From the NCBI RefSeq assembly GCF_963667775.1, contig NZ_OY764015.1, positions 1,567,168 to 1,631,167 of the forward strand: 64,000 nt of DNA, in the 5' to 3' direction. This DNA is from an uncultured Trichococcus sp. (GTDB taxonomy: Bacteria; Bacillota; Bacilli; Lactobacillales; Aerococcaceae). Under the pieces are notes generated by a model. That model worked only from the letters and a program-made list of their open reading frames with translations. It did no database searches and was not told where the DNA came from. Made by a program: the position numbers and the translations under genes. This document shows positions 1-64,000 of the stretch, one piece after another; position 1 is the stretch's first letter; the number at the start of each line of letters is the position of its first letter.

Positions 1-190
1 CGGGGAACGGGCTTCTCACCGGAGGTGGGTTGCCGGTATTAGTCTCTCCTCCTGCGGGAGAATGCTGGCCGGAGCTGGCAGCTATGCGGCACGCTCTGCT
101 ACGGGGAGCGCGGCCTTATCGGAGCTGACGCACGCTTACGAGCACCTGCTCCGGCGAAGCCAGCTCTTATCGGAGGAGCTGGATTTTGCC
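1..190. repeat. Family A hairpin repeats (CCGGAG/CTCCGG), about 50-bp period
   Basis: Gene-free start of the window. CGGAG motifs recur at 20, 70, 120 and 171, spaced 50, 50 and 51 bp, interleaved with partly complementary CTCC/GGGAG segments that could fold into short hairpins. The same family recurs near 1800-2010, 33126, 51150-51290 and 59660-59800. No convincing reading frame crosses it. Function unknown; spacing and motif are read directly. Confidence 0.6.
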
Positions 191-358
191 CCTGTCGCTG
201 GCACAATCCTATTTGCTTAACAAATTTGTTTATTTTATGAAAAGATATTGCATTTTCGGCATACCTATGAGAATATAGTACATGTAATCGATTTTATATC
301 AATTACAGGAGCCCTTGTGGTTCCAGCTTCTGTTTAATCCCCCCAAGGTTAAATAGAC

Positions 359-386
359 AAAGCTCAGCTTCGGCTGAGTTTTTTTG
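359..386 (+). terminator. Rho-independent terminator
   Basis: CTCAGC and GCTGAG arms (363-368 and 373-378) around a stable TTCG tetraloop, followed by a run of T. It probably ends transcription from a gene lying left of the window. Positions 190-358 hold AT-rich sequence with no gene that I can support. Confidence 0.75.
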
Positions 387-448
387 CGTTCCGGGGTCAA
401 TATCGCACAAATATAAGGGAAACTTATCTATTCTCTAGAGGTAAGTTG

Positions 449-485
449 TGCTATGATAGTTCCATTACGTTTATATGCTTAGGAG
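449..485 (+). promoter_or_regulatory. Extended -10 promoter and RBS of the aminopeptidase
   Basis: TGCTATGAT at 449-457 is an extended -10 element; no good -35 is visible at the expected distance. AGGAG at 481-485 is the ribosome site, 10 nt before the ATG at 496, and it decides that start over the upstream in-frame ATG at 475. Confidence 0.5.
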
Positions 486-495
486 TGAATACACA

Positions 496-1740
496 ATGGT
501 ATTACCGAATTTTGAAGAAAATCTGCAAAAATACGCCAAATTGTTGGTTTCGAAAGGGATCAATGTGCAAAAAGGCCACACGATCGTCATCACCGTCGAC
601 GTCGAGCAAGCACCGTTCGCGCGTCTGTTGACGAAGGAAGCCTACGAACTGGGCGCCGAAGAAGTCATCGTCAAGTGGACCGACGATTTCGTCACCCGCG
701 AAACGTATCTGCACACGTCCGAGGAACGCATGACGAACGTTCCGCAGTATAAGATTGATGAAAGTCTCGACATGATTGAAAAGAAAGCCAGCCGCCTTTC
801 GGTACGCTCGGCCGATCCGGATGCGCTGAACGGCGTCGACGGCAAGAAGTTGGCTGCCGTGCAAAAGGCTAATAACGTCGCCTTCGATGCGCAACGCACC
901 GCGACCCAAGCCAACAAAGTCAGCTGGACCGTCGCTGCCGCTGCCGGAACGAAATGGGCGGCGAAAGTCTTCCCTGATCTGGCGACCGAAGAGGAACAAG
1001 TCGACGCCTTGTGGAACGAAATCTTCAAAACTTGCCGCGTCTACGAAGCCGATCCTGTGGCGGCCTGGGATGCGCATGAAGCGCGCCTGCTGTCGAAAGC
1101 TGATGTGCTGAACGCCGAGCAATTCGACGCGCTGCATTACACAGCCGCGAACGGCACCGATCTGACGGTCGGTATGCCACAAAACCACATCTGGGAAAGC
1201 GCCGGAAGTGTGAACGCGCAGAACGAGAAGTTCATTGCCAACATGCCGACCGAGGAAGTCTTCAGCGCGCCTGATTTCCGCCGCATCGACGGTGTCGTGA
1301 AATCGACGAAGCCGCTGAGCTACGCCGGCAACATCATCGACGGGATGACGTTCCGCTTCGAGAACGGCCAAGTGACCGAAGTCTCCGCTGAAAAAGGCGA
1401 AGAAACGATCCGCCGTCTGGTCGAAGAAAACGACGGCGGACGCAGCCTCGGCGAAGTCGCCTTGGTTCCGGATCCGTCTCCGATCTCGCAATCCGGCATC
1501 GTCTTCTTCAACACCCTGTTCGACGAAAATGCCTCGAACCACTTGGCGCTGGGCTCCGCTTACGCATCGAGTGTTGTCGGCGGTACGGAAATGACCCAAG
1601 AAGAGCTGGCTGCAGCCGGCCTGAACCGCTCGACTACGCACGTGGACTTCATGATTGGGTCCGCAGATATGAACATCGACGGGATCCGCAAGGACGGATC
1701 CGTTATGCCGATCTTCCGCAATGGGGATTGGGCGTTTTAA
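496..1740 (+). CDS. pepS: M29 family metallo-aminopeptidase (AmpS/PepS type)
   Basis: A 414-residue cytoplasmic aminopeptidase of the M29 (thermophilic aminopeptidase) family, which removes N-terminal residues from peptides using a two-metal centre. The C-terminal half shows the family hallmarks: GEVALVPDPSPI, the FDENASNHLALGSAY segment with a conserved His, and an HVDFMIGS His-x-Asp motif, all consistent with metal ligands. Length matches the family (about 410). The start at 496 is chosen because AGGAG lies 10 nt upstream; the longer frame from 475 would contain the ribosome site. It is monocistronic: terminators lie on both sides. The exact peptide preference cannot be read from sequence. 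Confidence 0.93.
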   Translation: MVLPNFEENLQKYAKLLVSKGINVQKGHTIVITVDVEQAPFARLLTKEAYELGAEEVIVKWTDDFVTRETYLHTSEERMTNVPQYKIDESLDMIEKKASRLSVRSADPDALNGVDGKKLAAVQKANNVAFDAQRTATQANKVSWTVAAAAGTKWAAKVFPDLATEEEQVDALWNEIFKTCRVYEADPVAAWDAHEARLLSKADVLNAEQFDALHYTAANGTDLTVGMPQNHIWESAGSVNAQNEKFIANMPTEEVFSAPDFRRIDGVVKSTKPLSYAGNIIDGMTFRFENGQVTEVSAEKGEETIRRLVEENDGGRSLGEVALVPDPSPISQSGIVFFNTLFDENASNHLALGSAYASSVVGGTEMTQEELAAAGLNRSTTHVDFMIGSADMNIDGIRKDGSVMPIFRNGDWAF

Positions 1741-1766
1741 GAGTTAGTTGTTAGTTTGGTTGGTTG

Positions 1767-1792
1767 GCCTCCCGGGGACGGGAGGCTTTTTG
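1767..1792 (+). terminator. Terminator of the aminopeptidase gene
   Basis: GCCTCCC (1767-1773) and GGGAGGC (1780-1786) form a 7-bp GC stem with a 6-nt loop, followed by TTTTT, 27 bp after the stop codon. Confidence 0.85.
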
Positions 1793-1800
1793 TGTTTTGG

Positions 1801-2012
1801 GGCGGCTTCGCCGGAGCTGGCGGCTGGATGGGTGCGTCAGCTCCGACAAGGGTACGCTCACAGAAGAAGAGCGTATCGCTGATGTCTCAGCTCCGGCTAA
1901 CATTCCTTCACAGGAGAAGGACTATTACCGGAAACCCCAACTCCGGCGAGCGGCCCGCTCGCCGGAGGAAAGCACCAGCTCCGATAAGGATTGGCTTCGC
2001 CGGAGGTAATGG
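1801..2012. repeat. Family A hairpin repeats
   Basis: CTCCG motifs at 1841, 1891 and 1941 are spaced exactly 50 bp, followed by a tighter unit at 1979. CCGGAG partners (for example 1811, 1962, 2000) allow hairpin folding. This is the same family as at the window start. Open frames that run through it are repeat read-through, not a gene. Confidence 0.6.
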
Positions 2013-2081
2013 CACCGTTTTCTCATTATTAAGAATTCGTAACGGTACGGTACTTTTCTTTAGTTCTGATTTTGGATGGGC

Positions 2082-2087
2082 TATAAT
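2082..2087 (+). promoter_or_regulatory. Candidate -10 element (TATAAT)
   Basis: A perfect TATAAT 47 bp upstream of the small membrane protein gene. No convincing -35 is seen 16-18 bp upstream, so this is only a candidate promoter. Confidence 0.45.
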
Positions 2088-2133
2088 GTGGGTAGATAGT
2101 CAGACAAGTCTTCACGAAAGCAGGGTGTTTACC

Positions 2134-2400
2134 GTGATTGATCGAAAGAAAACAATGGAGCAGCTCGAGGAGGTTTCGCATGCGGTGGAACCGGAAAAGC
2201 CGTCCAGCATGAGTTGGCTGTATATTTTCGGGGCAGTCATATTGATTTTTGGCCTTACTCTGCTCTTCCAGCAGATGAGCGGCACATCGAACGGCGAAGT
2301 CCGGCCGGCCGACATCGAAAGTCTGCAGGCGGAAATCGTTGAGCTTAAGGGTACGGTTTCGGATTTGGAAGAACGTATTGACGCATTAGAAAATGAATGA
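2134..2400 (+). CDS. Small membrane protein with C-terminal coiled coil
   Basis: An 88-residue protein I do not recognise. Visible parts are a charged N-terminus, one hydrophobic segment (about residues 25-47, SMSWLYIFGAVILIFG), and a C-terminal acidic heptad-like helix (SLQAEIVELKGTVSDLEERI) that looks like a coiled coil. It should sit in the membrane with one pass and may oligomerise. The GTG at 2134 is preferred: AGGG lies about 9 nt upstream and the hydrophobic segment is then properly placed. The frame is open far upstream, but that part is family A repeat. A further ATG at 2155 is possible. The function is unknown. Confidence 0.6.
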   Translation: MIDRKKTMEQLEEVSHAVEPEKPSSMSWLYIFGAVILIFGLTLLFQQMSGTSNGEVRPADIESLQAEIVELKGTVSDLEERIDALENE

Positions 2401-2404
2401 GATC

Positions 2405-2554
2405 AGAGTGTGATGAATCCCGGGTAGAAATCGAGCACTAAGAGGACTAACACTAAACGGACGCTTTTTGTCCGTGTGTGATAGTCAGCTTAGGCACAGA
2501 TTTCTGGGAGTCAGAACACGTTTTAGAGGGCAGCTGCTTGGCTACCCTTTTTTG
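2405..2554 (+). ncRNA. Candidate structured RNA with its own terminator
   Basis: Between the small membrane protein gene and tRNA-Arg, 2408-2519 can fold into one long rod. Pairs read by eye: GTGT 2408-2411 with ACAC 2516-2519 and TGA 2414-2416 with TCA 2511-2513 around a GA/GA internal loop, TCCC 2418-2421 with GGGA 2506-2509, AGAAATC 2426-2432 with GATTTCT 2499-2505, CTAAG 2438-2442 with CTTAG 2489-2493, GACTA 2445-2449 with TAGTC 2482-2486, and CGGAC 2458-2462 with GTCCG 2470-2474. A terminator follows (2527-2554). The rod shape with internal loops recalls 6S RNA, but I cannot confirm the family. It might instead be a structured 3' UTR. Confidence 0.5.
2527..2554 (+). terminator. Rho-independent terminator of the candidate RNA
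   Basis: AGGGCAGC (2527-2534) pairs with GCTACCCT (2541-2548) with one mismatch, 6-nt loop, then six T. Confidence 0.8.
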
Positions 2555-2645
2555 TGCTTTTCGCATTTCAGTGACTCGCGGGAATTTTTTTCGGATGGGT
2601 ATGGAAATTGCACGCAATAAGTGATACAATGGATAGTGTTCTGTT

Positions 2646-2718
2646 GGTCCTATAGCTCAGCGGATAGAGCACTCGTTTCCTAAACGAGGTGTCGGAAGTT
2701 CAATTCTTCTTAGGACCG
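2646..2718 (+). tRNA. tRNA-Arg (anticodon CCU)
   Basis: A complete cloverleaf reads by eye. Acceptor arms are GGTCCTA (2646-2652) and TAGGACC (2711-2717), with discriminator G at 2718. The D arm is GCTC...AGAGC, the anticodon stem CTCGT/ACGAG encloses TTCCTAA giving anticodon CCT, and the T arm is GGAAG-TTCAATT-CTTCT. It decodes AGG. CCA is not encoded. A TACAAT box lies at 2625-2630, but its TTGCAC neighbour is too close to be a normal -35. Confidence 0.95.
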
Positions 2719-2734
2719 TCATATAAAACAAAAA

Positions 2735-2780
2735 AGCGAACTTCCGACAATTTTATCAATTTGTCGGAAGTTCGTTTTTT
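2735..2780 (+). terminator. Terminator after tRNA-Arg
   Basis: CGAACTTCCGACAA (2737-2750) and TTGTCGGAAGTTCG (2761-2774) form a perfect 14-bp stem with a 10-nt loop, flanked by A and T runs, so it can work in both directions. The right arm repeats 12 nt of the tRNA (TGTCGGAAGTTC, 2690-2701). Confidence 0.9.
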
Positions 2781-2867
2781 CTTGGCGTTGATTTTTTTAG
2801 CATTCCAGGTTGGTTGTCGGAAGTTGAACATACCTTTCTTTTCGAATCGCCGACTAATATAGGCATT

Positions 2868-3175
2868 GTCGACTGTTCGGCGTCCTTCGTTTTGCGTTCA
2901 GCAAACTGATTCGGTCGGTGTCGGCTGTTCGGTATTCTTCACTTCTCGTTCAGTCAACACATCGCGCGGGCGTCGGCTGTTCGGTATTCTTCACTTCTCG
3001 TTCAGTCAACACATCGCGCGGACGTCGGCTGTTCGGCGTTCTTCGCTTCTCGTTCAGTCAACACATCGCCCGGGCGTCGGCTGTTCGGTATTCTTCACTT
3101 CTCGTTCAGTCAACACATCGCGCGGGCGTCGACTGTTCGGCGTTCTCTACTTTGCGTTCGACCGACACCAACCAA
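2868..3175. repeat. Family B array 1: six units, exact 52-bp period
   Basis: The anchor GTCGGCTGTTCGG (or GTCGACTG) starts at 2868, 2920, 2972, 3024, 3076 and 3128, always 52 bp apart. Each unit carries a CGTTCAGTCAACA-type arm partly complementary to the next anchor, so a hairpin with a 13-nt loop can form across unit junctions. The array fills the gap between tRNA-Arg and the convergent alpha-galactosidase gene. Frames through it are open because the unit has few stops; they are not treated as genes. Confidence 0.9.
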
Positions 3176-3180
3176 AAATA

Positions 3181-3223
3181 GAAAGATCGGAGCCCTCTCG
3201 TGAAGGGGTATCCGATCTTTTTG
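3181..3223. terminator. Bidirectional terminator of the alpha-galactosidase operon
   Basis: AAAGATCGGA (3182-3191) and TCCGATCTTT (3211-3220) pair around an inner CCCT/GGGG stem, with A and T runs outside. It lies 27 bp past the end of the minus-strand gene at 3250. Confidence 0.8.
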
Positions 3224-3249
3224 CGTATTCTTTTTTGTCTTTCGGTATC

Positions 3250-5448
3250 CTATTTTGCCTTGAAATAGTATCTCCGGCTCTGGAAGTCGCCTTTGATGAT
3301 CGGATCGACGTAGAAGCCGCTGTGCATCAGCTCGGTGGCGCTGAATGTCGCATCTAGCTCGTCACAATGATACACACGTTCCGGATCCAGTCCGCGCAGC
3401 TTGATGATATCGAGCGGCGGCGCCGCTTGAGCGAGTACGCTGTAGTAGTACAACAGGCATTCCGATTGATCCTCGGAAACGAAGGCCCAGATCGTCTGGT
3501 TTTTCTCGAACGGGCTGCGCAGACGGTGGAAGCTGCCGTACTGCACAAGCCGGCGGTACTGTTTGTAATCGGTCACTTGCCGGCGGATGATCTGTTTTTC
3601 TTCCTCCGTCAGTGTCGTCGGATCGAGTTCGTAACCGAGGACGCCGGCCATCGCGACATCGCCGCGCATCGCCAGCGATGTGATGCGGTGGGTCTGGTGG
3701 TTCGGGACGGCCGACACGTGCGCGCCCATCGCCGAAATCGGGTAAACAAGGCTCGTGCCGTACTGGATCTGCAGCCGCTGGACGGCATCGGTGTTGTCGC
3801 TGGTCCAGCTCTGCGGCATGTAGTAAAGGATGCCCGGATCGAAGCGTCCACCGCCGCCGGAGCAGCCTTCGAAGAGGATTTCCGGATAAGCCTGCACCAG
3901 TTCCTCCATCATGGCGTATAGCCCGAGCACATAGCGGTGGGCTGTTTCGCCTTGGCGGTGCTTCGGCAGCGCGCCGCTGTGGACTTCCGTCAAGTAACGG
4001 TTCATGTCCCATTTGATGTAATCGATCGGCACCTGCTCCAGGATGGCGCGCATCTGGCCGATGATTCCGTCCCTGACTTCTTTGCGGCTGTAATCAAGCA
4101 CCAGCTGGTCGCGGCTCAGCGTCCGCTCGCGGCCCGGAATCTGCAGCGCCCAATCCGGATGCGCCGTGAACAGTTCGCTCACTTCGGAAATCATTTCCGG
4201 TTCGAACCAGAGGCCGAACTGCATCCCCTTGCCGTGCGCATAATCGGCGATGCCTTTGAGCCCTTCCGGCAGCTTCTCCCGGTTCTCGGTCCAGTCCCCC
4301 AGCGAGCGCCGGTCGTTGGAGCGCGTCCCGAACCAGCCGTCGTCGAGCACGAACAATTCGATGCCCAGCTCGGCGGATTCATCGATGATGGCGCGGATCT
4401 TTTCGCCGGTGAAATCGAAATAAGTCGCTTCCCAATTGTTGATCAGGATCGGACGCTCTTTTTTGCGGTGGTGCCCTCTTGACAGGTTTTCCCGGAACAG
4501 CGTGTGGAATGTCTGCGACATCCCGTTCAGGCCTTCCTCCGAATAGACCATCAGCGCTTCCGGCGTCTGGAACGTGTCCTCCGGCTGCAGTTCCCAGGAG
4601 AAGCCGCTCGGATTGATGCCCAGCGCCACGCGGATCTGGCCGTACTGGTCCATTTCGACCAGCTCTTCGTGGTTGCCGCTGTAGATCAGGCTGAAGCCGA
4701 TCGCGGCGCCTTTGTCTTCGGTGCAGTTCGGCTCGGCGAGCGCCACGAAAGGATTTTGCTGATGGCTGCTCGTCCCGCGTTTGCTGTCGAAGATCTTGAT
4801 GCCCTTCGTGACCGGTTCGCGGACGATGCTGCGCTCCTGTCCCCAGGAACCGTTCAGATGCAACAGATCCCATTCCTGATACGGCAGATCGATGCTCAGA
4901 CTGGCCGCTTTCTCCAGCTGCACAGCTTCGGCGCTGTGGTTCGTGATGGTCGCGGAACGCGCAATCACTGGATAGTCGGCAAAAATCGTATAGGCCAACC
5001 GCACCGTCACCTGCGCTTTTTCGTCGGCGAGCTCGATGAACAGCGTCTCGGCTTCGGCCTCCTCGCTAACATATGTGGCCGGCAAGCCGGTCAGCGCCGG
5101 TTTGCCCTTTTCCATCGAAAAGCCGGCGTAGCGCAGATCCAAAGTCGGATCGCCGTCCGCCAGTGTCGCCGCAATGGCCGTGCTGCGGAAATCGCCGTTG
5201 CCATAGGTCGGATACTCATGCGGAATCGTGTCGCGCGAGTAATTCCGGTCGGTGACACCCTGGAAATTGGTCGAAAACGAGCGCTCCAGCCGCGGATAAC
5301 GGCGGCCGCCCTGGTAGGAATCGATGCGTTTGCCGAAATAAAGATGCGACAAAATCGCCTTTTCCTCGACGCCGAACACGTAACTGATCGCCTGATTCTG
5401 CAGATGGAACTGCTGTTTTGTTTCATTATAGTGAATGTACTGCATCAT
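3250..5448 (-). CDS. aga: Alpha-galactosidase, GH36
   Basis: A 732-residue cytoplasmic alpha-galactosidase that removes terminal alpha-1,6-galactose from raffinose-family sugars or melibiose. The catalytic nucleophile is Asp481 in KWDMNR and the acid/base Asp551 in WTSDNTDAVQRL, spaced 70 residues as in Firmicute GH36 enzymes of about 730 residues. FEGCSGGGGRFDPG is the conserved substrate-binding loop. No signal peptide is seen. The gene begins with two ATGs behind GGAG; the second gives better spacing. It is the last gene of the operon scrA-scrB-aga, 12 bp after scrB, so galactose release and sucrose-6-P hydrolysis are coupled, probably under the divergent AraC regulator. Confidence 0.95.
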   Translation of the reverse strand: MMQYIHYNETKQQFHLQNQAISYVFGVEEKAILSHLYFGKRIDSYQGGRRYPRLERSFSTNFQGVTDRNYSRDTIPHEYPTYGNGDFRSTAIAATLADGDPTLDLRYAGFSMEKGKPALTGLPATYVSEEAEAETLFIELADEKAQVTVRLAYTIFADYPVIARSATITNHSAEAVQLEKAASLSIDLPYQEWDLLHLNGSWGQERSIVREPVTKGIKIFDSKRGTSSHQQNPFVALAEPNCTEDKGAAIGFSLIYSGNHEELVEMDQYGQIRVALGINPSGFSWELQPEDTFQTPEALMVYSEEGLNGMSQTFHTLFRENLSRGHHRKKERPILINNWEATYFDFTGEKIRAIIDESAELGIELFVLDDGWFGTRSNDRRSLGDWTENREKLPEGLKGIADYAHGKGMQFGLWFEPEMISEVSELFTAHPDWALQIPGRERTLSRDQLVLDYSRKEVRDGIIGQMRAILEQVPIDYIKWDMNRYLTEVHSGALPKHRQGETAHRYVLGLYAMMEELVQAYPEILFEGCSGGGGRFDPGILYYMPQSWTSDNTDAVQRLQIQYGTSLVYPISAMGAHVSAVPNHQTHRITSLAMRGDVAMAGVLGYELDPTTLTEEEKQIIRRQVTDYKQYRRLVQYGSFHRLRSPFEKNQTIWAFVSEDQSECLLYYYSVLAQAAPPLDIIKLRGLDPERVYHCDELDATFSATELMHSGFYVDPIIKGDFQSRRYYFKAK

Positions 5449-5460
5449 AACTCTCCTTTA

Positions 5461-6993
5461 TTAACCTTTTTTCGCCTGCACATCCAGCTTCGCGTGGGTC
5501 CCGGCAACTGCCCATTCACCCGACAAACTCTCGAAGCAGACCGATTGTTGGGACTCATCCGGGAAGATCCGACTGGAGGCAACGACCAGCCCGTCCTCCA
5601 GGAACAGTTCGATAGAGCTGCGGTCCAGATACAGCGCCAGCTCGATCTCGGAAAGGTCGCCTTGCCAAAGCAGACGCTTGGTTCCGTATGCTTCCCCAAC
5701 CGGCAACCCGGATTTTTCGCGGTCCAGCCAGACTTCGCCTTTATCGGAATCCAGCAGCACACGGGTATAGCGGGTTCTTTCCTCATTGCTGTACAGGTCG
5801 AGGACAAGCTGGCCGGCTGCCGTGTTTTTGCAGCGCAGCTTGAGCACGTGCCCGAATCCGATGGCGAGCTGATGCGTGTTTGCATCCGGATCGAGTCGGA
5901 CGGACAGCACTTTTTCTTCGGTTTCATAGGCTGCCAGTTCGCGGATCGGCCGTTGTTTCAGGCGTCCGTCTTCGAAGCGCAGTTCGCGCGGCAGCAGCAG
6001 GCAGCCGCAGTAGCCGTACGCTTCGGTCGGATAGGCGATTTCGGGCAGGCCCATCCAGCCGCTCAGGATCCGGCGCCCGTCCGGCAAGGCCGTCGTCTGG
6101 GTGGCATAGATGTCGAAGCCGCGGTCCAATTCGATGAAGCCGCCTTGTTCATGCAGCGACAAGTTCGTTTTGTCGAGGCGGCCGCCGACCAGATAGCCGG
6201 TCTGGTAGATGTTCTCGAAACGGTTCTGCTGGGGCGGCAGGCCTTGCGGCGAAAACAGCAGGATGCCCTTCCCGTCCAGTTCGAAGTAGTCCGGGCATTC
6301 CCACATGTAGCCGAAATCCTGGTGCCGATCCATGCCGACTTCCCCGAGCACGCGCCAACTTGTGGTGCCGTTTTCCGAGTAGAGCACCAGCGCCGCGCCG
6401 GTCAGTTCGGTCCTTTGGGCGCCGATGACGGCAAAGTAGCCTTCTTCTGTTTTCCAGATTTTCGGATCGCGGAAATGATCCGTGTAGCCCGGAACGGTCC
6501 CGGTGATGGCCGGCGTTTCGGCCTTCTTGATCACGCCGTCGCGGTCCATCGTGGCCAGCAGTTGGTAAGGCGTCCGTTGCCACTCTTCGTTGCGCGTATT
6601 GCCTGTGTAAAACATCAGCAACTCGTCGCCATTGTCCCAGGCGCTGCCGGAATAGGCACCGTGCGTTTCGAACAGCGTGTCCGGCTCGATGCCGGGGCCC
6701 AGGCTCTCCCAGCTGATAAGATCTTCCGAAATGAGATGGTGCCAGGCTTGGTACCACAATTTCGGGTTCTCCTGGTACTTGAACGGTGTCCATTGGTAAA
6801 AGAGATGGTATTTCCCGTCGAAGTAGCTGAAACCGTTCGGGTCGTTCAAATAACCGGAAGGCGCCTCGGTATGGAACAATTGCCGGAACGGGCTCTTGTC
6901 GGCGCGCGCGATTGCTTCATTTTTAATCTGTTGGGGTATTTCTTGGTATGATGTGTAATAATGCTCGTCGGTTACGCCCAATTGGTTGATCAA
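5461..6993 (-). CDS. scrB: Sucrose-6-phosphate hydrolase, GH32 (copy 1)
   Basis: A 510-residue GH32 enzyme that splits sucrose 6-phosphate delivered by the PTS into glucose 6-phosphate and fructose. The three acidic catalytic-site motifs are present: LNDPNG (nucleophile Asp51), FRDPK (Asp176) and WECPD (acid/base Glu232). No signal peptide, as expected for an intracellular enzyme. The start is a TTG at 6993: GAGGTG lies 8 nt upstream and forms the last codons of scrA, leaving a 5-bp gap, so translation is probably coupled. A second copy lies at 41166. The neighbour aga suggests that this copy serves a raffinose or sucrose pathway. Confidence 0.93.
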   Translation of the reverse strand: MINQLGVTDEHYYTSYQEIPQQIKNEAIARADKSPFRQLFHTEAPSGYLNDPNGFSYFDGKYHLFYQWTPFKYQENPKLWYQAWHHLISEDLISWESLGPGIEPDTLFETHGAYSGSAWDNGDELLMFYTGNTRNEEWQRTPYQLLATMDRDGVIKKAETPAITGTVPGYTDHFRDPKIWKTEEGYFAVIGAQRTELTGAALVLYSENGTTSWRVLGEVGMDRHQDFGYMWECPDYFELDGKGILLFSPQGLPPQQNRFENIYQTGYLVGGRLDKTNLSLHEQGGFIELDRGFDIYATQTTALPDGRRILSGWMGLPEIAYPTEAYGYCGCLLLPRELRFEDGRLKQRPIRELAAYETEEKVLSVRLDPDANTHQLAIGFGHVLKLRCKNTAAGQLVLDLYSNEERTRYTRVLLDSDKGEVWLDREKSGLPVGEAYGTKRLLWQGDLSEIELALYLDRSSIELFLEDGLVVASSRIFPDESQQSVCFESLSGEWAVAGTHAKLDVQAKKG

Positions 6994-6998
6994 TGTGC

Positions 6999-8453
6999 TT
7001 ACACCTCGATTTCTTGATCACTGATGATCGGTTCGGTTGCTTGCTTTCTGATCGCGGCCTTGCCCCAGACATAAGTCAGTGCGCAGCCCAATGTGACGGC
7101 GATCAGATGGGCGACGACGAAATGCAGGTAGCCGTTGTTGGCCGGATCGACGATGGTGAAGCCGGGCACGCCGGTCGTGCCGTAGCCGACAGCCGTCAGT
7201 TTCGTCAAATAGGCGTAGCCGCCGCTGATGGCGCCCGCGATACAGCCGGCGATCAACGGGAATTTGTATTTCACGGTCACCCCGAACAAAGCCGGTTCGG
7301 AAATGCCGAAGAGGACGGAAGTGAACGCGGAAATCGATACTTCACGCACTTTTTTGTCGTGTCTGTTCAGCAGCATGTAGCCAAGCACCGCGCCGCCTTG
7401 TCCCAATAATGCGACGGACATCAGCGGGTTCAGGAAGTCGCGCCCTGTGTTGGCAATCAATTGGCTTTCGATTGCGCCGAATGTATGGTGCAAGCCGCTG
7501 ATGACGATCAGTTGCTGCACGCCGGCAAACAGCATGTAACCGAAGATGCCCAGATGCTCGGTTGCCCACAAGAGGCTGTTGGTCAAGCCGTTGCCCAACT
7601 CTCTGCCCAACGGTCCGATGATCGTGAACAGCAGCAGTGAAGAAATCAGGATCGTCAGCATCGGTGTCATGACAAAAGTGATGATGTCCGGCAAGATTTT
7701 GTTGAAGAAACGGTCCAACCAAGCGACCACGAATCCGATCATCAAAGCGATGATGATGCCGCCCTGGAAACCGACCAAATCGACCGAAAGGCCCAACAGT
7801 TTGACGGTTTCCGGCTCGAGGTTGCCGGAAGCGACTGTGAAGGCATCCGCCAAATTCGGATGCACCATTACCGCACCGATTGCCAGCCCTAGAGCGGCCC
7901 GGCCGCCGAAGCGTTTTGTTGACGAATACGCGACGATCATCGGCAGGAAGGCGAAGATGCCGGATGAAGCGATCGAGATGATCCGGTTCAGACCCGCGAT
8001 CGCAGGTACCATTTCCACGATTGATCTCGGACCGAACAGGCCTTTTGTCGACAGCAAGGAGCTGAGTCCCATCAACAGCGCCGCTGCCAGGATCGATGGC
8101 ATGATTTCGATGAATACATCGGAAATGGCTTTGATGAAACGCTGGAACGGGTTCTGTTTCTGCTGGGAAACGGTTTGGCGCAATTCATCGCCGGTCTTGT
8201 TGCCGGTGTAGACGACAAATTCGTCGTAGATGTTATTGACCAGGCCGGCACCGAAGACGACCTGCAGCTGATCGCCCGCCACGAAGGCTCCTTTGACGTG
8301 CTCTATATTTTCAATCTGATCCATTTTGGCTAACGTGTTGTCTTTCAATACCAGACGCAACCGTGTCGCGCAGTGCGTCACAAACAGAATGTTATCTTGA
8401 CCGCCGACGTTTTCAACCAAGGCTTTAGAGATAGCTTCATACTTTTTGGACAT
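6999..8453 (-). CDS. scrA: Sucrose-type PTS EIIBC transporter (copy 1)
   Basis: A 484-residue membrane permease that imports and phosphorylates sucrose (or a related glucoside). The N-terminal EIIB domain carries the phosphorylated Cys28 in THCATRLR; the EIIC domain follows from about residue 105 with many hydrophobic segments (for example EIMPSILAAALLMGL). There is no C-terminal EIIA domain, so phosphate must come from an EIIA elsewhere. ATG at 8453 follows AGGAGG by 7 nt. It is the first gene of the operon and is divergent from the AraC regulator, with a cre-like site in between. Substrate assignment rests on the downstream scrB. Confidence 0.88.
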   Translation of the reverse strand: MSKKYEAISKALVENVGGQDNILFVTHCATRLRLVLKDNTLAKMDQIENIEHVKGAFVAGDQLQVVFGAGLVNNIYDEFVVYTGNKTGDELRQTVSQQKQNPFQRFIKAISDVFIEIMPSILAAALLMGLSSLLSTKGLFGPRSIVEMVPAIAGLNRIISIASSGIFAFLPMIVAYSSTKRFGGRAALGLAIGAVMVHPNLADAFTVASGNLEPETVKLLGLSVDLVGFQGGIIIALMIGFVVAWLDRFFNKILPDIITFVMTPMLTILISSLLLFTIIGPLGRELGNGLTNSLLWATEHLGIFGYMLFAGVQQLIVISGLHHTFGAIESQLIANTGRDFLNPLMSVALLGQGGAVLGYMLLNRHDKKVREVSISAFTSVLFGISEPALFGVTVKYKFPLIAGCIAGAISGGYAYLTKLTAVGYGTTGVPGFTIVDPANNGYLHFVVAHLIAVTLGCALTYVWGKAAIRKQATEPIISDQEIEV

Positions 8454-8490
8454 TTTTTATTCCTCCTTTTGTTGTGCCTTCATTTTATTA

Positions 8491-8504
8491 GGAAAACGTT
8501 CTTA
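8491..8504. promoter_or_regulatory. cre-like catabolite-control site
   Basis: GGAAAACGTTCTTA matches the Firmicute cre consensus (TGWAANCGNTNWCA) except at two defined positions and is near-palindromic. It sits between divergent scrA and the AraC gene, where CcpA could act on either. Confidence 0.5.
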
Positions 8505-8510
8505 AATAAA

Positions 8511-8551
8511 TGGTATAATGTAGACAAACTATCTCGTTTTGTGGAAAGGTG
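8511..8551 (+). promoter_or_regulatory. Extended -10 promoter and RBS of the AraC gene
   Basis: TGGTATAAT (8511-8519) is a perfect extended -10. AAAGGTG (8545-8551) is the ribosome site and favours the ATG at 8559 (7-nt gap) over the ATG at 8553, which would be too close. Confidence 0.65.
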
Positions 8552-8558
8552 AATGGCT

Positions 8559-9374
8559 ATGCGTTATTTCTTCAATAATCATAATGACAATGACTACATG
8601 TTCCTTTACACGGTCGGCTACGAGGAAACTCAATCCGGACACACATACGGCCCCACCACCAGAAGTGGTTATATGTTGCACTATGTCCATTCCGGCAAAG
8701 GCACCTTCTGGAGCGGCGGCAAGCGTTACGAGCTGAAAAAAGGCGACTTCTTCTTCATTGAACCGCAGGCCATCGTCAGCTACAAAGCGGATGAACAGCA
8801 TCCCTGGACGTATTATTGGATCGGCTTCAAAGGCTCTTTGATTACAGAATACCTCAAGCGCACAGCAATATCGAAGGAAAACCCCGTCTTCAGCGTCAAA
8901 AACGGCGGCGATCTGATCAAGGAAAAAATCAGCGAAATGATCGAAATCTCCTTCATTTCCGAGGACAACGACCTGTTGTTGAATGCCCGCTTGATGGAAA
9001 TCCTTTTTTACTTAAGCCAGTCTTTCCCGGCCGAAGCACCTGCCCAGACCAGCTCGAATAAATTATTCACCCAAGCGCTGCAAATCATGCGCAATAACTA
9101 TGATTCTCCAATCCAGATCGGCGACATCGCCGATTCGCTCGCGATCGACCGCACCTATCTGCACCGGATTTTCAAGCAGGAAATGAACGTCAGCCCGAAA
9201 GAATATCTGACCGGCATCCGCATCAGTCAGGCGAAGGAATTGCTGCTGCAGACGGATTGGCCCGTCAAAGTGATTGCCCAGTCGGTCGGCTTCGATGATC
9301 CACAGCGCTTTTCGCACACATTCAAGCAGCGCGAGCAACAGACGCCCAATCAATACCGCAGGAACAAACAATGA
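8559..9374 (+). CDS. AraC-family regulator of the sucrose/alpha-galactoside locus
   Basis: A 271-residue regulator with an N-terminal cupin sugar-sensing domain (about residues 20-90, HYVHSGKGTFWSGGKRYELK) and two C-terminal AraC helix-turn-helix motifs (about 170-270, IADSLAIDRTYLHRIFKQEM and KVIAQSVGFDDPQRFSHTFK). This is the MsmR/RafR arrangement, usually an activator of alpha-galactoside genes. It is divergent from scrA-scrB-aga and shares their intergenic region. Sugar identity is inferred from the neighbours. Confidence 0.85.
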   Translation: MRYFFNNHNDNDYMFLYTVGYEETQSGHTYGPTTRSGYMLHYVHSGKGTFWSGGKRYELKKGDFFFIEPQAIVSYKADEQHPWTYYWIGFKGSLITEYLKRTAISKENPVFSVKNGGDLIKEKISEMIEISFISEDNDLLLNARLMEILFYLSQSFPAEAPAQTSSNKLFTQALQIMRNNYDSPIQIGDIADSLAIDRTYLHRIFKQEMNVSPKEYLTGIRISQAKELLLQTDWPVKVIAQSVGFDDPQRFSHTFKQREQQTPNQYRRNKQ

Positions 9375-9412
9375 CTTCAGGACTGATGCGGAGTGTGCCT
9401 GCTCCTTTGATT

Positions 9413-10140
9413 TGTCGACTGAATGATTACCGAAAAACACAAAACACCAGACAGATCGCTCTTCTGTCGGGCGTCAGCCCAGGACGGTGACTTAGATACC
9501 CGAGAGTTCGCCTGTCTGTCGACTGAAACGTTACCGGAAATCAAAAAACACCAGACAAATCCCCCTTCTGTCGGGCGTCTGCCCAGGACGGTGACTCAGG
9601 TACCCGAGAGTTCGCCTGTCTGTCGACTGAATGATTACCGGAAACCATAAAACACCAAACAAATCGCTCTTCTGTCGGGCGTTAGCCCAGGACGGTGATT
9701 CGTTTACCCGAGACCCGGCGCAGCTATCGACTGTTTAGTTACCGAAAAGCATAAAATACCAGACAGATCGCTCTTCTGTCGGGCGTCAGCCTAGGACGGT
9801 GATTCGTTTACCCGAGACCCGGCGCAGCTGTCGACTGAACGGATACCGAAAAGCATAAAACACCCGACAGATCGTTCTTCTGTCGGGCGTCAGCCCAGGA
9901 CGGTATCTCTTTTACCCGAGAGTTCGCCTGTCTGTCGACTGAATGATTACCGAAAAGCACAAAACACCAGACAGATTGCTCTTCTGTCGGGCATCGGCCC
10001 AGGACGGTGACTCGTTTACCCGAGACCTAGTCAGTCTGTCGACTGATCGGATAGCGAAAACATCAAAACACCCGACAGATCGCTCTTCTGTCGGGCGTTA
10101 GCCCAGGACGGTATCCACAACACCCGAGAGTCCGCCAGTC
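9413..10140. repeat. Family C array: seven units, exact 104-bp period
   Basis: The anchor TGTCGACTGA (with variants) begins at 9413, 9517, 9621, 9725, 9829, 9933 and 10037, with the degenerate next anchor at 10141; every step is 104 bp. Each unit holds a hairpin of the CCGACAG-9 nt-CTGTCGGG type and a CCCGAGA box. The period is exactly twice that of family B, and both share the GTCGACTG word. It fills the gap between two convergent genes. Reverse-oriented copies occur near 15757, 18800-18905 and 32888-33100. Confidence 0.9.
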
Positions 10141-10167
10141 TATCTGCTCAACAGACACCCAACCACA

Positions 10168-10206
10168 AAAAAACACGGCTATCCATTTGACTTGGATAGT
10201 CGTATT
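10168..10206 (-). terminator. Terminator of the PlcR-like gene
   Basis: CTATCCA (10179-10185) and TGGATAG (10193-10199) form a hairpin; the A run to its left gives a U tract for minus-strand transcripts. It lies about 60 bp past the end of the regulator gene. Confidence 0.65.
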
Positions 10207-10264
10207 TTATGTGCTTTATTAACGAAAGCTGCAGCCTATATTTGAATTGCTAAGAATTGACAGC

Positions 10265-11170
10265 CTATTCCTGCTGCGAAATATCTAATTGCAGCGGACC
10301 TTTAGATCTCACTTCCAAATAATACGAAAGTTCTTTTTCTAATTCGCTTATCAGCTTTGTATCTTCAATCGCGTTCAAAATAGCGTAAGCCTTCTCAATG
10401 TACTCAGAGCCTTCATCATTTTTCCCTGTTTTTTGTAAGATAAGTCCTTTTCTCGAGTAAGCAATCGCTAGTTGATTATATTTTTGATATTTCTTGCATA
10501 ATGAAATCACTTTTTCCAGGTACGAAAGAGCTTCAGGATATTTTTTATCATCGATCAGTAAAACAGATAAATTAATATCCAGATTAATCAATAGAACTTC
10601 AGCTTCCTTCAAATTATAGTAAGGGATTAATTGTTTCGTCGCTCTTTCACCAATGTTGACGGCTACATCAATCGGGAAAATAAACAAAATAGTGTTTATC
10701 AATCGGATATCCAGTAGATACCATCTGTCAAATTTCTCCAACCGCTCCCATATTTTCTTGGCAAATTGTTGTGCTTCCTCAACGTTTTTGGCTGTATTTA
10801 AAGCGATCAAACTTTCACATGCGTAGTAAAGGTTTCTTAACAAATAGTCGTCCTCTTCTTCTAAATAGGCAGCTATCTCATCTTTAACTAATTTCAAATC
10901 ATCCAGATGATTATAATTCAACGCGAAAAATTCATTGATCAGCTTTTCTTTTGTGGTCAAATTATCTGTATTCAGAATGTAGCGGAACTCATCCACTGAC
11001 ACATTCAGCTTCTCCAATATTGCCAACCATTTTTTGAAAGTAGGTTCTATTTCGTTTCTTTCTATTTTAGAATACGCTGATTGGCCCATAATGCCTTCTG
11101 CAACATACTGTTGAGAATAGCCTCTATCGACCCTGATTTCTTTAAGAACATCTCCGAAGTCTTTTTTCAC
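10265..11170 (-). CDS. PlcR/Rgg-like peptide-responsive transcriptional regulator
   Basis: A 301-residue cytoplasmic regulator. An N-terminal XRE helix-turn-helix (residues about 5-60, LKEIRVDRGYSQQYVAEGIM and SAYSKIERNEIEPTF) is followed by an all-helical C-terminal region (about 70-290) of TPR type, with repeats such as LSVLLIDDKKYPEALSYLEK and AIAYSRKGLILQKTGKNDEG. This is the layout of the RRNPP quorum-sensing family (Rgg, NprR, PlcR, PrgX); the size fits PlcR/Rgg. The GTG at 11170 is chosen: AAAGGAG lies 8 nt upstream, while the in-frame GTG at 11179 has no space. It is divergent from a 56-codon exported peptide gene, the classic partner arrangement. No sensor kinase is near. Confidence 0.85.
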   Translation of the reverse strand: MKKDFGDVLKEIRVDRGYSQQYVAEGIMGQSAYSKIERNEIEPTFKKWLAILEKLNVSVDEFRYILNTDNLTTKEKLINEFFALNYNHLDDLKLVKDEIAAYLEEEDDYLLRNLYYACESLIALNTAKNVEEAQQFAKKIWERLEKFDRWYLLDIRLINTILFIFPIDVAVNIGERATKQLIPYYNLKEAEVLLINLDINLSVLLIDDKKYPEALSYLEKVISLCKKYQKYNQLAIAYSRKGLILQKTGKNDEGSEYIEKAYAILNAIEDTKLISELEKELSYYLEVRSKGPLQLDISQQE

Positions 11171-11211
11171 AGGCTTCACTCCTTTTTTAATAGTATTATA
11201 CGACTAAATGG

Positions 11212-11239
11212 TTGAGATTGCATTTTTCTTCTTTATAAT
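11212..11239 (+). promoter_or_regulatory. Promoter of the signal-peptide gene
   Basis: TTGAGA (11212-11217), 16-bp spacer and TATAAT (11234-11239): close to consensus, so it may be strong or need little help. Confidence 0.7.
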
Positions 11240-11257
11240 GAAATTATTAAGAAAAAT
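11222..11257. promoter_or_regulatory. Inverted repeat spanning the -10 of the peptide gene
   Basis: ATTTTTCTT (11222-11230) and AAGAAAAAT (11249-11257) are a perfect 9-bp inverted repeat with an 18-bp middle holding the -10. It is a candidate operator for the divergent PlcR-like regulator. A smaller ATAAT-GAA-ATTAT palindrome lies within it. Confidence 0.4.
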
Positions 11258-11282
11258 ATTTTTTTGAAAAGGAGTAACTGTC

Positions 11283-11453
11283 ATGAAAAAGTTAATCATT
11301 TTTTCTCTAGCTCTCGGAGTATTGGCAAGTAATAGTTTGATTCTAAAGGAAATAGCTACTGATGCAAACCTGTCCAGCAAAGATGTTCAGCATGAACAAG
11401 TGGCAAAAGCACCAGCAAAATATTCCACGTATATGCTTTGGTTCATAGGATAG
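11283..11453 (+). CDS. PapR-like secreted signalling pro-peptide
   Basis: A 56-residue ORF. It starts with ATG behind AAAAGGAG (11267-11274, 8-nt gap) and has its own promoter. The N-terminus is a signal peptide (MKKLIIFSLALGVLASNS), followed by a polar linker and an aromatic C-terminus (KYSTYMLWFIG). Small size, export signal and divergent position next to a PlcR/Rgg-like regulator match PapR-type quorum-sensing pro-peptides, which are secreted, trimmed and re-imported by Opp to bind the regulator. The mature peptide would be the last 5-10 residues. The family label is inference; the ORF and its signals are read directly. Confidence 0.72.
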   Translation: MKKLIIFSLALGVLASNSLILKEIATDANLSSKDVQHEQVAKAPAKYSTYMLWFIG

Positions 11454-11511
11454 GCACTACGCACAATAATCTAATATAAGCAACTCCACACTTCCCAAAA
11501 AAAATAAAAAA

Positions 11512-11539
11512 CAGGCCAGGACTTTTGGGTCCTAACCTG
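11512..11539. terminator. Hairpin after the peptide gene
   Basis: CAGG..AGGAC and GTCCT..CCTG arms with a tract of A before it, so the U tract appears on the minus-strand transcript. A second hairpin, AGTCTGG/CCCAGACT at 11585-11619, has the same orientation. Together they insulate the peptide gene from the region to the right. Confidence 0.5.
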
Positions 11540-11840
11540 CAGTTTGTCTCCTGACAAAGCTATAATTGATAAATCAAAAAAAATAGTCTGGAGCCGGATT
11601 CGGACTCCGGTCCCAGACTTTTCGCAGTTGTTTTGTTCCTTCAGCGTCTTTTCCGTCCAACCCATCAGCCTGAACCTAAAATGTAGCGAAGAATTCATAT
11701 TCGTTCATTATAGCGAAGCGAAGTTATGTATTGCGATCAAATGATTAAAATGAGATGGGGTAATGCGGGGAGGATTTCAGCTACGGGATAGGCAGAAAAG
11801 AAACTTCAGACTGCTCCATTAGTGATTGATTGATATAAAC

Positions 11841-12102
11841 CTACCTCCAGCGATTGCTTAAAATGTGTTCTACAATTGGCTTTTGACCATCGCGATTTAA
11901 ACAAAAGTTGTTTACCTTAGTAAGAGCTCTCCTACTACAGTCAGTATAGCACCCATACGCATTTTTTTCTATTTGTTTTTTAATATGTCAAACAAGGCCA
12001 AATGTTGTTCTATATTGAACACTCTGAAATAATAAGTTTCGTCAATCACTGTTGAATCAACAAACTTTAATTTGTTTGTATAAATTACTTACTTTTTGGC
12101 AT
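11841..12102 (-). pseudogene. Possible decayed ORF, identity unknown
   Basis: On the minus strand an ATG at 12102 follows GGAG, but the frame closes after MPKSK. Later frames hold coding-like pieces that change frame: VIYTNKLKFVDSTVIDE running on to FDILKNK, then MRMGAILTVVGELLLR, then KVNNFCLNRDGQKPIVEHIL ending in SNRWR and stop at 11841. This pattern suggests a small gene broken by several frameshifts, perhaps a mobile-element relic. I do not recognise the protein. The remaining gene-free sequence between 11620 and 12300 is AT-rich without other clear features. Confidence 0.3.
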
Positions 12103-12327
12103 GATAACTCCATCCATTATATTAACCGATTGTCCGAAAATTATACAACATAATTATACTAAAGGGTCAGAAAATACAAAATTGTTTTTCGCTGAGCGGC
12201 CCGCTTTGTATAGTCATGTTGAATTTTTTTGAGGGGATATTCAGAAACTTGACACAAGATCACCCCAAAAGATGAGCCCCTTGAAATGCTCGAACTATAG
12301 TTCCTTGATGAATGACTTCCGTAAAAT

Positions 12328-12384
12328 AAAACCAGCCGCAGCGACTCCCGTAATGCAATCGGGTGCCGCCGGGGCTGGTTTTTG
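12328..12384 (-). terminator. Terminator of guaC
   Basis: AACCAGCC (12330-12337) and GGCTGGTT (12373-12380) close a long imperfect stem; the minus strand continues into a T-rich run. It starts 5 bp past the guaC stop. Confidence 0.8.
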
Positions 12385-12388
12385 TTGA

Positions 12389-13420
12389 TTAAAGGATCGT
12401 GTCGCCTTCGCCATATGAGCTGCGGCCAGCTTCGATGATGCCTTGATTGCTGTCGCCGTTGTAGATGGAGTTTTTGACCAATACATAATCGCACTTACGG
12501 ATAGCAGAAATATCTCTTCCGCCCGCATAGGAGATCGAGGACTGCAGATCTTCGCGCATTTCGTTCAATGTGTCTGCGATCGTGCCGCGGTAAGGCGTCA
12601 GGATCTTTTTGCCTTCCACGTTTTTGCGTTGGCCTTTTTGGTATTCGGAAGCACTGCCGAAGTACTCTTTGTACAAGCCACCGTTGATTTCTTTCGTTTC
12701 GCCCGGTGACTCGTCGTGTCCAGCCAATAATGAGCCGACCATGACCATCGTCGCGCCGAAGCGGATCGATTTAGCGATATCTCCGTTTGTACGCACGCCG
12801 CCATCAGCGATGATCGGTTTGCTTGCAGCTTTCGCACACCAGCTTACCGCCGCCAATTGCCAGCCGCCTGTACCGAAACCAGTCTTGATTTTGGTCGTGC
12901 AGACTTTACCAGGCCCGATTCCCACTTTTGTCGCATCGGCTCCGGCATTTTCCAATTCACGAACGCCTTCAGGAGTACCCACGTTACCGGCAATCAAGAA
13001 TGTTTCCGGCATCACAGCTTTGACGTGTTTGATCATACGGATGACTTCATCGGAATGACCATGCGCCACGTCGATTGTTGTATATTCAGGAACAGCTTTT
13101 TTTGCCGCCAATTCGTTCACGAAATCGAATTCTGCCGCTTTGATCCCCAAACTGATCGAAGCAAACAAACCTTTTTCCTGCATTTTTTGGATGAATGGCA
13201 AACGGCTCGCCTCATCAAAACGATGCATGATGTAAAAATAACCTTCCCGCGCTAATTTTTCAGCAAGTTCTTCATCCAGAATCGTCTGCATATTCGCAGG
13301 CACCACCGGCAATTTGAACGTCCGGCCGCCCAGAACGGCAGTCGTATCGCATTCAGAACGACTTTGAACAACGCTCTTGTTCGGAATTAATTGTACGTCT
13401 TCATAATCAAAAATTTTCAT
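12389..13420 (-). CDS. guaC: GMP reductase
   Basis: A 343-residue cytoplasmic enzyme that converts GMP to IMP with NADPH in purine salvage. It matches the Firmicute GuaC pattern throughout: VQLIPNK near the start, [10 protein letters not shown]-like [32 protein letters not shown], the catalytic-Cys loop [20 protein letters not shown], and [19 protein letters not shown]. Family members are about 326 residues; here about 18 extra residues ([20 protein letters not shown]) follow the usual end. No close purine-riboswitch match is seen in the 226-bp gap upstream. It is transcribed alone. Confidence 0.95.
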
Positions 13421-13646
13421 TTACTCTTTCCCTCTTTCTGTTAGTGCACAAATCCTTTTGGGAATCGCTTTACACAGACACGGACGTGAAGGCAAAAAAT
13501 GTCTTCTATCGTAAAGTCCCAATAGTAAGTTACACTACTGCCACATGTTTGTCAAAGATTAATTTGTGATGAAACGTTCGGATTTCTGATCCACGTCACG
13601 AAAAGCCGAGGAATGCCGCATCCCAGCAAAGTTCCGTGCATCCCCA

Positions 13647-14519
13647 TCACCGATAAAAAGACAACAGTTCCTGGAGCGGCCCGCGATCGCGGAAATCCTT
13701 CAGATGGACGACATGGAACGGATGCGCCACGGCGAATCTTCGGATCGGAATCTCCTTCAGCGTCCCCTCCTCCAGTTCCTTTTCGACCGATATGCGGTAG
13801 AGAAAAGCGATGCCGCGGTTCTCCGCCACCAACTGCTTGATCGGGCCGATGCCGCCGACGACGGTCGTCCGCCCGAAACTGCTGAGGTTCGCCCCCTCTT
13901 TCAGGAGAGCATTTTCCAGAATCCGCCGCGAACCGGAGCCTTCCTCGCGGACAAACAGGTGCTCGCTGAACAGCGCCGCCAAATCCTGTTGACTGCGCCA
14001 CAAAGGGCTTTCAGCTGCACATACGCCGATGAACGGCTCATCGGACAGCTTTTCGAAGCCGAGTTGGCTCTGGTTGAAGTCGCCTTCGATGAGCGCGAAA
14101 TCGATTTTCCCCTTCTGGATCAAGCCGGTCAACGTGGCCGTATTGTCGACGATCATCGATAAATGATGTCGCGGATGCTGCTCCAGGTAGCGCCCAATCA
14201 GCCCTGGCATGACGTACTCGCCGATCGTCAGCGTCGCCCCGAAAGACAGTGTTGGTGCATCGTCTTGCTGCAACAGATGTGTGCGGATCCGTTCCACATC
14301 GCGGTTCAGCAGCGATAGTTGTTCCTCCAGATAGCGCCCCTTTTCAGTGACAAGCAACTGCTTGCCTTCATAGCGGAACAGCTGGACGCCCAGTTCCTCC
14401 TGCAGATGCTGGATGTGCTGGGTGACGGCCGGCTGGGTAATGTTCAATTTTTTGGCGGCTTTCGTGTAACTGCCCTCGTCGATCAGCGTGAGAAACGTTT
14501 TGTAGCGGTAATCCAACAT
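13647..14519 (-). CDS. LysR-family regulator next to yeiH
   Basis: A 290-residue LysR-type regulator: N-terminal winged helix-turn-helix (residues 1-60, GSYTKAAKKLNITQPAVTQH) and a C-terminal periplasmic-binding-like effector domain (about 90-290). The ATG at 14519 is preferred, since GGGAGG lies 8 nt upstream and overlaps the GTG at 14528. It is divergent from a YeiH-type exporter, as YeiE-like LysR regulators often are, and very likely controls it. The effector is unknown; sulfur compounds are plausible by family. Confidence 0.85.
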   Translation of the reverse strand: MLDYRYKTFLTLIDEGSYTKAAKKLNITQPAVTQHIQHLQEELGVQLFRYEGKQLLVTEKGRYLEEQLSLLNRDVERIRTHLLQQDDAPTLSFGATLTIGEYVMPGLIGRYLEQHPRHHLSMIVDNTATLTGLIQKGKIDFALIEGDFNQSQLGFEKLSDEPFIGVCAAESPLWRSQQDLAALFSEHLFVREEGSGSRRILENALLKEGANLSSFGRTTVVGGIGPIKQLVAENRGIAFLYRISVEKELEEGTLKEIPIRRFAVAHPFHVVHLKDFRDRGPLQELLSFYR

Positions 14520-14551
14520 GTGTGGCACCTCCCATTAATTTTGCTTATACC

Positions 14552-14582
14552 TGCATAATAAATCATTATTTTTATTTATGCA
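14552..14582. promoter_or_regulatory. Inverted repeat between LysR and YeiH genes
   Basis: TGCATAATAAA (14552-14562) and TTTATTTATGCA (14571-14582) are inverted, with an ATAAT-AAATC-ATTAT core that fits the LysR T-N11-A pattern. Probable LysR binding site covering the divergent promoters. Confidence 0.5.
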
Positions 14583-14639
14583 AAAAGTCGGGTAAAATGG
14601 ATACCTGTAAAGCAACTGTTAGGGAGGATTCCGACACTC

Positions 14640-15704
14640 ATGAAAATAAATGCACTCAAGAAAGAACTCGATGGCGTGCTGCCCGGCCTCGCCGCCAGCA
14701 TCGCCATCTCATTGGTCAGCCAATTTTTCGCCCGCTTCCTGCCGACGCTCGGCGCCGCTTTGATCGCCATTTTGTTGGGGATGCTGCTGGGCAACACGGT
14801 CCTGAACCGGCCGGAACTGGGCTCGGGCACGAAATTTTCCGAGAAACGGCTCTTGGAATACGCCATCGTCCTGAACGGGCTGATTTTGGATTTCCAGGTA
14901 CTGAAGTCAGCAGGGATCAAAGGCTTCGTCTTTATTATGCTGCAGATGGGGCTGACGATTTTTGTCACCTACCGGTTGGGCAAAGTCTTCGGCTTCGGCA
15001 AACGCTTCTCGCTGCTGATGGGCGCCGGCAACGCAGTCTGCGGCTCCTCTGCCATCGGGACCGTTTCGCCGATCGTCCAGGCCGACAACAAGGAAAAAGG
15101 CATCTCGATCACAATCGTCAACCTGACCGGCACCGCGCTGATGGTCCTGCTGCCTGTCCTGGGCGCCGTCCTCTACGGCAGTGACACGCTCCGGACATCC
15201 GCTCTGATCGGCGGCACCGTCCAATCCGTCGGCCAAGTCGTCGCCGCCGCCAAACTCGTCAATGACGACGTCGTCACGCTGGCGACCGTCTTCAAGCTGA
15301 TGCGCGTACTGCTGATCATCGGCGTCGCCGTCTTGTACGGGCGCATGAACATGAACGAAGGCGAATCTTTGTTCACACGCAAAAAACGCTCGGGGATTAC
15401 TGCCAGCGAAGAATCGGGAGCGTCCGCCAGCCCGGCCGCCGTCTCCTACGGCGTGCCGTGGTTCCTGACCGGATTCGTCGTCTTCTTCCTGATCCGCAGC
15501 TTCATCGGCGTCCCCGACAGCGCCCTGGTCGCCTCAAAAGCCATCAGCACCCAATTCGAAGTCGCCGCCCTCGCCGCAATCGGCATGCGCGTCAAATTCG
15601 CCGACATCATCAAAGAAGGTCCCAAAGCCATGCTTTATGGGTTGACCGTCGGCGCGGTGCAAGTTTTGATGGCCGTGGTGTTGATACGGGTGTTTTTCGG
15701 ATAA
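14640..15704 (+). CDS. yeiH: YeiH-family putative exporter (UPF0324)
   Basis: A 354-residue integral membrane protein of the UPF0324/YeiH family, proposed to export sulfate or related anions. About ten hydrophobic segments are visible, with the family-typical GAGNAVCGSSAIGTVSPIVQ motif near residue 135 and SVGQVVAAAKLVNDDV near 195. The ATG at 14640 follows AGGGAGG at a somewhat long 12-nt distance. It is divergent from a LysR regulator and ends at a strong terminator, so it is a one-gene unit. Function is known only by family; no transport data can be read here. Confidence 0.88.
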   Translation: MKINALKKELDGVLPGLAASIAISLVSQFFARFLPTLGAALIAILLGMLLGNTVLNRPELGSGTKFSEKRLLEYAIVLNGLILDFQVLKSAGIKGFVFIMLQMGLTIFVTYRLGKVFGFGKRFSLLMGAGNAVCGSSAIGTVSPIVQADNKEKGISITIVNLTGTALMVLLPVLGAVLYGSDTLRTSALIGGTVQSVGQVVAAAKLVNDDVVTLATVFKLMRVLLIIGVAVLYGRMNMNEGESLFTRKKRSGITASEESGASASPAAVSYGVPWFLTGFVVFFLIRSFIGVPDSALVASKAISTQFEVAALAAIGMRVKFADIIKEGPKAMLYGLTVGAVQVLMAVVLIRVFFG

Positions 15705-15711
15705 CTCCAAC

Positions 15712-15750
15712 AAAAAGCATCGGTTCCTGCGGGAGCCGATGCTTTTTTCT
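15712..15750 (+). terminator. Terminator of yeiH
   Basis: AAGCATCGG..CC and GG..CCGATGCTT arms (15715-15726, 15731-15744) followed by TTTTTT. Confidence 0.9.
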
Positions 15751-15756
15751 TTGCTA

Positions 15757-15800
15757 TTTCGCGATCTGTCGGGTGTTTTGTGGTTTTCGGTATCCAATCA
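15757..15800. repeat. Partial family C unit, reverse orientation
   Basis: GCGATCTGTCGGGTGTTTTG and TTTTCGGTATCCAATCA match the reverse complement of the 104-bp unit. Nothing else is seen up to 15965. Confidence 0.6.
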
Positions 15801-15964
15801 ACCGAAAGACGAACAATGACCCAATCAAGAAGATCATCGTTCTTGGATAAAAACCTTTTTCTCTATTTAAGCGTTTTCGTGAACGTGTTTTTAGATTTTT
15901 GAACAGGTTATAGAATGGTCCGATAAGCTAGGATATCGCTGAATGTCCTGTTAATATGAATTTA

Positions 15965-16690
15965 TCAGCTGATGGTTTGCTTCAAATATTTGCTTAGCAG
16001 GAATTCGAAAATCAGTAAAATGGATCCATAAAACAGATGGGGTTCATGAGGATTTTTGGAGAATTGAATATCGTCATTGGTTGCTATAGCCAATCGGGAA
16101 TACTCCGCAATAGCCGAATTGGCATTGCCGACGAAACTCAACACCTCAACCCCGTTTTCATTTGCTTGCTTCACCAGTTCTTTCAATCGGGACGTTTCGC
16201 CCGATTCTGTGACTACAATAATCAGCGTCTCTTTTGCATACTCCTTTTGGATCAATTCCAAATGAGAATTGGCTATGCTCCGAAAGCCGTTGATGATGAG
16301 AGACTCGTTTATATAATTTCCGATGATCTGAGAAAAACCAGAGCCTAAAATCATGATCGTTTTGTCTTGATAATCGTTCATTATCTTCTCAAAATCCTCG
16401 TAGTAGCGCTCTGCTGATTTTTTATAAAACAATGTTTTTGTCGTTTCAGATAAGGCCAGTTGCTTGTCCATGACCTCATTCTCTTTGATTTTGAAAACCA
16501 ACTCACTGTACCCGGAAAAATTCATTTTTTTGGCTAAATTGATGATGGTGGCTGGCGAAGTATAACATTGTTTCGCGACACCGCGGATTCCTAAAGTTTT
16601 GATGTCTTTAGCGTGAGTTTCGATAAATAAGAGAATGTTTTTTTCCGTTTCATTTAAATTATATTTATTTGACAAATTTTCAATATTCAT
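15965..16690 (-). CDS. RpiR-family sugar-phosphate regulator
   Basis: A 241-residue RpiR/MurR-type regulator: N-terminal helix-turn-helix (about residues 1-75, LGIRGVAKQCYTSPATIINL) and a SIS domain (about 105-230, MILGSGFSQIIGN; LIIVVTESGETSRLKELVKQ) that binds a phosphosugar. ATG at 16690 follows GAGGTGA; the frame stays open upstream, but that part overlaps the divergent gene. It faces an MgsA_C-domain gene and a PTS EIIC across a 58-bp gap, and probably controls them in response to the phosphorylated sugar. Confidence 0.88.
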   Translation of the reverse strand: MNIENLSNKYNLNETEKNILLFIETHAKDIKTLGIRGVAKQCYTSPATIINLAKKMNFSGYSELVFKIKENEVMDKQLALSETTKTLFYKKSAERYYEDFEKIMNDYQDKTIMILGSGFSQIIGNYINESLIINGFRSIANSHLELIQKEYAKETLIIVVTESGETSRLKELVKQANENGVEVLSFVGNANSAIAEYSRLAIATNDDIQFSKNPHEPHLFYGSILLIFEFLLSKYLKQTIS

Positions 16691-16748
16691 GCTGGTCACC
16701 TCTTTAAAATCTATCATATCACAAGAAAAAGAAATGGAGACGATACCT

Positions 16749-17363
16749 ATGAAAGAAAAGTATATTGCCGATCCGTGGGCCAGAACCACCACGAGAAATA
16801 ATTTGAACGGTGATGAAGTCATCTCAAGTCTGCAAAAATGCATCCGTCGCGGTATGACGAAAGAAGCTTGTGAATTTGCATATGAAATGTACATCACTTC
16901 GCCTCAATTCGAAGAAAAACTCTGGCGCAGACTCTTGGCCATCTCTGTTGAAGACATCGGCATGGGAAATCCTAATGCGGCAGTGATGGTGAACAATTTC
17001 AACCAAATGCGCAAGGAATTCGCCTACAATGAATCAGATCGGGCAATGTTTTTCTTTCACGCAATCCGTGTTCTGACTGAATCCGAAAAAGATCGCTCAA
17101 CCGATTTGCTGAAAAATATTGTCATCAAAAGCTTTGCTATGGGATATGTTCCTGAGGTACCGGATTTCGCTTTGGATAAGCATACGACGCGCGGAATGGA
17201 AATGGGTCGCGATTCATTCCATTTCCTGCACGAAGCCAGCAAAGTCATTCCTCAAATGGAAGTGACCAACACTTATAAAGAAGAATACGAAGCCATTTTG
17301 AAAGAGTATGACCCTAATAAAACCGTTCCGAACGCATTCGTATTCAATAGCTGGCAAATATAG
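16749..17363 (+). CDS. Stand-alone MgsA_C (RarA C-terminal) domain protein
   Basis: A 204-residue protein resembling the C-terminal region of RarA/MgsA-type AAA+ ATPases, with no ATPase part: there is no Walker A or B motif. Typical segments are DEVISSLQKCIRRGMTKEAC, WRRLLAISVEDIGMGNPNA and FFHAIRVLTESEKDRSTD. ATG at 16749 follows GGAGACG. It is 20 bp upstream of a PTS EIIC and shares its operon. Such small relatives are known next to sugar genes, but I know of no defined role. The gene's position suggests sugar-linked function rather than replication repair. Confidence 0.7.
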   Translation: MKEKYIADPWARTTTRNNLNGDEVISSLQKCIRRGMTKEACEFAYEMYITSPQFEEKLWRRLLAISVEDIGMGNPNAAVMVNNFNQMRKEFAYNESDRAMFFFHAIRVLTESEKDRSTDLLKNIVIKSFAMGYVPEVPDFALDKHTTRGMEMGRDSFHFLHEASKVIPQMEVTNTYKEEYEAILKEYDPNKTVPNAFVFNSWQI

Positions 17364-17383
17364 AATCATAAGGAGATGTTGTA

Positions 17384-18691
17384 ATGAACAAAAAGGATTC
17401 CTTTTTAGAAAAACTGGACCGCATGCTGAGTCCGATAGGCACAAAAATAGGTAATCAAATTCATTTAAAAGCCATTTCCTCCGGTATGATGTTCGGGCTT
17501 CCCTTCATCGTTGTAGGATCGCTTTTCTTAATCTTTGCCAATCCAGCCATCAACATGGATCTGTATGACCCCGAGACGGCAAATATCTTCGTGCGCTTTT
17601 TGGCAGCCTGGAAAAACTTTGCCTCCGCAAACTACGAGCTGCTGACCGCGCCTTACAATATGACAATGGGGATTTTTGGTCTGATCTGTGCTTTCGGGAT
17701 CGCCTATTCCTTGGCTCGCGAGTACAAGTTGGACGCTGCCATGAACGGAATGATCTCGTTGGCGGTCTTTATGCTTGTGGTTGCAAGCAGCGTCGATGGC
17801 CAGATTTCAACTGAGTTTCTTGGCACAAACGGATTATTCGTTGCCATCATCATCGGATTGATCGTCGTGGAAGTATCCCGGTTGGTGGAAGTCCGGAACT
17901 GGAAGATTTCTATGCCGGATACGGTTCCCCCGGCTGTCACAGCGTTCGTCAATTCGATGCTGCCTTTATTTTTGAACATCATTTTGATTTATGGATTAAA
18001 TGTACTTATTATCGCATTGACCGGCAGCACCTTCCCGCAATTCGTCATGTTGTTGCTGACTCCTGCCTTAAGTTTTTCTGGAAACCTATGGGGATTCATC
18101 GCAATCGTCACATTCGGGAATTTTTTATGGCTTTTCGGAATCAACGGGACCTCCATCATTTTTCCGATCGTGTTTTCAATCGGAATCACAAATACCGGCA
18201 TCAACAGTGAATTGGTTGCCAGCGGTCAAGAGGCTACGGTTGCCATGAACCTGCAGATGTTCAGAATTTCTGTTTTGGGCGGTGCCGGCGGAACATTGGG
18301 CTTGATCATCTTGATGCTGCGCAGCAAGTTGGTTCATCTGAAGACGTTGAGCAAAATTTCAATTATCCCAGGCATCTGTGGTATCAACGAGCCCGTGATT
18401 TTTGGTTTGCCGATTGTCTTTAATCCAATCTTGGCGATTCCGTTCCTGCTGACACCGATCATCAATCTTGTTTTGACTTATTATGCCCAAGTAGCAGGCA
18501 TCATTTCGATGGGCTATATCATCGATCCGTCCTTTACGCCCTTCTTTGCGCAAGCTTACTTAGCCACGATGGACTTCAGAAACGTTCTCTTCTATTTTGG
18601 GCTGGTAGTTCTGAGCATCTTCATCTACTACCCGTTCTTCAAAGTCTATGAGAACAGCCTGAGCCGTCAAAGCGCTATGGAAAATCAGTAA
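17384..18691 (+). CDS. PTS EIIC, lactose/cellobiose family
   Basis: A 435-residue integral membrane EIIC subunit of the cellobiose/lichenan (CelB) family, which moves a sugar across the membrane while the partner EIIB phosphorylates it. Start motif LSPIGTKIGNQIHLKAISSG, around ten membrane segments, and the conserved GICGINEPVIFGLPIVFNP loop near residue 330 are clear. AAGGAGATG lies just upstream. No EIIA or EIIB gene is next to it, so it must borrow them from another locus. It is probably regulated by the RpiR protein at 15965. Substrate cannot be fixed from sequence. Confidence 0.9.
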   Translation: MNKKDSFLEKLDRMLSPIGTKIGNQIHLKAISSGMMFGLPFIVVGSLFLIFANPAINMDLYDPETANIFVRFLAAWKNFASANYELLTAPYNMTMGIFGLICAFGIAYSLAREYKLDAAMNGMISLAVFMLVVASSVDGQISTEFLGTNGLFVAIIIGLIVVEVSRLVEVRNWKISMPDTVPPAVTAFVNSMLPLFLNIILIYGLNVLIIALTGSTFPQFVMLLLTPALSFSGNLWGFIAIVTFGNFLWLFGINGTSIIFPIVFSIGITNTGINSELVASGQEATVAMNLQMFRISVLGGAGGTLGLIILMLRSKLVHLKTLSKISIIPGICGINEPVIFGLPIVFNPILAIPFLLTPIINLVLTYYAQVAGIISMGYIIDPSFTPFFAQAYLATMDFRNVLFYFGLVVLSIFIYYPFFKVYENSLSRQSAMENQ

Positions 18692-18717
18692 CAGCGAGAG
18701 CTTATTGCTGAATGAAC

Positions 18718-18775
18718 AAACCCCAGGCAGCCGCCTCTTCCATCGCGGGAGAGGCAGCTGCCTGGGGTTTTATTT
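18718..18775 (+). terminator. Strong terminator (composite module copy 1)
   Basis: AAACCCCAGGCAG (18718-18730) and CTGCCTGGGGTTT (18758-18770) close a stem extended inside by CCTCTTCC/GGGAGAGG. Related hairpins at 21879 and 30941 are followed by the same downstream words. Confidence 0.92.
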
Positions 18776-18779
18776 TGTT

Positions 18780-18906
18780 CAGTTGAAGAGCATGCATGTT
18801 GATCTAGGGTGTTTTGCGTTTTCGAAGGGCGATAGCCTGACAGATGTGGTTTCTCTCAGGTAAATCAGATACCCTCATGGGCTAACGCCCGACAGAAGAG
18901 CGATCT
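18780..18906. repeat. Composite-module tail with reverse family C unit
   Basis: GAAGAGCATGCATGTTGATC and CTAGGGTGTTTTGCG are followed by a reverse-oriented family C unit (CTAACGCCCGACAGAAGAGC). It runs straight into family B array 2. Equivalent tails follow the related hairpins near 21935 and 31000. Confidence 0.7.
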
Positions 18907-19365
18907 CTCGGCTCTTCGGTGTTTTTCACTCCTCGTTCAGCCGACATATCGCTCAGGTGTCGGCTATTCGGTGTTCTACGCTCTTCGTTCAGCCGACATA
19001 CCGCAACAGCGTCGGCTCTTCGGTATCTTCCGCTTCTTGTTCAGCCGACACATCTCGCTGGCGTCGGCTTTTCGGCATTCTTCGTTCTTCGTTCGGCCGA
19101 CATATCGCTCAGGCGTCGGCTGTTCGGTATCTTCCGCCCTTCGTTCAGCCGACATATCGCTCAGGTGTCGGCTCTTCGGCATTCTTCGTTCTTCGTTCGG
19201 CCGACATATCGCTCAGACGTCGGCTGTTCGGTATCTTCCGCCCTTCGTTCAGCCGACATATCGCTCAGGTGTCGGCTCTTCGGCATTCTTCGTTCTTCGT
19301 TCGGCCGACATATCGCTCAGGCGTCGGCTCTTCGGTGTTCTCCGATTTCCGACACTGGCGATCGA
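18907..19365. repeat. Family B array 2: nine units, exact 52-bp period
   Basis: The anchor GTCGGCT (first copy CTCGGCT) begins at 18907, 18959, 19011, 19063, 19115, 19167, 19219, 19271 and 19323: eight steps of exactly 52 bp. Perfect CAGCCGAC-13 nt-GTCGGCTG hairpins are present in several units; the other 23 nt vary more. It lies between the convergent PTS and toxin genes. All three forward frames stay open, which produces long artefact ORFs. Confidence 0.93.
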
Positions 19366-19417
19366 CCTATCCATATCAAGAAGTTTCTTCAGTGTGTTTA
19401 GCAATTTTGATCTATAG

Positions 19418-19714
19418 CTACTCAGCATTGATTCTATTTTCCGCTGTTTTATAAACTTCTTTTTTATCTCGTTTGCCGATTGCGACTATCTGGATAACCT
19501 CGATTTTTCCATTTATCTCCCGAAATACAATTCGAAGCCCCATTTTTTTGTTCTTCAACTTCCTACACTCGCTCAGTGAACCGTGTAATGCCTGTCCTGC
19601 TTGCATACCAGATTCTTTAATCCTTACAATAGCTTTGTCCACGAAAATCTTCTGACTTCCATCCAGAGAATCGTAATCCTGTTTCGATAACGCTGTCCAT
19701 TCTATCTTATGCAC
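19418..19714 (-). CDS. RelE/ParE-superfamily toxin
   Basis: A 98-residue toxin of the RelE/ParE fold: MHKIEWTALSKQDYDSLD at the start, LHGSLSECRKLKNKKMGLRI in the middle and VIQIVAIGKRDKKEVYKTA near the end, fitting RelE-type mRNA interferases, basic and compact. Start is GTG at 19714 behind GGGTGGG. It follows the antitoxin after a 3-bp gap, so the two are co-translated. It would cut ribosome-bound mRNA when the antitoxin is degraded. Chromosomal location beside repeats is typical of an acquired module. Confidence 0.85.
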   Translation of the reverse strand: MHKIEWTALSKQDYDSLDGSQKIFVDKAIVRIKESGMQAGQALHGSLSECRKLKNKKMGLRIVFREINGKIEVIQIVAIGKRDKKEVYKTAENRINAE

Positions 19715-19717
19715 AAA

Positions 19718-20038
19718 CTATTCCCACCCGTCATTCTCATCTATGGTAAGAAACTGATCAGCGTTGGCACCACGGACTTCTTCGTCCGAATATAGTTCTA
19801 AATCTTTGATAACTAAGCGTTTCTCTACTTCTAAGTCCAATACTCGCTCATGTAATACTTCGATTTCGTTTGTCAAAGATTCGTACTGTTCCTGCGTCAG
19901 CATAACGCCCGCAACAGCTCCACGATTAAAAACGTAGACAGGCGTGTTTTCTTCCTTAGCTTTTTTAAATACAATGGTTGGGGATTTTTTCACTTCAGAT
20001 ATGGAAGTGGTCGGGACGTCAAGAATTTTAAAGCTCAT
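19718..20038 (-). CDS. RelB/Phd-type antitoxin
   Basis: A 106-residue antitoxin. The N-terminus (FKILDVPTTSISEVKKSPTI, then VFNRGAVAGVMLTQEQYESL) is a Phd/YefM-like DNA-binding fold. The acidic C-terminal tail (about residues 60-106, ending TIDENDGWE) would wrap the toxin. The ATG at 20038 is chosen because GGAG lies 9 nt upstream; the ATG at 20047 has no room. It should neutralise the toxin and repress the operon. A related C-terminal codon string survives at 31286-31318. Confidence 0.85.
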   Translation of the reverse strand: MSFKILDVPTTSISEVKKSPTIVFKKAKEENTPVYVFNRGAVAGVMLTQEQYESLTNEIEVLHERVLDLEVEKRLVIKDLELYSDEEVRGANADQFLTIDENDGWE

Positions 20039-20063
20039 CTCTATCATCTCCTTAGTTTACCCC

Positions 20064-20093
20064 AGTATACACCGTTTAAAAATCTTTTAAAAG
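20064..20093 (-). promoter_or_regulatory. Candidate promoter/operator of the toxin-antitoxin operon
   Basis: On the minus strand TATACT (20064-20069) is a -10 candidate. A CTTTTAAAAG palindrome (20084-20093) lies where the -35 should be, a reasonable autoregulatory site. Confidence 0.4.
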
Positions 20094-20181
20094 TCTTTTG
20101 ACAATATTATTAATATAAAAAAGTCATTGCTTTAAAGGAATGAATGTTTATCACGCTGCGCGAACAGCCGGCTGGAGCCGG

Positions 20182-20612
20182 CATTGGTCCTTCGGTATCT
20201 CCACTCTTCGTTCAGCCGACACACCTCGCCGGCGTCGGCTGTTCGGCATTCTTCGCCCTTCGTTCAGCCGACATACCGCAACAGCGTCGGCTGTTCGGTA
20301 TCTTCCGCTCTTCGTTCAGCCGACATATCACGCAGGTGTCGGCTTTTCGATATCTTCCGCCCTTCGTTCAGCCGACATACCTCGCCGGCGTCGGCTGTTC
20401 GGCATTCTTCGCTCTTCTTTCAGCCGACATACCGCAACAGCGTCGGCTCTTCGGCATTCTTCGCTCTTCTTTCAGCCGACACACCTCGCCGGCGTCGGCT
20501 GTTCGGCATTCTTCGCCCTTCGTTCAGCCGACACATCGCTCAGGCGTCGGCTGTTCGGTATCTTCCGCTCTTCGTTCAGCCGACATATCACGCAGGTGTC
20601 GGCTGTTCATTC
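20182..20612. repeat. Family B array 3: eight units plus degenerate leader, exact 52-bp period
   Basis: GTCGGCT begins at 20234, 20286, 20338, 20390, 20442, 20494, 20546 and 20598, each step 52 bp; a degenerate unit precedes at 20182. The right end overlaps the last codons of the minus-strand NERD gene. It separates that gene from the antitoxin promoter. Confidence 0.93.
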
Positions 20613-21514
20613 ACTGGGATATAGTATCTGCAACTCTCGCTTCCTGCAGCCTGATATTCCCGCTTCAAAATCTTATAGACGCGATTTGTATCTTCCGTGC
20701 CACACCAATCCGCCAAACGTTTTGTTGTCAGTTTTTCATTTGGAAAGAGCGTATGGAAATCCGAAATGCTGTTGCTGATGGCTTTTTGTATGATCATCTT
20801 CTTCCCACAGCTTTCACACATATGGGAACGCCCACAAAAGTTATGCACGAGCAACCCACATGTTGGGCAAATAATGCCTTTATTCATTTTTTCGTACTCA
20901 TATTTGATCAATTTGCTTGGGTACTCAGGATCATGGCATTCGACAAGTGCTTGCGCCAACTTTTCCAATTCCGGATTTGTTACGGGTTTCATGTTTTGCA
21001 GTTCACGGAAATGCTCCGAAATCTGCCCAGGAAGAATGCTGTCACCCTCATATGGAGCTCCCCAGATTGAAAATTCTGGATTTACGTATACTATGAATGC
21101 TTCAATTTCCATCGAATAGCCCAAGCTCTTCAGCAGCTTCCTCAGCCTTACTTTTGTTTTCGTTAGCTGAAGGGAAGGATTTTCCAAAGTAGTGCCAGAT
21201 TGCTTCATAAATTCTTCCGGCCCCCAGTGGTGTACCCCACCGTAATTTTTGATTTCATATAACACTATTTTACCTTCACAAATAAGCAACGCATCTATTT
21301 GCAATGAAGAACGTCTAATTTCCAACTGCAAATCATTCAGAACAATACATTTCGCCCCCAGTTTTTCTGTCAGACCATCAAATCGGCACTCACCCTCATA
21401 TCCTTTTTTCAGATTGAGGTAGTAATAATAATCTTCTTTATCCAATCGCATACGGCTCGCTAAAATTTCATAAATACGTAAATTCATAGATTTTGTGCGT
21501 TCCTTAAATGCCAA
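20588..21514 (-). CDS. NERD (nuclease-related) domain protein with zinc ribbon
   Basis: A 308-residue protein. A NERD domain (about residues 35-150) shows GYEGECRFDGL, QIDALLICEGKIVLYEIKNY (D..and E-x-K, as in restriction-type nuclease cores) and later a Cys4-type zinc ribbon (CPTCGLL...CESCGKK, about 225-250), then a helical tail. NERD proteins are suspected DNA-processing enzymes, but activity is unproven. TTG at 21514 has GGAGGCGG 8 nt upstream; an in-frame TTG at 21529 and ATG at 21487 are alternatives. The final codons (NEQPTPA) and stop come from the family B repeat, so the original 3' end may have been replaced. Confidence 0.75.
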   Translation of the reverse strand: MAFKERTKSMNLRIYEILASRMRLDKEDYYYYLNLKKGYEGECRFDGLTEKLGAKCIVLNDLQLEIRRSSLQIDALLICEGKIVLYEIKNYGGVHHWGPEEFMKQSGTTLENPSLQLTKTKVRLRKLLKSLGYSMEIEAFIVYVNPEFSIWGAPYEGDSILPGQISEHFRELQNMKPVTNPELEKLAQALVECHDPEYPSKLIKYEYEKMNKGIICPTCGLLVHNFCGRSHMCESCGKKMIIQKAISNSISDFHTLFPNEKLTTKRLADWCGTEDTNRVYKILKREYQAAGSESCRYYIPVNEQPTPA

Positions 21515-21653
21515 TACATCCGCCTCCAATATTTCTTTTCGAAGGTAATATACGCATAATGTGCTGTAAAGCTTCTATATTAGAGGCAGCGGTTATTATT
21601 TATGGAACCCAAAGTATGTTTCTACGTAAACGAGGTGTGGTGCCGCATCATGC

Positions 21654-21862
21654 GTCGGCTGTTTGTTTTCCTTTGCCCTTCGTTCAGTCGACGATTTTTA
21701 TTTTTGTCGACTGTTCGGTATTCTTCACTCCTCGTTCAGTCAACACATCGCGCGGGTGTTGACTGTTCGTTATCATCCAATTTCAGTTCAGTCAACACAT
21801 CACGCTTCCGTCGGCTCTTCGGTAACATTCGTGCTTTGTTCAGCCGACATTCATGCTTTTCA
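21654..21862. repeat. Family B array 4: four units, exact 52-bp period
   Basis: Anchors at 21654 (GTCGGCT), 21706 (GTCGACT), 21758 (GTTGACT) and 21810 (GTCGGCT), each 52 bp apart although the sequence has diverged. Positions 21530-21653 hold nothing else that I can support. Confidence 0.88.
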
Positions 21863-21878
21863 GATTTATACGTACTAA

Positions 21879-21965
21879 AAAAGCAGCTCCCTCATCCATC
21901 ATTGGAGAGGCGGCTGCCTGATTTTTGTTTATTTGAAGAGCAGATATGTTGTTCTAGGGTGTTTT
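21879..21965. repeat. Composite module copy 2 (decayed hairpin plus tail)
   Basis: GCAGCTCCCTC and GAGAGGCGGCTGC arms resemble the terminators at 18718 and 30941, with mismatches in the left arm. A T-rich stretch and the tail TTGTTCTAGGGTGTTTTGCG follow, then family B array 5. No gene lies immediately upstream, so it is not needed as a terminator here. Confidence 0.65.
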
Positions 21966-22010
21966 GCGCTTTCTATAGGCGTTAGCCCGTGACATGCATA
22001 CCGCGTGGCC

Positions 22011-22215
22011 GTTGGCTTTTCGGTGTTCTTCGATTTTCGTTCAGCCGACATACCTCGAAGGCGTCGACTGTTCAGCATTCCCCACTCCTCGTTTAGTCAA
22101 CACATCGCGCGGGCGTCGGCTGTTCGGTGTTCTCCGCTTTTCGTTCAGTCCACACATCAGGATTCCGTCGGCCCTTCGGTAACATCCGTTCTTCGTTCAG
22201 CCGACATTCATGTTT
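22011..22215. repeat. Family B array 5: four units, exact 52-bp period
   Basis: Anchors at 22011 (GTTGGCT), 22063 (GTCGACT), 22115 (GTCGGCT) and 22167 (GTCGGCC), each 52 bp apart, ending in a CAGCCGACATTCATG arm shared with the end of array 4. Confidence 0.88.
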
Positions 22216-22266
22216 TTCTGGATTATACGGCTACCTGTTCGATACATTTTTTTATGATGTTATTTT

Positions 22267-23832
22267 TCAAACTATCCCATATTTCCGGAACAGATAGCAA
22301 GGTGTACAGCTCCAGGCGTGGCAATAGCTGTTGATCATTTCGTCTCCGTAAGGAGAGAATGTTACGTCCTCGGGATAATAGACTTCCCAGAAGGTGTCGG
22401 CGCCGTTTTCGACCATGCCGCCCCAATACAGTTTGATGATGCGGATTGCTTCATCGCGGAATCCTTCTTGCAACAGAGCTTCCACGTAATGATGGTACAT
22501 GTAAGGCGAATTGCATCCGACAACTGATTCAGCATCCAGAGCCAGCAAGTTTTCCAATACTTTCCTGCGCAGATCTGCATCGCCGGCTTCGGCCAGCAGC
22601 ATCCACGTCTGCGAAGGGATCGCGATCTGTCCGCTCGTCGGATCCACGAACAGTCCTTTTTCTTCATTGTAGTAGGTGCTCAACGCATACTGCTCCAAGG
22701 CTTGGATTTTGACGTCCAGCTCTTCAATCAGCTTGTTGTCTTCCATATAGGCGGCCAATTCTTTCAGTCGTTTATATGAGTATATGAAAATGCCCTGGAT
22801 GGCGATTTGCTTGTCCAGCGGTTCGTTCCAATCGATGAAGGCCCACCAGCCTTCCGGCACGTTGACTTCCCCGGTTGGCAAAACATTATCCTCCAACACA
22901 CGCAGTTGCGCGACGGCTGTGGCGTAGAGATCGGTCAACGTATCCTTGTCGTTCGTCTCGCGGTAATAGTCCAATAAAGTGTCGATGAAGAACAGACTGT
23001 AGTCCGCCAAGAAGGTATCGTCCGGGATCAATCTTGGCTCGATGAAGACATTCGCGGATACTTGCCCTTCGCTGGTCGTTTGGGCCGCAAAGAGATAGAG
23101 GCATTTCTTGACCAAATCATTGGCTCCGAAAGTGGCGTAATTCGCCAAGGCCTGCAGTCTCAGATCGCCCAGCCATAAGCGCCTGTCCCTTTTCGGTCCG
23201 TCCTCGAATACGTCCTGCATGCATTGCATCAGCGTCTTCTGCGAAACCCTGTCGATCTCCTGCAGCAATTGATCGTCGGTTTCCAACTGCTGCATTTTTG
23301 CCTTATCGGCGGAACTTTCTGTCGTGCAGCTCAGCTTCAGGTTGATCTGGTACTTAGGGGACGTGTCCACCACTTCGATCTTCAGGTAGCGGAAGGAGAA
23401 TCGGTGTTTGAGCTCCAGGGTTTCCGGAAGCACATCGACCGTCAACAGTTCCTCCTGAAGCCAGGAAGCGCTCAATTCGCCTTTGTAGCTGTCGAACGAA
23501 CGGATCACTTCAATCGGCGTCTCGCCGAAGGACAGCCGCAATTTTGCGGGTGCATCCGGTGGGCTGCCCAAGGATGTGATTGCGAGCGACACCCTGCCGA
23601 CGCAGTGCTCGCCGAAATCGACGATCACCTGCTCTTTGCGGTCCATCCGGATGCCTTCGTTGGGATCGTATCCGGCCACTTCGACCAGCTCGTTTGCGGA
23701 CTCTGGCGCCTCGGCAACGATTCTTTTTGGCAGCACTTGTTCGTGGTACATCTCAATTTCAATCTGTTTGATTTTCTCTTCGAATGCTTCATTCGTGATG
23801 AAACGGATGTCAGGGTTGGTTTGGAACTCCAT
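22267..23832 (-). CDS. GH78-like alpha-L-rhamnosidase-family protein
   Basis: A 521-residue cytoplasmic protein with an N-terminal beta-rich region (about 1-165) and a C-terminal six-hairpin alpha/alpha barrel. FEDGPKRDRRLWLGDLRLQA is the GH78 catalytic-site signature, and DTFWEVYYPEDVTF with SYCHAWSCTPCYLF matches the barrel end of rhamnosidase-like enzymes. It is shorter than many GH78 enzymes, so substrate may differ from simple rhamnosides. No signal peptide. It is the last gene of the ABC importer operon and overlaps the DUF624 gene by 23 bp, so it likely hydrolyses the imported oligosaccharide. Confidence 0.82.
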   Translation of the reverse strand: MEFQTNPDIRFITNEAFEEKIKQIEIEMYHEQVLPKRIVAEAPESANELVEVAGYDPNEGIRMDRKEQVIVDFGEHCVGRVSLAITSLGSPPDAPAKLRLSFGETPIEVIRSFDSYKGELSASWLQEELLTVDVLPETLELKHRFSFRYLKIEVVDTSPKYQINLKLSCTTESSADKAKMQQLETDDQLLQEIDRVSQKTLMQCMQDVFEDGPKRDRRLWLGDLRLQALANYATFGANDLVKKCLYLFAAQTTSEGQVSANVFIEPRLIPDDTFLADYSLFFIDTLLDYYRETNDKDTLTDLYATAVAQLRVLEDNVLPTGEVNVPEGWWAFIDWNEPLDKQIAIQGIFIYSYKRLKELAAYMEDNKLIEELDVKIQALEQYALSTYYNEEKGLFVDPTSGQIAIPSQTWMLLAEAGDADLRRKVLENLLALDAESVVGCNSPYMYHHYVEALLQEGFRDEAIRIIKLYWGGMVENGADTFWEVYYPEDVTFSPYGDEMINSYCHAWSCTPCYLFRKYGIV

Positions 23833-24478
23833 ATTTATTTATGTCCTTTCTGCTGTTATGAAATAGGCCGTGCAGGCACATGATGGCTGCCCCGAAAACG
23901 AAGATGATCGCCATATAGGACAGCTTGAAGGAAGCAGCGACACCCAGGACAACCATCACTAGCACGGCTGCATTTTTCAGGAAATTTGGCAGGTATGTTG
24001 CCAGAGTTTGTTTCAATAGATTCCGTCCCTTGAAAGAAATGGCTTCCCTGCCAAGATTGATGCCGAAGCTCATTTCGAAGACGATTAAAACGATGTTCAT
24101 CGCATACAGAAGATACGTGATTGGGCCGGTCACGGCTGACACATATAGGGTGGTCAGGCCGAGGTAGAAAGCCAACGTCAAAAGCGCCGACAGATGCATT
24201 TCTTTCCTCAGCGTGAACCGCAGCTCCCTCAGGTAAATCCCGAAGATGCCGGAGCTGTTCCCCCCTTTCAATGCATGCGCCGTCCGCAGCAAGGCCAGGA
24301 TGCTGGGCATGAGCGTGAGGCTGGTCAACAGGTAAATCGGGAAGAACACGACTTTGAAATCAAACAGGAAGAACACTTGGAAAAAGAAGGCGTTCGTCAC
24401 CAAGAACAGGGTGTTCAGGATGATCACGCGATAAAATAAATCGAACAATCCCATCAGTTTTGTCAGTCGGTCATTCAC
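23810..24478 (-). CDS. DUF624 (YesL-like) membrane protein
   Basis: A 222-residue integral membrane protein of the DUF624/YesL family, with about five hydrophobic segments (for example VIILNTLFLVTNAFFFQVFF). YesL-like genes accompany rhamnogalacturonan or other oligosaccharide importers in Firmicutes, but their role is not known. It lies 6 bp after the MalG-type permease and overlaps the GH78-like gene, so it is firmly part of this operon. Another DUF624 gene occupies the same place in the arabinan-type locus (52912). Confidence 0.85.
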   Translation of the reverse strand: MNDRLTKLMGLFDLFYRVIILNTLFLVTNAFFFQVFFLFDFKVVFFPIYLLTSLTLMPSILALLRTAHALKGGNSSGIFGIYLRELRFTLRKEMHLSALLTLAFYLGLTTLYVSAVTGPITYLLYAMNIVLIVFEMSFGINLGREAISFKGRNLLKQTLATYLPNFLKNAAVLVMVVLGVAASFKLSYMAIIFVFGAAIMCLHGLFHNSRKDINKYGVPNQP

Positions 24479-24484
24479 GAGTCA

Positions 24485-25312
24485 TCATCCTTTCACTGCG
24501 CCTGCCGAGATGCCGCCTATGAAATACTTCTGCAGTACCGAGAACAGCGTTATCAATGGAATGGCGCACAAAATACAGGCGGCGAAGAGGACGCTCCACT
24601 GGGCGGGATTCTCTTTATCGCCCAAGAAGTTCAGCATCGTGACCGGCAGACTCATTTCAGCCTGTTTGTTTACGAAGATCAGCGGGTAAAAATAGTCATT
24701 CCAGATCCAGATGCCTTGCGTGATCACGACGGAAACGGTCGCTGGTGCAAGCAGAGGGAAGACCATCCGGAAAAAGCGTGTGAAGAGATTGGCCCCATCC
24801 AGATAGGCCGATTCTTCTATTTCAGGCGGGACGCTGCGCATGAACCCCGTGTATAAAAAGGTCGAGAACGGGATGCTGCAGGTGATGAACATGATCATGG
24901 GCGTAAAGCGATTGCTTGGGATGCCGATTGTGCTGAACACTTGCGCGATCGGAATGATGACCATCTGACCAGGAATGACCAATCCGGAAATAAACAGGAT
25001 GTAGAGCGCTTTGCTCAGTTTGCTGTTGATTCTGCCTAATGGGTAAGCTGCCATCGCCGCCAACAGGACGACAATCACGACACTGCCTATCGTCGTAATC
25101 AAACTATTCATGAAGGATGTCATAAAATTCATCTTTTCAAATGCCACACGATAGCTTTCGAAGGAAATATCCGAAAACAGCATCAGGGGTGAAGACGTGT
25201 CCCCTGGGCTTTTCAAGGAAGTCGATAAGGCGATGGCAAGAGGTGATAAGGTAACCAATAAGAATAGGCTCAAGCCGATGTGGACTGCTAAATTGCTGGA
25301 TTTTTTACTCAT
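24485..25312 (-). CDS. ABC sugar importer permease, MalG type
   Basis: A 275-residue inner-membrane permease with about six hydrophobic segments. The EAA loop (EIEESAYLDGANLFTRFFRM, about residue 165) contacts the ATPase. It forms a heterodimer with the MalF-type permease, whose stop codon it overlaps by 4 bp. No ATPase gene is in the operon, so a shared MsmK/MsmX-type ATPase elsewhere is expected. Substrate is an oligosaccharide by context. Confidence 0.92.
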   Translation of the reverse strand: MSKKSSNLAVHIGLSLFLLVTLSPLAIALSTSLKSPGDTSSPLMLFSDISFESYRVAFEKMNFMTSFMNSLITTIGSVVIVVLLAAMAAYPLGRINSKLSKALYILFISGLVIPGQMVIIPIAQVFSTIGIPSNRFTPMIMFITCSIPFSTFLYTGFMRSVPPEIEESAYLDGANLFTRFFRMVFPLLAPATVSVVITQGIWIWNDYFYPLIFVNKQAEMSLPVTMLNFLGDKENPAQWSVLFAACILCAIPLITLFSVLQKYFIGGISAGAVKG

Positions 25313-26259
25313 TCCATCTCACTCTCTTTCTTGGACATAAATACCAGCAGCACTGCCGTTATGGCAATGATGACGATAAATGAGACTACCGAAAAGGCGG
25401 CTGCTTTGCCGAATTGTTGTTCCGTGAAGGCCATCTTGTAGATCGAGAACATCAAGGTGTTCGTCGAATCCCCAGGCCCGCCGTTCGTCATGATGAAAGG
25501 ATAGTCGAAGGCTTTCAGGCCGTTGATGACGTTCAGAATGACATTGATTGTGATGGAAGGCGCCAACAAAGGGATTTTGACATGACGGATCGCTTGCCAC
25601 CCAGTGCAGCCGTCCATTTCAGCGGATTCCATAACAGAATTGTCGATCGTCTGCAGGCCAGCCAAGTAAATGATCATCGTCTGCCCTACATTCTTCCAGA
25701 CGTCTACAAGTGTAATTCCGTAAAGTGCCTTGCCGTAGTCGCCGAGGACGTTGAAACTACTGCCATCCAGCCCGAACAGGTTCATCACGGAAGCGATCAA
25801 GCCGGATTCAGGCATGTACACATAGCTCCAGACAAACCCGATGACGATGGCGCTGAAAAGTGCCGGGATGTAGGCTGCCGATCGGTAAAAAGCCATGCCT
25901 TTGATTTTGCTGTTCAGGGCAAATGCCAAAATGAGTGCTAAAAGATTGCCGCCGATCACAAGCAATGCCGTATAGGTCAAGGTGTTCCCAATCGAGTTGA
26001 ACAGGATTCCGGATTCAAAAATCGCTCTGAAATTGTCGAATCCCACATTATTGTAGTTCAGGTTAAATCCGTTGAAGTCCGTCACGCTGTAAGTGAACAG
26101 CTTCAGAAAAGGCCAAATCCAAAAAGTGCCGAATACTGCCAGAGCAGGAATAACAAACAGATACATGCGATTATTCATGACCAGAGATTGGTTCTTTTTG
26201 AACAGGAAGCTGATTGCCTTCTTTTTTGGAGCGGCTGTAGTCGTTTGCTTCAGTTCCAT
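25309..26259 (-). CDS. ABC sugar importer permease, MalF type
   Basis: A 316-residue permease with an N-terminal cytoplasmic tail, about six membrane segments and the EAA loop (MESAEMDGCTGWQAIRHVKI, about residue 215). It is the partner of the MalG-type protein. The ATG at 26259 is favoured: AAAGGATGA precedes it by 8 nt, whereas the ATG at 26271 lies within that site. A hairpin separates it from the upstream binding-protein gene. Confidence 0.9.
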   Translation of the reverse strand: MELKQTTTAAPKKKAISFLFKKNQSLVMNNRMYLFVIPALAVFGTFWIWPFLKLFTYSVTDFNGFNLNYNNVGFDNFRAIFESGILFNSIGNTLTYTALLVIGGNLLALILAFALNSKIKGMAFYRSAAYIPALFSAIVIGFVWSYVYMPESGLIASVMNLFGLDGSSFNVLGDYGKALYGITLVDVWKNVGQTMIIYLAGLQTIDNSVMESAEMDGCTGWQAIRHVKIPLLAPSITINVILNVINGLKAFDYPFIMTNGGPGDSTNTLMFSIYKMAFTEQQFGKAAAFSVVSFIVIIAITAVLLVFMSKKESEME

Positions 26260-26289
26260 TTTATGATTCATCCTTTCTTTATAAAGAAT

Positions 26290-26322
26290 GTTCCGGAGAG
26301 GCCTTTTTGGTCTCCCCAGAAC
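26290..26322 (-). terminator. Intercistronic hairpin after the binding-protein gene
   Basis: GTTC.GGAGAGGCC (26290-26303) and GGTCTCC...GAAC (26309-26322) pair without a long T run. Such hairpins usually stabilise or partly terminate mRNA so that the binding protein is made in excess over the permeases. Confidence 0.55.
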
Positions 26323-26346
26323 AAGCTTTCATTCATTCAAGTTCGT

Positions 26347-27633
26347 CTATTTCAGTTCTTCAAATTTCTTCTGCATCGCTTCAGCGACTTCTTCAGGCGT
26401 GACTTTGCCTGTTCCGATCATCTCGCTGAATTTGGATTGCATTTCCGTTTCTGTCCCGGCTGGCCATGCTTGGTTGCACCAGTAGAAGGATTGACCTGCT
26501 TCAAATGCTGGCACGACATCGGCAAACACTTCATTGCTCAACTCTACGCCTTTGTAGGTTGAAAAAGAGGTAGCTGTAGCAGCCCAAGCCTGATGCAATT
26601 CGGATGATCCGTCCGTCATCTCATTGAAAACGTCCTTCAGCATCTCTTTGTGCTCGCTCTGTGAACTGATTGCATAGCCCGCGCCGGTTGCGGCTGCGAT
26701 ATACGTTTCCCCTTCATCATTAGCCGGCATTCCCATGAAGCCAAGGTTGAATGAAGCATCTTCCAAAGCCGGATAACTGAAGTCACCGTCAAAGAGCATC
26801 GCTGCTTTTTGATCCATGAACAATTGCTGTGCTTGCGGTTGACCCAAGCCAAGGGAGTTGTCGGTCACATAGCCTTTGTCGTACAACTCTTTGTACATTG
26901 TGATTGTGTTGACCCACTCTTCGTCGGTGAAGTTCGTGTCACCTGTGTAGAGCTGGTTGTCGAACTCCGCATTGTTAGGATACACTTGGTTGGCTGCAAT
27001 CTGGTACATCCCGAATTGGATCATGTAGGAATCCTTGTCGCCCATCACGATTGGAGTGATACCGGCTGCCTTCAGTTGTTCGCAGGCATCCAGGAATTCT
27101 TTCCAGTTTGTCGGAATCGCGATGTTGTTCTGCTCGAACAAGTCCTTGTTGTACCATGTTCCCAGTACCCCGACACTGCTGGACAAGGCGTAAGGCTTGC
27201 CTTCATAGGACATATCAGCTTTCGCCTGATCGATCAGGTTGTCCCAATTATCCAGACCAGAAAGATCTTCGATATAGCCGGCTTCCGCCATTTCCTCAAC
27301 GGAACTTGCGCTGGCTTTCTTAGGTTGGACTAAAAACAAATCAGGAGATTGCCCGGTGGACAGTTTGCTTTTCAAAGCTGTGTAATACTGGTCGTCAGGC
27401 AACAGTGTCGTTTCTATCGTATAGTCAGGGTATTGTTTTTCGACCAACTCTTTGAATGATTCCAAAAATACTCCCTGCGACCCGTCCTTTACTCCGGAAG
27501 CCATTACTGTGATCGTTTTTTCGCCACTGTCCGCCGCAGCAGAGTCATCGGCGCTGCCGCCACCGTTCCCACAAGCAGCAAGCACACCCATTGAAGCAAT
27601 AGCCAAAGCCGACAAACGTAAAATCCTTTTCAT
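26347..27633 (-). CDS. ABC sugar-binding lipoprotein
   Basis: A 428-residue solute-binding lipoprotein of the carbohydrate family 1. The signal peptide ends in VLAACG with lipidated Cys21; a Ser/Asp-rich linker follows, then the two-lobed domain (YPDYTIETTLLPDDQYYTAL near residue 70; NWKEFLDACEQLKAAGITPI near 160). It captures the oligosaccharide outside the membrane. GGAGG precedes the ATG by 7 nt. It is the first gene of the operon and is divergent from the YesM/YesN system, which probably activates it. Confidence 0.93.
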   Translation of the reverse strand: MKRILRLSALAIASMGVLAACGNGGGSADDSAAADSGEKTITVMASGVKDGSQGVFLESFKELVEKQYPDYTIETTLLPDDQYYTALKSKLSTGQSPDLFLVQPKKASASSVEEMAEAGYIEDLSGLDNWDNLIDQAKADMSYEGKPYALSSSVGVLGTWYNKDLFEQNNIAIPTNWKEFLDACEQLKAAGITPIVMGDKDSYMIQFGMYQIAANQVYPNNAEFDNQLYTGDTNFTDEEWVNTITMYKELYDKGYVTDNSLGLGQPQAQQLFMDQKAAMLFDGDFSYPALEDASFNLGFMGMPANDEGETYIAAATGAGYAISSQSEHKEMLKDVFNEMTDGSSELHQAWAATATSFSTYKGVELSNEVFADVVPAFEAGQSFYWCNQAWPAGTETEMQSKFSEMIGTGKVTPEEVAEAMQKKFEELK

Positions 27634-27698
27634 TTTGATTCCTCCATTTCTTTTATAGTCTTATCATAATTTAGATTGAGTAATTTTTTTTCTTATTT

Positions 27699-27733
27699 CG
27701 TGGTATACTTTTTTTGGATTATTTAACGGGAGG
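27699..27733 (+). promoter_or_regulatory. Promoter and RBS of the yesMN-type operon
   Basis: TGGTATACT (27699-27707) is an extended -10 element. GGGAGG (27728-27733) is the ribosome site for the ATG at 27741. Confidence 0.55.
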
Positions 27734-27740
27734 TCTGTAC

Positions 27741-29477
27741 ATGCAAATAAACAAGCAACTCCGCCTCGCGATTTTTGTGATCGCAACAGCGTCAATGATG
27801 GTCGTAACGCTCCTTTCTTTCGGGATGTACTATCATTTTTCTTCCCAAGATTTGGAAGCGAATACAAAGAATTCTTTGAACCGGAGCGCCTCCATCGTCG
27901 AGGAGAAGATAAATGACATCGATATCCTCACCGAAAAGGTGCAATTTTTTTCGAAAAGTTCCTACGACTTGATGACGGACTTGCGAAAATACGCCAATAA
28001 TGAAGAGGCCTATACGCCGGAGAATCTGTTCTACTCTTCCGAAGAGATCGAGGGTATTTTCCGTACCGTGATCTATCGAATGGATTACATCAATTTTATG
28101 GCCATCATACTGCCGAATGGCGAAATCATTTCTTATTCGAACACGCAAAAAGATTTTTCTTATGGATACGACCCGCTTGCGAGTGATTGGTACCGGGAAA
28201 CGCTGGAGGCAAAAGGAAATCTCAACATTTCCGTGGCTGAGGAGGATCAGGCGATCATCAACGCCGGAGCCGATCCGACGCTCTTCTTTTCCAGAACCAT
28301 CTATGATTTTTATTCCAAGGAATTGCTCGGAACGCTCGTAGTCAATTGCGAACCTGAATTTTTTGATTTCATTTCCCAGAATTTCCCGGATAAGGTCATC
28401 GGGTTCCAGTTGAAGGAAACAAAAAATAACACGGTGCTCTACACTGCCGCTTCCGATGAGCTGATCGCCGACACGAGTCAGCTGGAGACCACGATCAATC
28501 TCAATCGCCAACCTATCCTACTGGCGGTGACGATCGATAACAGCGAGTACGCGGAATTATTCACTACACTGCTGCGGAACCTGTTCATCATTTTGGCTCT
28601 GCTTGTTATCGCCATTTACTTGACATCCACTCGCTTCTCGAACTTGTTCACTACACCGATCGTCAGTTTATCCAGTCTGATGAGGAAAAAACAGACGACG
28701 AATTATCATTTTCGAGCAAATAAATACGAGAATAGGTCGGATGAAATCGGGATCCTCTATCAAGAATACCGCAACATGCTGGAGACATTGGATGCATTCC
28801 TGACCGATAAACTCAATTCCGAACAGTCGTTGCTGAAATCGGAGCTGAACGTCTACAAAAACCAGATCGATTCGCATTTTCTGTACAATACGCTGGAATC
28901 GATCAACTCTTTGGCCGAGATCGAAGAGATCGAGGAAATATCGGTTATGACGCTGTCTTTGTCGAATATGTTCCGCTACGCCTCCAACGGCTTCATCAAC
29001 GAAGCCACGGTAGCCGAAGAACTGCAGAACGTCGAAGACTTTCTGCATATCCAGGAAATCCGTTACCAACACGCAATCGACTTCCGATGTGACATCACCA
29101 GCGAACAGATCCTTGCTGCAACAGTGCCCAAAATCATCCTGCAGCCGTTGGTGGAAAATGCCATCTATCATGGAATGAACAAAGGCGGATTCGATGGGGA
29201 AATAAGGGTTTCCGCCGCCATCAATCAGGAGGATCTGTATCTTTACGTTTCTGACAACGGCATCGGGATGAGCGAGAACACGCTTTACAAGTTGCGCTCC
29301 GAGCTTCATCAAGCTTCGACATTGGTGCGGGAAAAGACCGCCCATATCGGCTTGATCAACATCGAGGCGCGCATCAAAAATTTCAGAGGGATCGATTACG
29401 GCATCACGATCTTCAGCCAGAAAGAAAAAGGCACAACAGTCGTCATTCATTTACCAATTCAGGAAGCGGTGAACTAA
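27741..29477 (+). CDS. YesM-type sensor histidine kinase
   Basis: A 578-residue membrane sensor. Two membrane segments (about residues 10-30 and 280-300) flank a large extracellular sensing region; a HAMP-like linker leads to the His_kinase domain with phospho-acceptor His379 (DSHFLYNTLESIN) and an ATPase part with PLVENAIYHG and DNGIGMSENTL. It would sense an extracellular sugar or the loaded binding protein and phosphorylate the YesN-type regulator 3 bp downstream. The frame opens earlier, but GGGAGG fixes the ATG at 27741. Confidence 0.93.
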   Translation: MQINKQLRLAIFVIATASMMVVTLLSFGMYYHFSSQDLEANTKNSLNRSASIVEEKINDIDILTEKVQFFSKSSYDLMTDLRKYANNEEAYTPENLFYSSEEIEGIFRTVIYRMDYINFMAIILPNGEIISYSNTQKDFSYGYDPLASDWYRETLEAKGNLNISVAEEDQAIINAGADPTLFFSRTIYDFYSKELLGTLVVNCEPEFFDFISQNFPDKVIGFQLKETKNNTVLYTAASDELIADTSQLETTINLNRQPILLAVTIDNSEYAELFTTLLRNLFIILALLVIAIYLTSTRFSNLFTTPIVSLSSLMRKKQTTNYHFRANKYENRSDEIGILYQEYRNMLETLDAFLTDKLNSEQSLLKSELNVYKNQIDSHFLYNTLESINSLAEIEEIEEISVMTLSLSNMFRYASNGFINEATVAEELQNVEDFLHIQEIRYQHAIDFRCDITSEQILAATVPKIILQPLVENAIYHGMNKGGFDGEIRVSAAINQEDLYLYVSDNGIGMSENTLYKLRSELHQASTLVREKTAHIGLINIEARIKNFRGIDYGITIFSQKEKGTTVVIHLPIQEAVN

Positions 29478-29480
29478 AAC

Positions 29481-30926
29481 ATGTATCAATTTTTAATTGC
29501 GGACGATGAAATCCTGATCAGAAAAGGAACCTTAAAGAAAATCGAAAAGTTGGGCCTGCCGATCCAATGCGCCTTCGAAGCAGGCAACGGCAAGGAAGCC
29601 CTTACCTATTTGGAAAAGAATTCTGTCGATTTTGTCATCACGGATATGGACATGCCGGAATATGACGGCGTCCAGTTTCTTGATTATCTGAAGAATCAGT
29701 TCCCAGAGATGCCGATCATCGTCATCAGCGGCTATCAGAATTTTGCTTATCTTCAAAAAGCGATCCAAGCCAATGCCATCAACTACATCCTGAAGCCGTT
29801 CAGCCGGGAGGATATTCAAAAGTCCCTGCTGGATGTCATCGCGATTCTGGACAACAAGAAATCCCAGAAAAGTAACGAAAACGAAGTGATCATCAGCACC
29901 ATCATCGGCCATCAGACGGAACTGGGCATGAAGGCACTGCAGAAGATGATTTCTGTCCCGAACCAGTACTATCTGGTCCTGTCCGTCTGTCGCGAGCCGG
30001 AAGCTTCCTTGGACCTGCTGAATCTGTTGGATCAATCCGCAATTTTCTCGGAGCCTGTCCCTAAATATGCGCAGACCCGCTTTTCGCTCATAGAAAAATC
30101 AAAAACAGCGGTTCTCATCGACGGCCTGCCTGAGAGCGTGTTGTTGGGCATAAGCAACCCGGTTATGGATGTTGCTGCAATCGGCTCCTACTATCAAAAC
30201 TGCATCGATGCGCTGAATTCCCGGAAAAGCCACAGTCAACCCGCGATTTTTTATTATCAAAGTACGGTCAGAAGCGAAAAATATGCCTTCCCGCACATCG
30301 CTGAACTGATGTACTATTTGGAGACCGGCAAGGAAAGCGTGCTGAAGGAGAAATTGCGCGGGTACTTCGAAACAGCCTATTTCAGTGAAGGCGCAACGCT
30401 TTTCGACCTGAAGGACATCGGTTTGTCGTTGATCGAAAAATCGAAGCAGTTCCTCGATGACTACTACCGCATGCAATCGAACTATACCTATCCGGAAATT
30501 CACCAGGAAGTGATGGAGCGGCTCTTCACGTTTAAGGACATCAGCAACTATTTCCTGGATTTTTTGGGGAATATCGCCAAATCGATGTCCTATGAGCACT
30601 TGTATTCTTCTCAGGATATCATCGTCAACGTCAAGGACTATCTGGACATTCACTATGCCGATCCAATCACGTTGGATTTCCTGTCGGATATTTTCTACAT
30701 CAACAGTTCATACCTGTCTACCCTGTTCAAAGAAAAAACCGGGATGAAATACGTCGACTACCTGAACGGCTTGCGGATCGAAGCCGCCAAAACGCTGCTG
30801 CAAACAACCGATCGGCGGGCATCGACGATTTCGCGGATGGTCGGATACGACAACGAGAAGTATTTTTACAGAGTCTTCAAGAAATTCACGGACCTGACGC
30901 CGGAACAATACCGGAAACAAAAATAG
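29481..30926 (+). CDS. YesN-type response regulator with AraC DNA-binding domain
   Basis: A 481-residue response regulator. The receiver domain (1-120) has Asp55 in the FVITDMDMPEYDG motif and a conserved Lys near residue 105 (NYILKPF). A long middle region (about 130-370) of unclear function follows, then two AraC helix-turn-helix motifs (about 380-480; FLSDIFYINSSYLSTLFKEK, ISRMVGYDNEKYFYRVFKKF). It probably activates the divergent ABC/GH78 operon when phosphorylated. It is the second gene of a two-gene operon ending at a strong terminator. Confidence 0.93.
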   Translation: MYQFLIADDEILIRKGTLKKIEKLGLPIQCAFEAGNGKEALTYLEKNSVDFVITDMDMPEYDGVQFLDYLKNQFPEMPIIVISGYQNFAYLQKAIQANAINYILKPFSREDIQKSLLDVIAILDNKKSQKSNENEVIISTIIGHQTELGMKALQKMISVPNQYYLVLSVCREPEASLDLLNLLDQSAIFSEPVPKYAQTRFSLIEKSKTAVLIDGLPESVLLGISNPVMDVAAIGSYYQNCIDALNSRKSHSQPAIFYYQSTVRSEKYAFPHIAELMYYLETGKESVLKEKLRGYFETAYFSEGATLFDLKDIGLSLIEKSKQFLDDYYRMQSNYTYPEIHQEVMERLFTFKDISNYFLDFLGNIAKSMSYEHLYSSQDIIVNVKDYLDIHYADPITLDFLSDIFYINSSYLSTLFKEKTGMKYVDYLNGLRIEAAKTLLQTTDRRASTISRMVGYDNEKYFYRVFKKFTDLTPEQYRKQK

Positions 30927-30940
30927 AGCATGCTTGACAA

Positions 30941-30991
30941 ACCAGGCAGCCGCCTCATCCATTATTGGAGAGGCGGCTGCCTGGGTTTTGT
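30941..30991 (+). terminator. Strong terminator (composite module copy 3)
   Basis: ACCAGGCAGCCGCCTC (30941-30956) and GAGAGGCGGCTGCCTGGG (30968-30985) pair, then TTTTG. It is nearly identical to the hairpin at 18718 although the genes upstream are unrelated. The tail GAAGAGCATATATGTTGTTC and CTAGGGTGTTTTG follow. Confidence 0.9.
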
Positions 30992-31071
30992 ATATTTGAA
31001 GAGCATATATGTTGTTCTAGGGTGTTTTGTGCTTTCGATGGGCGTTAGCCCGACATACATGCCGTGTGGGC

Positions 31072-31272
31072 GTCGACTGTTCGGTGTTCTTCACTTCTCG
31101 TTCAGTCGACATACCGCGCCGGCGTCGACTGTTCGGTATCCTTCACTTCTCGTTCAGTCGACACATCGCGCCGGCGTCGACTGTTCGGTATTCTCCGCTC
31201 TTCGTTCAGCCGACACATCACACTTCCGTCGGCTTTTCGGTAACATTCGTTCTTCGTTCAGCCGACAGCCCC
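31072..31272. repeat. Family B array 6: four units, exact 52-bp period
   Basis: Anchors at 31072, 31124 and 31176 (GTCGACT) and 31228 (GTCGGCT), each 52 bp apart. Within the units CAGTCGAC arms pair perfectly with GTCGACTG across a 13-nt loop. It follows composite module copy 3 directly. Confidence 0.92.
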
Positions 31273-31285
31273 CCGCCATAAACGT

Positions 31286-31318
31286 TTATTCCCAGCCGTC
31301 GTCCTCATCCATCGTTAC
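31286..31318 (-). pseudogene. Remnant of a RelB/Phd-type antitoxin 3' end
   Basis: On the minus strand these codons read VTMDEDDGWE and stop, against FLTIDENDGWE and stop at the end of the antitoxin gene at 19718. Nucleotide changes are mostly silent or conservative. The remnant overlaps the last codons of the DUF1538 gene in another frame and sits 14 bp from family B array 6. It looks like a scar of a lost toxin-antitoxin module. Confidence 0.5.
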
Positions 31319-32783
31319 CTTTTGCCCGCAACTTGTAAACCAATCCCAATACCTGCACGGCGATGATCGGGGTCATGGCGACGAGGGCGATCATGCCGAA
31401 GCTGCTGGAGACGAGGTTGTCTCCGGCCGTTGCGTTGGCGGCGCCTTGGACGAATGAGAGGATGAAGGTCGCAGTCATCGGTCCGGATGCGACGCCGCCG
31501 GAATCGAAGGCGATGCCGACGAACATTTTCGGGACGAAAAATGTCAGTGTCAGCGCAAACAGGTAGCCCGGCAGAAGAATGTGCCAGAGTTGGATGGCCG
31601 GAAAGATGATGCGCACCATCGCCAAGGCGATGGCTGTACCGATGCCGATGGAAAGCACGATCTTGACGGCATTCCGGGTGACAGCGCCCTCCGTGACCTC
31701 CTCGATTTGGTGCGTCAGGACATGGACGGCCGGTTCCGCCAAGACGGTCACCAAACCGAGCACGAAGCCGATCATAAGCAAATATTGCTTATTTTCCAAT
31801 GAAGCAACGCGGAAACCGATCGTTCGGCCGACGTCCATGAAGCCGGCTTGGGCGCCGAGGAGGAACAGGAAGAGGCCGATGTAGGTCAGCAGCAGGCCGT
31901 ATAGGATCCACGAGATGTTTCGTCGTGAGAGGCGGAAGGAATAGCGCTGCATCAGGAGGAAGATGAGTGTGATCGGCAACAGTGCAAGCAGGACTTCTTC
32001 AGCAACGATCGGGATTTTTTCGAGGAACGCTGCCAGTAGGCTGGTGGTTTTCAGGGTGTCGATAGCGGTGTCCGGAGCCGTGATGGGGTCGACCGCGAAG
32101 AGATCCATCAGGAGGATGGCGAGGATCGGTCCGACCGAAACGACACCGATCAGACCGAAGCCTTCGGTGTTGGCGGCGAGATTGTCCTTGCGCAGCAGCG
32201 TGACCCCCAGCGCCATCGCCATGATGAACGGTACCGTCATGGCGCCGGTCGTCGCGCCGGATGCGTCGAAGGCGATGGCGAGGAATTCGTCGGAAGCGTT
32301 CAGCGCGAGGATGAATACGACGGCGTACAGCCCGATCAGCAGCTTGTGAAGGACGATGTTACGGACGATCCGGATCAGTCCGAGTGCCAACAGGGCGGCG
32401 ATGCCGAGCGATACGACGAGGATGATGCTCCATTTTCCGACAGTGCCGGCCGTCAGACGTTCGACTTGCCCGGCCAAGATGTGCAGATCCGGCTCCGCGA
32501 TGGAAATGATGAAACCGAGCGCCAACCCGGCACCGGCCAGCAGGATGAGGTTGGCGGTCTTTGAGAATGTCCGCCCCATCGCCTTTCCGATCATGCTGAT
32601 GCTGAAATCGATGCCGTGCAGAAAAATCGAAAGGCCAGCGGTGATGCAGAAGGCGCCCAGCAGAAAGCGCTGCAGCTGCAAGGTGGTCAGCGGCGTCAAG
32701 GTGGTGTGCAACAACAGGACGATCGCGACAATAGGAAGGACCGCATGCAACACTTCGCGGATTTTTGACAAGAACAGTTTCAT
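31305..32783 (-). CDS. DUF1538 duplicated membrane protein
   Basis: A 492-residue polytopic membrane protein made of two homologous DUF1538 halves (about residues 10-230 and 260-490). Each half has the paired motifs IAEPDLHILAGQVERLT / LAEPAVHVLTHQIEEVT and AFDASGATTGAMTVPF / AFDSGGVASGPMTATF, so the duplication is visible. Transport is likely, but the substrate is unknown. The ATG at 32783 follows AAAGGCGGTG; the longer TTG start at 32816 has no ribosome site. The last codons overlap an antitoxin remnant. Confidence 0.85.
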   Translation of the reverse strand: MKLFLSKIREVLHAVLPIVAIVLLLHTTLTPLTTLQLQRFLLGAFCITAGLSIFLHGIDFSISMIGKAMGRTFSKTANLILLAGAGLALGFIISIAEPDLHILAGQVERLTAGTVGKWSIILVVSLGIAALLALGLIRIVRNIVLHKLLIGLYAVVFILALNASDEFLAIAFDASGATTGAMTVPFIMAMALGVTLLRKDNLAANTEGFGLIGVVSVGPILAILLMDLFAVDPITAPDTAIDTLKTTSLLAAFLEKIPIVAEEVLLALLPITLIFLLMQRYSFRLSRRNISWILYGLLLTYIGLFLFLLGAQAGFMDVGRTIGFRVASLENKQYLLMIGFVLGLVTVLAEPAVHVLTHQIEEVTEGAVTRNAVKIVLSIGIGTAIALAMVRIIFPAIQLWHILLPGYLFALTLTFFVPKMFVGIAFDSGGVASGPMTATFILSFVQGAANATAGDNLVSSSFGMIALVAMTPIIAVQVLGLVYKLRAKGNDG

Positions 32784-32887
32784 CGGGAGCACCGCCTTTC
32801 TGGGCTTGGCGTTCAAGGTGTCTATCTTTCTTCCATTATAAACGAAAAAGCGGTGCGGGAATAACTGGAAGAATTTTGTTCCGTTAT

Positions 32888-33103
32888 ATGTGGCGGGCTG
32901 GCGCCCTCGGGTAAATCAGATACCGGCCTGGGCTATCGCCCGACAGAAGAGCAATCTCTCGGGTATTTTGCGGTTTTCGGTATCCAATCAGTCGACAGAC
33001 TGGTGTGCCCTCGGGTAAACGAGATACCGTCCTGGGCTAACGCCCGACAGAAGAGCGATCTGTCTGGTGTTTTGCGGTTTCCGGTGACGATTCAGTCGAC
33101 GAC
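32888..33103. repeat. Two reverse-oriented family C units, 104 bp apart
   Basis: CCCTCGGGTAAA begins at 32904 and again at 33008, exactly 104 bp later. Each unit carries CGCCCGACAGAAGAGC and a TTTTGCGGTTT tail. In this orientation the hairpin plus T-rich tail resembles a terminator. Confidence 0.88.
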
Positions 33104-33125
33104 AACCTGTATCGCTTGCCTGGCT

Positions 33126-33158
33126 GTCCTCCGGTGAAGAAGCTTCTCGCCGGAGGAC
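33126..33158. repeat. Single family A hairpin
   Basis: GTCCTCCGG (33126-33134) and CCGGAGGAC (33150-33158) form a perfect 9-bp stem with a 15-nt loop, 36 bp past the lipoprotein gene end. It may serve as its terminator, though the T run is poor. Confidence 0.65.
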
Positions 33159-33193
33159 AAGTTGTTTAACGGACTCAGCGGCTGCACTCTCCC

Positions 33194-33910
33194 TTATGGC
33201 AGCCATTCGTAGTCTTCGGGCAACTCAATAAATTCCGGTGCGGCCGTGTCGCTTATTTCCAAAACATCGAGATTGAACTCATTTTCCCCGGAAGCCGAGC
33301 GGATCCGTTTCAGGACATCGCCCTCGAAATAGTAGAACATCCGGTCGCCGTTTGCGGCATAGTATTCCTCGTAGACGAGGCCCTGCTGCTCCCAGCTGCC
33401 CACATAGGTGCTGCCGATATCCTTGAACGGCGGCGCTGCGATGATGCCGTCGTCTTCCGGTGCGTCGGCGGGATCCGCGCTTTCGTTCCGCGCGATCGTC
33501 CGGTTCAGGTGGTCGAGCACGTACGCTTGCCCGTCCAGCGTGAGGTAGGTCATGTCCGTCCCTTCCCCGCTGATCCGGATGGCCTGATCCACGCCAGCAA
33601 CGGCGACCGTCAGCGACCGGTCCTCGAGCTGACTTCCTGTGAACTCGCGGTAATGGTACTGTGCCACATATTGTCTGCCAGCAAAAATTGCGAAATAAGG
33701 CTCGGCCAAATGCATGCTGGAAATGCTGGTGTCGGCTTCCGCAGATGATTCGCTGCCGCTTCCAACGGTTGATTCGACTATTTCGCTTTGGCTGCTTGCG
33801 ATGACGCTGCTTGATTCGTCCGATGCCGTTCTCTCATCCACCAGTCCGCAGGCGGCGGAAAGTACGGCAATTGCTGTCAAGATTCCCATTAAAGCTATTT
33901 TTCTTCTCAT
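33194..33910 (-). CDS. Lipoprotein of unknown function
   Basis: A 238-residue lipoprotein. The signal peptide ends in LSAACG with lipidated Cys21; a Ser/Glu-rich linker (about 22-65) leads to a compact domain with alternating polar strands (YFAIFAGRQYVAQYHYREFT, LVYEEYYAANGDRMFYYFEG). The fold looks beta-rich and recalls small extracellular lipoproteins of LolA-like shape, but I do not recognise a family. It is monocistronic with repeats on both sides. No regulator is linked. Confidence 0.65.
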   Translation of the reverse strand: MRRKIALMGILTAIAVLSAACGLVDERTASDESSSVIASSQSEIVESTVGSGSESSAEADTSISSMHLAEPYFAIFAGRQYVAQYHYREFTGSQLEDRSLTVAVAGVDQAIRISGEGTDMTYLTLDGQAYVLDHLNRTIARNESADPADAPEDDGIIAAPPFKDIGSTYVGSWEQQGLVYEEYYAANGDRMFYYFEGDVLKRIRSASGENEFNLDVLEISDTAAPEFIELPEDYEWLP

Positions 33911-34016
33911 TTTTTAAAACCTCCTAACGCAAGGCAAAAGGTTCGGTCTGTTTTTCTGGCTTGTGTTTCCTTGTGTTCATTATACGCCGGAATGATTGTC
34001 GCCACTATGAAAAGCC

Positions 34017-34041
34017 CTCGACATCCACATTGGATGTCGAA
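34017..34041. terminator. Short GC hairpin
   Basis: TCGACATCC (34018-34026) and GGATGTCGA (34032-34040) form a 9-bp stem with a 5-nt loop. It has no good T run and precedes the family D repeats. Confidence 0.4.
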
Positions 34042-34044
34042 GGA

Positions 34045-34200
34045 GTTTCCCCGCCAAACAGTCTTTGGCGGTTTATTTCGGTCCGCTCCGAGTTGATTTA
34101 GCCCGCCAAATCATTTTTGGCGGGGAATTCTGAGCCCCACACGACGCATTTTCCCCGCAAAGCAGACTTTGGCGGGGAAACTACGCCCGATCCGAGATCC
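34045..34200. repeat. Family D array 1: three units, exact 52-bp period
   Basis: CCGCCAAA (third unit CCGCAAAG) begins at 34051, 34103 and 34155, each 52 bp apart. Each pairs with TTTGGCGG a few nt later to make a short GC hairpin. It lies upstream of the TetR gene. An equivalent three-unit array is at 37198. Confidence 0.9.
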
Positions 34201-34306
34201 GAAGATCCGGTATCCGCCCATCCGCCATCAATCTTAGGAAACTGCTTGCTTGTTTCCGGTTAACACCGTAAGATGGAAACACAACAACCGTAAAGGAGCG
34301 GATGGA

Positions 34307-34951
34307 ATGGACTCCGTTTTTGAAATCTTTAAACACAAAATCCAGAACAACGAAAAATTGACGCCGAAGATGCAGGCTATTTTGAGCGCCAGTCTGGAGT
34401 TGTTCGCGGAAAAAGGCTATTCGAACACGTCGACAAAGGACATCGCGCGTTTGGCGGATGTGGCGGAAGGCACCATCTTCAAGCATTTCGGTTCGAAGGA
34501 GAATTTGCTGTATGCCAGCATCTTGCCGATCCTCAGCAAGTCGCTCGAAGTGTTGATCCCAGCGGAACTGCAGAAAAATAAAGAGAATATGGCTGACTTA
34601 TCCTTCCATAATTTTCTCCACCATGTCCTGCCTGACAGGATCGATTTCGCCGGCAACAACATGAAGATCTGGAAAATCTTTCTGACGGAATATCTGTACC
34701 AGGAAACCATGCGCGACAATCTGCTGACGCTGATTCCGGGAGCTCTGTTCCAAGAGATCAACCAACTTCTGGATCTGTTCAAACAAAAGCAAGAGATCGT
34801 CGACTGGCCGAATGAAGAGATCATCCGTCTGATCATCAGCACGGTTGCCGGCTTTGTCGTCGCGAAATCGATGGGTCTCTCCAGCAACGCCGATGCGAAT
34901 GTCGAAACCGATCACCTGATTCTGTTTCTCGAAAAAGGCCTCAAGCCATAA
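34307..34951 (+). CDS. TetR-family regulator
   Basis: A 214-residue TetR-type repressor. The N-terminal helix-turn-helix (about residues 20-65, YSNTSTKDIARLADVAEGTI then FKHFGSKENLLYA) is followed by a helical ligand domain. ATG at 34307 follows AAAGGAG by 8 nt. It is 94 bp upstream of a fused ABC transporter, with a promoter and 20-bp palindrome between them, so it most likely represses that gene and responds to a toxic or signalling compound. Ligand unknown. Confidence 0.9.
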   Translation: MDSVFEIFKHKIQNNEKLTPKMQAILSASLELFAEKGYSNTSTKDIARLADVAEGTIFKHFGSKENLLYASILPILSKSLEVLIPAELQKNKENMADLSFHNFLHHVLPDRIDFAGNNMKIWKIFLTEYLYQETMRDNLLTLIPGALFQEINQLLDLFKQKQEIVDWPNEEIIRLIISTVAGFVVAKSMGLSSNADANVETDHLILFLEKGLKP

Positions 34952-34958
34952 TCAGTCC

Positions 34959-34988
34959 TTGACAGTCTGCTCTGTTAAGGACTATACT
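34959..34988 (+). promoter_or_regulatory. Promoter of the ABC exporter gene
   Basis: TTGACA (34959-34964), 18-bp spacer, TATACT (34983-34988): near consensus. Confidence 0.8.
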
Positions 34989-35003
34989 GTACCCACAAGA
35001 TAA

Positions 35004-35023
35004 AAGTGAGTGATTACTCACTT
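35004..35023. promoter_or_regulatory. TetR operator
   Basis: AAGTGAGT (35004-35011) and ACTCACTT (35016-35023) are perfect inverted 8-mers around GATT, just downstream of the -10. The position suits repression by the TetR protein encoded upstream. Confidence 0.75.
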
Positions 35024-35045
35024 ATTTAAGAGGAGGAACAGTTAA

Positions 35046-37097
35046 ATGGCATTTTTGGAAGTAAACAATTTGAACAAATATTATCCCATCACCGACAGCG
35101 AACGTTTCCACGCATTGAAGGACGTCCAGTTGTCTTTCGAAAGAGGCGAATTGGTTTCGATCATCGGTGAATCCGGCAGCGGCAAGTCGACGTTGATGAA
35201 CCTGTTGGGTGGCTTGGATTCGCAATTCGACGGTGAAATACTGGTGGACGGCGAGAATATCGGCCAGTTCAAGGAAAAGGAAATGGTCGCTTTCCACAAA
35301 GAGAAAATCGGCTTCATTTTCCAAAGTTTCAATCTCGTCCCTCACCTTTCCATTTTGGACAACGTCACCTTGGCGATGACGCTTTCGAACATCGACAGCA
35401 AAACCCGAAAAGCACGCGCCAAAGAGGTGTTGGAGCAACTGGGTCTGAAGGACCATTACCAAAAGAAACCGAACCAATTATCCGGTGGGCAAAAACAACG
35501 GGTGGCGATCGCGCGGGCCCTTGTTAATGACCCGGACATCATCATCGCCGACGAACCTACCGGAGCGCTTGATTCCCAGACATCCGATCAAGTACTGGAC
35601 ATCATCCAGGACATCGCGAAAACCGGCAAGCTGGTCATCATGGTCACCCACTCGGAGCGCGTCGCTTCCCGTTCCACCCGCATCGTGACGATCGACGACG
35701 GCAAAATCATCAATGACGAAAAACGCCCGCCGCTGCAGTTCCACGACAACGCCTTCCAAATAAAGGAAAAGCAGGAAAATAAAAACCTGAGTTTCTTCGC
35801 GGCCATCCGCATGGCTTTGTTGAACATGAAAGAGAAATTGAGCCGCAACATCCTGATCGCGTTGGGCGGAAGCATCGGCATCATGAGCATCATCCTGATG
35901 CTGGCGCTCGGAAAAGGCGTCAACGACTACCTGACCGACACGATGAACGAAAACGTCAATCCGATCATCAGTGAAGCGCGGATGACCGAGGAGACGCAAT
36001 CCGGCACCTCCGCTAGCGTCGAAACCGTCGCAGAAGCAGCCCCGGCGCAGCCGAGCGGCATGGGCGGCGGTGGCGGAATCGGCGGCACGCTGATTGCCGA
36101 TAATCCGGCCGCGCAGCTTTCGAAGAACATCCCGTTTGAAGAGGCGAACATTGCCGAGCTGGAAGCCATTCCGAATGTCGAAAAGTTGGAATTGTCCTAC
36201 GCTTCCTTCTCGATGGGCAGCGACACGGTCGTTTATGAAGGCGAAAATTATCCCTTCATGAACTTCGGCACGACTTCGGAGTTCATGACCGACTCCAACA
36301 TCTTGTACGGCGCATTCCCGGAGCAGGATGAAGTCCTGATCACCGAGGAAATGGCCGATGGGATGGCCGGCACCCCTGAGGATATGATCGGCAACGAAGT
36401 CGAAGTCAAACTTTCCGTCAACGGCAATCCTTTGATCGGCACCTACACGGTCAGCGGCATCTACACAGCCGGAAACGCGATCGGCCCTGCCGGCGCTTTC
36501 GACTCGGTCTTCATGACGATGGACACATTCGCGGACATGAACGCTGAAAACGGCTTGACCGTGGAACCGAATGTCGTGTATCTTTACGCGGATGAACCAG
36601 GCAATTCCCAGGACATCAAAGATGCGATCAACGGACTGGGTTATGCCGGCTCCTCAACCGACACGCTGGCAAAAACCTTCACGAAAATGCTGGATATCTT
36701 CACCTATATCCTAGCCGGTGTGGCCGGCATTTCCTTGTTCGTATCGGCCATCATGATCCTGACCGTCCTCTACATCAGCGTCGTTGAGCGGACACAGGAA
36801 ATCGGCGTCATCAAAGCGATCGGCGGACGCAACAAAGACATCCGCCGCATCTTCGTCTCCGAATCCTTCCTGATCGGCCTGTTCAGCGGCCTGCTCGGCG
36901 TCGGCATCGCGGCTCTCCTTTCCACAATCAGCAACGTGGCGGTCGAGCGCATCTTCGGGACGACCATCCTGCATATGACCCCGACCTATGCCTTGTTGGG
37001 CATCCTGGCCAGCGTCATCATCAGCGTGATCGCCGGTGTCTTCCCTGCCAACAAAGCCGCAAAACTCGATCCGATCGAAGCTTTGCGTCATGACTAA
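35046..37097 (+). CDS. MacB-type ABC transporter, ATPase-permease fusion
   Basis: A 683-residue single-chain exporter. The N-terminal ATPase (about 1-225) has Walker [10 protein letters not shown], signature [15 protein letters not shown] and Walker [11 protein letters not shown] membrane segment near residue 275 is followed by a large extracellular MacB/FtsX-like domain with an odd Gly-rich stretch ([12 protein letters not shown]), then three C-terminal membrane segments (about 555-670). Typical roles are export of antimicrobial peptides or lipids; the substrate is unknown. AGGAGG precedes the ATG. Control by the upstream TetR is likely. Confidence 0.92.
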
Positions 37098-37113
37098 GAA
37101 TTTGTGAACGTTA

Positions 37114-37161
37114 AAAACAGCCATCCAACCTCATTATTTGAGGTCGGGTGGCTGTTTTTTT
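37114..37161 (+). terminator. Terminator of the ABC exporter gene
   Basis: AACAGCCATCC and GG.TGGCTGTT arms with an inner ACCTC/GAGGT stem, then TTTTTTT. Confidence 0.9.
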
Positions 37162-37197
37162 GGAGTAAAAAAAGATTCAGAATGTTTTGAACCTCGG

Positions 37198-37350
37198 GGC
37201 GGGGAGGTTTCCCCGCCAAACAGACTTTGGCGGTTTATTTCGGGCCGCATGACGCTGAGTTAACCCGCCAAATCAATTTTGGCGGGCTATCTTGAGCTGC
37301 GCACAACAGGAATACCCCGCCGAAACCGGTTTTGGCGAGGTATTCCTAGT
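37198..37350. repeat. Family D array 2: three units, exact 52-bp period
   Basis: CCGCCAAA begins at 37213 and 37265, and CCGCCGAA at 37317, each 52 bp apart; partners TTTGGCGG or TTTTGGCG close short hairpins. It lies between the convergent ABC exporter and opuA genes. Confidence 0.9.
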
Positions 37351-37363
37351 TTTGCACAACTAA

Positions 37364-37400
37364 AAAGGAGTTGCTGCCTCAGTCCGAGGCAGCAGCTCCT
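37364..37400 (-). terminator. Terminator of the opuA operon
   Basis: AGGAGTTGCTGCCTC (37366-37380) and GAGGCAGCAGCTCCT (37386-37400) pair over 15 positions with one mismatch; the minus strand continues with TTTTT. Confidence 0.9.
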
Positions 37401-37419
37401 AAATAGTGTTCAACATTCA

Positions 37420-38325
37420 TTATTCAGCTACGCCGGCAGTCCATTCTGCAACCAGATCCGGATTAGCTTCGACAAAGGCTTCGGCAGCGTCTTCGGCTGA
37501 TTCGCCTTCATAGATTTGGAGCATCAATGCTTCGACATCTTCGATGGTCCATTGGAATTGATCCAATACTTGGTAAGCTTCCGGCATGTCGGTTTCGAGT
37601 CCTTCACGAACCATCGTGTGGACGGTCTCTTCGCCGCCGAAAATGCCGTTGGGATCATCCAGGTATTTCAGGTCGTAAGCCGAGAATTTCCAGTGCGGGT
37701 TCCAAGCTGTGATGATGATCTCTTCTTCATTTTCGATTGCTTGTCCGAGTGTGACGGTCATGGCGCCGGATGAGGACGTCTCGATTGCCCAATCGCTCAA
37801 GTTCGAGTAATCCGCGATGGCGCGTTCAGCGGCTGCTACGATACCCGCACCTGGCTCGATTCCGGTGATGGATTTGCCTGCTTGATCGGTCAAATCTGCG
37901 ATCGAGTCGACATCCATGTACGCAGGAACAGCCAATCCGATTTTCGCGCCTTCAAGGTTTCCGCCCAGGTCGACCATCTTGTCGCCGTATTCTTCCAGCT
38001 GCGCACCATGTGTTCCCGGCAGCCACGCGCTCAGCATGGCATCGGCTTGGCCTGTCGAGACGGCTTCCCACATGATGGCGTTATCCAACGGGGTCAAGGT
38101 CACATCGTAACCGAGGTCTTCCAATACTTGGGCAACGACATGGTTTGTGGCCACTGCATCATCCCATTCGACGTAAGCCAGTTCGATTTCCTGGCCTTTG
38201 CCGACTGTATCTTCCATGGATTCTGTTTCGGCTGAACCGCAGCCAGCGGCGATCAGTGTGACTCCCAAGCCTAATCCGGCCTTAAGTCCAAGGTTTTTCC
38301 AGTTACGTTTTGTTGTTTTAGTCAT
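37420..38325 (-). CDS. opuAC: Glycine betaine-binding lipoprotein
   Basis: A 301-residue solute-binding lipoprotein for compatible solutes. The signal peptide ends in IAAGC (Cys29). The mature part has ELAYVEWDDAVATNHVVAQV, IMWEAVSTGQADAMLSAWLP and WNPHWKFSAYDLKYLDDP, typical of OpuAC/ProX with aromatic ligand residues. ATG at 38325 is used; an upstream in-frame TTG lacks a ribosome site. It is the third gene of the opuA operon, separate from the permease as in Bacillus OpuA. It imports osmoprotectant at high salt. Confidence 0.93.
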   Translation of the reverse strand: MTKTTKRNWKNLGLKAGLGLGVTLIAAGCGSAETESMEDTVGKGQEIELAYVEWDDAVATNHVVAQVLEDLGYDVTLTPLDNAIMWEAVSTGQADAMLSAWLPGTHGAQLEEYGDKMVDLGGNLEGAKIGLAVPAYMDVDSIADLTDQAGKSITGIEPGAGIVAAAERAIADYSNLSDWAIETSSSGAMTVTLGQAIENEEEIIITAWNPHWKFSAYDLKYLDDPNGIFGGEETVHTMVREGLETDMPEAYQVLDQFQWTIEDVEALMLQIYEGESAEDAAEAFVEANPDLVAEWTAGVAE

Positions 38326-38383
38326 ATGTATGTTTCTCTCCTTTTTGTTTGGCAATCAGGAATAGTTGCGTCGTTATGCGTTG

Positions 38384-39238
38384 TTATGATGCGCTCTTTT
38401 TGCTGAATTTTTGGGTCAGACGGTCGATGATGATGGCAAGCACAACCAAGGCCAATCCGGATACGAAACCGGAACCGATTTTGGCGCGTTGCAAGGCGGA
38501 AAGGACATTACGGCCCAATCCAGGGGCACCGATCATCGAAGCGATGACGACCATCGACAAGGACAGCATAACGGTTTGGTTGATGCCGGCCATGATCGTG
38601 GACTTCGCCAACGGTAATTCGACTTTGAACAGCCTTTGGGCGCCGGTGCTGCCGAATGATTCGGCTGCTTCAACCAGTTCGGTGGAAACTTGTCTGATCC
38701 CCAGATTCGTGAAGCGGACGGTCGGCGGAATCGCGAAAATAAGTGACGCGAGTACCCCGGGAACCATCCCGATTCCGAAGAAGGCTACTGCCGGAATCAG
38801 ATAAACGAAGGCCGGCATCGTCTGCATGAAATCCAGGACCGGATTGATGATGTTGTTCGCGATTTTGCTTTTCGCCATCAGGATACCGAAAGGCACGCCG
38901 ATCAGAACGGACAACAAGCTCGAGAACAAGACCAGCGTCAAGGTGAACATCAAGTCTTCCCAGAGTCCTTGGTTATGGATGAACCAGAGACCGACGACAG
39001 AAAAGATGGCCAGGCCGAATTTTTTCCCTGAGGCAAAGAACGCCAGCAGGGCCACTAATGCAATCAGGATGACTGCCGGGATGGCTGTCAGTGTTGACGT
39101 CAACAAATCGATTGCAGCTTGCGAAGACTCTTTGATCGGATCGAACAGGAAGCTGAACGTGTCAGCGGTCTTGTCCGTGATGTATTCAGTGAACTCGGCA
39201 ACCGGCAATTCAGGAATGAAATTTAATAGATTATCCAT
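38384..39238 (-). CDS. opuAB: Glycine betaine ABC permease
   Basis: A 284-residue inner-membrane permease of the OpuA/ProW family with about six membrane segments and the EAA loop ([20 protein letters not shown]). It begins inside the end of the ATPase gene (8-bp overlap), so translation is coupled. It forms the channel for betaine import with OpuAA and OpuAC. Confidence 0.94.
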
Positions 39239-40433
39239 TTACGGACACCTCACTTTCTCCTGCCAAAGCGGCTATGACGGCGCCTCTGACAAGGACACCC
39301 ACCAATCTGTCGTTTTCGATAACAGCAACCGGCGAGCTTGAATCATGGATGATTGGGAATATATCGCTCAAGGTAGTATCTTTGGAGACGGTCGGGATAT
39401 CTTCTCTGAGGATGCCATCCACTTTTGTGGCGTTGGCTTTCAACGCTTTCGAAGCGTCTTCGGCAGTGATGTACCCTTTCAGTCTGCGGTGATTGTCCAC
39501 CACCAGGATTGTCGAAATCCCTTCTTGGCGCAATAATTCCAATGCGAAGAGCGGGCCATGTTTTTCGATATTCATGACGATCGGACGCTTCATGATGTGT
39601 TCGGCAGTCAGTACTTTCGAACGGTCCACGTCCTCCACGAATTTTTCGACATAGCGTGTTGCCGGATTGGTCAGAATTTCCTCGGGCGTACCGATCTGGA
39701 CCAATTCCCCGTCCTTCAGCAACGCAATCCGGTCACCGATACGCAAAGCTTCGTTCAGATCATGGGTGATGAAGATAATGGTCTTTTTGACGTTTTCCTG
39801 CAGATCCAACAATTCATCCTGCATCTCACGACGGATCAGCGGATCCAAAGCCGAGAAGGCCTCGTCCATCAGCAGGATTTCCGGATCATTCGCCAAGGCA
39901 CGGGCCAAGCCGACCCGCTGCTGCATCCCACCTGATAATTGGTGCGGATACTGATCGCTGTAGTCGCCCAATCCGGAATTTTCCAAGGCACGTTGCGCTC
40001 TTTCCTTGCGCTCCGCTTTTGCGATGCCTTGGACTTCCAGTCCGTACTCGGTGTTCTCCAAAATGGTGCGGTGCGGGAACAAGCCGAAGTTTTGGAAAAC
40101 CATGCTCAGCTTTTCGCGGCGGACTTGGCGCAAGGCTTTCTTGTCCATGACCGATAAGTTCTCCCCGTCGATGAGGATGTTCCCCTTCGTTGGTTCGATC
40201 AGACGGTTGAACATCCGTACCAGCGTGGACTTTCCGCTTCCGGAAAGCCCCATGATGACGAAGATTTCCCCTTCTTCTATAGAAAGACTGACATTGTTGA
40301 CCCCGACAGTCGCTCCAGTGGCGCGCAGGATGTCTTGTTTGCTCTTCTTCTGTTCAAGCATTTCCAGAGCCTTATCTGCTTTTTTTCCAAAAATTTTAGT
40401 GACGTTTTCGATTTTTATTTTCGACAAGTGCAT
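39231..40433 (-). CDS. opuAA: Glycine betaine ABC ATPase with CBS domains
   Basis: A 400-residue ATPase. It has Walker [11 protein letters not shown], signature [15 protein letters not shown] and Walker [15 protein letters not shown], followed by two CBS domains (about 270-400, [35 protein letters not shown]), which sense ionic strength in OpuA. The start is uncertain: ATG at 40433 has AGGAG only 2 nt away, while the TTG two codons later has an 8-nt gap. It is the first gene of the operon. Positions 40434-40790 upstream are AT-rich leader with no clear promoter. Confidence 0.94.
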
Positions 40434-40796
40434 TTCTCCTCTCAAATTCTTGATGCTATATGCGTGGATTCTATTGATAGTGGGAAACAAATCCCGAATC
40501 CGATTATGGTCCTCCGCAATGTACAAATATAGTGTTATATTTTCATTTATTACGAAAACATAAATTGAAGATAATTTTGTTACATCACAAAGCTATATCC
40601 ACTATTATCCAGTTATAGCGCGGATATGCAAATCAAAAATGAAAATTTTGTGAAATTTCCGCGAAAAATAATGCGCTTACACACGCTTTCTAAAGGTAAC
40701 CGTGCAGAATCTTAATTTTTTTAAATTAACTTCGGATTAGAATCAGTATGTTGACATACGGACGATACAACATACAAACAATAGCTGTGATCGCTG

Positions 40797-40945
40797 TCGA
40801 TTTGTCGGATGTGGGGGCCACATTCGAAAATCCGGCAGCTCGTAATGTCGAAATTGTCGGATGTGATTGCGCATTCGACAATTTCGCCGTTTCCAGAGTG
40901 CAGTTTGTCGGATATCATCGACTCATTCGACAATTCGCGACAATC
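40797..40945. repeat. Family E: three hairpin units at 52 and 51 bp
   Basis: GTCGGAT words begin at 40804, 40856 and 40907. Each is followed after about 20 nt by the complementary ATTCGA(C)AAT arm; the second unit has perfect ATTGTCG/CGACAAT arms. Spacing again is about 52 bp, with a sequence unrelated to families A-D. Confidence 0.75.
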
Positions 40946-40998
40946 CGGTAACTTGTGCACGTCATTCCGTCGCCAGCAGCGCCGAAGAGCGCGCTGAT

Positions 40999-41056
40999 AA
41001 GTCGTTTGGCGGACAAATGTATCGAGAAAGCCCGCCAAAATGGTTTTGGCGGGCTA
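40999..41056. repeat. Single family D hairpin
   Basis: CCCGCCAAAA (41031-41040) and TTTTGGCGGG (41044-41053) form a perfect 10-bp stem with a 3-nt loop; a degenerate TTTGGCGGACAAA lies just before. Confidence 0.7.
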
Positions 41057-41089
41057 TTCCGTGTCTCCGCGCCTCCGCAAGTCCAACTC

Positions 41090-41147
41090 AAAAAAGCGCC
41101 CCACCTTTCCAGCTCTGCGCGCAGAGCTGGAAAGGTGGGGCGTTCAA
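41090..41147 (-). terminator. Terminator of the second scr operon: 46-bp perfect palindrome
   Basis: Positions 41097-41142 are a perfect 23-bp inverted repeat with no spacer (CGCCCCACCTTTCCAGCTCT outwards in both directions). The minus-strand T run lies beyond it. The size and perfection are unusual for a terminator. Confidence 0.85.
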
Positions 41148-41165
41148 CTGTAGTTTCCTGCTTCT

Positions 41166-42656
41166 TCAGGCCAATTCCCAAAGGTCGAGACTGTAATCGA
41201 TTGTGCTGCTTGGCGCGAGCGACAGGCCGGTTTCTCCCGCTTGCGGGAACATGCGGGAGGTGAAGCTGCCTTCGCCGTCGTTGACGAAGATTTCGATCGA
41301 ACTGGTATCGACGAAGATCTGCAGCTTGACTGCATCCATCTGTCCGACCACTAGCGTGCGGGTCGTTCCGAATTCTTCGGCGAACGCGATTCCGCATTGG
41401 CTGCGATCGATCGTGATCTTATTCGTGGTCGGATCCAAGGTGATGCGGAAACGCTTGTCGTTGGCCGCATCTTCGCAGAGATCCAAAGTAACCGGCGCGT
41501 GGTCGGCAGACGCCGGGAATGCCACCTCCAGCTGGAGTTCGTAGCAGTTTGCGCCACTGCGATCGAAATGCTTCGTTTCAGACAACAAACCGGCGGCCGA
41601 AACAGTCTGCGCTTTGCGCAAAGCAACCAATTCGCGGACCGGTTTCTGGATCAGTTTGCCGTCCTTGATGGACAACTCGCGCGGCAAGGTCAGGCAGTGC
41701 GCCCAATCTTCGCTGTCGGTCGGGTATTCAATTTCCGGCAAGCCCATCCAGGCCGTCAGAATGCGGCGGCCGTCCGGACTTTCGGCTGTCTGGGTAGCGT
41801 AGAAATCGAAGCCGGCATCCAGTTCCTGGAAGCCATCATGCTCCAATTTCAGTTCATCCATCCGGAAATCATCGGCGATGACATAGCCGGTCTGGAAAAT
41901 GTTTTGGTAGCGGTCGCCTTCCGGCTCGATTCCCTGCGGCGAAAACAATAAAACGGTTTTTCCGTCGATTTCGAACAGGTCCGGGCATTCCCACATGAAG
42001 CCGAAGTCCGGCAAACCGGCGTCGACTTCGCCCATCAAGTCCCACTCCACCGCATCGGCCGAGCGGTACATCAGGATTGTGCCGGTTTCGTCGCTGCGTT
42101 GGGCACCGATGACGGTGTAATAGATGCCGTGCTGCTCCCAGACTTTGGGATCGCGGAAGTGGTCGGTGTAGCCTTCCGGATTGCCGGCGATAGCAGGCGG
42201 CAGGAACTTCGTGAAGCTGCCGTCCGCCTCCATGCGGGCAACAATCTGGTTCGGCACCCTTTCCCATTTTTCCGTGCGGACATTGCCGGTGTACATGATG
42301 TGCAGCTGGCCGTCCTTGACGAAGCCGCTGCCGGAATAGACGCCGTGGCTGTCGTACTCCGTGTCAGGCAGCAGCGCGACGCCCTCATCCTGCCATTGCA
42401 CGAGGTCGGTCGAAGTCAGGTGGTACCAGTGCTTCAGGCCATGGACCGCGCCCATCGGGAACCATTGATAGAAGAGATGCCATTTGCCGTCGAAATAGGT
42501 GAAGCCGTTCGGATCGTTCAAAAGGCCTGTGTTCGGTTGGATGTGGTAGTTTTGGCGGAAGGGTGACTGCGCCACCCGTTTCGCCAATTCGTCCAGATAG
42601 TCGTCGGAATAATCCGAGAGTTTTTTATAGCGCTCCTCGCGCGTCCATTCTTTCAT
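41166..42656 (-). CDS. scrB: Sucrose-6-phosphate hydrolase, GH32 (copy 2)
   Basis: A 496-residue intracellular GH32 enzyme, paralogous to the product at 5461. LNDPNG (nucleophile Asp48), HFRDPKVW and MWECPDLF (acid/base Glu) are intact, so it should hydrolyse sucrose 6-phosphate. AAAGGA precedes the ATG. It follows the EIIBC gene after 33 bp and ends at a perfect palindromic terminator. There is no alpha-galactosidase gene here, so this operon looks dedicated to sucrose. Confidence 0.94.
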   Translation of the reverse strand: MKEWTREERYKKLSDYSDDYLDELAKRVAQSPFRQNYHIQPNTGLLNDPNGFTYFDGKWHLFYQWFPMGAVHGLKHWYHLTSTDLVQWQDEGVALLPDTEYDSHGVYSGSGFVKDGQLHIMYTGNVRTEKWERVPNQIVARMEADGSFTKFLPPAIAGNPEGYTDHFRDPKVWEQHGIYYTVIGAQRSDETGTILMYRSADAVEWDLMGEVDAGLPDFGFMWECPDLFEIDGKTVLLFSPQGIEPEGDRYQNIFQTGYVIADDFRMDELKLEHDGFQELDAGFDFYATQTAESPDGRRILTAWMGLPEIEYPTDSEDWAHCLTLPRELSIKDGKLIQKPVRELVALRKAQTVSAAGLLSETKHFDRSGANCYELQLEVAFPASADHAPVTLDLCEDAANDKRFRITLDPTTNKITIDRSQCGIAFAEEFGTTRTLVVGQMDAVKLQIFVDTSSIEIFVNDGEGSFTSRMFPQAGETGLSLAPSSTIDYSLDLWELA

Positions 42657-42689
42657 CGTTTTATTCCTTTCCGTTCCGCTTTTCTTTTT

Positions 42690-44117
42690 TTAAGCAGTTT
42701 TCTTTGTCCAGTCGCGTTTGCTGAAGAAGAAAGTCATGGCTATTGTCACGACTGTCGAAATCAGCATGCCCAGGATGTAGAACCATAATTCTTCTTGTTT
42801 GATCGAGATGACGCCCGGCAGGCCGGCTGCACCCAATGCGATTGCTTTGACTTTGAAGAAGGAAATGAACGCGCTGCTGACGCCGGAACCGATCATTGCT
42901 GCATAGAACGGGTAGCGATATTTCAAGTTGATACCGAACATGGCTGGCTCAGTGATCCCCAAGTAAGCGGAGATGGCGGAAGCGGAAGCCAAACTTTTCG
43001 CTTTTTGTTCCTTGATAATGAAGAACATCGCCAATGCAGCAGCACCTTGAGCCACGTTTGACATAGCGGCGATCGGGAAGATGAACGTACCGCCTGTTTT
43101 GGCGATATCAGCCAACAATTGCGTTTCAACAGCGATGAAGCTGTGGTGCATACCGGTAACGACCAGTGGAGCGTAGAAGAAACCGATGATGGCTCCGCCG
43201 ACTGCACCTGTCGTGTCGTACAACCAGACTAGGCTGTTTGTCATCACATCGCCGAGCGTGCGCGTCAGCGGGCCCACCAATGTGAAAGTCAGGAAGCCAG
43301 TGATGATCAAAGCGAACAGCGGTGTGACCAGGTTGTCCAATGATGTATGCACGCGTTTGTGCAGGAATGTTTCGATTTTAGCTAGGATGAATGCCGCAAA
43401 CAGAATCGGCAGTACTGTTCCTTGGTAACCGACTTTCGCGATTTCGAATCCGAAGATATCCCAGAAAGGCACTTCACCTGCAGCCAAGACTGACGGATAG
43501 GCGTAGGCATTGACAAGATCCGGGTGGACCATCAACATCCCCAAAACAGCTCCCAAGTAAGGGTTTCCGCCGAATTTCTGCGTTGCGCTGAAACCGATCA
43601 GGACAGGCAGGAAGACATAAGCGGCGTTGGAGAACGTGTTGATCATCGCTGCAAAACCTGCGAAGGCAGGATAAGCTTCAATCAGCGATTTTCCGGCAAC
43701 AAACAAATCCGGTGCGGTGAATACGTTGTTCAAACCCATCATCAAACCGCAGGCTACGATGGCCGGGATGATTGGTACGAAGATATCTGAAAGCATCTTG
43801 ACGCCTTGTTGGATCGGGTTCAGTTTTTGCGTGCCGGCTGTTTTGACTTCCTCTTTGCTCATGGCGTCGATTCCGGCCATTTTGATAAATTCTTTGTAGA
43901 CTTCATTGACTGTTCCGGATCCAAGTATGATTTGGTATTGGCCAGCCGTTGAGAAAGTCCCTTTGACTTCGTCGCGTGCGTCCAATCCCGCTTGATCGAC
44001 CTTGCTTTCATCCTTCAAAACTAAGCGTAGTCGTGTCGCACAGTGCGTCGCCGCCTGTACGTTGTCTTTTCCGCCGATATCCGTCAACAATTCTTCTGCA
44101 ATCTTTTTGTAATCCAT
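42690..44117 (-). CDS. scrA: Sucrose-type PTS EIIBC transporter (copy 2)
   Basis: A 475-residue permease: EIIB with Cys26 in THCATRLRLVLKDE, then EIIC from about residue 100 (LSDIFVPIIPAIVACGLMMG; VVTGMHHSFIAVETQLLADI with the conserved His; GITEPAMFGINLKYRYPF). There is no EIIA domain. It is the first gene of a two-gene operon and its upstream region carries two LacI-type operators, which suits a ScrR-controlled sucrose PTS. No regulator gene is adjacent. Confidence 0.92.
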   Translation of the reverse strand: MDYKKIAEELLTDIGGKDNVQAATHCATRLRLVLKDESKVDQAGLDARDEVKGTFSTAGQYQIILGSGTVNEVYKEFIKMAGIDAMSKEEVKTAGTQKLNPIQQGVKMLSDIFVPIIPAIVACGLMMGLNNVFTAPDLFVAGKSLIEAYPAFAGFAAMINTFSNAAYVFLPVLIGFSATQKFGGNPYLGAVLGMLMVHPDLVNAYAYPSVLAAGEVPFWDIFGFEIAKVGYQGTVLPILFAAFILAKIETFLHKRVHTSLDNLVTPLFALIITGFLTFTLVGPLTRTLGDVMTNSLVWLYDTTGAVGGAIIGFFYAPLVVTGMHHSFIAVETQLLADIAKTGGTFIFPIAAMSNVAQGAAALAMFFIIKEQKAKSLASASAISAYLGITEPAMFGINLKYRYPFYAAMIGSGVSSAFISFFKVKAIALGAAGLPGVISIKQEELWFYILGMLISTVVTIAMTFFFSKRDWTKKTA

Positions 44118-44192
44118 TTTTCTCCCTCTTTCCTTTTATCTGTTGTGCCTAAGAATAAGTGCAATAATGACAATGTTTCGTCCCGTCTCTAG

Positions 44193-44208
44193 AAGGAACC
44201 GGTTCCTT
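44193..44208. promoter_or_regulatory. LacI/ScrR-type operator, proximal
   Basis: AAGGAACCGGTTCCTT is a perfect 16-bp palindrome 76 bp upstream of scrA copy 2. The centre differs from cre sites, so a dedicated LacI-family repressor is expected. Confidence 0.75.
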
Positions 44209-44245
44209 TCTGTCCCAAAATGATAAGGATCAGGTTTTCTGTATT

Positions 44246-44263
44246 GGTGAAACCGGTTCCTCT
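44246..44263. promoter_or_regulatory. LacI/ScrR-type operator, distal
   Basis: GTGAAACCGGTTCCTCTT keeps the AACCGGTT core of the proximal site. The two centres are 54 bp apart, about five helical turns, so two dimers would lie on the same DNA face and could loop. Confidence 0.6.
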
Positions 44264-44554
44264 TGATACAAATAGTAAACCCTTTCAAAGATAAAGTCAA
44301 GCGTTTTAATAAAAAAGATTTCGTCATTTTTAAACATATAGGGATCTATAAAATTTTCCAGAGTGAAAAGTGCATCACCGTAGGTGTTTCACAAGTTTGC
44401 AAAATGTTTCATGCATCTAAAATGATGTCCAGCTTCACGGGTTAGCCCTTCGGAAATTAGATAAATCTGACCCATTGCGCTCTTCGATGCTCATTCAGGG
44501 CCAGATTTCCTAAATTTCTTTCAGGGCTGAGCGAACCCGTTCAGCTTTTCTTGG

Positions 44555-45245
44555 ATAAATGAAAACCATGGGCTAGGCCCATGGTTCCGGAGAGCTTCCA
44601 GCGGTGTATTAAAAAATCCTCGCTAAGTGCTAGAATATATTTGGTTCGCCAACCAATATTCATGACTTAGGAGGATTCTTTATATGTCTCAAGACAAAAA
44701 TAGTTTAGCACATACCACTTGGAATTGTAAGTATCACATAGTTTTTGCGCCCAAATACCGGAGGCAAGCAATCTACGGAAAGATAAAACAAGATATAGGA
44801 GTCATACTAAGGCAGTTATGCGAAAGAAAAGGTGTAGAAATAATCGAAGCCACTGCTTGTGTGGATCATATACACATGTTGGTAAGCATACCGCCCAAGA
44901 TAAGTGTCTCATCGTTTGTCGGCTATCTAAAAGGTAAAAGTAGCCTCATGATATTTGATAGACACTCCAACCTGAAATATCGCTATGGGAATCGCAAATT
45001 CTGGTGCACAGGATATTATGTCGATACAGTCGGAAGAAACAAGAAGGCAATTCAAGAATATATACGCAACCAAATTCAAGATGATATAGTGGCAGAACAA
45101 TTAAGCCTATTAGAGTACACGGATCCATTTACAGGCGAAGAAGTTCGTAAGAGTAAAAAGAAAAAATAAGAGCCAGACCTTTAGGTCTAGCCCGTGGCAG
45201 TAGTACAATTGGCGAACCATTCAGAGCCCCTTTAGGGGTTGGTTA
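44555..45245 (+). mobile_element. IS200-like insertion element (approximate ends)
   Basis: A tnpA gene lies between subterminal hairpins: AACCATGGGC-TAG-GCCCATGGTT (44564-44586) on the left, and AGACCTTTAGGTCT (45175-45188) plus AGCCCCTTTAGGGGTT (45224-45239) on the right. IS200 elements move as single strands and lack inverted repeats at the tips, so the exact ends cannot be fixed by eye. A TTGGTTCGCCAACCAA palindrome lies just before the gene, and GGCGAACCA recurs near the right end. No tnpB is present. Confidence 0.65.
44684..45169 (+). CDS. tnpA: IS200/IS605-family Y1 transposase
   Basis: A 161-residue HUH-type transposase that cuts and joins single-stranded DNA. AHTTWNCKYHIVFAPKYRRQ at the start, the HUH pair in CVDHIHMLVSIPP, and a C-terminal helix with the catalytic Tyr region (TGYYVDTVGRNKKAIQEYIR) are all present. 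It is full length and its key motifs are intact, so the element may still be active. AGGAGG precedes the ATG by 9 nt. Confidence 0.93.
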   Translation: MSQDKNSLAHTTWNCKYHIVFAPKYRRQAIYGKIKQDIGVILRQLCERKGVEIIEATACVDHIHMLVSIPPKISVSSFVGYLKGKSSLMIFDRHSNLKYRYGNRKFWCTGYYVDTVGRNKKAIQEYIRNQIQDDIVAEQLSLLEYTDPFTGEEVRKSKKKK

Positions 45246-45271
45246 GTAACAAAGGCTTTCAGCCGCAGAGC

Positions 45272-45299
45272 AAACCACCCGTTCACACGGGTGGTTTTG
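45272..45299 (+). terminator. Hairpin terminator right of the IS200 element
   Basis: AACCACCC (45273-45280) and GGGTGGTT (45289-45296) with an 8-nt loop and TTTT; it may end tnpA transcripts. Confidence 0.7.
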
Positions 45300-45387
45300 A
45301 TTATTTGCTGGCATTGGCCTTTCCATGCCAATCGGAGTAGAATGAAGACAAAGAGCGACATGACAAAGATATGGGAGGTTTTTGACC

Positions 45388-46410
45388 ATGACGATAAATA
45401 ATGAAATGTCCGCAAAATTTGATGGTTTGGCGGCGCTGATCGGCCACACCCCGATGCTGGAGATTTCCTTGCTCTACAAAGGCGAGCCACGGATCGTTTA
45501 CGCCAAGGCGGAATACTACAACTATTCAGGCAGCATCAAGGACCGCGTCGCCTGCCACATCCTCCGCCAGGCCTACGAAATAGGCGCTATCGCCGAAGGC
45601 AAGCCGATTGTGGAAGCGACCAGCGGCAACACCGGCATCGCTTTTGCTGCAATCGGTGCCTATCTGGGCAATCCGGTCACTATTTTCATGCCCGACTGGA
45701 TGAGTAAGGAGCGGATCAACCTGATCGAAAGTTTCGGCGCAACGATCCGGCTCGTTTCCAAGGCTGAAGGTGGATTCACCGGTTCGATCGCCCTCGCCGA
45801 TCGGATGGGCGAAATCGAAGGCGCCTTCCTGCCGCACCAATTCTCCAACCCCGAAAACTGCGCCGCCCACTACGCAACAACCGGGAAAGAAATTCTGGAC
45901 CAGCTGGCGGCTTTCGGAAAAAGACCGCAAGGCTTCGTCGCCGGCGTCGGCACCGGCGGAACGTTGATGGGCGTCAAAGAGATTCTGCAGGAAAGCTACC
46001 CGGACTGTCTGGCCTTTCCGCTCGACCCGGCCTCCTCCCCGACGATGGCGACTTGCGGAAAAGTCGTCGGTCCGCACCGGATTTTCGGCATCGGCGACGA
46101 GTTTGTGCCCGCCATCGTAAAATTGGATCAGCTGGACAATATCCTATCGATCGATGACTGCGATGCCATCAACATGTCCCGCAAGCTTGCGCGCGTGCTC
46201 GGACTCGGCGTCGGTATCTCCTCGGGCGCCAACTTTCTCGGTGTGCTGAAGGCGCAGGATCTGCTCGGCGATAAGGATGCCGTTGTCGCGACCGTCTTTG
46301 CCGACGACAACAAAAAATACCTCTCCACCGATCTGATGTTCGAACAGCCGATTGCTGCGGATCATTTGGCCTGCGACGTCGAGCTGCTCAGCATGCGCGC
46401 TATCCGCTGA
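45388..46410 (+). CDS. Cysteine synthase-like PLP enzyme
   Basis: A 340-residue fold-type II PLP enzyme of the cysteine synthase / cystathionine beta-synthase family. The PLP lysine is Lys51 in YSGSIKDRVA; the SGNTGIAFAA loop binds the substrate carboxylate and GVGTGGTLMGV the PLP phosphate. It is longer than CysK (about 310) and has extra C-terminal residues, so it may be a specialised beta-replacement enzyme rather than housekeeping CysK. ATG at 45388 is favoured by GGGAGG 9 nt upstream over a TTG at 45382. It is not in an operon with sulfur genes. Confidence 0.82.
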   Translation: MTINNEMSAKFDGLAALIGHTPMLEISLLYKGEPRIVYAKAEYYNYSGSIKDRVACHILRQAYEIGAIAEGKPIVEATSGNTGIAFAAIGAYLGNPVTIFMPDWMSKERINLIESFGATIRLVSKAEGGFTGSIALADRMGEIEGAFLPHQFSNPENCAAHYATTGKEILDQLAAFGKRPQGFVAGVGTGGTLMGVKEILQESYPDCLAFPLDPASSPTMATCGKVVGPHRIFGIGDEFVPAIVKLDQLDNILSIDDCDAINMSRKLARVLGLGVGISSGANFLGVLKAQDLLGDKDAVVATVFADDNKKYLSTDLMFEQPIAADHLACDVELLSMRAIR

Positions 46411-46466
46411 GGCTGAAACATGAAATGTTAAGGGATAACAAGGAACAGCCGACGAATGTAGGATTC

Positions 46467-46615
46467 GTCGGCTGTTCGGTTTCCTTCGGTTGGCGTTCAG
46501 CAAACTGATGCGGGTAGCGTCGGCTGTTCCGCATCCCTCGTTTGACGTTCAGCAAACAAATTCGGCTTTCCTCGGCTGTTCGACGGCTTCCACTTTGCGT
46601 TCAGTCGACAAGAAG
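46467..46615. repeat. Family B array 7: three units, exact 52-bp period
   Basis: Anchors at 46467 (GTCGGCTGTTCGG), 46519 (GTCGGCTGTTCCG) and 46571 (CTCGGCTGTTCG), each 52 bp apart. The first is preceded by a matching CAGCCGAC arm at 46447. The units share CGTTCAGCAAACTGAT-type arms with the first unit of array 1. It lies between convergent genes. Confidence 0.88.
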
Positions 46616-46617
46616 AT

Positions 46618-46668
46618 AAAAATACAGCCTGGCGACATCAGATCGGATGTCGCCAGGCTGTATTTGTT
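46618..46668. terminator. Bidirectional terminator
   Basis: AAATACAGCCTGGCGACATC (46620-46639) and its perfect complement (46646-46665) form a 20-bp stem with a 6-nt loop between two convergent genes. Confidence 0.9.
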
Positions 46669-46691
46669 GTCTTTTCGCATTCTTTCACCCT

Positions 46692-48356
46692 TCATTTGGC
46701 CACTTTCCACTCGGCCGCGATCGGATCGCTGGTAACGGCGATCCATTCAGAAGGCGAATCCGCAACCGGCGTATACAGTCTGGCGGTATCGCCTTTGAAA
46801 GCCGGAACATCCGCCACTGTCGGATCCTCGCTAACATAGATCAGCCGGCCGCTGACGATTTTTGTCGTGCCGATCTGGTCGGCTCCGGCGTAGCCGGCTT
46901 GCGAACTGTCCAAAACCATATTCTTGAAAGTGACGGTCGCATAAGGTTTTGTATTCATATAATCCAGGAAACGGAACGGCGTCAACACACTCTCACCGTA
47001 CGATACCCCATCCAGGACGAACTTGTCGATCCTGGCCCAGTTGAGCGGTTGCATCGAGAGTGCCGTTTCCGTGTCGAAATGGACGTCCTTCAGGTAACTC
47101 TCGGCCACGCCGAAGTTGAAGTAGCCAGTCGTGAAACCGCTGCGGAACGCGCAGTCGTTGAGCCTCAGTTTGCCATAGTAGCCATTGAGCGCGACGATTT
47201 CCTTGTCCGTCTCCAACAGTTTCCCCGCGTCAGCGCGCTCGAAAATGCAGCCATTGAAAGTCGTCTGGTAAGCGTCCTTCGGCAGCTCATCGAAAATATC
47301 GATGACGCGCACAATCACACCCTTCACGTCCGCTTTTGCACTCGGGGTCACCGCGAAGATAACCTCGTTGAACGTGCAGTCGGTGGCGTTCATCACTTCC
47401 ACATTCCCGAGCGTCGAGCGTTCGATCATGATTTTATTTTTGAAACCGTAGATCACAGTCTCGCCGCCGATGACTGCCGAATCGGTCATCTTCACGACGG
47501 ATCCTTCCTGCGTTCCCAGATCGACGTCCTCAAATGCCGTCAACCGCTCGATCGTCAACAACGTTTTGTCATGGGGGTCAGTATCGATTTCGATATCGAT
47601 CGCCTTCCCGAATTGGCTCTTCTCCGCTGTAAAATCAGTGATCAGAATTTCCGACGGGCTACCGCTTGCGACTACGCCGCCGCGGAAACAATTGACCGAA
47701 GAACTGTCGCTCACTGCCACTTGCGCATTCGTGTAGACGTGAACGCCGTCACCGCACCAATTCCGGAATCTGCAGGCGATCACTTTCCCGCGCAGCATGC
47801 CCGCTTTTTCGGTCGAACCGGAGAAGAGGATTGCGAACTGCTGCTCCTTTTCGTAATTAAGGAAAGCCCCCTGCTCCCAGCAATTTCCGTCAAAGGTGAT
47901 GCCCTCAAAAATCAGGTAGTCTGAATCTTTTTCGGACTCCCACATCCGGTTTTCGGTCGTGAACATGCGCGTGAACTTCGGTTGGCGCTCGGCCAAGCGG
48001 AAAGTCGCACCATATCCGACCAACTTCAGACCGGCCTCCACATCCACCGAACGCAGCGTATAACTCGTACCGCTCGGGAAAAACAGATCCTTGCCGTTTT
48101 CGATGCAGTGGTCGACCGCGCGCTGGATCCGTTCGGTGTCGTCCACATCGCCCGCTTTTTTGGGAAAAAGGGTGATGCTGACTTGATTTTCCGTCACTTC
48201 GGTTTGGGAACCGCTGCTCTGCGCCGCGGCTATGGGTCGGTCGGCTGATCCGGCGTCGGCAAAGAGGCGTCCGCTCACCGTCGCCACAGGGTAGCCGACC
48301 AGCCCGATCAATCCTACGGCCAGCAACTTTTCCCACCGATTATTCTTCTTGTTCAT
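46692..48356 (-). CDS. Secreted right-handed beta-helix protein
   Basis: A 554-residue protein. An N-terminal signal/anchor (about residues 7-32, KLLAVGLIGLVGYPVATVSG) is followed by a region that reads like a pectate-lyase/GH28-type parallel beta-helix: a start with DDTERIQRAVDHCIENGKDL and FFPSGTSYTL, then many short strand-turn repeats (FEGITFDGNC; ACRFRNWCGDGVHV). It could be a polysaccharide lyase, hydrolase or surface-binding protein; catalytic residues cannot be assigned. AAAGGAGG precedes the ATG at 48356. It follows an LCP gene after 33 bp, hinting at a cell-wall glycopolymer role. Confidence 0.75.
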   Translation of the reverse strand: MNKKNNRWEKLLAVGLIGLVGYPVATVSGRLFADAGSADRPIAAAQSSGSQTEVTENQVSITLFPKKAGDVDDTERIQRAVDHCIENGKDLFFPSGTSYTLRSVDVEAGLKLVGYGATFRLAERQPKFTRMFTTENRMWESEKDSDYLIFEGITFDGNCWEQGAFLNYEKEQQFAILFSGSTEKAGMLRGKVIACRFRNWCGDGVHVYTNAQVAVSDSSSVNCFRGGVVASGSPSEILITDFTAEKSQFGKAIDIEIDTDPHDKTLLTIERLTAFEDVDLGTQEGSVVKMTDSAVIGGETVIYGFKNKIMIERSTLGNVEVMNATDCTFNEVIFAVTPSAKADVKGVIVRVIDIFDELPKDAYQTTFNGCIFERADAGKLLETDKEIVALNGYYGKLRLNDCAFRSGFTTGYFNFGVAESYLKDVHFDTETALSMQPLNWARIDKFVLDGVSYGESVLTPFRFLDYMNTKPYATVTFKNMVLDSSQAGYAGADQIGTTKIVSGRLIYVSEDPTVADVPAFKGDTARLYTPVADSPSEWIAVTSDPIAAEWKVAK

Positions 48357-48389
48357 GTCGGGCCCTCCTTTAAGAGGTGCCAAGTGCGT

Positions 48390-49394
48390 CTATTCGAGTT
48401 CGAGTTCTGCTTGCAACAGGTCGTGGACGCGCGTCAGTTCGGTCTCGTCCACGAAGTTGTAGTAGATGTCGTTCATCATGCCACCGGTGCCGCCGAGTTG
48501 CTGCTGTGAGATATTGTTGACCGCGCCGAGATAATCTTGGCTTTGTAGCGTGTAGAAATCAGAAAGTTGGAAGCTTGTCTGGACATTGGATGACAGGGAC
48601 TGCAGAATGGTCTGGTAATTCAGCAGTGTTTCCGGTGTCGCCAATTTTCGGATGACGCCTTCGATGACCAGGCGCTGTCTGCCTTGACGACCGGTGTCGC
48701 CGGCCGGATCTTCGTAGCGCATGCGTGCAAATGCCAACGCTGCCTCGCCATCCAGTTGGTTCGTGCCTTGGACGAAATCGTAGCCGTTCTGGTTGAAGGC
48801 GAGCGGACTCTCGACAGTGATGCCGCCGACCGCATCGACGATTTCCTGGATGCCGGCCATGTTGACCATCACGTAGAAATCGATGGGGATGTCCAACATC
48901 TGCTGAACGGTATTGATCGACATCGAGGTGCCGCCGAATGCATAAGCATGGTTGATTTTGTCCGAAGTGCCGTAACCGACGATTTCAGTGTAAGTATCGC
49001 GCGGAATGCTCAAAAGCGTCGTCTTCTGGGTGTGCGGGTTGATCGTGACGACCACCATCGAATCGGAACGGCCTTGTTCCGTGCGGCCCAAGTCACCGGT
49101 ATCGACTCCCAGCAGCAGGATGGAAACCGGCTCACCCGCTTCCAGAAGTTCCGAAGGGGTCAAAGCACCGGCATCGGCTCGGCTTTCTCCATCAGCATCT
49201 GCTGAGGAATCATAGACGGTCCCGGTATTCGTCGTCCGGAAAGTCTCGACTTCGACCGGGGTATAGGCCGTGTCCATCGTGTCTTTCACGTTTGCATAGA
49301 TTGAATAAATGTACCCGAGTATCCCGATCACCAGAATCGCAAGGATGCTGATGAACAGTTTCAAACCGTTCTTATTTCTTTTTTCTGATCGCAT
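48390..49394 (-). CDS. LytR-CpsA-Psr (LCP) family cell-wall glycopolymer transferase
   Basis: A 334-residue membrane-anchored enzyme. One N-terminal membrane segment (about residues 12-32) is followed by the extracellular LCP domain: ILLLGVDTGDLGRTEQGRSD with its acidic and Arg residues, TTLLSIPRDTYTEI, NHAYAFGG and FARMRYEDPAGDTGRQGRQR. LCP proteins attach wall teichoic acid, capsule or other polymers to peptidoglycan. It is upstream of the beta-helix protein gene and probably in one operon with it. Confidence 0.93.
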   Translation of the reverse strand: MRSEKRNKNGLKLFISILAILVIGILGYIYSIYANVKDTMDTAYTPVEVETFRTTNTGTVYDSSADADGESRADAGALTPSELLEAGEPVSILLLGVDTGDLGRTEQGRSDSMVVVTINPHTQKTTLLSIPRDTYTEIVGYGTSDKINHAYAFGGTSMSINTVQQMLDIPIDFYVMVNMAGIQEIVDAVGGITVESPLAFNQNGYDFVQGTNQLDGEAALAFARMRYEDPAGDTGRQGRQRLVIEGVIRKLATPETLLNYQTILQSLSSNVQTSFQLSDFYTLQSQDYLGAVNNISQQQLGGTGGMMNDIYYNFVDETELTRVHDLLQAELELE

Positions 49395-49525
49395 TATTTG
49401 TTCTCCTCTTCCTGAGAGCCAACTATAAGATAATTGTTAGCGTTTATTACATTTTAGATGAATCGCTCCAAATAGTAAAGCCGCTGTGCGATCTTAGGAT
49501 GCCAACGCGCGGTTTGCATGTTGGC

Positions 49526-50884
49526 TTATTCTTCATACCAACTGATATCGCAGTCCGGAAGAGCATTTTCCAGCATGGCTTGTTGTTCAGCATTCATGTC
49601 CGCTTTGCTGATGTGCAATTTCCCCAACTTGGCCAAGCCCAGCAACGGAGCGGTATCGCTGATCGGGTTATCTTTTAGATCCAAGTACCACAGCTCCACT
49701 AAATTGGCCAAAGCGGTCGCATCGTTTATTTGATTTCCGGACAGATTCAAGTGCCGGATTTTGGTGAGACCGGCCAGACTGTCGATGGTGCTGATCCGGT
49801 TCCCGGCCAGATCGAGGTAGACCAATTCCGCCAGGTTCGCCAAGACGGAGACGTCAGTCACTTGCGCCCCGCTGACTTCGAGGTGCGTCAGCCTGGTCAG
49901 TCCGGCCAAGCTGCCGATGTCCTCGATTTTTGTGGCGTTCAAATCCAAGCGGGTCAGCTGCGCCAGTCCCGCCAACGCGGAAATGTCGCTTATTTCTGTG
50001 CCGCTCAGATCCAACGTCAACAGGTTTCCCAGACCGGTCAAGGCGCCGACAGCTGCGACTCCTGTCCCGCTCAAATCCAGCGTCATCAGTTGCGTCAAAG
50101 CCGCTACGGCTCCGGCATCACGGATGGGGGTGTTGTCCAGTTCCAGAATGGTCAGCTGGGTCAAGCCCGATAGCGCTGCGATATCTTTGACTTGCGTGTT
50201 CCCTAGGCTCAGATAGCGCAACTGATCCATCCCAGCCAAGGCGTCGGTAGCTGCGACTTTGGTGTTTCGCAACTTCAACGACTGGAGGCCAGTCAAATCA
50301 GTCAATGAGCGGATATCGCTGACGTCAGTGTCGTTCAAATGGAGGACATCAAGTTGCTTAAGACCGGCCAAGGCTGTGATGTCTTCCAATTGGCTGTTGT
50401 TGAGGTAAAGAGTCCTGAGATTCGTCAAATTCTGCAGAGCCGTGATGTCCTCGATTTGGGTGCGGCTCAGATCCAGATATTCCAGCTGCGTCAAACCGGC
50501 CAGCGCGCTGATATCGCTGATCTGCGTACCGTTCAGATGGAGTATCCGCAGGTTCGTGAAATGTTCGATTCCGCTGATGCTGCTGATGTCCTTGTTGCCC
50601 AAATAGAGCGCATCGACCGAACCGACATCTTCGGCAGCCAGGTCGCCCTCTTCTTTGCCTATCCATTTGCGCACATAGTCTTCCAAAGCATCATCCGTGA
50701 AAGTCAATGGATTATTTTCCTTTGGGATTCCGGTTTCTGCGTCTGTTTCCGTAATGCTGTTGTTGGATTGAGTCATGCTTTCTTGGCTGCTCAAAGCTGA
50801 ATCCTGATCCGAAGTCGTGATACCGGAGCATCCTGTCAACAAAGCCAGTGCTGATAAGCACCAAAAAAATCCTCTTGTTTTCAT
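49526..50884 (-). CDS. Leucine-rich-repeat lipoprotein
   Basis: A 452-residue surface lipoprotein. The signal peptide ends in LLTGCS (Cys19); a Ser/Thr-rich linker (20-60) leads to about fifteen 22-residue leucine-rich repeats of the internalin type (LEYLDLSRTQIEDITALQNL; LLTLDLSGTEISDISALAGL). The repeats form a curved solenoid that usually binds proteins or glycans. There is no LPXTG sorting signal; the lipid anchor replaces it. It is monocistronic, although close to the LCP and beta-helix genes on the same strand. Confidence 0.88.
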   Translation of the reverse strand: MKTRGFFWCLSALALLTGCSGITTSDQDSALSSQESMTQSNNSITETDAETGIPKENNPLTFTDDALEDYVRKWIGKEEGDLAAEDVGSVDALYLGNKDISSISGIEHFTNLRILHLNGTQISDISALAGLTQLEYLDLSRTQIEDITALQNLTNLRTLYLNNSQLEDITALAGLKQLDVLHLNDTDVSDIRSLTDLTGLQSLKLRNTKVAATDALAGMDQLRYLSLGNTQVKDIAALSGLTQLTILELDNTPIRDAGAVAALTQLMTLDLSGTGVAAVGALTGLGNLLTLDLSGTEISDISALAGLAQLTRLDLNATKIEDIGSLAGLTRLTHLEVSGAQVTDVSVLANLAELVYLDLAGNRISTIDSLAGLTKIRHLNLSGNQINDATALANLVELWYLDLKDNPISDTAPLLGLAKLGKLHISKADMNAEQQAMLENALPDCDISWYEE

Positions 50885-51144
50885 GATAACTTTCCTCCTT
50901 AAAAAGCTGGTTGGAAGCTGATATCAAAATCATTGCTGGTCGGTTTATGGTTGAATGTAGCGATTGTATTTCGTTTTAATTATAAGCCTACTCCAGCTGG
51001 ATGGCTAACGTTATGGGTTCACTGCCTTCGCCTCCCTTGCGAAAACTTGCACCACATTCTTTTGCAGAAAAAAGTGGCCCGCGGACTTTCTGATGGCATA
51101 AACGAGACTCAAAACCCTTCCGATCAGGACAACGGCGCTGGCGC

Positions 51145-51290
51145 GAGCCCTGCTCCGGTGAGGGGCAGGTCACCGGAGGACGACGGTGACTCAAGGTACC
51201 CTACTCCGGCAGGCTTCGCCTTGCCGGAGGACAAGGCCCATATGCGGGCCGAACTCCGGCGAAGCCTGCGTTCGCCGGAGGAAAATGCAG
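51145..51290. repeat. Family A array: three hairpin units, 50-51-bp period
   Basis: CTCCGG begins at 51153, 51204 and 51254, and its partner CCGGAGG at 51173, 51224 and 51275. Each pair makes a hairpin (for example CTCCGGCGAAGC...GCCGGAG). The surrounding region 50985-51310 has no supported gene. An imperfect AACCATCTGCT-type hairpin at about 51310-51345 may terminate the AEC transporter gene. Confidence 0.8.
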
Positions 51291-51363
51291 GCTTCGCCCA
51301 AACAAAAAACCACCCGCTACAATAAAGAGCAGATGGTTTCGAATTCGTTTCATTTAACATTTT

Positions 51364-52275
51364 TCAGCCCATAACCGCCAAAATGAGCGGCATAACGAAG
51401 ATCCCGATCAGGATCGAGACGGAATTCATGAAGGCGGAGGTTTCGACGTCCCCGCCCACTTCTTCGGTAAATCCGGTAGTCATGGAAGCGATCGGCGAAA
51501 AGAACAGCATGCAGAGGATCGTCTTCACGACCGCCGAAACTGGCAGGAAGGCCACAATCAGGATGGAGAAAATCAGCGAGAAAACGTAGCGGATGGCCAA
51601 ATATTTGAAGGCCAGCCTGAAGCGGTGCGCATCCAAGCCCAATTCCAAACCGATCCCGATCATCAGCATCGCCATGAACGTGTTGGCGCCACCCACCGTG
51701 GACGTGAAGGTGATGACCGCAGCAGGCAACTGCAGTCCGAACAGACGCATCAGCAACAGCACCAGGTAGGTGTCGAACAACGGCGAAAGGAACATCAACT
51801 TGAGGAAGCCCAATAAAGTTGTTTTTTGCTTTTCGTCCGCCACCGAACGGGACCAGCCATACCCGATTCCGGCAGCCCCGAATGAATTGCCGACATCGAA
51901 AAGTGATGCGAAAATGATCGACTGCGGCCCCATCAATCCGGCGATGTAGGGCATCGCAAAGGCCCCGACGTTGTAGCTGCCGATGTTGATGATGCCGAAA
52001 GCCTGTGCTTTGCCGCCTTTCCGCTGGTTCACGAGATAACCGGTAATCTGTTGGACCAGGTTAGCGATGATGCCGATGGCGGTCAAAAACAGCAGATTGT
52101 AGGTGATGTCGAAGGTGTTGAAGCTGGTGATCAGAGCGCAAGGCAGCGTGATCCGCAAAACGATTTTCGAAAATTTCGGAAAATCTTCTGCGCTTACCCA
52201 TCCGATCCGTTTGATGACGTAGCCGATCACGATGATCACTATCAAAGATGCGGCTTTTGCTGCTATTTCCCCCAT
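51364..52275 (-). CDS. AEC-family transporter
   Basis: A 303-residue membrane protein of the auxin efflux carrier (AEC) family, with ten or so hydrophobic segments in two halves. Typical features are ITLPCALITSFNTFDI with a conserved Pro, the NIGSYNVGAFAMPYIAGLMG loop and a matching second-half loop near the end (FSPIASMTTGFTEEV). Bacterial members move organic acids such as malate. No metabolic partner is adjacent. Signals before 52275 are ordinary. Confidence 0.88.
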   Translation of the reverse strand: MGEIAAKAASLIVIIVIGYVIKRIGWVSAEDFPKFSKIVLRITLPCALITSFNTFDITYNLLFLTAIGIIANLVQQITGYLVNQRKGGKAQAFGIINIGSYNVGAFAMPYIAGLMGPQSIIFASLFDVGNSFGAAGIGYGWSRSVADEKQKTTLLGFLKLMFLSPLFDTYLVLLLMRLFGLQLPAAVITFTSTVGGANTFMAMLMIGIGLELGLDAHRFRLAFKYLAIRYVFSLIFSILIVAFLPVSAVVKTILCMLFFSPIASMTTGFTEEVGGDVETSAFMNSVSILIGIFVMPLILAVMG

Positions 52276-52418
52276 TACGTTCCCCCTGCTCGCGTTTTTC
52301 CTTCAATTATAACAAAAAAAGTGCCCGTGCATCCGTTTCTTTCGCATTTTTTCAAAATCAAAAAAATTCCGCCTGCACCCCTTAAGCGGGTTCGGACGGA
52401 ACTTTGCAAAAATGCATA

Positions 52419-52809
52419 TTATTCTTCGTATTTCAAAACAGAACGCTCGCCCAACGGTTGGACTTCCCGGTTGTTGCCTTCATAATATTCGTTGAAAGCT
52501 GCGATCTGCTCCGCGGATACCTCGACAGGGTTCGCCATCACGTACCATTCGACATTTTCGGTCAACGGCGGTGTCGTCAAGGAACCCAGGTAATGATAGT
52601 AGCTTTTGTTCTCCGGAAGCAGCTCGGTAACGTTCAGGTGAACTCCGCTGGCCACAGTCGTTTCTTCGTTTTCCTTCACATCATCCAGAATCTCCTGGAA
52701 GGCAGCATTCGCTGTTCCTTCTTTAAAGAAGACCGCGATGACCGCCAGGCGACCGTCTTGTGCCTTGTGAACAAAATGCAGTTCGATCGGGAAGTATTCA
52801 CCATCTCGT
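52419..52809 (-). pseudogene. Truncated alpha-carbonic anhydrase
   Basis: The minus-strand frame from 52809 reads RDGEYFPIELHFVHKAQDGR and continues through LAVIAVFFKEG to YYHYLGSLTTPPLTENVEWYV and stop, about 130 residues. This is the C-terminal half of an alpha-carbonic anhydrase, including the third zinc ligand region (ELHFVH). The N-terminal half with the other two zinc His is missing, and a TAA lies in frame directly upstream of 52809. Intact enzymes need about 220 residues. It is therefore a broken gene. The apparent ATG ORF from 52679 is internal to the old frame. Confidence 0.8.
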
Positions 52810-52911
52810 TAGAGACAGTCTTTTCGTTTCAAACATTATATGATTACATTCAATCAGCCATGGGTTCTCCGAAAATCGGAAACCCGTCAGCTTTCCCTAT
52901 GCCAGCTTGCT

Positions 52912-53526
52912 TTAGATGATGACATTTTTTTGGTGCATCGATTGCAGACAGATTCTGTTCAGCAACACGATCGTCATGGAAACGTAGAACAAGAAGATTC
53001 CTGCCGCAAATACATCAACCAGAATCCACACCAATACGCCCACCAGCACTATCAACATACTTGCTTTGGGCATCAGCACAGGCGCCAAAACTGCCAATTT
53101 GATTTTTTGTTTCATTGAACCTTCCGTATGGATATGGATCGGAATCAGGAATGCGAGGCTCATCAGTGCATAGATCGAAAACAGATTCAGCGGTACCGTC
53201 AAAAAGGACGCCAAGGTTTCGTTCATTTGGATGATTTGTTTATCGATTCCGATACTGAAGAGAATGGCGGCATATACCAATCCGATACTGTTGGCCTTCA
53301 CAAAATTGGTCCGATAGTGTCTCAGGAATGCTGTGACGATCGGTTTGATCGGGCTCTGCGGTTCGAACAGTTCCTGCTTGCTGATCAATTGGAAGACTGC
53401 GAATGTCGCGGGGAACAGTCCGAAAATGCCCAAGCCACCCGCAACCCCCATCAGCCACAGGATGTTCAGTACAGACAGGAACATGATTTTCTCCAGAACA
53501 GCCATTGTTTTGCTTGACCAGTCCAT
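52912..53526 (-). CDS. DUF624 (YesL-like) membrane protein
   Basis: A 204-residue protein with about five membrane segments (VLNILWLMGVAGGLGIFGLF at the start) of the DUF624 family. It starts 2 bp after the GH43 gene and ends the arabinan-type operon. The same family occurs in the GH78 locus at 23810. Its exact role in sugar uptake is unknown. Confidence 0.85.
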   Translation of the reverse strand: MDWSSKTMAVLEKIMFLSVLNILWLMGVAGGLGIFGLFPATFAVFQLISKQELFEPQSPIKPIVTAFLRHYRTNFVKANSIGLVYAAILFSIGIDKQIIQMNETLASFLTVPLNLFSIYALMSLAFLIPIHIHTEGSMKQKIKLAVLAPVLMPKASMLIVLVGVLVWILVDVFAAGIFLFYVSMTIVLLNRICLQSMHQKNVII

Positions 53527-53528
53527 CC

Positions 53529-54803
53529 CTACACCTTCTTCCCAAAAAATGTGTTACCTTGCGCATCCATACCGGCAATTTGCCATTCGGTTTCGGATTT
53601 TTTCCAGTTGAAGCCTTTCCAGATACGGAAATGACTTCCGGTCAGGTTATCGTAAAAATCCCCCGTTCCAAAGTCATCAATGAATTGCAGTTGCCGATCC
53701 AGGAACCTTTCACATTCAGCTTTCACCAGTTTGTTGTTTTCCGGAGCAAAGCGCACCAGTTCCCAATCCCCCGCCAAGACAGTAACCACCGGCAATCCTG
53801 AATCGGAGGCCGTTTCTGCTCCGGAAATGTATTCCGGCGAAACGACGGGCCAGCCATTTTTCAGCCAGTGGATTTTTCTGATGAAAGTCAGCGGCTTGTT
53901 CAGATCACTGGCAATGCGCACATGATGAACCATGTACGTATTCTTGTTGCCGGCTTCCTGAAAAATCGAGTTGTGTCCGGGTGCCATCCAAGCGATATCT
54001 TCGGCAAACTGGTAGCTGCCCAGAACTTTTGTGCCGACGCTATCGTGAAGCTCAGTCTGCAGCATGCTGTTCCCTGCCTGATCCAAATACGGACCTTGGA
54101 TCGTTCTCGAACGGGCAACCCGGACGTTGTAAGTGTCGAACAGGGAGTCATAGGAGCTGAACAAATAGTAATAGTCCAGCTCTTCATGGTGGAAAATGAA
54201 GGCTCCTTCAATGGCGCCATCGAGGATCGAACGGTCCCTTTTGGCTATGCAGATCCCGAAATCGTCTGCCTCTAAAGGCAAACCTGACTGCGGATCGAGT
54301 TGCAGCAAATAAATACCTCCGAAAAACGATCCGTAGCAAAGCCACATCTTGCCTTCTTTATCCCAAACCACATTGGCATCGATGGCGTTATGCGCGGCTA
54401 TCTTGCTGTCCGTCCTGACGACGAGCGCCTGGTGTTCCCAAGGTCCCTGCAGTTCGGGCGCTGTCGCGAGTCCGATGCAGGAAGTCGTACTCCCGAAAGT
54501 CGAGGCCGAATAATACATGCGATACTGCCCTTCATATTCGATGATTTCCGGAGCCCACAGCCCTTCCGCGTTCGTCCAAGCAAAAGCCTCCTCCGGCACC
54601 CCCTCAAAAGCGGTGCCGAGATATTCCCAATGGATCCTGTCGGCGGATTTCCGGACTTGGATGCCGGAAGTATACGTTCCTTCGACTACGGAATCCGTGG
54701 AGAACAGATAGTATAAGCCGCTTTTGCGGTCCTGGATCATCGTCGGGTCATGCCCGCCCAGCGTGTTCCAACCGTACGATTCGATCAATTTCAATTCATC
54801 CAT
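53529..54803 (-). CDS. GH43 arabinanase/arabinosidase-type enzyme
   Basis: A 424-residue five-bladed beta-propeller glycosidase of GH43. Visible catalytic-site segments are GGHDPTMIQD (general base Asp19), the central IDANVVWDKEGKMWLCYGSF region with its pKa-modulating Asp, and AIEGAFIFHHEELDYYYLFS with the acid Glu. WMAPGHNSIF fits the fifth blade. There is no signal peptide, so it should act on imported arabino-oligosaccharides. It lies 6 bp past the MalG-type permease gene. Whether it is endo- or exo-acting is not clear from sequence. Confidence 0.88.
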   Translation of the reverse strand: MDELKLIESYGWNTLGGHDPTMIQDRKSGLYYLFSTDSVVEGTYTSGIQVRKSADRIHWEYLGTAFEGVPEEAFAWTNAEGLWAPEIIEYEGQYRMYYSASTFGSTTSCIGLATAPELQGPWEHQALVVRTDSKIAAHNAIDANVVWDKEGKMWLCYGSFFGGIYLLQLDPQSGLPLEADDFGICIAKRDRSILDGAIEGAFIFHHEELDYYYLFSSYDSLFDTYNVRVARSRTIQGPYLDQAGNSMLQTELHDSVGTKVLGSYQFAEDIAWMAPGHNSIFQEAGNKNTYMVHHVRIASDLNKPLTFIRKIHWLKNGWPVVSPEYISGAETASDSGLPVVTVLAGDWELVRFAPENNKLVKAECERFLDRQLQFIDDFGTGDFYDNLTGSHFRIWKGFNWKKSETEWQIAGMDAQGNTFFGKKV

Positions 54804-54809
54804 AACGCG

Positions 54810-55646
54810 CTATCCTTTCACTGCCGAAAGGGCGACCGATTCGATAATCTGTTTCTGGAAAATGATGAATATGGCCAACACTGGAATCAAGGAAACAACG
54901 GATGCCGCCATGATCAGCGGGTAATCCGTCTGGATCGCATAACTGGCGTTCAGGTTGGCGATGACGACCTGCAACGTTTGTTTTTCCGGACTGTTCAAGT
55001 ACAGCAATGGTGCCAAGTAATCATTCCACGCACCCATGAACCACAGAATGAATTGGGCAGCGATAGCAGGCTTGATGGCCGGAACAATCAGTTTCGCAAA
55101 AATCTGGAAATAACTGGCGCCATCGATTTTGGCTGCTTCCACGATCGAATCCGGGACATTCGATAAATATTGTCTCAAGAAAAAGATCATCGTGATGTTC
55201 CCGAACATACCCGGGACAATCAAAGGCAGCAAAGTATTTACCCAACCGATTTTGGAAAAGATGACGAATTGAGGGATCATGATGCTCGGATATGGGATCA
55301 TGATGCCGATCAGCAGCAAAAGAAAGATCATATTTTTGAAAGGCAAGCGCAGTTTTGCGAACGAAAACGCCGCTAAGCTGGAAGTTATCGTCCCGACGAT
55401 TGTGACCGAGAAGGAGACGATGATCGAATTTTTCACACCTGACCACAACTGGTCGAGCTCGAACAATCTTTTGTATGCGTCTGTGATGAAGGGATCCGGG
55501 ATCCATTGTGGCGGCAAGGAAAACACGCCACTTTTGTCTTTCAGCGAGGTGGAAATCATCCAAAGCAATGGCGCTATCATGACGACTGCACCGATCAACA
55601 GCACAAGGAATATGATTGTATTCCCCATTTTTGATTCTCTTTTCAT
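54810..55646 (-). CDS. ABC sugar importer permease, MalG type
   Basis: A 278-residue permease with about six membrane segments and the EAA loop (IVEAAKIDGASYFQIFAKLI). The ATG at 55646 is preferred because AAAGGG lies 8 nt upstream; a GTG at 55655 overlaps that site. It partners the MalF-type protein 14 bp upstream. Confidence 0.92.
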   Translation of the reverse strand: MKRESKMGNTIIFLVLLIGAVVMIAPLLWMISTSLKDKSGVFSLPPQWIPDPFITDAYKRLFELDQLWSGVKNSIIVSFSVTIVGTITSSLAAFSFAKLRLPFKNMIFLLLLIGIMIPYPSIMIPQFVIFSKIGWVNTLLPLIVPGMFGNITMIFFLRQYLSNVPDSIVEAAKIDGASYFQIFAKLIVPAIKPAIAAQFILWFMGAWNDYLAPLLYLNSPEKQTLQVVIANLNASYAIQTDYPLIMAASVVSLIPVLAIFIIFQKQIIESVALSAVKG

Positions 55647-55660
55647 AAGGAACACCCTTT

Positions 55661-56587
55661 CTAATCCAATTTATAACTCGAGCGTCTGTTCATATAGAAC
55701 TGCAGCGCTGTGATGATGAAGATGATGATGCCCAGCACAACCGAGATGGCGGATGCGTAGCCCATTTTCCAGTTGCTGAAGGCTTGTCTCCACAAATACC
55801 AAACGACACTGGCGGATGCGTATTGCGGGCCTCCAGTCGGTGTCATGATATTGATTTCCGTGAATATTTGGGAACCCCCGATGATGTTGGTGACGATCAG
55901 GAAGAAAGTGATCGGTTTCACCATTGGCCAAGTGATGTAGCGGAAGCGTTGGAAAGCACTCGCTCCGTCCAACTCAGCTGCCTCATAGAACGTGCGCGGG
56001 ACACTTTGGATCGCCGCCAGATACAACAGCATGGAATAGCCGACGCCTTTCCAGACAGCCATGATGATGATGGCCGGTTTGACGGTGTTGACGTTCTGCA
56101 GCCAGTTCGGTCCTTCGATTCCGACGAGATCCAGCACTTGATTCACCAACCCGAAGTCGCCGTTGTATGCCCATTGCCAGAGGATGGAAATTGCGGCCAA
56201 CGATGAGACGACCGGGATGTAGTAGATGACGCGGAAAATCGTTTTGCCGACTATCTTCCGGCTCAAAGCGGATGCCAAAAGGAAAGAAATCATCAGTCCG
56301 ATCGGGATTCCGAGCATCAAATAGAAGGTGTTGGACAACGTTTGCCAGAAATACTTGTCCTTGATCAGGTTCTGATAATTCTTCAATCCGATGAAATTCA
56401 TCTGTCCGATGCCGTTCCAATCGGTAAACGATGCGTAGAGACTGATGAAAAACGGAATCATCGAAAAGAGGACGAAACCGATGATCGGTATCAGGATAAA
56501 CAGGAAAGCCGCCCGGTGCTCACTCTTGTAGAGATTGCTCTTCTTTGCTTTCTTGAGGGTCGTAGCTTTATTTTCGGTTGCTTCCAT
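55661..56587 (-). CDS. ABC sugar importer permease, MalF type
   Basis: A 308-residue permease with about six membrane segments and the EAA loop (FYEAAELDGASAFQRFRYIT). The ATG at 56587 is preferred: AGGAGG is 9 nt upstream, while the ATG at 56593 is only 3 nt away. It lies 67 bp after the binding-protein gene, separated by a hairpin. No ATPase gene is in the operon. Confidence 0.92.
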   Translation of the reverse strand: MEATENKATTLKKAKKSNLYKSEHRAAFLFILIPIIGFVLFSMIPFFISLYASFTDWNGIGQMNFIGLKNYQNLIKDKYFWQTLSNTFYLMLGIPIGLMISFLLASALSRKIVGKTIFRVIYYIPVVSSLAAISILWQWAYNGDFGLVNQVLDLVGIEGPNWLQNVNTVKPAIIIMAVWKGVGYSMLLYLAAIQSVPRTFYEAAELDGASAFQRFRYITWPMVKPITFFLIVTNIIGGSQIFTEINIMTPTGGPQYASASVVWYLWRQAFSNWKMGYASAISVVLGIIIFIITALQFYMNRRSSYKLD

Positions 56588-56611
56588 TAACATTTACCTC
56601 CTAATAAAATA

Positions 56612-56639
56612 AGGCATCCGACATTTGTGTAAGATGCCT
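56612..56639 (-). terminator. Intercistronic hairpin after the binding-protein gene
   Basis: AGGCATC (56612-56618) and GATGCCT (56633-56639) pair; the minus strand continues TTATTTTATT. It likely lets some transcripts stop so that the binding protein exceeds the permeases, as at 26290. Confidence 0.6.
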
Positions 56640-56654
56640 CATTTTCAGATTCGA

Positions 56655-58016
56655 TTAATTAGCTGCCTGCTCATGCTGCATGATGGAAGCATCAAGCAGT
56701 TCCTGCATTCTTGGCTGTACGGATTTCAGATAATCAGCTGCCGTCTGATCTCCGTCCAATACCGGTTGGATGTTGATGAAGAATTCGTCATACCATTCCG
56801 CAGTGTACGTGCTTGCGGCTGGCATGGAACGACCATAGTCACTGACGACATCCAAGAATTCTTTTTTATTACTCGGAACGGTTTCGGTATCGGCTGCCCA
56901 TTCATTCGCCATGTCGATCAAGTTCGGAATCTGGATTTGCGCATCCACCAATTGCTGTTGTCCTTCTTCTGAAGTGGACAGATACATGGCAAGCTCAATC
57001 GCTTCTTCTTTATGTTCCGTAGCGTCTGCCACTGCAATCCCTAAAGAACCGACGAAGGATGCGGACTCACCTGTCGAGCCTGCTGGCCAAGGGATCAAGT
57101 CATATTCGAAATCCAATCCAGCGTAAGTGCTCATGTCCCATGGTCCAACCGGGAAGAAGCCGATTTCGCCGTTCATCCATCTTTGGTAGGTATCCAACGT
57201 TTGCGCTTGTGCGATCGAAGGCGTCAACTGATGCACGTTTTGCAGATCGGCGAAGTATTGCAGCGCTTCCGCAAATTCCGGCGTGTCGACAGTGACTTTC
57301 GTTTTGTCTTCGTTCAGGAAGTCCGCTCCGTTGCTCCATACAAAGGCCTGCAATGACCAAGCAACGTTGAAGCCGTTTGCCCATTGGTCGACTTCTCCAT
57401 CCCCATCCGTATCGGCAGTCAACTGCTTGCCCACTTCAACGAATTGATCCCATGTGTAAGGCACATCGACGTCAGGCAACGGAATACCCATTTCCTCGAA
57501 CATTGTTTTGTTGTAGCCGAGTGCGAACGGGCCAACGTCTTTCGGTAAACCATAGATGTTGCCTGCGCCTACATTTTTGCCGTCGTAGCGGTAGCTGTCC
57601 ACGCCGTATTCCCAGACGTTATCAATATCAAAATCGGAATTTTCGACTTCTTCCGTAATGTCCATCAAAATGCCGTTGTCAACATATGCCATTACGTCCC
57701 CTTGCGCGACGTAGAATACATCCGGGATGTCATTTCCGGCAATGGAAGCCTGCAATTTTGTATCATATTGGTCCGGGTCAGTGGCGATAATTTCGACATC
57801 AACGCCGGGATGGTCTGTTTCATAAGCCTCGATTGCTGACTCATAGGCTTTTTGCTCATCTTCTCCGCCACGGAACATAAACGTGAGTGTTTTGGAATCA
57901 TCTCCGTTTGCCTCGCCTGAATCGGTTGCAGCATCGCCGCTCCCGCCACATGCTGCCAAAGTAAGGACGCTCGCGATGGATAAAGTCGTTGTGAATAATT
58001 TCTTTCTGTTCATCAT
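56655..58016 (-). CDS. ABC sugar-binding lipoprotein
   Basis: A 453-residue solute-binding lipoprotein. The signal peptide ends in LTLAACG (Cys23), followed by an acidic linker and a family 1 sugar-binding domain (HPGVDVEIIATDPDQYDTKL; MAYVDNGILMDITEEVENSD; WMNGEIGFFPVGPWDMSTYA). Two ATGs follow GGAGG; the first (58016) has the better 9-nt gap. The frame stays open upstream into the leader, but that part lacks a fitting ribosome site. It is the first gene of the arabinan-type operon. Confidence 0.93.
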   Translation of the reverse strand: MMNRKKLFTTTLSIASVLTLAACGGSGDAATDSGEANGDDSKTLTFMFRGGEDEQKAYESAIEAYETDHPGVDVEIIATDPDQYDTKLQASIAGNDIPDVFYVAQGDVMAYVDNGILMDITEEVENSDFDIDNVWEYGVDSYRYDGKNVGAGNIYGLPKDVGPFALGYNKTMFEEMGIPLPDVDVPYTWDQFVEVGKQLTADTDGDGEVDQWANGFNVAWSLQAFVWSNGADFLNEDKTKVTVDTPEFAEALQYFADLQNVHQLTPSIAQAQTLDTYQRWMNGEIGFFPVGPWDMSTYAGLDFEYDLIPWPAGSTGESASFVGSLGIAVADATEHKEEAIELAMYLSTSEEGQQQLVDAQIQIPNLIDMANEWAADTETVPSNKKEFLDVVSDYGRSMPAASTYTAEWYDEFFINIQPVLDGDQTAADYLKSVQPRMQELLDASIMQHEQAAN

Positions 58017-58153
58017 TATTTTCTTCCTCCAATGAATTATTTTTAGTCGGTATGTAAAAATAGCGCTTGCATAAGATTGGATGATAAATATATCGGTACT
58101 TTCTGGCGGCTTACTTGCAAATGACTTTGCGCACTTTTCTCCTTTCATATTTA

Positions 58154-58171
58154 GTTAACTTTTTTGTTAAC
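58154..58171. promoter_or_regulatory. GTTAAC operator pair in the leader
   Basis: Two GTTAAC words (58154-58159 and 58166-58171) separated by a T tract, downstream of the transcription start. They match half-sites of the 58268 palindrome. Confidence 0.5.
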
Positions 58172-58200
58172 CTCTTTTCATTAAATCAACTTATAAGGTA

Positions 58201-58229
58201 ATCATATATATTCTTGCAAACGTTGTCAA
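58201..58229 (-). promoter_or_regulatory. Promoter of the arabinan-type operon
   Basis: On the minus strand TTGACA (58229-58224), 17-bp spacer, TATGAT (58206-58201): a near-consensus promoter giving a leader of about 170 nt. Confidence 0.8.
58215..58228. promoter_or_regulatory. cre-like site overlapping the -35
   Basis: TGCAAACGTTGTCA fits the cre consensus with two mismatches and overlaps the -35, so CcpA binding would block RNA polymerase. Confidence 0.6.
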
Positions 58230-58267
58230 CAGTTTTTACATTCATTTAATTATTTATTTTCGAATAA

Positions 58268-58287
58268 GGTCAACTAATTAGTTAACC
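58268..58287. promoter_or_regulatory. LacI-type operator upstream of the promoter
   Basis: GGTCAACTAATTAGTTAACC is a 20-bp palindrome broken at one pair. With the GTTAAC pair at 58154 it flanks the promoter; centres are 115 bp apart, about eleven helical turns, which would favour looping. Confidence 0.65.
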
Positions 58288-58419
58288 TTCCAAAAAAGGA
58301 ATAACTTACCAAATAGGTTTGGTTATCCTTTATATAAAGCATTCTCGATGATCTTAGACACTTTCGGATTGTATGTTCAGGAACCCCCTTCATTAACCTT
58401 TAAGTAAAGACAAGCATGC

Positions 58420-58476
58420 AAAAAGAAGCGCGCAAGCAATCTGTACCTTCATACAGAACGCTTGCGCGCTTTTTCG
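58420..58476. terminator. Bidirectional terminator after the LacI gene
   Basis: AGCGCGCAAG (58427-58436) and CTTGCGCGCT (58461-58470), with inner TCTGTA/TACAGA, between A and T runs. Nothing else of note lies in 58288-58420. Confidence 0.88.
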
Positions 58477-58540
58477 GTTTATGTCTTTTCCCGGCTGCAA
58501 CAGCGGCACACGGAAAGAACACTGGCTACCCCAACTGGAG

Positions 58541-59521
58541 CTAGTTTTTTCTGCTTGTCGATTCCCTGATCAGCAGTTGGTTGTCGAGTTTTTGGATCTG
58601 ATCGACTTCCTTTTTCAAAATCAGTTCCATCAGGATTTTGGCCGCCAATTCGCCGGACTCCTGGAAAGGATAATGGACCGTCGTGATGCGCGGATAGACC
58701 GCTTCGGTGATTTCGTAGCCACCGAAGCCCGCCAGGGAAAGCTGATCCGGAATTTCCAGCTGCAATTCGTGGGCCGCGCGCATGATACCGATCGCGATGT
58801 TGTCGGTCGCGCCGATCACGAAGGTCGCTTTGGACTGCGGCAGTATTTCCAGGGCCTTTTCATAAGCATCCTTCATGGAAAAGCTGGTTTTGACGAAGGT
58901 GTAGTCGATGTCATGGCCTTCAAAAGCCTGCTCGATACCGTTGCGCCGGGTCACCCCGACCGCCTTATCGGATTCGTCGACCCCGAAGACAAGGATGTTC
59001 CGGTGCCCGTTCGCAACCGCGTAGGCCCCGACAGAACGTCCCGCCTTCTCATCATCATGGATGATACAGTGGAAATCGGGATGGGCTTGCCCGACGATGA
59101 CGACGGGAACATCAGCCTCTTCGAACGCCTTCACATGGGCCGGCGTGATGGCCGCGGCGAAGAAGACGATGCCATCGACGCGCTGCTTCGCCAAGGTGGA
59201 GATGGCTTCGATCTCGCGCTCACGGCTCTGATCCGCATTCGTGATCAACAGTTGGTTTTTGGAAAGGCGCAAGCTGTTCTCCAAGCCCCGTAACGCTTCA
59301 TTCGTCGCAAAGGAATTCAGACGCGGAATGATCGTCCCAACCATATGCGTGCGCTTCGCTTTCAGGCTTTGGGCAAATTTATTCGGTTTGTAATCATGTT
59401 CGGCGACGATAGCATCCAGCTTCGCCTTCGTTTTTTCACTGACCGCCCCGCCGTTCAGATAGCGAGAAACGGTGCTCTTCGCCACACCAGCCATTTTGGC
59501 GATGTCATTGATGGTGACCAT
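58541..59521 (-). CDS. LacI-family regulator (ScrR-like)
   Basis: A 326-residue repressor. The N-terminal helix-turn-helix and hinge (MVTINDIAKMAGVAKSTVSR, then YLNGGAVSEKT and KPNKFAQSLKAKRTHMVGTI) precede a periplasmic-binding-like sugar domain. From memory this N-terminal half resembles staphylococcal-type ScrR sucrose repressors. The ATG at 59521 follows a G-rich site. Its neighbour is the arabinan-type operon with its own palindromes, while the orphan sucrose operon at 44 kb carries LacI-type operators without a regulator. Either could be its target. Confidence 0.85.
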   Translation of the reverse strand: MVTINDIAKMAGVAKSTVSRYLNGGAVSEKTKAKLDAIVAEHDYKPNKFAQSLKAKRTHMVGTIIPRLNSFATNEALRGLENSLRLSKNQLLITNADQSREREIEAISTLAKQRVDGIVFFAAAITPAHVKAFEEADVPVVIVGQAHPDFHCIIHDDEKAGRSVGAYAVANGHRNILVFGVDESDKAVGVTRRNGIEQAFEGHDIDYTFVKTSFSMKDAYEKALEILPQSKATFVIGATDNIAIGIMRAAHELQLEIPDQLSLAGFGGYEITEAVYPRITTVHYPFQESGELAAKILMELILKKEVDQIQKLDNQLLIRESTSRKN

Positions 59522-59659
59522 GGATAGTGTCCCCCCTTTCTTGTGCTGCAAATCGGACTTTGTTCCGTATCCGTATACAGGTTAGGTCTCTGCCTTTGAT
59601 TATACAGGTGCAGGGGATGCGCCGCAACGGACCGGGGAAGGAAATCTTCACATTTTGGG

Positions 59660-59800
59660 TGTCTGCTCCGGCGAGCGGCGGCGCCACCGGAGGAGCAATC
59701 CGGTATTATCTGTCTCCTCCGGCGGCGCCAGTCTTGTCGGAGCTGGACGCATTTTGCATTACTGTCCTCCGGCGAGCCCGGGCTTGGCCGGAGTTCCACC
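59660..59800. repeat. Family A array: three hairpin units, 50-51-bp period
   Basis: CTCCGG begins at 59666, 59717 and 59767, with CCGGAG, TCGGAG and CCGGAG partners. It lies between the divergent-free ends of the LacI (upstream side) and helicase genes. An imperfect AATCCGCAC/TGCGCAGATT hairpin at about 59811-59865 may terminate the helicase transcript. Confidence 0.78.
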
Positions 59801-59900
59801 AAATATTCATAAAAAAACAAAAATCCGCACGCCGCCGGGGACAGCCTCCGCATGCGCAGATTCGGGCTGAACTTCCGGCAGAGTGCGGAAAGTTATTCAG

Positions 59901-61235
59901 TTATTCAGATAGTTTTTTCTCTGTCGGCTTGCGGCGCGCACCTTTATTTTTCTGATCTTTGGAGCGGATTTTTTTCTTTTTCGTTTTTTTGGCGACTGCT
60001 TCCTTCTTAGCCTCATCCTCTTTCAAGGCAACCAAGGCAGCTTTTTTCTGGATTTTGGCAGCTTTGGCGACGGCCGGTTTCTGCGCATCGCGGATGGCAT
60101 CGCGGGATTCGCGGCTCGGCAGTTCGTCGACGAGTTCACCACCGTAGATGAAGAATTCCTTCACTTCATCCGGATGCGGCGCGAAGCGTTTGATATCGCG
60201 GCTGTTGCGGTCATTCACCAAGGACAGCACAATCCCTTTTTTGCCCATCCGGCCCGTGCGTCCGGATCGGTGCAGATAGGTTTCCTTCGAAAGCGGCAGA
60301 TCGTAATGGATGACGTAAGGCAGATCCTGGATATCGATTCCGCGGGCGGAAACGTCTGTCGTCAGCAGAAAGGTCACATTGCCTTTACGGAACTCGTCCA
60401 TAGCGCTCTTGCGTTGGGCTTTGCCGTAATCGCTGTGCAGCATGCGGACATTGATGCCCTCGAACTGCAGTTTCTGCGCCAAATAATCAAGTTCCTGCGT
60501 GGAGTTCACGAAAACGAGCGCCTGCATCCCCTCCAGATTGCCCAAGCGGCGCAGCATTTCGGCACGCTTGCGCGTAGGCGCCTCGACGAAGCCGTGGATC
60601 GTCTGATCCATAAACTGGCCTTCTTTGGTCGTGTCGAACCACAGCGGCTCGGTGTTGAACCACTTCTGGATGTCCTTCAGGTTCTCGCTGTTCGTTGCCG
60701 AAAAGAAGCCCATCTGGCGGGATCCCGGCATTTTTTTGATCAACTCGCGCAAGGCGTTCAAGTGTTCTTCCTGCATCAGGTAGTCGGCTTCATCGAGGAT
60801 GACCGTCTTGACGTTGTGCAGTTTCAGTTTTTTCTGGTTGGCCAGTTCCAACAATCGTCCCGGTGTTCCGACCACGATTTCCGGTTTTTCCTTCAGCTTG
60901 TCGATCTGGCGGCCGACGTTCGCGCCGCCGATGATCACCTGCGCGGTCAAGTCCTTCAGGGAGCCCCATTCAGCCAGGACGTGCCCAACTTGGTGCGCCA
61001 ATTCCTGCGAAGGCACAAGCACCAACAATTGCAGTTCCTTGTTGGCATCGGTTTTCTGCAGCAACGGGATGGCATAAGCCAACGTTTTGCCGGTACCGGT
61101 CGGCGATAGGCCGACGACATCCTTGCCTTCCATCAACGGCTTGAAGACATTCTCCTGGATCGGTGTCGGCAGCTGAAAACTCATCTCGTGCCAGTATTTT
61201 TCGAATGGCATCGCCATTTCTTCCATCATCATCAT
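59901..61235 (-). CDS. DEAD-box RNA helicase
   Basis: A 444-residue ATP-dependent RNA helicase. Core motifs in order: FQLPTPIQ (Q motif), PTGTGKT (motif I), TPGRL (Ib), LDEADYL (II), FSATNSE (III, with SAT), VFVNSTQE (IV), TTDVSARGID (V) and HRSGRTGRMG (VI). A basic, Lys-rich tail (about residues 385-444, KKTKKKKIRSKDQKNK) should bind RNA. Such enzymes help ribosome assembly or RNA decay, often in the cold. The start codon lies in a run of ATGs behind GAGGAAATGA. It is monocistronic. Confidence 0.94.
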   Translation of the reverse strand: MMMMEEMAMPFEKYWHEMSFQLPTPIQENVFKPLMEGKDVVGLSPTGTGKTLAYAIPLLQKTDANKELQLLVLVPSQELAHQVGHVLAEWGSLKDLTAQVIIGGANVGRQIDKLKEKPEIVVGTPGRLLELANQKKLKLHNVKTVILDEADYLMQEEHLNALRELIKKMPGSRQMGFFSATNSENLKDIQKWFNTEPLWFDTTKEGQFMDQTIHGFVEAPTRKRAEMLRRLGNLEGMQALVFVNSTQELDYLAQKLQFEGINVRMLHSDYGKAQRKSAMDEFRKGNVTFLLTTDVSARGIDIQDLPYVIHYDLPLSKETYLHRSGRTGRMGKKGIVLSLVNDRNSRDIKRFAPHPDEVKEFFIYGGELVDELPSRESRDAIRDAQKPAVAKAAKIQKKAALVALKEDEAKKEAVAKKTKKKKIRSKDQKNKGARRKPTEKKLSE

Positions 61236-61310
61236 TCATTTCCTCATTTCCTGTAATGCAGCCCGTTCTTAAGCTGCGGTGCATACCTCTTGCGGGAGCA
61301 GCGAGCTTTC

Positions 61311-62318
61311 CTACGCCTCATCCAAATCCGCTGGGTAAACAATGCCCGCCTTTTTGCGCAAAGCCTCCATCGTCCGGTTGACGTCTCGACTGATCTGCGT
61401 CCAACGTTCGTAGTCTTCTATAGTATCAGGATTTTCCGGATCATTCAAGACGCGCGCGAAGGCACGGACTTCATCATCCATGAAATGTCCGGATGCTTTT
61501 TCGGCCAATTGGTAACGTTCTTCGGCCTCGCTGTCCACCAGTTCGACCGATTGGATCAGGTTGACACCATCGAGCAGCAAGGTTTTTTTGCCGCTGTAGA
61601 TTTCCGAAGCTGCGAAGGAATTGTAGATTTTCGCCGTGTGCAGGCTGACGGTGAAATACGGATATTTCAGCAGTACCGTGCCGGCTCCGTCCACGCCCGT
61701 CTGGATTTTCTTGGCGGCGTAATCGACATCATCAGGCACACCGAACCAAGCGATGGCAGCGTACAATAAGTATACGCCCAAATCGGCAAGCGCCCCGCCG
61801 GAAAAAGCGAGCGAGAAGATATTCGGTTCCTCACCGGCCAGAACCTGATCATAGCGGGATGAGTATTTGGCATAGGTGAAAGTGGCGCCATCGATTTCGC
61901 CCAATTTGGCGATTTCATTCCCGACTAGTTCGAAGTTCGGTTCATGCAGGTGGCGGGCGGCCTCAAACAGGAAGACATTGTTGGCTTTGGCTGCGGAGAA
62001 GGCCGCTTCCCACTCCTTTGTGTTCGAGAAGATCGGCTTTTCGACGATGAGATGCTTGCCGTTTGCGATGGCCGACATGGCTTGTTTGAAATGGAGGCTG
62101 TTCGGCGATGCGATATAGACGGCGTCGACTTCCTCCAGGGCTGTGAATTTTTCCAAGTCCGTGACGAAAATATCCGCGCCGTAGCCTTCTCCGAAGCTTT
62201 GGGCGGTAAATTGGTTGCGGCTGTAGATCGCCTTTATTTCGAATTGTCCGGATGCTTTGGCCGCTGTGGCGAATGCATGCGCGATGCTGCTCGTTCCGAT
62301 GATACCTAATCTGATCAT
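61311..62318 (-). CDS. Gfo/Idh/MocA-family oxidoreductase
   Basis: A 335-residue NAD(P)-dependent dehydrogenase. The N-terminal Rossmann fold begins IRLGIIGTSSIAHAFATAAK; EEVDAVYIASPNSLHFKQAM and GKHLIVEKPIFSN (catalytic Lys of the EKP motif) follow, then the C-terminal alpha/beta domain. Substrate is probably a sugar, polyol or diol, not readable from sequence. It lies between the helicase and an aldo/keto reductase, each with its own signals. Confidence 0.9.
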   Translation of the reverse strand: MIRLGIIGTSSIAHAFATAAKASGQFEIKAIYSRNQFTAQSFGEGYGADIFVTDLEKFTALEEVDAVYIASPNSLHFKQAMSAIANGKHLIVEKPIFSNTKEWEAAFSAAKANNVFLFEAARHLHEPNFELVGNEIAKLGEIDGATFTYAKYSSRYDQVLAGEEPNIFSLAFSGGALADLGVYLLYAAIAWFGVPDDVDYAAKKIQTGVDGAGTVLLKYPYFTVSLHTAKIYNSFAASEIYSGKKTLLLDGVNLIQSVELVDSEAEERYQLAEKASGHFMDDEVRAFARVLNDPENPDTIEDYERWTQISRDVNRTMEALRKKAGIVYPADLDEA

Positions 62319-62411
62319 GGTTTTATCCCCTCACTCATTGTTTTTTTTGTAACATTCTATCCCCATTCTACACTAATCGAAGGCAGATTGCTTATCGATA
62401 GCCATTTTTTT

Positions 62412-62466
62412 GGGCGCAAAAAAAACAAGAAAAGGGCCCGCCACTATTTGGGCCAGCCCCTCCTTG
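62412..62466 (-). terminator. Imperfect terminator of the aldo/keto reductase gene
   Basis: CAAG/CTTG and GGCCC/GGGCC arms form a long imperfect stem on the minus strand, followed by a T run. It lies just beyond the stop codon at 62475. Confidence 0.45.
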
Positions 62467-62474
62467 TTCATCCG

Positions 62475-63353
62475 TTAAATTGAGTTGTGTGTATCAAAAC
62501 CGATGCGTTTGCCCATATTGTGCACTTGGTGGCCTTTTTCGAAGTTGGAGTTCTTTTGGATGCGTGTGATCATTTCCAATTCCTGATCGGTCAGGTTGAA
62601 GTCGAAGATGTCGATATTCTCTTTCATGCGGTCGGCATCCTTCGTTTTCGGTATCGGAATGATATCGCGCTGCACACACCATTTCAACGCGATCTGCACC
62701 GGTGATTTGCCGTATTTTTCGCCGATCTTGATGACTCTGCCTTCGGTGTTGATCCGGCCTTTCGCCAATGGGCTGGAAGCCATCATCAAGATATTGTTGT
62801 CGTAACAGAAGTCATCGACGACTTCCATACTGTTGTAAGGGTTGATCTCGATTTGGTTGACGGCTGGTTTGATCCGGCAAGTATCCATTAATTGCGTCAG
62901 ATCGCCGCGCATGAAGTTGGAAACACCGATACTGCGGACGATGCCGGAGTCCTTGGCGTCTTCTAAAGCTTTCCACGTTTCCGCATTGACACTGTCACTG
63001 CTGCTAGGCGAATGGATCAGGAACAAGTCGATGTATTTCAGTCCGAGACGGTCATAACTGGCTCGAATCGCGTCTGTTGCTTTCTCAAAGCCCATGTCGT
63101 CTTTCCAGATTTTGGTGACGACAAAAATGTCATCTCTGGAAATGCCGGCATTGATCGCTTTTTGGATACCGCGGCCTACTCCGACTTCATTATCGTACAT
63201 GCTGGCTGTGTCGATCAGGCGGTACCCACGCATGATGGCCATGAAGACCATTTCTTCGGCTTCACCATCGCTCACATTCCAAGTGCCGTATCCGATTCCG
63301 GGGATTGTAAAACCATCATTCAAAGGCATTCTGTCCATTAAGCTCTTCACCAT
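62475..63353 (-). CDS. Aldo/keto reductase
   Basis: A 292-residue NADPH-dependent reductase of carbonyl compounds. The TIM-barrel motifs are clear: GFTIPGIGYGTWNV, YRLIDTASMYDNEVGVGRGI (catalytic Asp and Tyr), the Lys in VVTKIW, and the His in LFLIHSPSS, plus IGVSNFMRGDLTQL and VQRDIIPIPKTKDADRMKEN for cofactor binding. The ATG at 63353 follows GAAGGAG; an upstream GTG at 63365 overlaps the ribosome site. It is monocistronic. Confidence 0.93.
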   Translation of the reverse strand: MVKSLMDRMPLNDGFTIPGIGYGTWNVSDGEAEEMVFMAIMRGYRLIDTASMYDNEVGVGRGIQKAINAGISRDDIFVVTKIWKDDMGFEKATDAIRASYDRLGLKYIDLFLIHSPSSSDSVNAETWKALEDAKDSGIVRSIGVSNFMRGDLTQLMDTCRIKPAVNQIEINPYNSMEVVDDFCYDNNILMMASSPLAKGRINTEGRVIKIGEKYGKSPVQIALKWCVQRDIIPIPKTKDADRMKENIDIFDFNLTDQELEMITRIQKNSNFEKGHQVHNMGKRIGFDTHNSI

Positions 63354-63490
63354 GATAACCCACACTCCTTCTACTTATTACCTTAAGTGTAACGCAATTC
63401 CGCCAGAAACACAAAAATTATTGATGCGCTTACATAACAAACCGGAGGGAAAGTTATTCCCCTTAGTCTCAGCATAATCGGAGCACACAC

Positions 63491-64000
63491 CTACAGTGCT
63501 TCGGAGACCGATCCGTTCGTCAATGTCACTACAACCATTTCCGGACGGTTATTGATGCGGAACGGGAAGGATGACCCGCCGATGCCCCGGCTGACGATCA
63601 GTTTCTTTTCCGGATCCGCGGGCAACAGATAGACCCCTTCGGTATGCTTCGGCATCCGGCCTTGGCCCGGCGCATAGAGTCCGCCCAGTCGAGGGATGCG
63701 GATCTGGCCGCCGTGCGCATGCCCGGCGAATGTGAGGTCAGCAGATTTCTCCGGATCGGCATGGTACTTCAGGAAATGTTCGGGGCGATGAGCCAGCAAG
63801 AGGCAGGTCTGGCCTTGCCAATCTTTGCGGAGCCGGATCTTTTTCAGGAAGTCCTTCGTGACCCTTTGCATGGCCGAGCTTTTATCGCTCAAACCCATGA
63901 TGACGACAGGCTTGCGTCCTTGCGCCAGGACACTGATCGCTTCATCATCCAGAAAGCGGATACCGGTTTTCTTGTACAGACCGACCGCTATATCGAACAT
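63491..64000 (-). CDS. Metallophosphoesterase, C-terminal part (runs off the window)
   Basis: The last 169 residues of a calcineurin-like phosphoesterase of the YkuE/YaeI type; the N-terminus lies beyond 64000. LLAHRPEHFLKYH and FAGHAHGGQIRIPRLGGLYA are the conserved metal-binding C-terminal motifs with His pairs. Family members often have an N-terminal membrane anchor and hydrolyse UDP-sugar lipid or other phosphoesters. The window edge prevents a start call. Confidence 0.88.
   Translation of the reverse strand: MFDIAVGLYKKTGIRFLDDEAISVLAQGRKPVVIMGLSDKSSAMQRVTKDFLKKIRLRKDWQGQTCLLLAHRPEHFLKYHADPEKSADLTFAGHAHGGQIRIPRLGGLYAPGQGRMPKHTEGVYLLPADPEKKLIVSRGIGGSSFPFRINNRPEMVVVTLTNGSVSEAL

What the first reader, a model, noticed from the sequence alone, without database searches (positions are those of the whole stretch)
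18907..19365. Exact 52-bp tandem hairpin arrays (family B), seven in one window
Seven arrays (2868-3175, 18907-19365, 20182-20612, 21654-21862, 22011-22215, 31072-31272, 46467-46615) share one unit. I measured start-to-start distances for 38 anchors, and every step within an array is 52 bp, even where sequence has diverged. A typical unit is a 29-nt hairpin (CAGCCGAC, 13 nt, GTCGGCTG) plus a 23-nt linker. Conserved length with drifting sequence suggests that geometry, not sequence, is selected. No protein or repeat-associated gene for it is visible. Possible roles include chromosome architecture, protein phasing, transcription termination or RNA decoys.
Basis: seen in the sequence. Interest (0 to 1): 0.85.

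Follow-up and report, generated by a model that had tools for sequence, protein, structure and literature searches.

The report
Rigid 52-bp repeat lattice between genes
Bacteria of one genus carry, in the gaps between their genes, rows of a short inverted DNA motif placed at rigidly fixed distances (13 and 23 bases, 52 per unit) while the bases in between change freely, which suggests docking sites for a still unknown DNA-binding protein.

Summary
All seven family-B arrays have exact 52-bp steps. The window's 104-bp "family A" arrays sit on the same lattice.

The unit is a pair of inverted half-sites (about YGTCGRCTG) spaced 23 and 13 bp. With spacing left free, 102 of 109 whole-genome matches in 11 same-genus genomes have exactly 23 bp, and 69 of 75 listed have exactly 13. 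The 39-mer occurs in 10 of 11 same-genus genomes and in 0 of 384 others of the order.

Neighbouring units differ at about half of their loop and spacer bases. Yet only 4 of 147 intervals deviate in length, against about 73 expected at the intergenic indel rate. Arms diverge about 2.6 times more slowly. No covariation shows in either hairpin register. Arrays are rare between divergent genes (2 of 77).

Best reading: a BIME-2-like protein-docking lattice in duplex DNA, perhaps topological or architectural. The protein is unknown. An orientation bias (40 of 44) is unexplained.

"Geometry, not sequence, is selected" is mostly right, though the half-sites are conserved too. The hairpin itself is not supported.

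The parts
2868..3166 (+). Array B1, 6 units of 52 bp, between convergent genes
9414..10128 (-). Family A array (104 bp = two lattice units), same 23/13 lattice, arms partly diverged
18718..18770 (.). Strong terminator-like hairpin (24-nt arms) beside array B2; start of a shared terminator-leader module
18723..18842 (+). Terminator-leader module shared with B5 and B6 (81% identity to B6's)
18907..19361 (+). Array B2 (the finding), 8 complete units and a truncated ninth
20182..20605 (+). Array B3, 8 units (the first with a decayed left arm) and a terminal half-site; overlaps the 3' end of ORF 20588-21529
21654..21848 (+). Array B4, 4 units
21883..22011 (+). Second copy of the terminator-leader module (88% identity), between B4 and B5
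22011..22205 (+). Array B5, 4 units
30940..31072 (+). Terminator-leader module in front of B6
31072..31266 (+). Array B6, 4 units
32906..33100 (+). Family A array (about 2 x 104 bp) on the 52-bp lattice
46467..46609 (+). Array B7, 3 units; an upstream arm completes a perfect hairpin with the first half-site

Best explanation
The arrays are a duplex-DNA docking lattice. Each 52-bp unit carries two inverted half-sites (core GTCGRCTG, extended about YGTCGRCTGWWCG). The half-sites are separated alternately by 23 and 13 bp of freely evolving DNA. SHOWN: conserved arms, free loop and spacer sequence, near-invariant lengths, no detected compensatory base pairing, conserved unit order between genomes, genus restriction in the collections searched, and placement 3' of genes with rarity between divergent genes. 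INFERRED: one multimeric sequence-specific DNA-binding protein (or a topoisomerase recruited as at E. coli BIME-2) occupies successive half-sites. Because 52 bp is close to five helical turns (52/10.4-10.5), each unit presents the same DNA face, which would explain the intolerance of small insertions. Four units (eight half-sites, 195 bp) is the commonest size. SPECULATIVE: by sitting in the gap between operons the lattice acts as an architectural or topological insulator between neighbouring transcription units, enriched where converging polymerases trap positive supercoils.
For: Spacing left free: 102 of 109 matches at 23 bp over 11 genomes; 69 of 75 listed (81 counted) at 13 bp; in fetched loci 80 of 83 and 63 of 64. 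Of all 8-mers in 786 kb of fetched DNA, 9 had 10 or more inverted pairs; 8 belong to this element with 69-100% at one gap, and the ninth, from another hairpin family, has 70%. Length deviants: 4 of 147 seen, about 73 expected from 220 gaps per 2438 substitutions in intergenic DNA of the same loci. Arms 0.128 against loop 0.338 and spacer 0.339 per-column divergence over 118 unit pairs from 31 array pairs; columns 9-11 and 28-31, not used to find units, lie at 0.00-0.16. No covariation. Neighbours of 77 classified arrays: 31 convergent, 44 codirectional, 2 divergent, against 10/68/31 in 109 array-free gaps of the same loci (Fisher 1e-6 and 6e-7). BIME-2 elements, tandem units of inverted REPs, strongly bind DNA gyrase (PMC2817692 Background).
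Against: No binding protein was identified and nothing here tests binding. The orientation bias relative to codirectional genes (40 of 44; 10 of 10 arrays, in 9 gaps, in this genome) is not predicted by a symmetric DNA function and hints at something transcription-related. At one pair position observed Watson-Crick pairing slightly exceeds the non-partner level (0.56 against 0.49), while at another, in the other register, it is below (0.65 against 0.75), and an earlier arm-level comparison was slightly positive (+0.022, +0.047). Arrays are related by descent, so counts are not independent events. The helical-phase argument for left versus right half-sites depends on which bases are contacted; only the 52-bp translation is robust, and one near-integer value is weak evidence. 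One genome of the genus (G006, 100% complete) has no exact lattice match (one weak 2-mismatch unit in L129). Family A keeps the lattice with strongly altered half-sites.
Confidence: 0.5

Rival explanations
1. RNA hairpin array: the arrays work as transcribed stem-loops (mRNA 3'-end protection, attenuation, protein or RNA decoy).
For: Inverted arms in nearly all units; both strands of the two arrays tested fold better than shuffles (B3: z -8.0 and -9.0; B1: z -4.3 and -4.8). Strong orientation bias relative to codirectional genes, 40 of 44. In 35 of 79 arrays a terminator-like hairpin lies downstream in the sense direction, so these could be inside a 3' UTR.
Against: No covariation in either register. 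G-U and A-C pairs are equally frequent (0.074/0.074 and 0.077/0.077), though an RNA would tolerate G-U. Consensus fold only -3.5 kcal/mol. No Rfam family matches the arrays. An RNA hairpin does not need fixed 23- and 13-nt unpaired stretches. In 42 of 79 arrays a terminator-like hairpin lies upstream in the sense direction. The low fold z-scores are expected from inverted arms alone.
Confidence: 0.17
2. Auxiliary unidirectional terminators: in array orientation the hairpin is followed by a T-rich loop, so arrays stop antisense or read-through transcription from one side.
For: Array-orientation bodies hold terminator-like calls in 33 of 79 arrays, sense bodies in 4 of 79. Orientation opposes the codirectional genes in 40 of 44, so antisense RNA would meet them.
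Against: Weak U-tracts; independent strong terminator-like hairpins already lie near many arrays. The generic terminator scan of 17500-32900 finds 16 against 15.7 in shuffles. Terminators need neither a 52-bp period nor invariant 23- and 13-nt lengths, and stems do not covary. The criteria are ad hoc and have no shuffled null.
Confidence: 0.15
3. Selfish or neutral repeat: a non-autonomous mobile element and its tandem duplicates, tolerated downstream of genes, with constant length only because tandem copying preserves length.
For: Position bias (3' of genes) is what parasitic repeats show: BOX, RUP and IS in pneumococcus (PMC3049150 passages) and REPs (PMC3733652). B2, B5 and B6 share a duplicated terminator-leader module. 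Unit number varies between orthologous loci.
Against: Neighbouring units have diverged about 40% while length deviants are about 18-fold fewer than the local indel rate predicts. Arm-flanking columns not used for detection are slow. In the 31 array pairs accepted, units match best at equal rank, which speaks against homogenisation, but this was partly an acceptance rule. Y1 transposases do not track arrays: G004 has arrays and none, G006 has six and no exact lattice. No copies found in viral contigs, plasmids or phages.
Confidence: 0.18

Closest known systems
BIME-2 / REP elements (enterobacteria and others)
   Same: Tandem units built of inverted palindromic motifs, extragenic, predominantly at convergent or codirectional 3' ends; BIME-2 strongly binds DNA gyrase.
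   Different: No invariant GTAG or CGTC tag; half-sites rather than complete 20-40-bp palindromes; near-invariant 52-bp lattice with freely evolving interior; found in one genus of Lactobacillales; Y1-type transposase does not track.
Pneumococcal BOX elements (boxA-boxB(n)-boxC)
   Same: Modular intergenic repeats with a variable number of inner modules, enriched between convergent genes (passages).
   Different: No terminal modules common to all arrays were seen here; BOX is predicted to fold as an RNA, while here stems do not covary and spacing is rigid. BOX sequences were not aligned to these.
Intergenic minisatellites / VNTR (MIRU-type; recalled, no call)
   Same: About 50-bp tandem units between genes.
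   Different: Here neighbours differ at about 40% of bases while length stays fixed, and matched arrays of different genomes keep unit order.
CRISPR arrays
   Same: Palindromic repeats at regular spacing.
   Different: The 23-bp intervals share family sequence and diverge by substitution; more than 20 short arrays in this genome. CRISPR-Cas of the genus is described separately (PMC6950789 passages).

Membership tests
BIME-2 / REP | Alternately inverted palindromic motifs in tandem units | tested here: met
BIME-2 / REP | Extragenic, 3' of genes, rare between divergent genes | tested here: met
   2 of 77 arrays divergent against 31 of 109 array-free gaps; PMC3733652 section read
BIME-2 / REP | GTAG or CGTC tag at one end | tested here: not met
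   column 52 before GTCG is T 0.49, C 0.42, so CGTC is not invariant; no GTAG in the column consensus
BIME-2 / REP | Associated RAYT / Y1 transposase | tested here: not met
   (Pfam Y1_Tnp, RAYT not told apart from IS200): G004 has arrays and none; G006 has six and no exact lattice match
BIME-2 / REP | Gyrase (or IHF, Pol I) binding | not testable with these tools
   needs pulldown or cleavage mapping
BOX elements | Terminal modules boxA/boxC around boxB repeats | tested here: inconclusive
   a terminator-leader module precedes only some arrays; BOX sequences were not compared directly
Structured RNA family | Covarying stem or Rfam match | tested here: not met
Intrinsic terminator | GC-rich hairpin followed by U-tract | tested here: inconclusive
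   33 of 79 array-orientation bodies, 4 of 79 sense bodies; region scan equals shuffles
CRISPR array | Conserved repeats with unrelated spacers and adjacent cas genes | tested here: not met
   interval sequences are homologous between units; no cas family among the 20 window ORFs scanned (other ORFs not scanned)

The most novel reading that the evidence does not exclude
A genus-specific chromatin-like system: an undiscovered oligomeric DNA-binding protein reads an ordered lattice of eight inverted half-sites (four 52-bp units, five helical turns each) and wraps or bridges the DNA between operons, making a sequence-encoded architectural insulator in a bacterium.
Probability: 0.25. Interest if true: 0.85.

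Novelty: new variant of a known kind. Interest (0 to 1): 0.62.

Why it matters
Bacterial intergenic repeats are often treated as parasitic hairpins. Here the lengths of freely evolving DNA are kept fixed while the inverted arms are kept as sequence and stems do not compensate. That is the signature of protein docking on duplex DNA, and it makes the long-open question of what extragenic palindrome arrays do directly testable. One pulldown with correct and phase-shifted arrays could name the protein.

Tried and rejected
Terminus or dif hypothesis: the window looked mid-genome, but a dif-like site is at 715,752 and GC skew in the samples changes sign between 0.66 and 0.83 Mb and between 2.31 and 2.48 Mb, so the window is mid-replichore. 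Rejected.

RNA hairpin covariation in both registers, with GU/AC asymmetry: no support (position-wise mixed, see evidence against).

RAYT/IS200 mobilisation: Y1_Tnp does not track. Viral, plasmid and phage carriage: no match (one exact pattern in viral contigs, one 431-bp query in the other two).

Replication-strand orientation was considered by eye for arrays of this genome: convergent arrays are about evenly split, so transcription rather than replication seems the relevant axis. This was not computed in a call.

Invalid or weak analyses, told for completeness. The line '52-lattice arrays same method' is invalid, because the global alignment slid onto itself; it is not used. Blastn alignments of orthologous arrays (274 gaps per 4020 substitutions) and forced alignment of adjacent units (221 gap openings per 4687 substitutions, 268 pairs) show gap rates of 0.068 and 0.047 per substitution, against 0.090 in intergenic DNA. 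I read these as alignment noise at high divergence, since the units are all exactly 52 bp, but they do not by themselves support the indel deficit, which rests on measured interval lengths. One search leaves out nearest-partner distances above 46 (F to R) and 36 (R to F); its printed list shows these are mostly 65 and 75, the lattice with one decayed half-site. The expected 73 of 147 assumes a star phylogeny, a Jukes-Cantor correction and the 0.090 rate. Long-period control arrays gave 25 gaps per 429 substitutions. One search's pairing null is confounded by array-end arms. The backward-pattern control is not independent, because GTCGGCTG reads the same backwards. A5 and one search were built from chains of exact 52-bp steps, so their lack of gaps is partly by construction.

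Papers: searches listed no description of these repeats; the Trichococcus genomics paper PMC6950789 has no occurrence of 'repeat' in its main text (passages only). The library is open-access only. Searches were seen as listings; from them only the papers named in the report were opened.

Full report
OBSERVATION. The seven arrays are real, at the stated coordinates, and every step between called units in them is 52 bp. The unit is GTYGRCTG - 23 bp - CAGYCRAC - 13 bp. The window's 104-bp arrays at 9414-10128 and 32906-33100 lie on the same lattice: GTCGACTG-23-CACCMGAC-13-GTCGGGCG-23-TACCCGAG-13 (read from the sequence; lag 104).

HOST AND RANGE. The window is part of a 3.3-Mb single-contig genome. 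An exact scan of the genome collection (84,980 species) hit 12 stretches: 10 titled Trichococcus, 2 titled Sedimentibacter sp. SX930. Twelve of 13 same-genus genomes, this one included, match array DNA. The fixed 39-mer is in 10 of 11 same-genus genomes (this one included) and in 0 of 384 other genomes drawn from the order. Viral contigs, plasmids and phages gave none. In this genome, 52- or 104-bp arrays also occur near 0.11, 0.22, 0.29, 1.33, 1.40, 1.43, 1.55, 1.67 (two), 1.73, 2.43, 2.87, 3.21 and 3.31 Mb. They are denser around the window; a spaced sample of 387 kb held none, though two of its stretches were cut short beside known array loci.

GEOMETRY, MEASURED WITHOUT IMPOSING IT. Allowing 31 gap lengths, the pattern GTYGRCTG-N{8,38}-CAGYCRAC has 109 matches in the 11 genomes common, and 102 of these have exactly 23 bp (whole counts). 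Of the 75 rows listed (113 counted over 13 genomes), 71 have 23. The reverse pattern has 81 matches; of the 75 listed, 69 have exactly 13 bp. In the fetched loci the nearest-partner gaps are 23 bp in 80 of 83 and 13 bp in 63 of 64 (exact half-sites, longer distances left out; with one mismatch allowed, 226 of 278 and 195 of 234, the rest spread widely). A survey of all 8-mers in 786 kb found nine with ten or more inverted pairs; eight are parts of this half-site, with 69-100% at one gap length; the ninth belongs to another hairpin family (70%). Most of the fetched loci were chosen for having arrays, so measures spacing, not frequency.

LENGTH CONSERVED, SEQUENCE NOT. Neighbouring units differ on average at 20.7 of 52 positions (268 pairs), at 9.5 of 19 loop positions and 6.6 of 13 spacer positions. 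Intergenic DNA of the same loci shows 220 gaps per 2438 substitutions. That predicts about 73 of 147 intervals of altered length, and 4 are seen. Off-lattice steps do exist (L064, L066, L132, L134, L138, L154). One search holds 81 arrays with 349 units: 34 have four units, 22 three and 12 two. Thirty of the 34 four-unit arrays, from ten genomes, align in 196 columns with one internal gap (left out: the family A array at 32906, the loosely called chain at 46415, and the chains in L119 and L131). Chains were built on exact 52-bp steps, so these two show layout and cannot test spacing.

CONSTRAINT. Between matched arrays of different genomes (31 array pairs, 118 unit pairs; arrays recur in several pairs, some pairs are paralogous, and pairs above 30% mean divergence were excluded) per-column divergence is 0.128 in the arms, 0.338 in the loop middle and 0.339 in the spacer. 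Arms helped to find the units, which favours this result. Columns 9-11 and 28-31 were not used and are slow as well (0.04, 0.02, 0.16, 0.12, 0.13, 0.04, 0.00). Units match best at equal rank, but the acceptance rule also demanded this. Several arrays are at orthologous sites, and their unit number varies.

NOT A SELECTED STEM. Registers with 23- and 13-nt loops give 85.3% and 86.4% paired cells against 85.4 and 86.6 in shuffles, with no excess of double changes. G-U and A-C are equally common. The consensus fold is -3.5 kcal/mol. Position by position the picture is mixed but small: one arm pair clearly above its non-partner level (0.56 against 0.49), the others about equal or below. The two arrays folded singly do better than shuffles on both strands, as any inverted repeats would.

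PLACE AND DIRECTION. Of 77 classified arrays, 31 are between convergent, 44 between codirectional and 2 between divergent genes, against 10/68/31 for 109 array-free gaps of the same loci (gene calls by a codon-bias script; of the 81 arrays, 3 at edges and 1 overlapping an ORF are left out; a few gaps hold two arrays). Among codirectional cases the array orientation opposes the genes in 40 of 44, and in 10 of 10 arrays (9 gaps) of this genome. Orthologous loci make these counts non-independent. Taking the sense strand as the one opposite to array orientation, terminator-like hairpins lie within 250 bp upstream in 42 of 79 arrays and downstream in 35 of 79; on the other strand upstream in 48 and downstream in 35; inside the array-orientation strand in 33 and inside the sense strand in 4 (2 of 81 arrays too near a locus end were dropped; no shuffled null). 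Arrays are thus often beside terminators, but upstream and downstream differ little. B2, B5 and B6 share a terminator-leader module with other array sites of the genus (10 of 13 genomes match it).

MECHANISM. Conserved inverted half-sites, rigid distances, free interior sequence and absent compensation point to recognition in duplex DNA. The 52-bp step is about five helical turns, so each unit shows one face. Centres of the 8-bp cores are 31 and 21 bp apart, about three and two turns, but this depends on the contact points assumed. BIME-2 offers the nearest functional parallel: tandem inverted REPs that strongly bind gyrase (PMC2817692 Background), with placement like REPs (PMC3733652 abstract and one section). 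A topological or insulating role at convergent ends is therefore proposed, not shown. The orientation bias is the main fact this reading does not explain; a polar barrier or weak antisense terminator would.

KNOWN OR NEW. It resembles BIME-2 in architecture and BOX in modularity (PMC3049150 passages), but fails the tag and transposase criteria of REPs and the stem covariation expected of RNA elements. No paper found describes it (open-access library only). I rate it a new variant of a known kind, with a distinctive rigid lattice.

Noticed in passing
L088:6322-7104, 10108-11070, 14793-15764; L092:11640-12447: Another family of long-period hairpin arrays (168/169 and 188-190 bp, rich in CTCCGGCGA) with 1-bp period jitter; a natural contrast to the 52-bp lattice.
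   Followed up: partly
L075:1684-1918: A 51-bp tandem array of a different hairpin (GAATTCCCGGCGAACGGC...) near a diverged 52-bp lattice array.
   Followed up: no
codirectional arrays across the genus: Array orientation opposes the flanking codirectional genes in 40 of 44 cases (10 of 10 in this genome); unexplained.
   Followed up: partly
L135:1989-3067: A 21-unit array in which two unit types alternate (104-bp super-period) in one relative.
   Followed up: no
44717-45073: Y1_Tnp (IS200/IS605-type) transposase match in the window; the family does not track the arrays in the genus.
   Followed up: partly
19418-20047: Possible type II toxin-antitoxin pair between arrays B2 and B3: sub-threshold PhdYeFM antitoxin match (28.0 against 29.8 bits) and a 98-aa neighbour without Pfam match.
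   Followed up: no
20588-21529: NERD-domain protein gene whose 3' end overlaps the end of array B3.
   Followed up: no
   Followed up: partly
L132, downstream of the array: A short-unit AAATCTAC-type tandem run, long in one relative and nearly absent at the orthologous site of others.
   Followed up: no
genome C1:715752: Exact match to a recalled B. subtilis-type dif pattern at the GC-skew switch: the terminus is near 0.72 Mb and the window is mid-replichore.
   Followed up: yes
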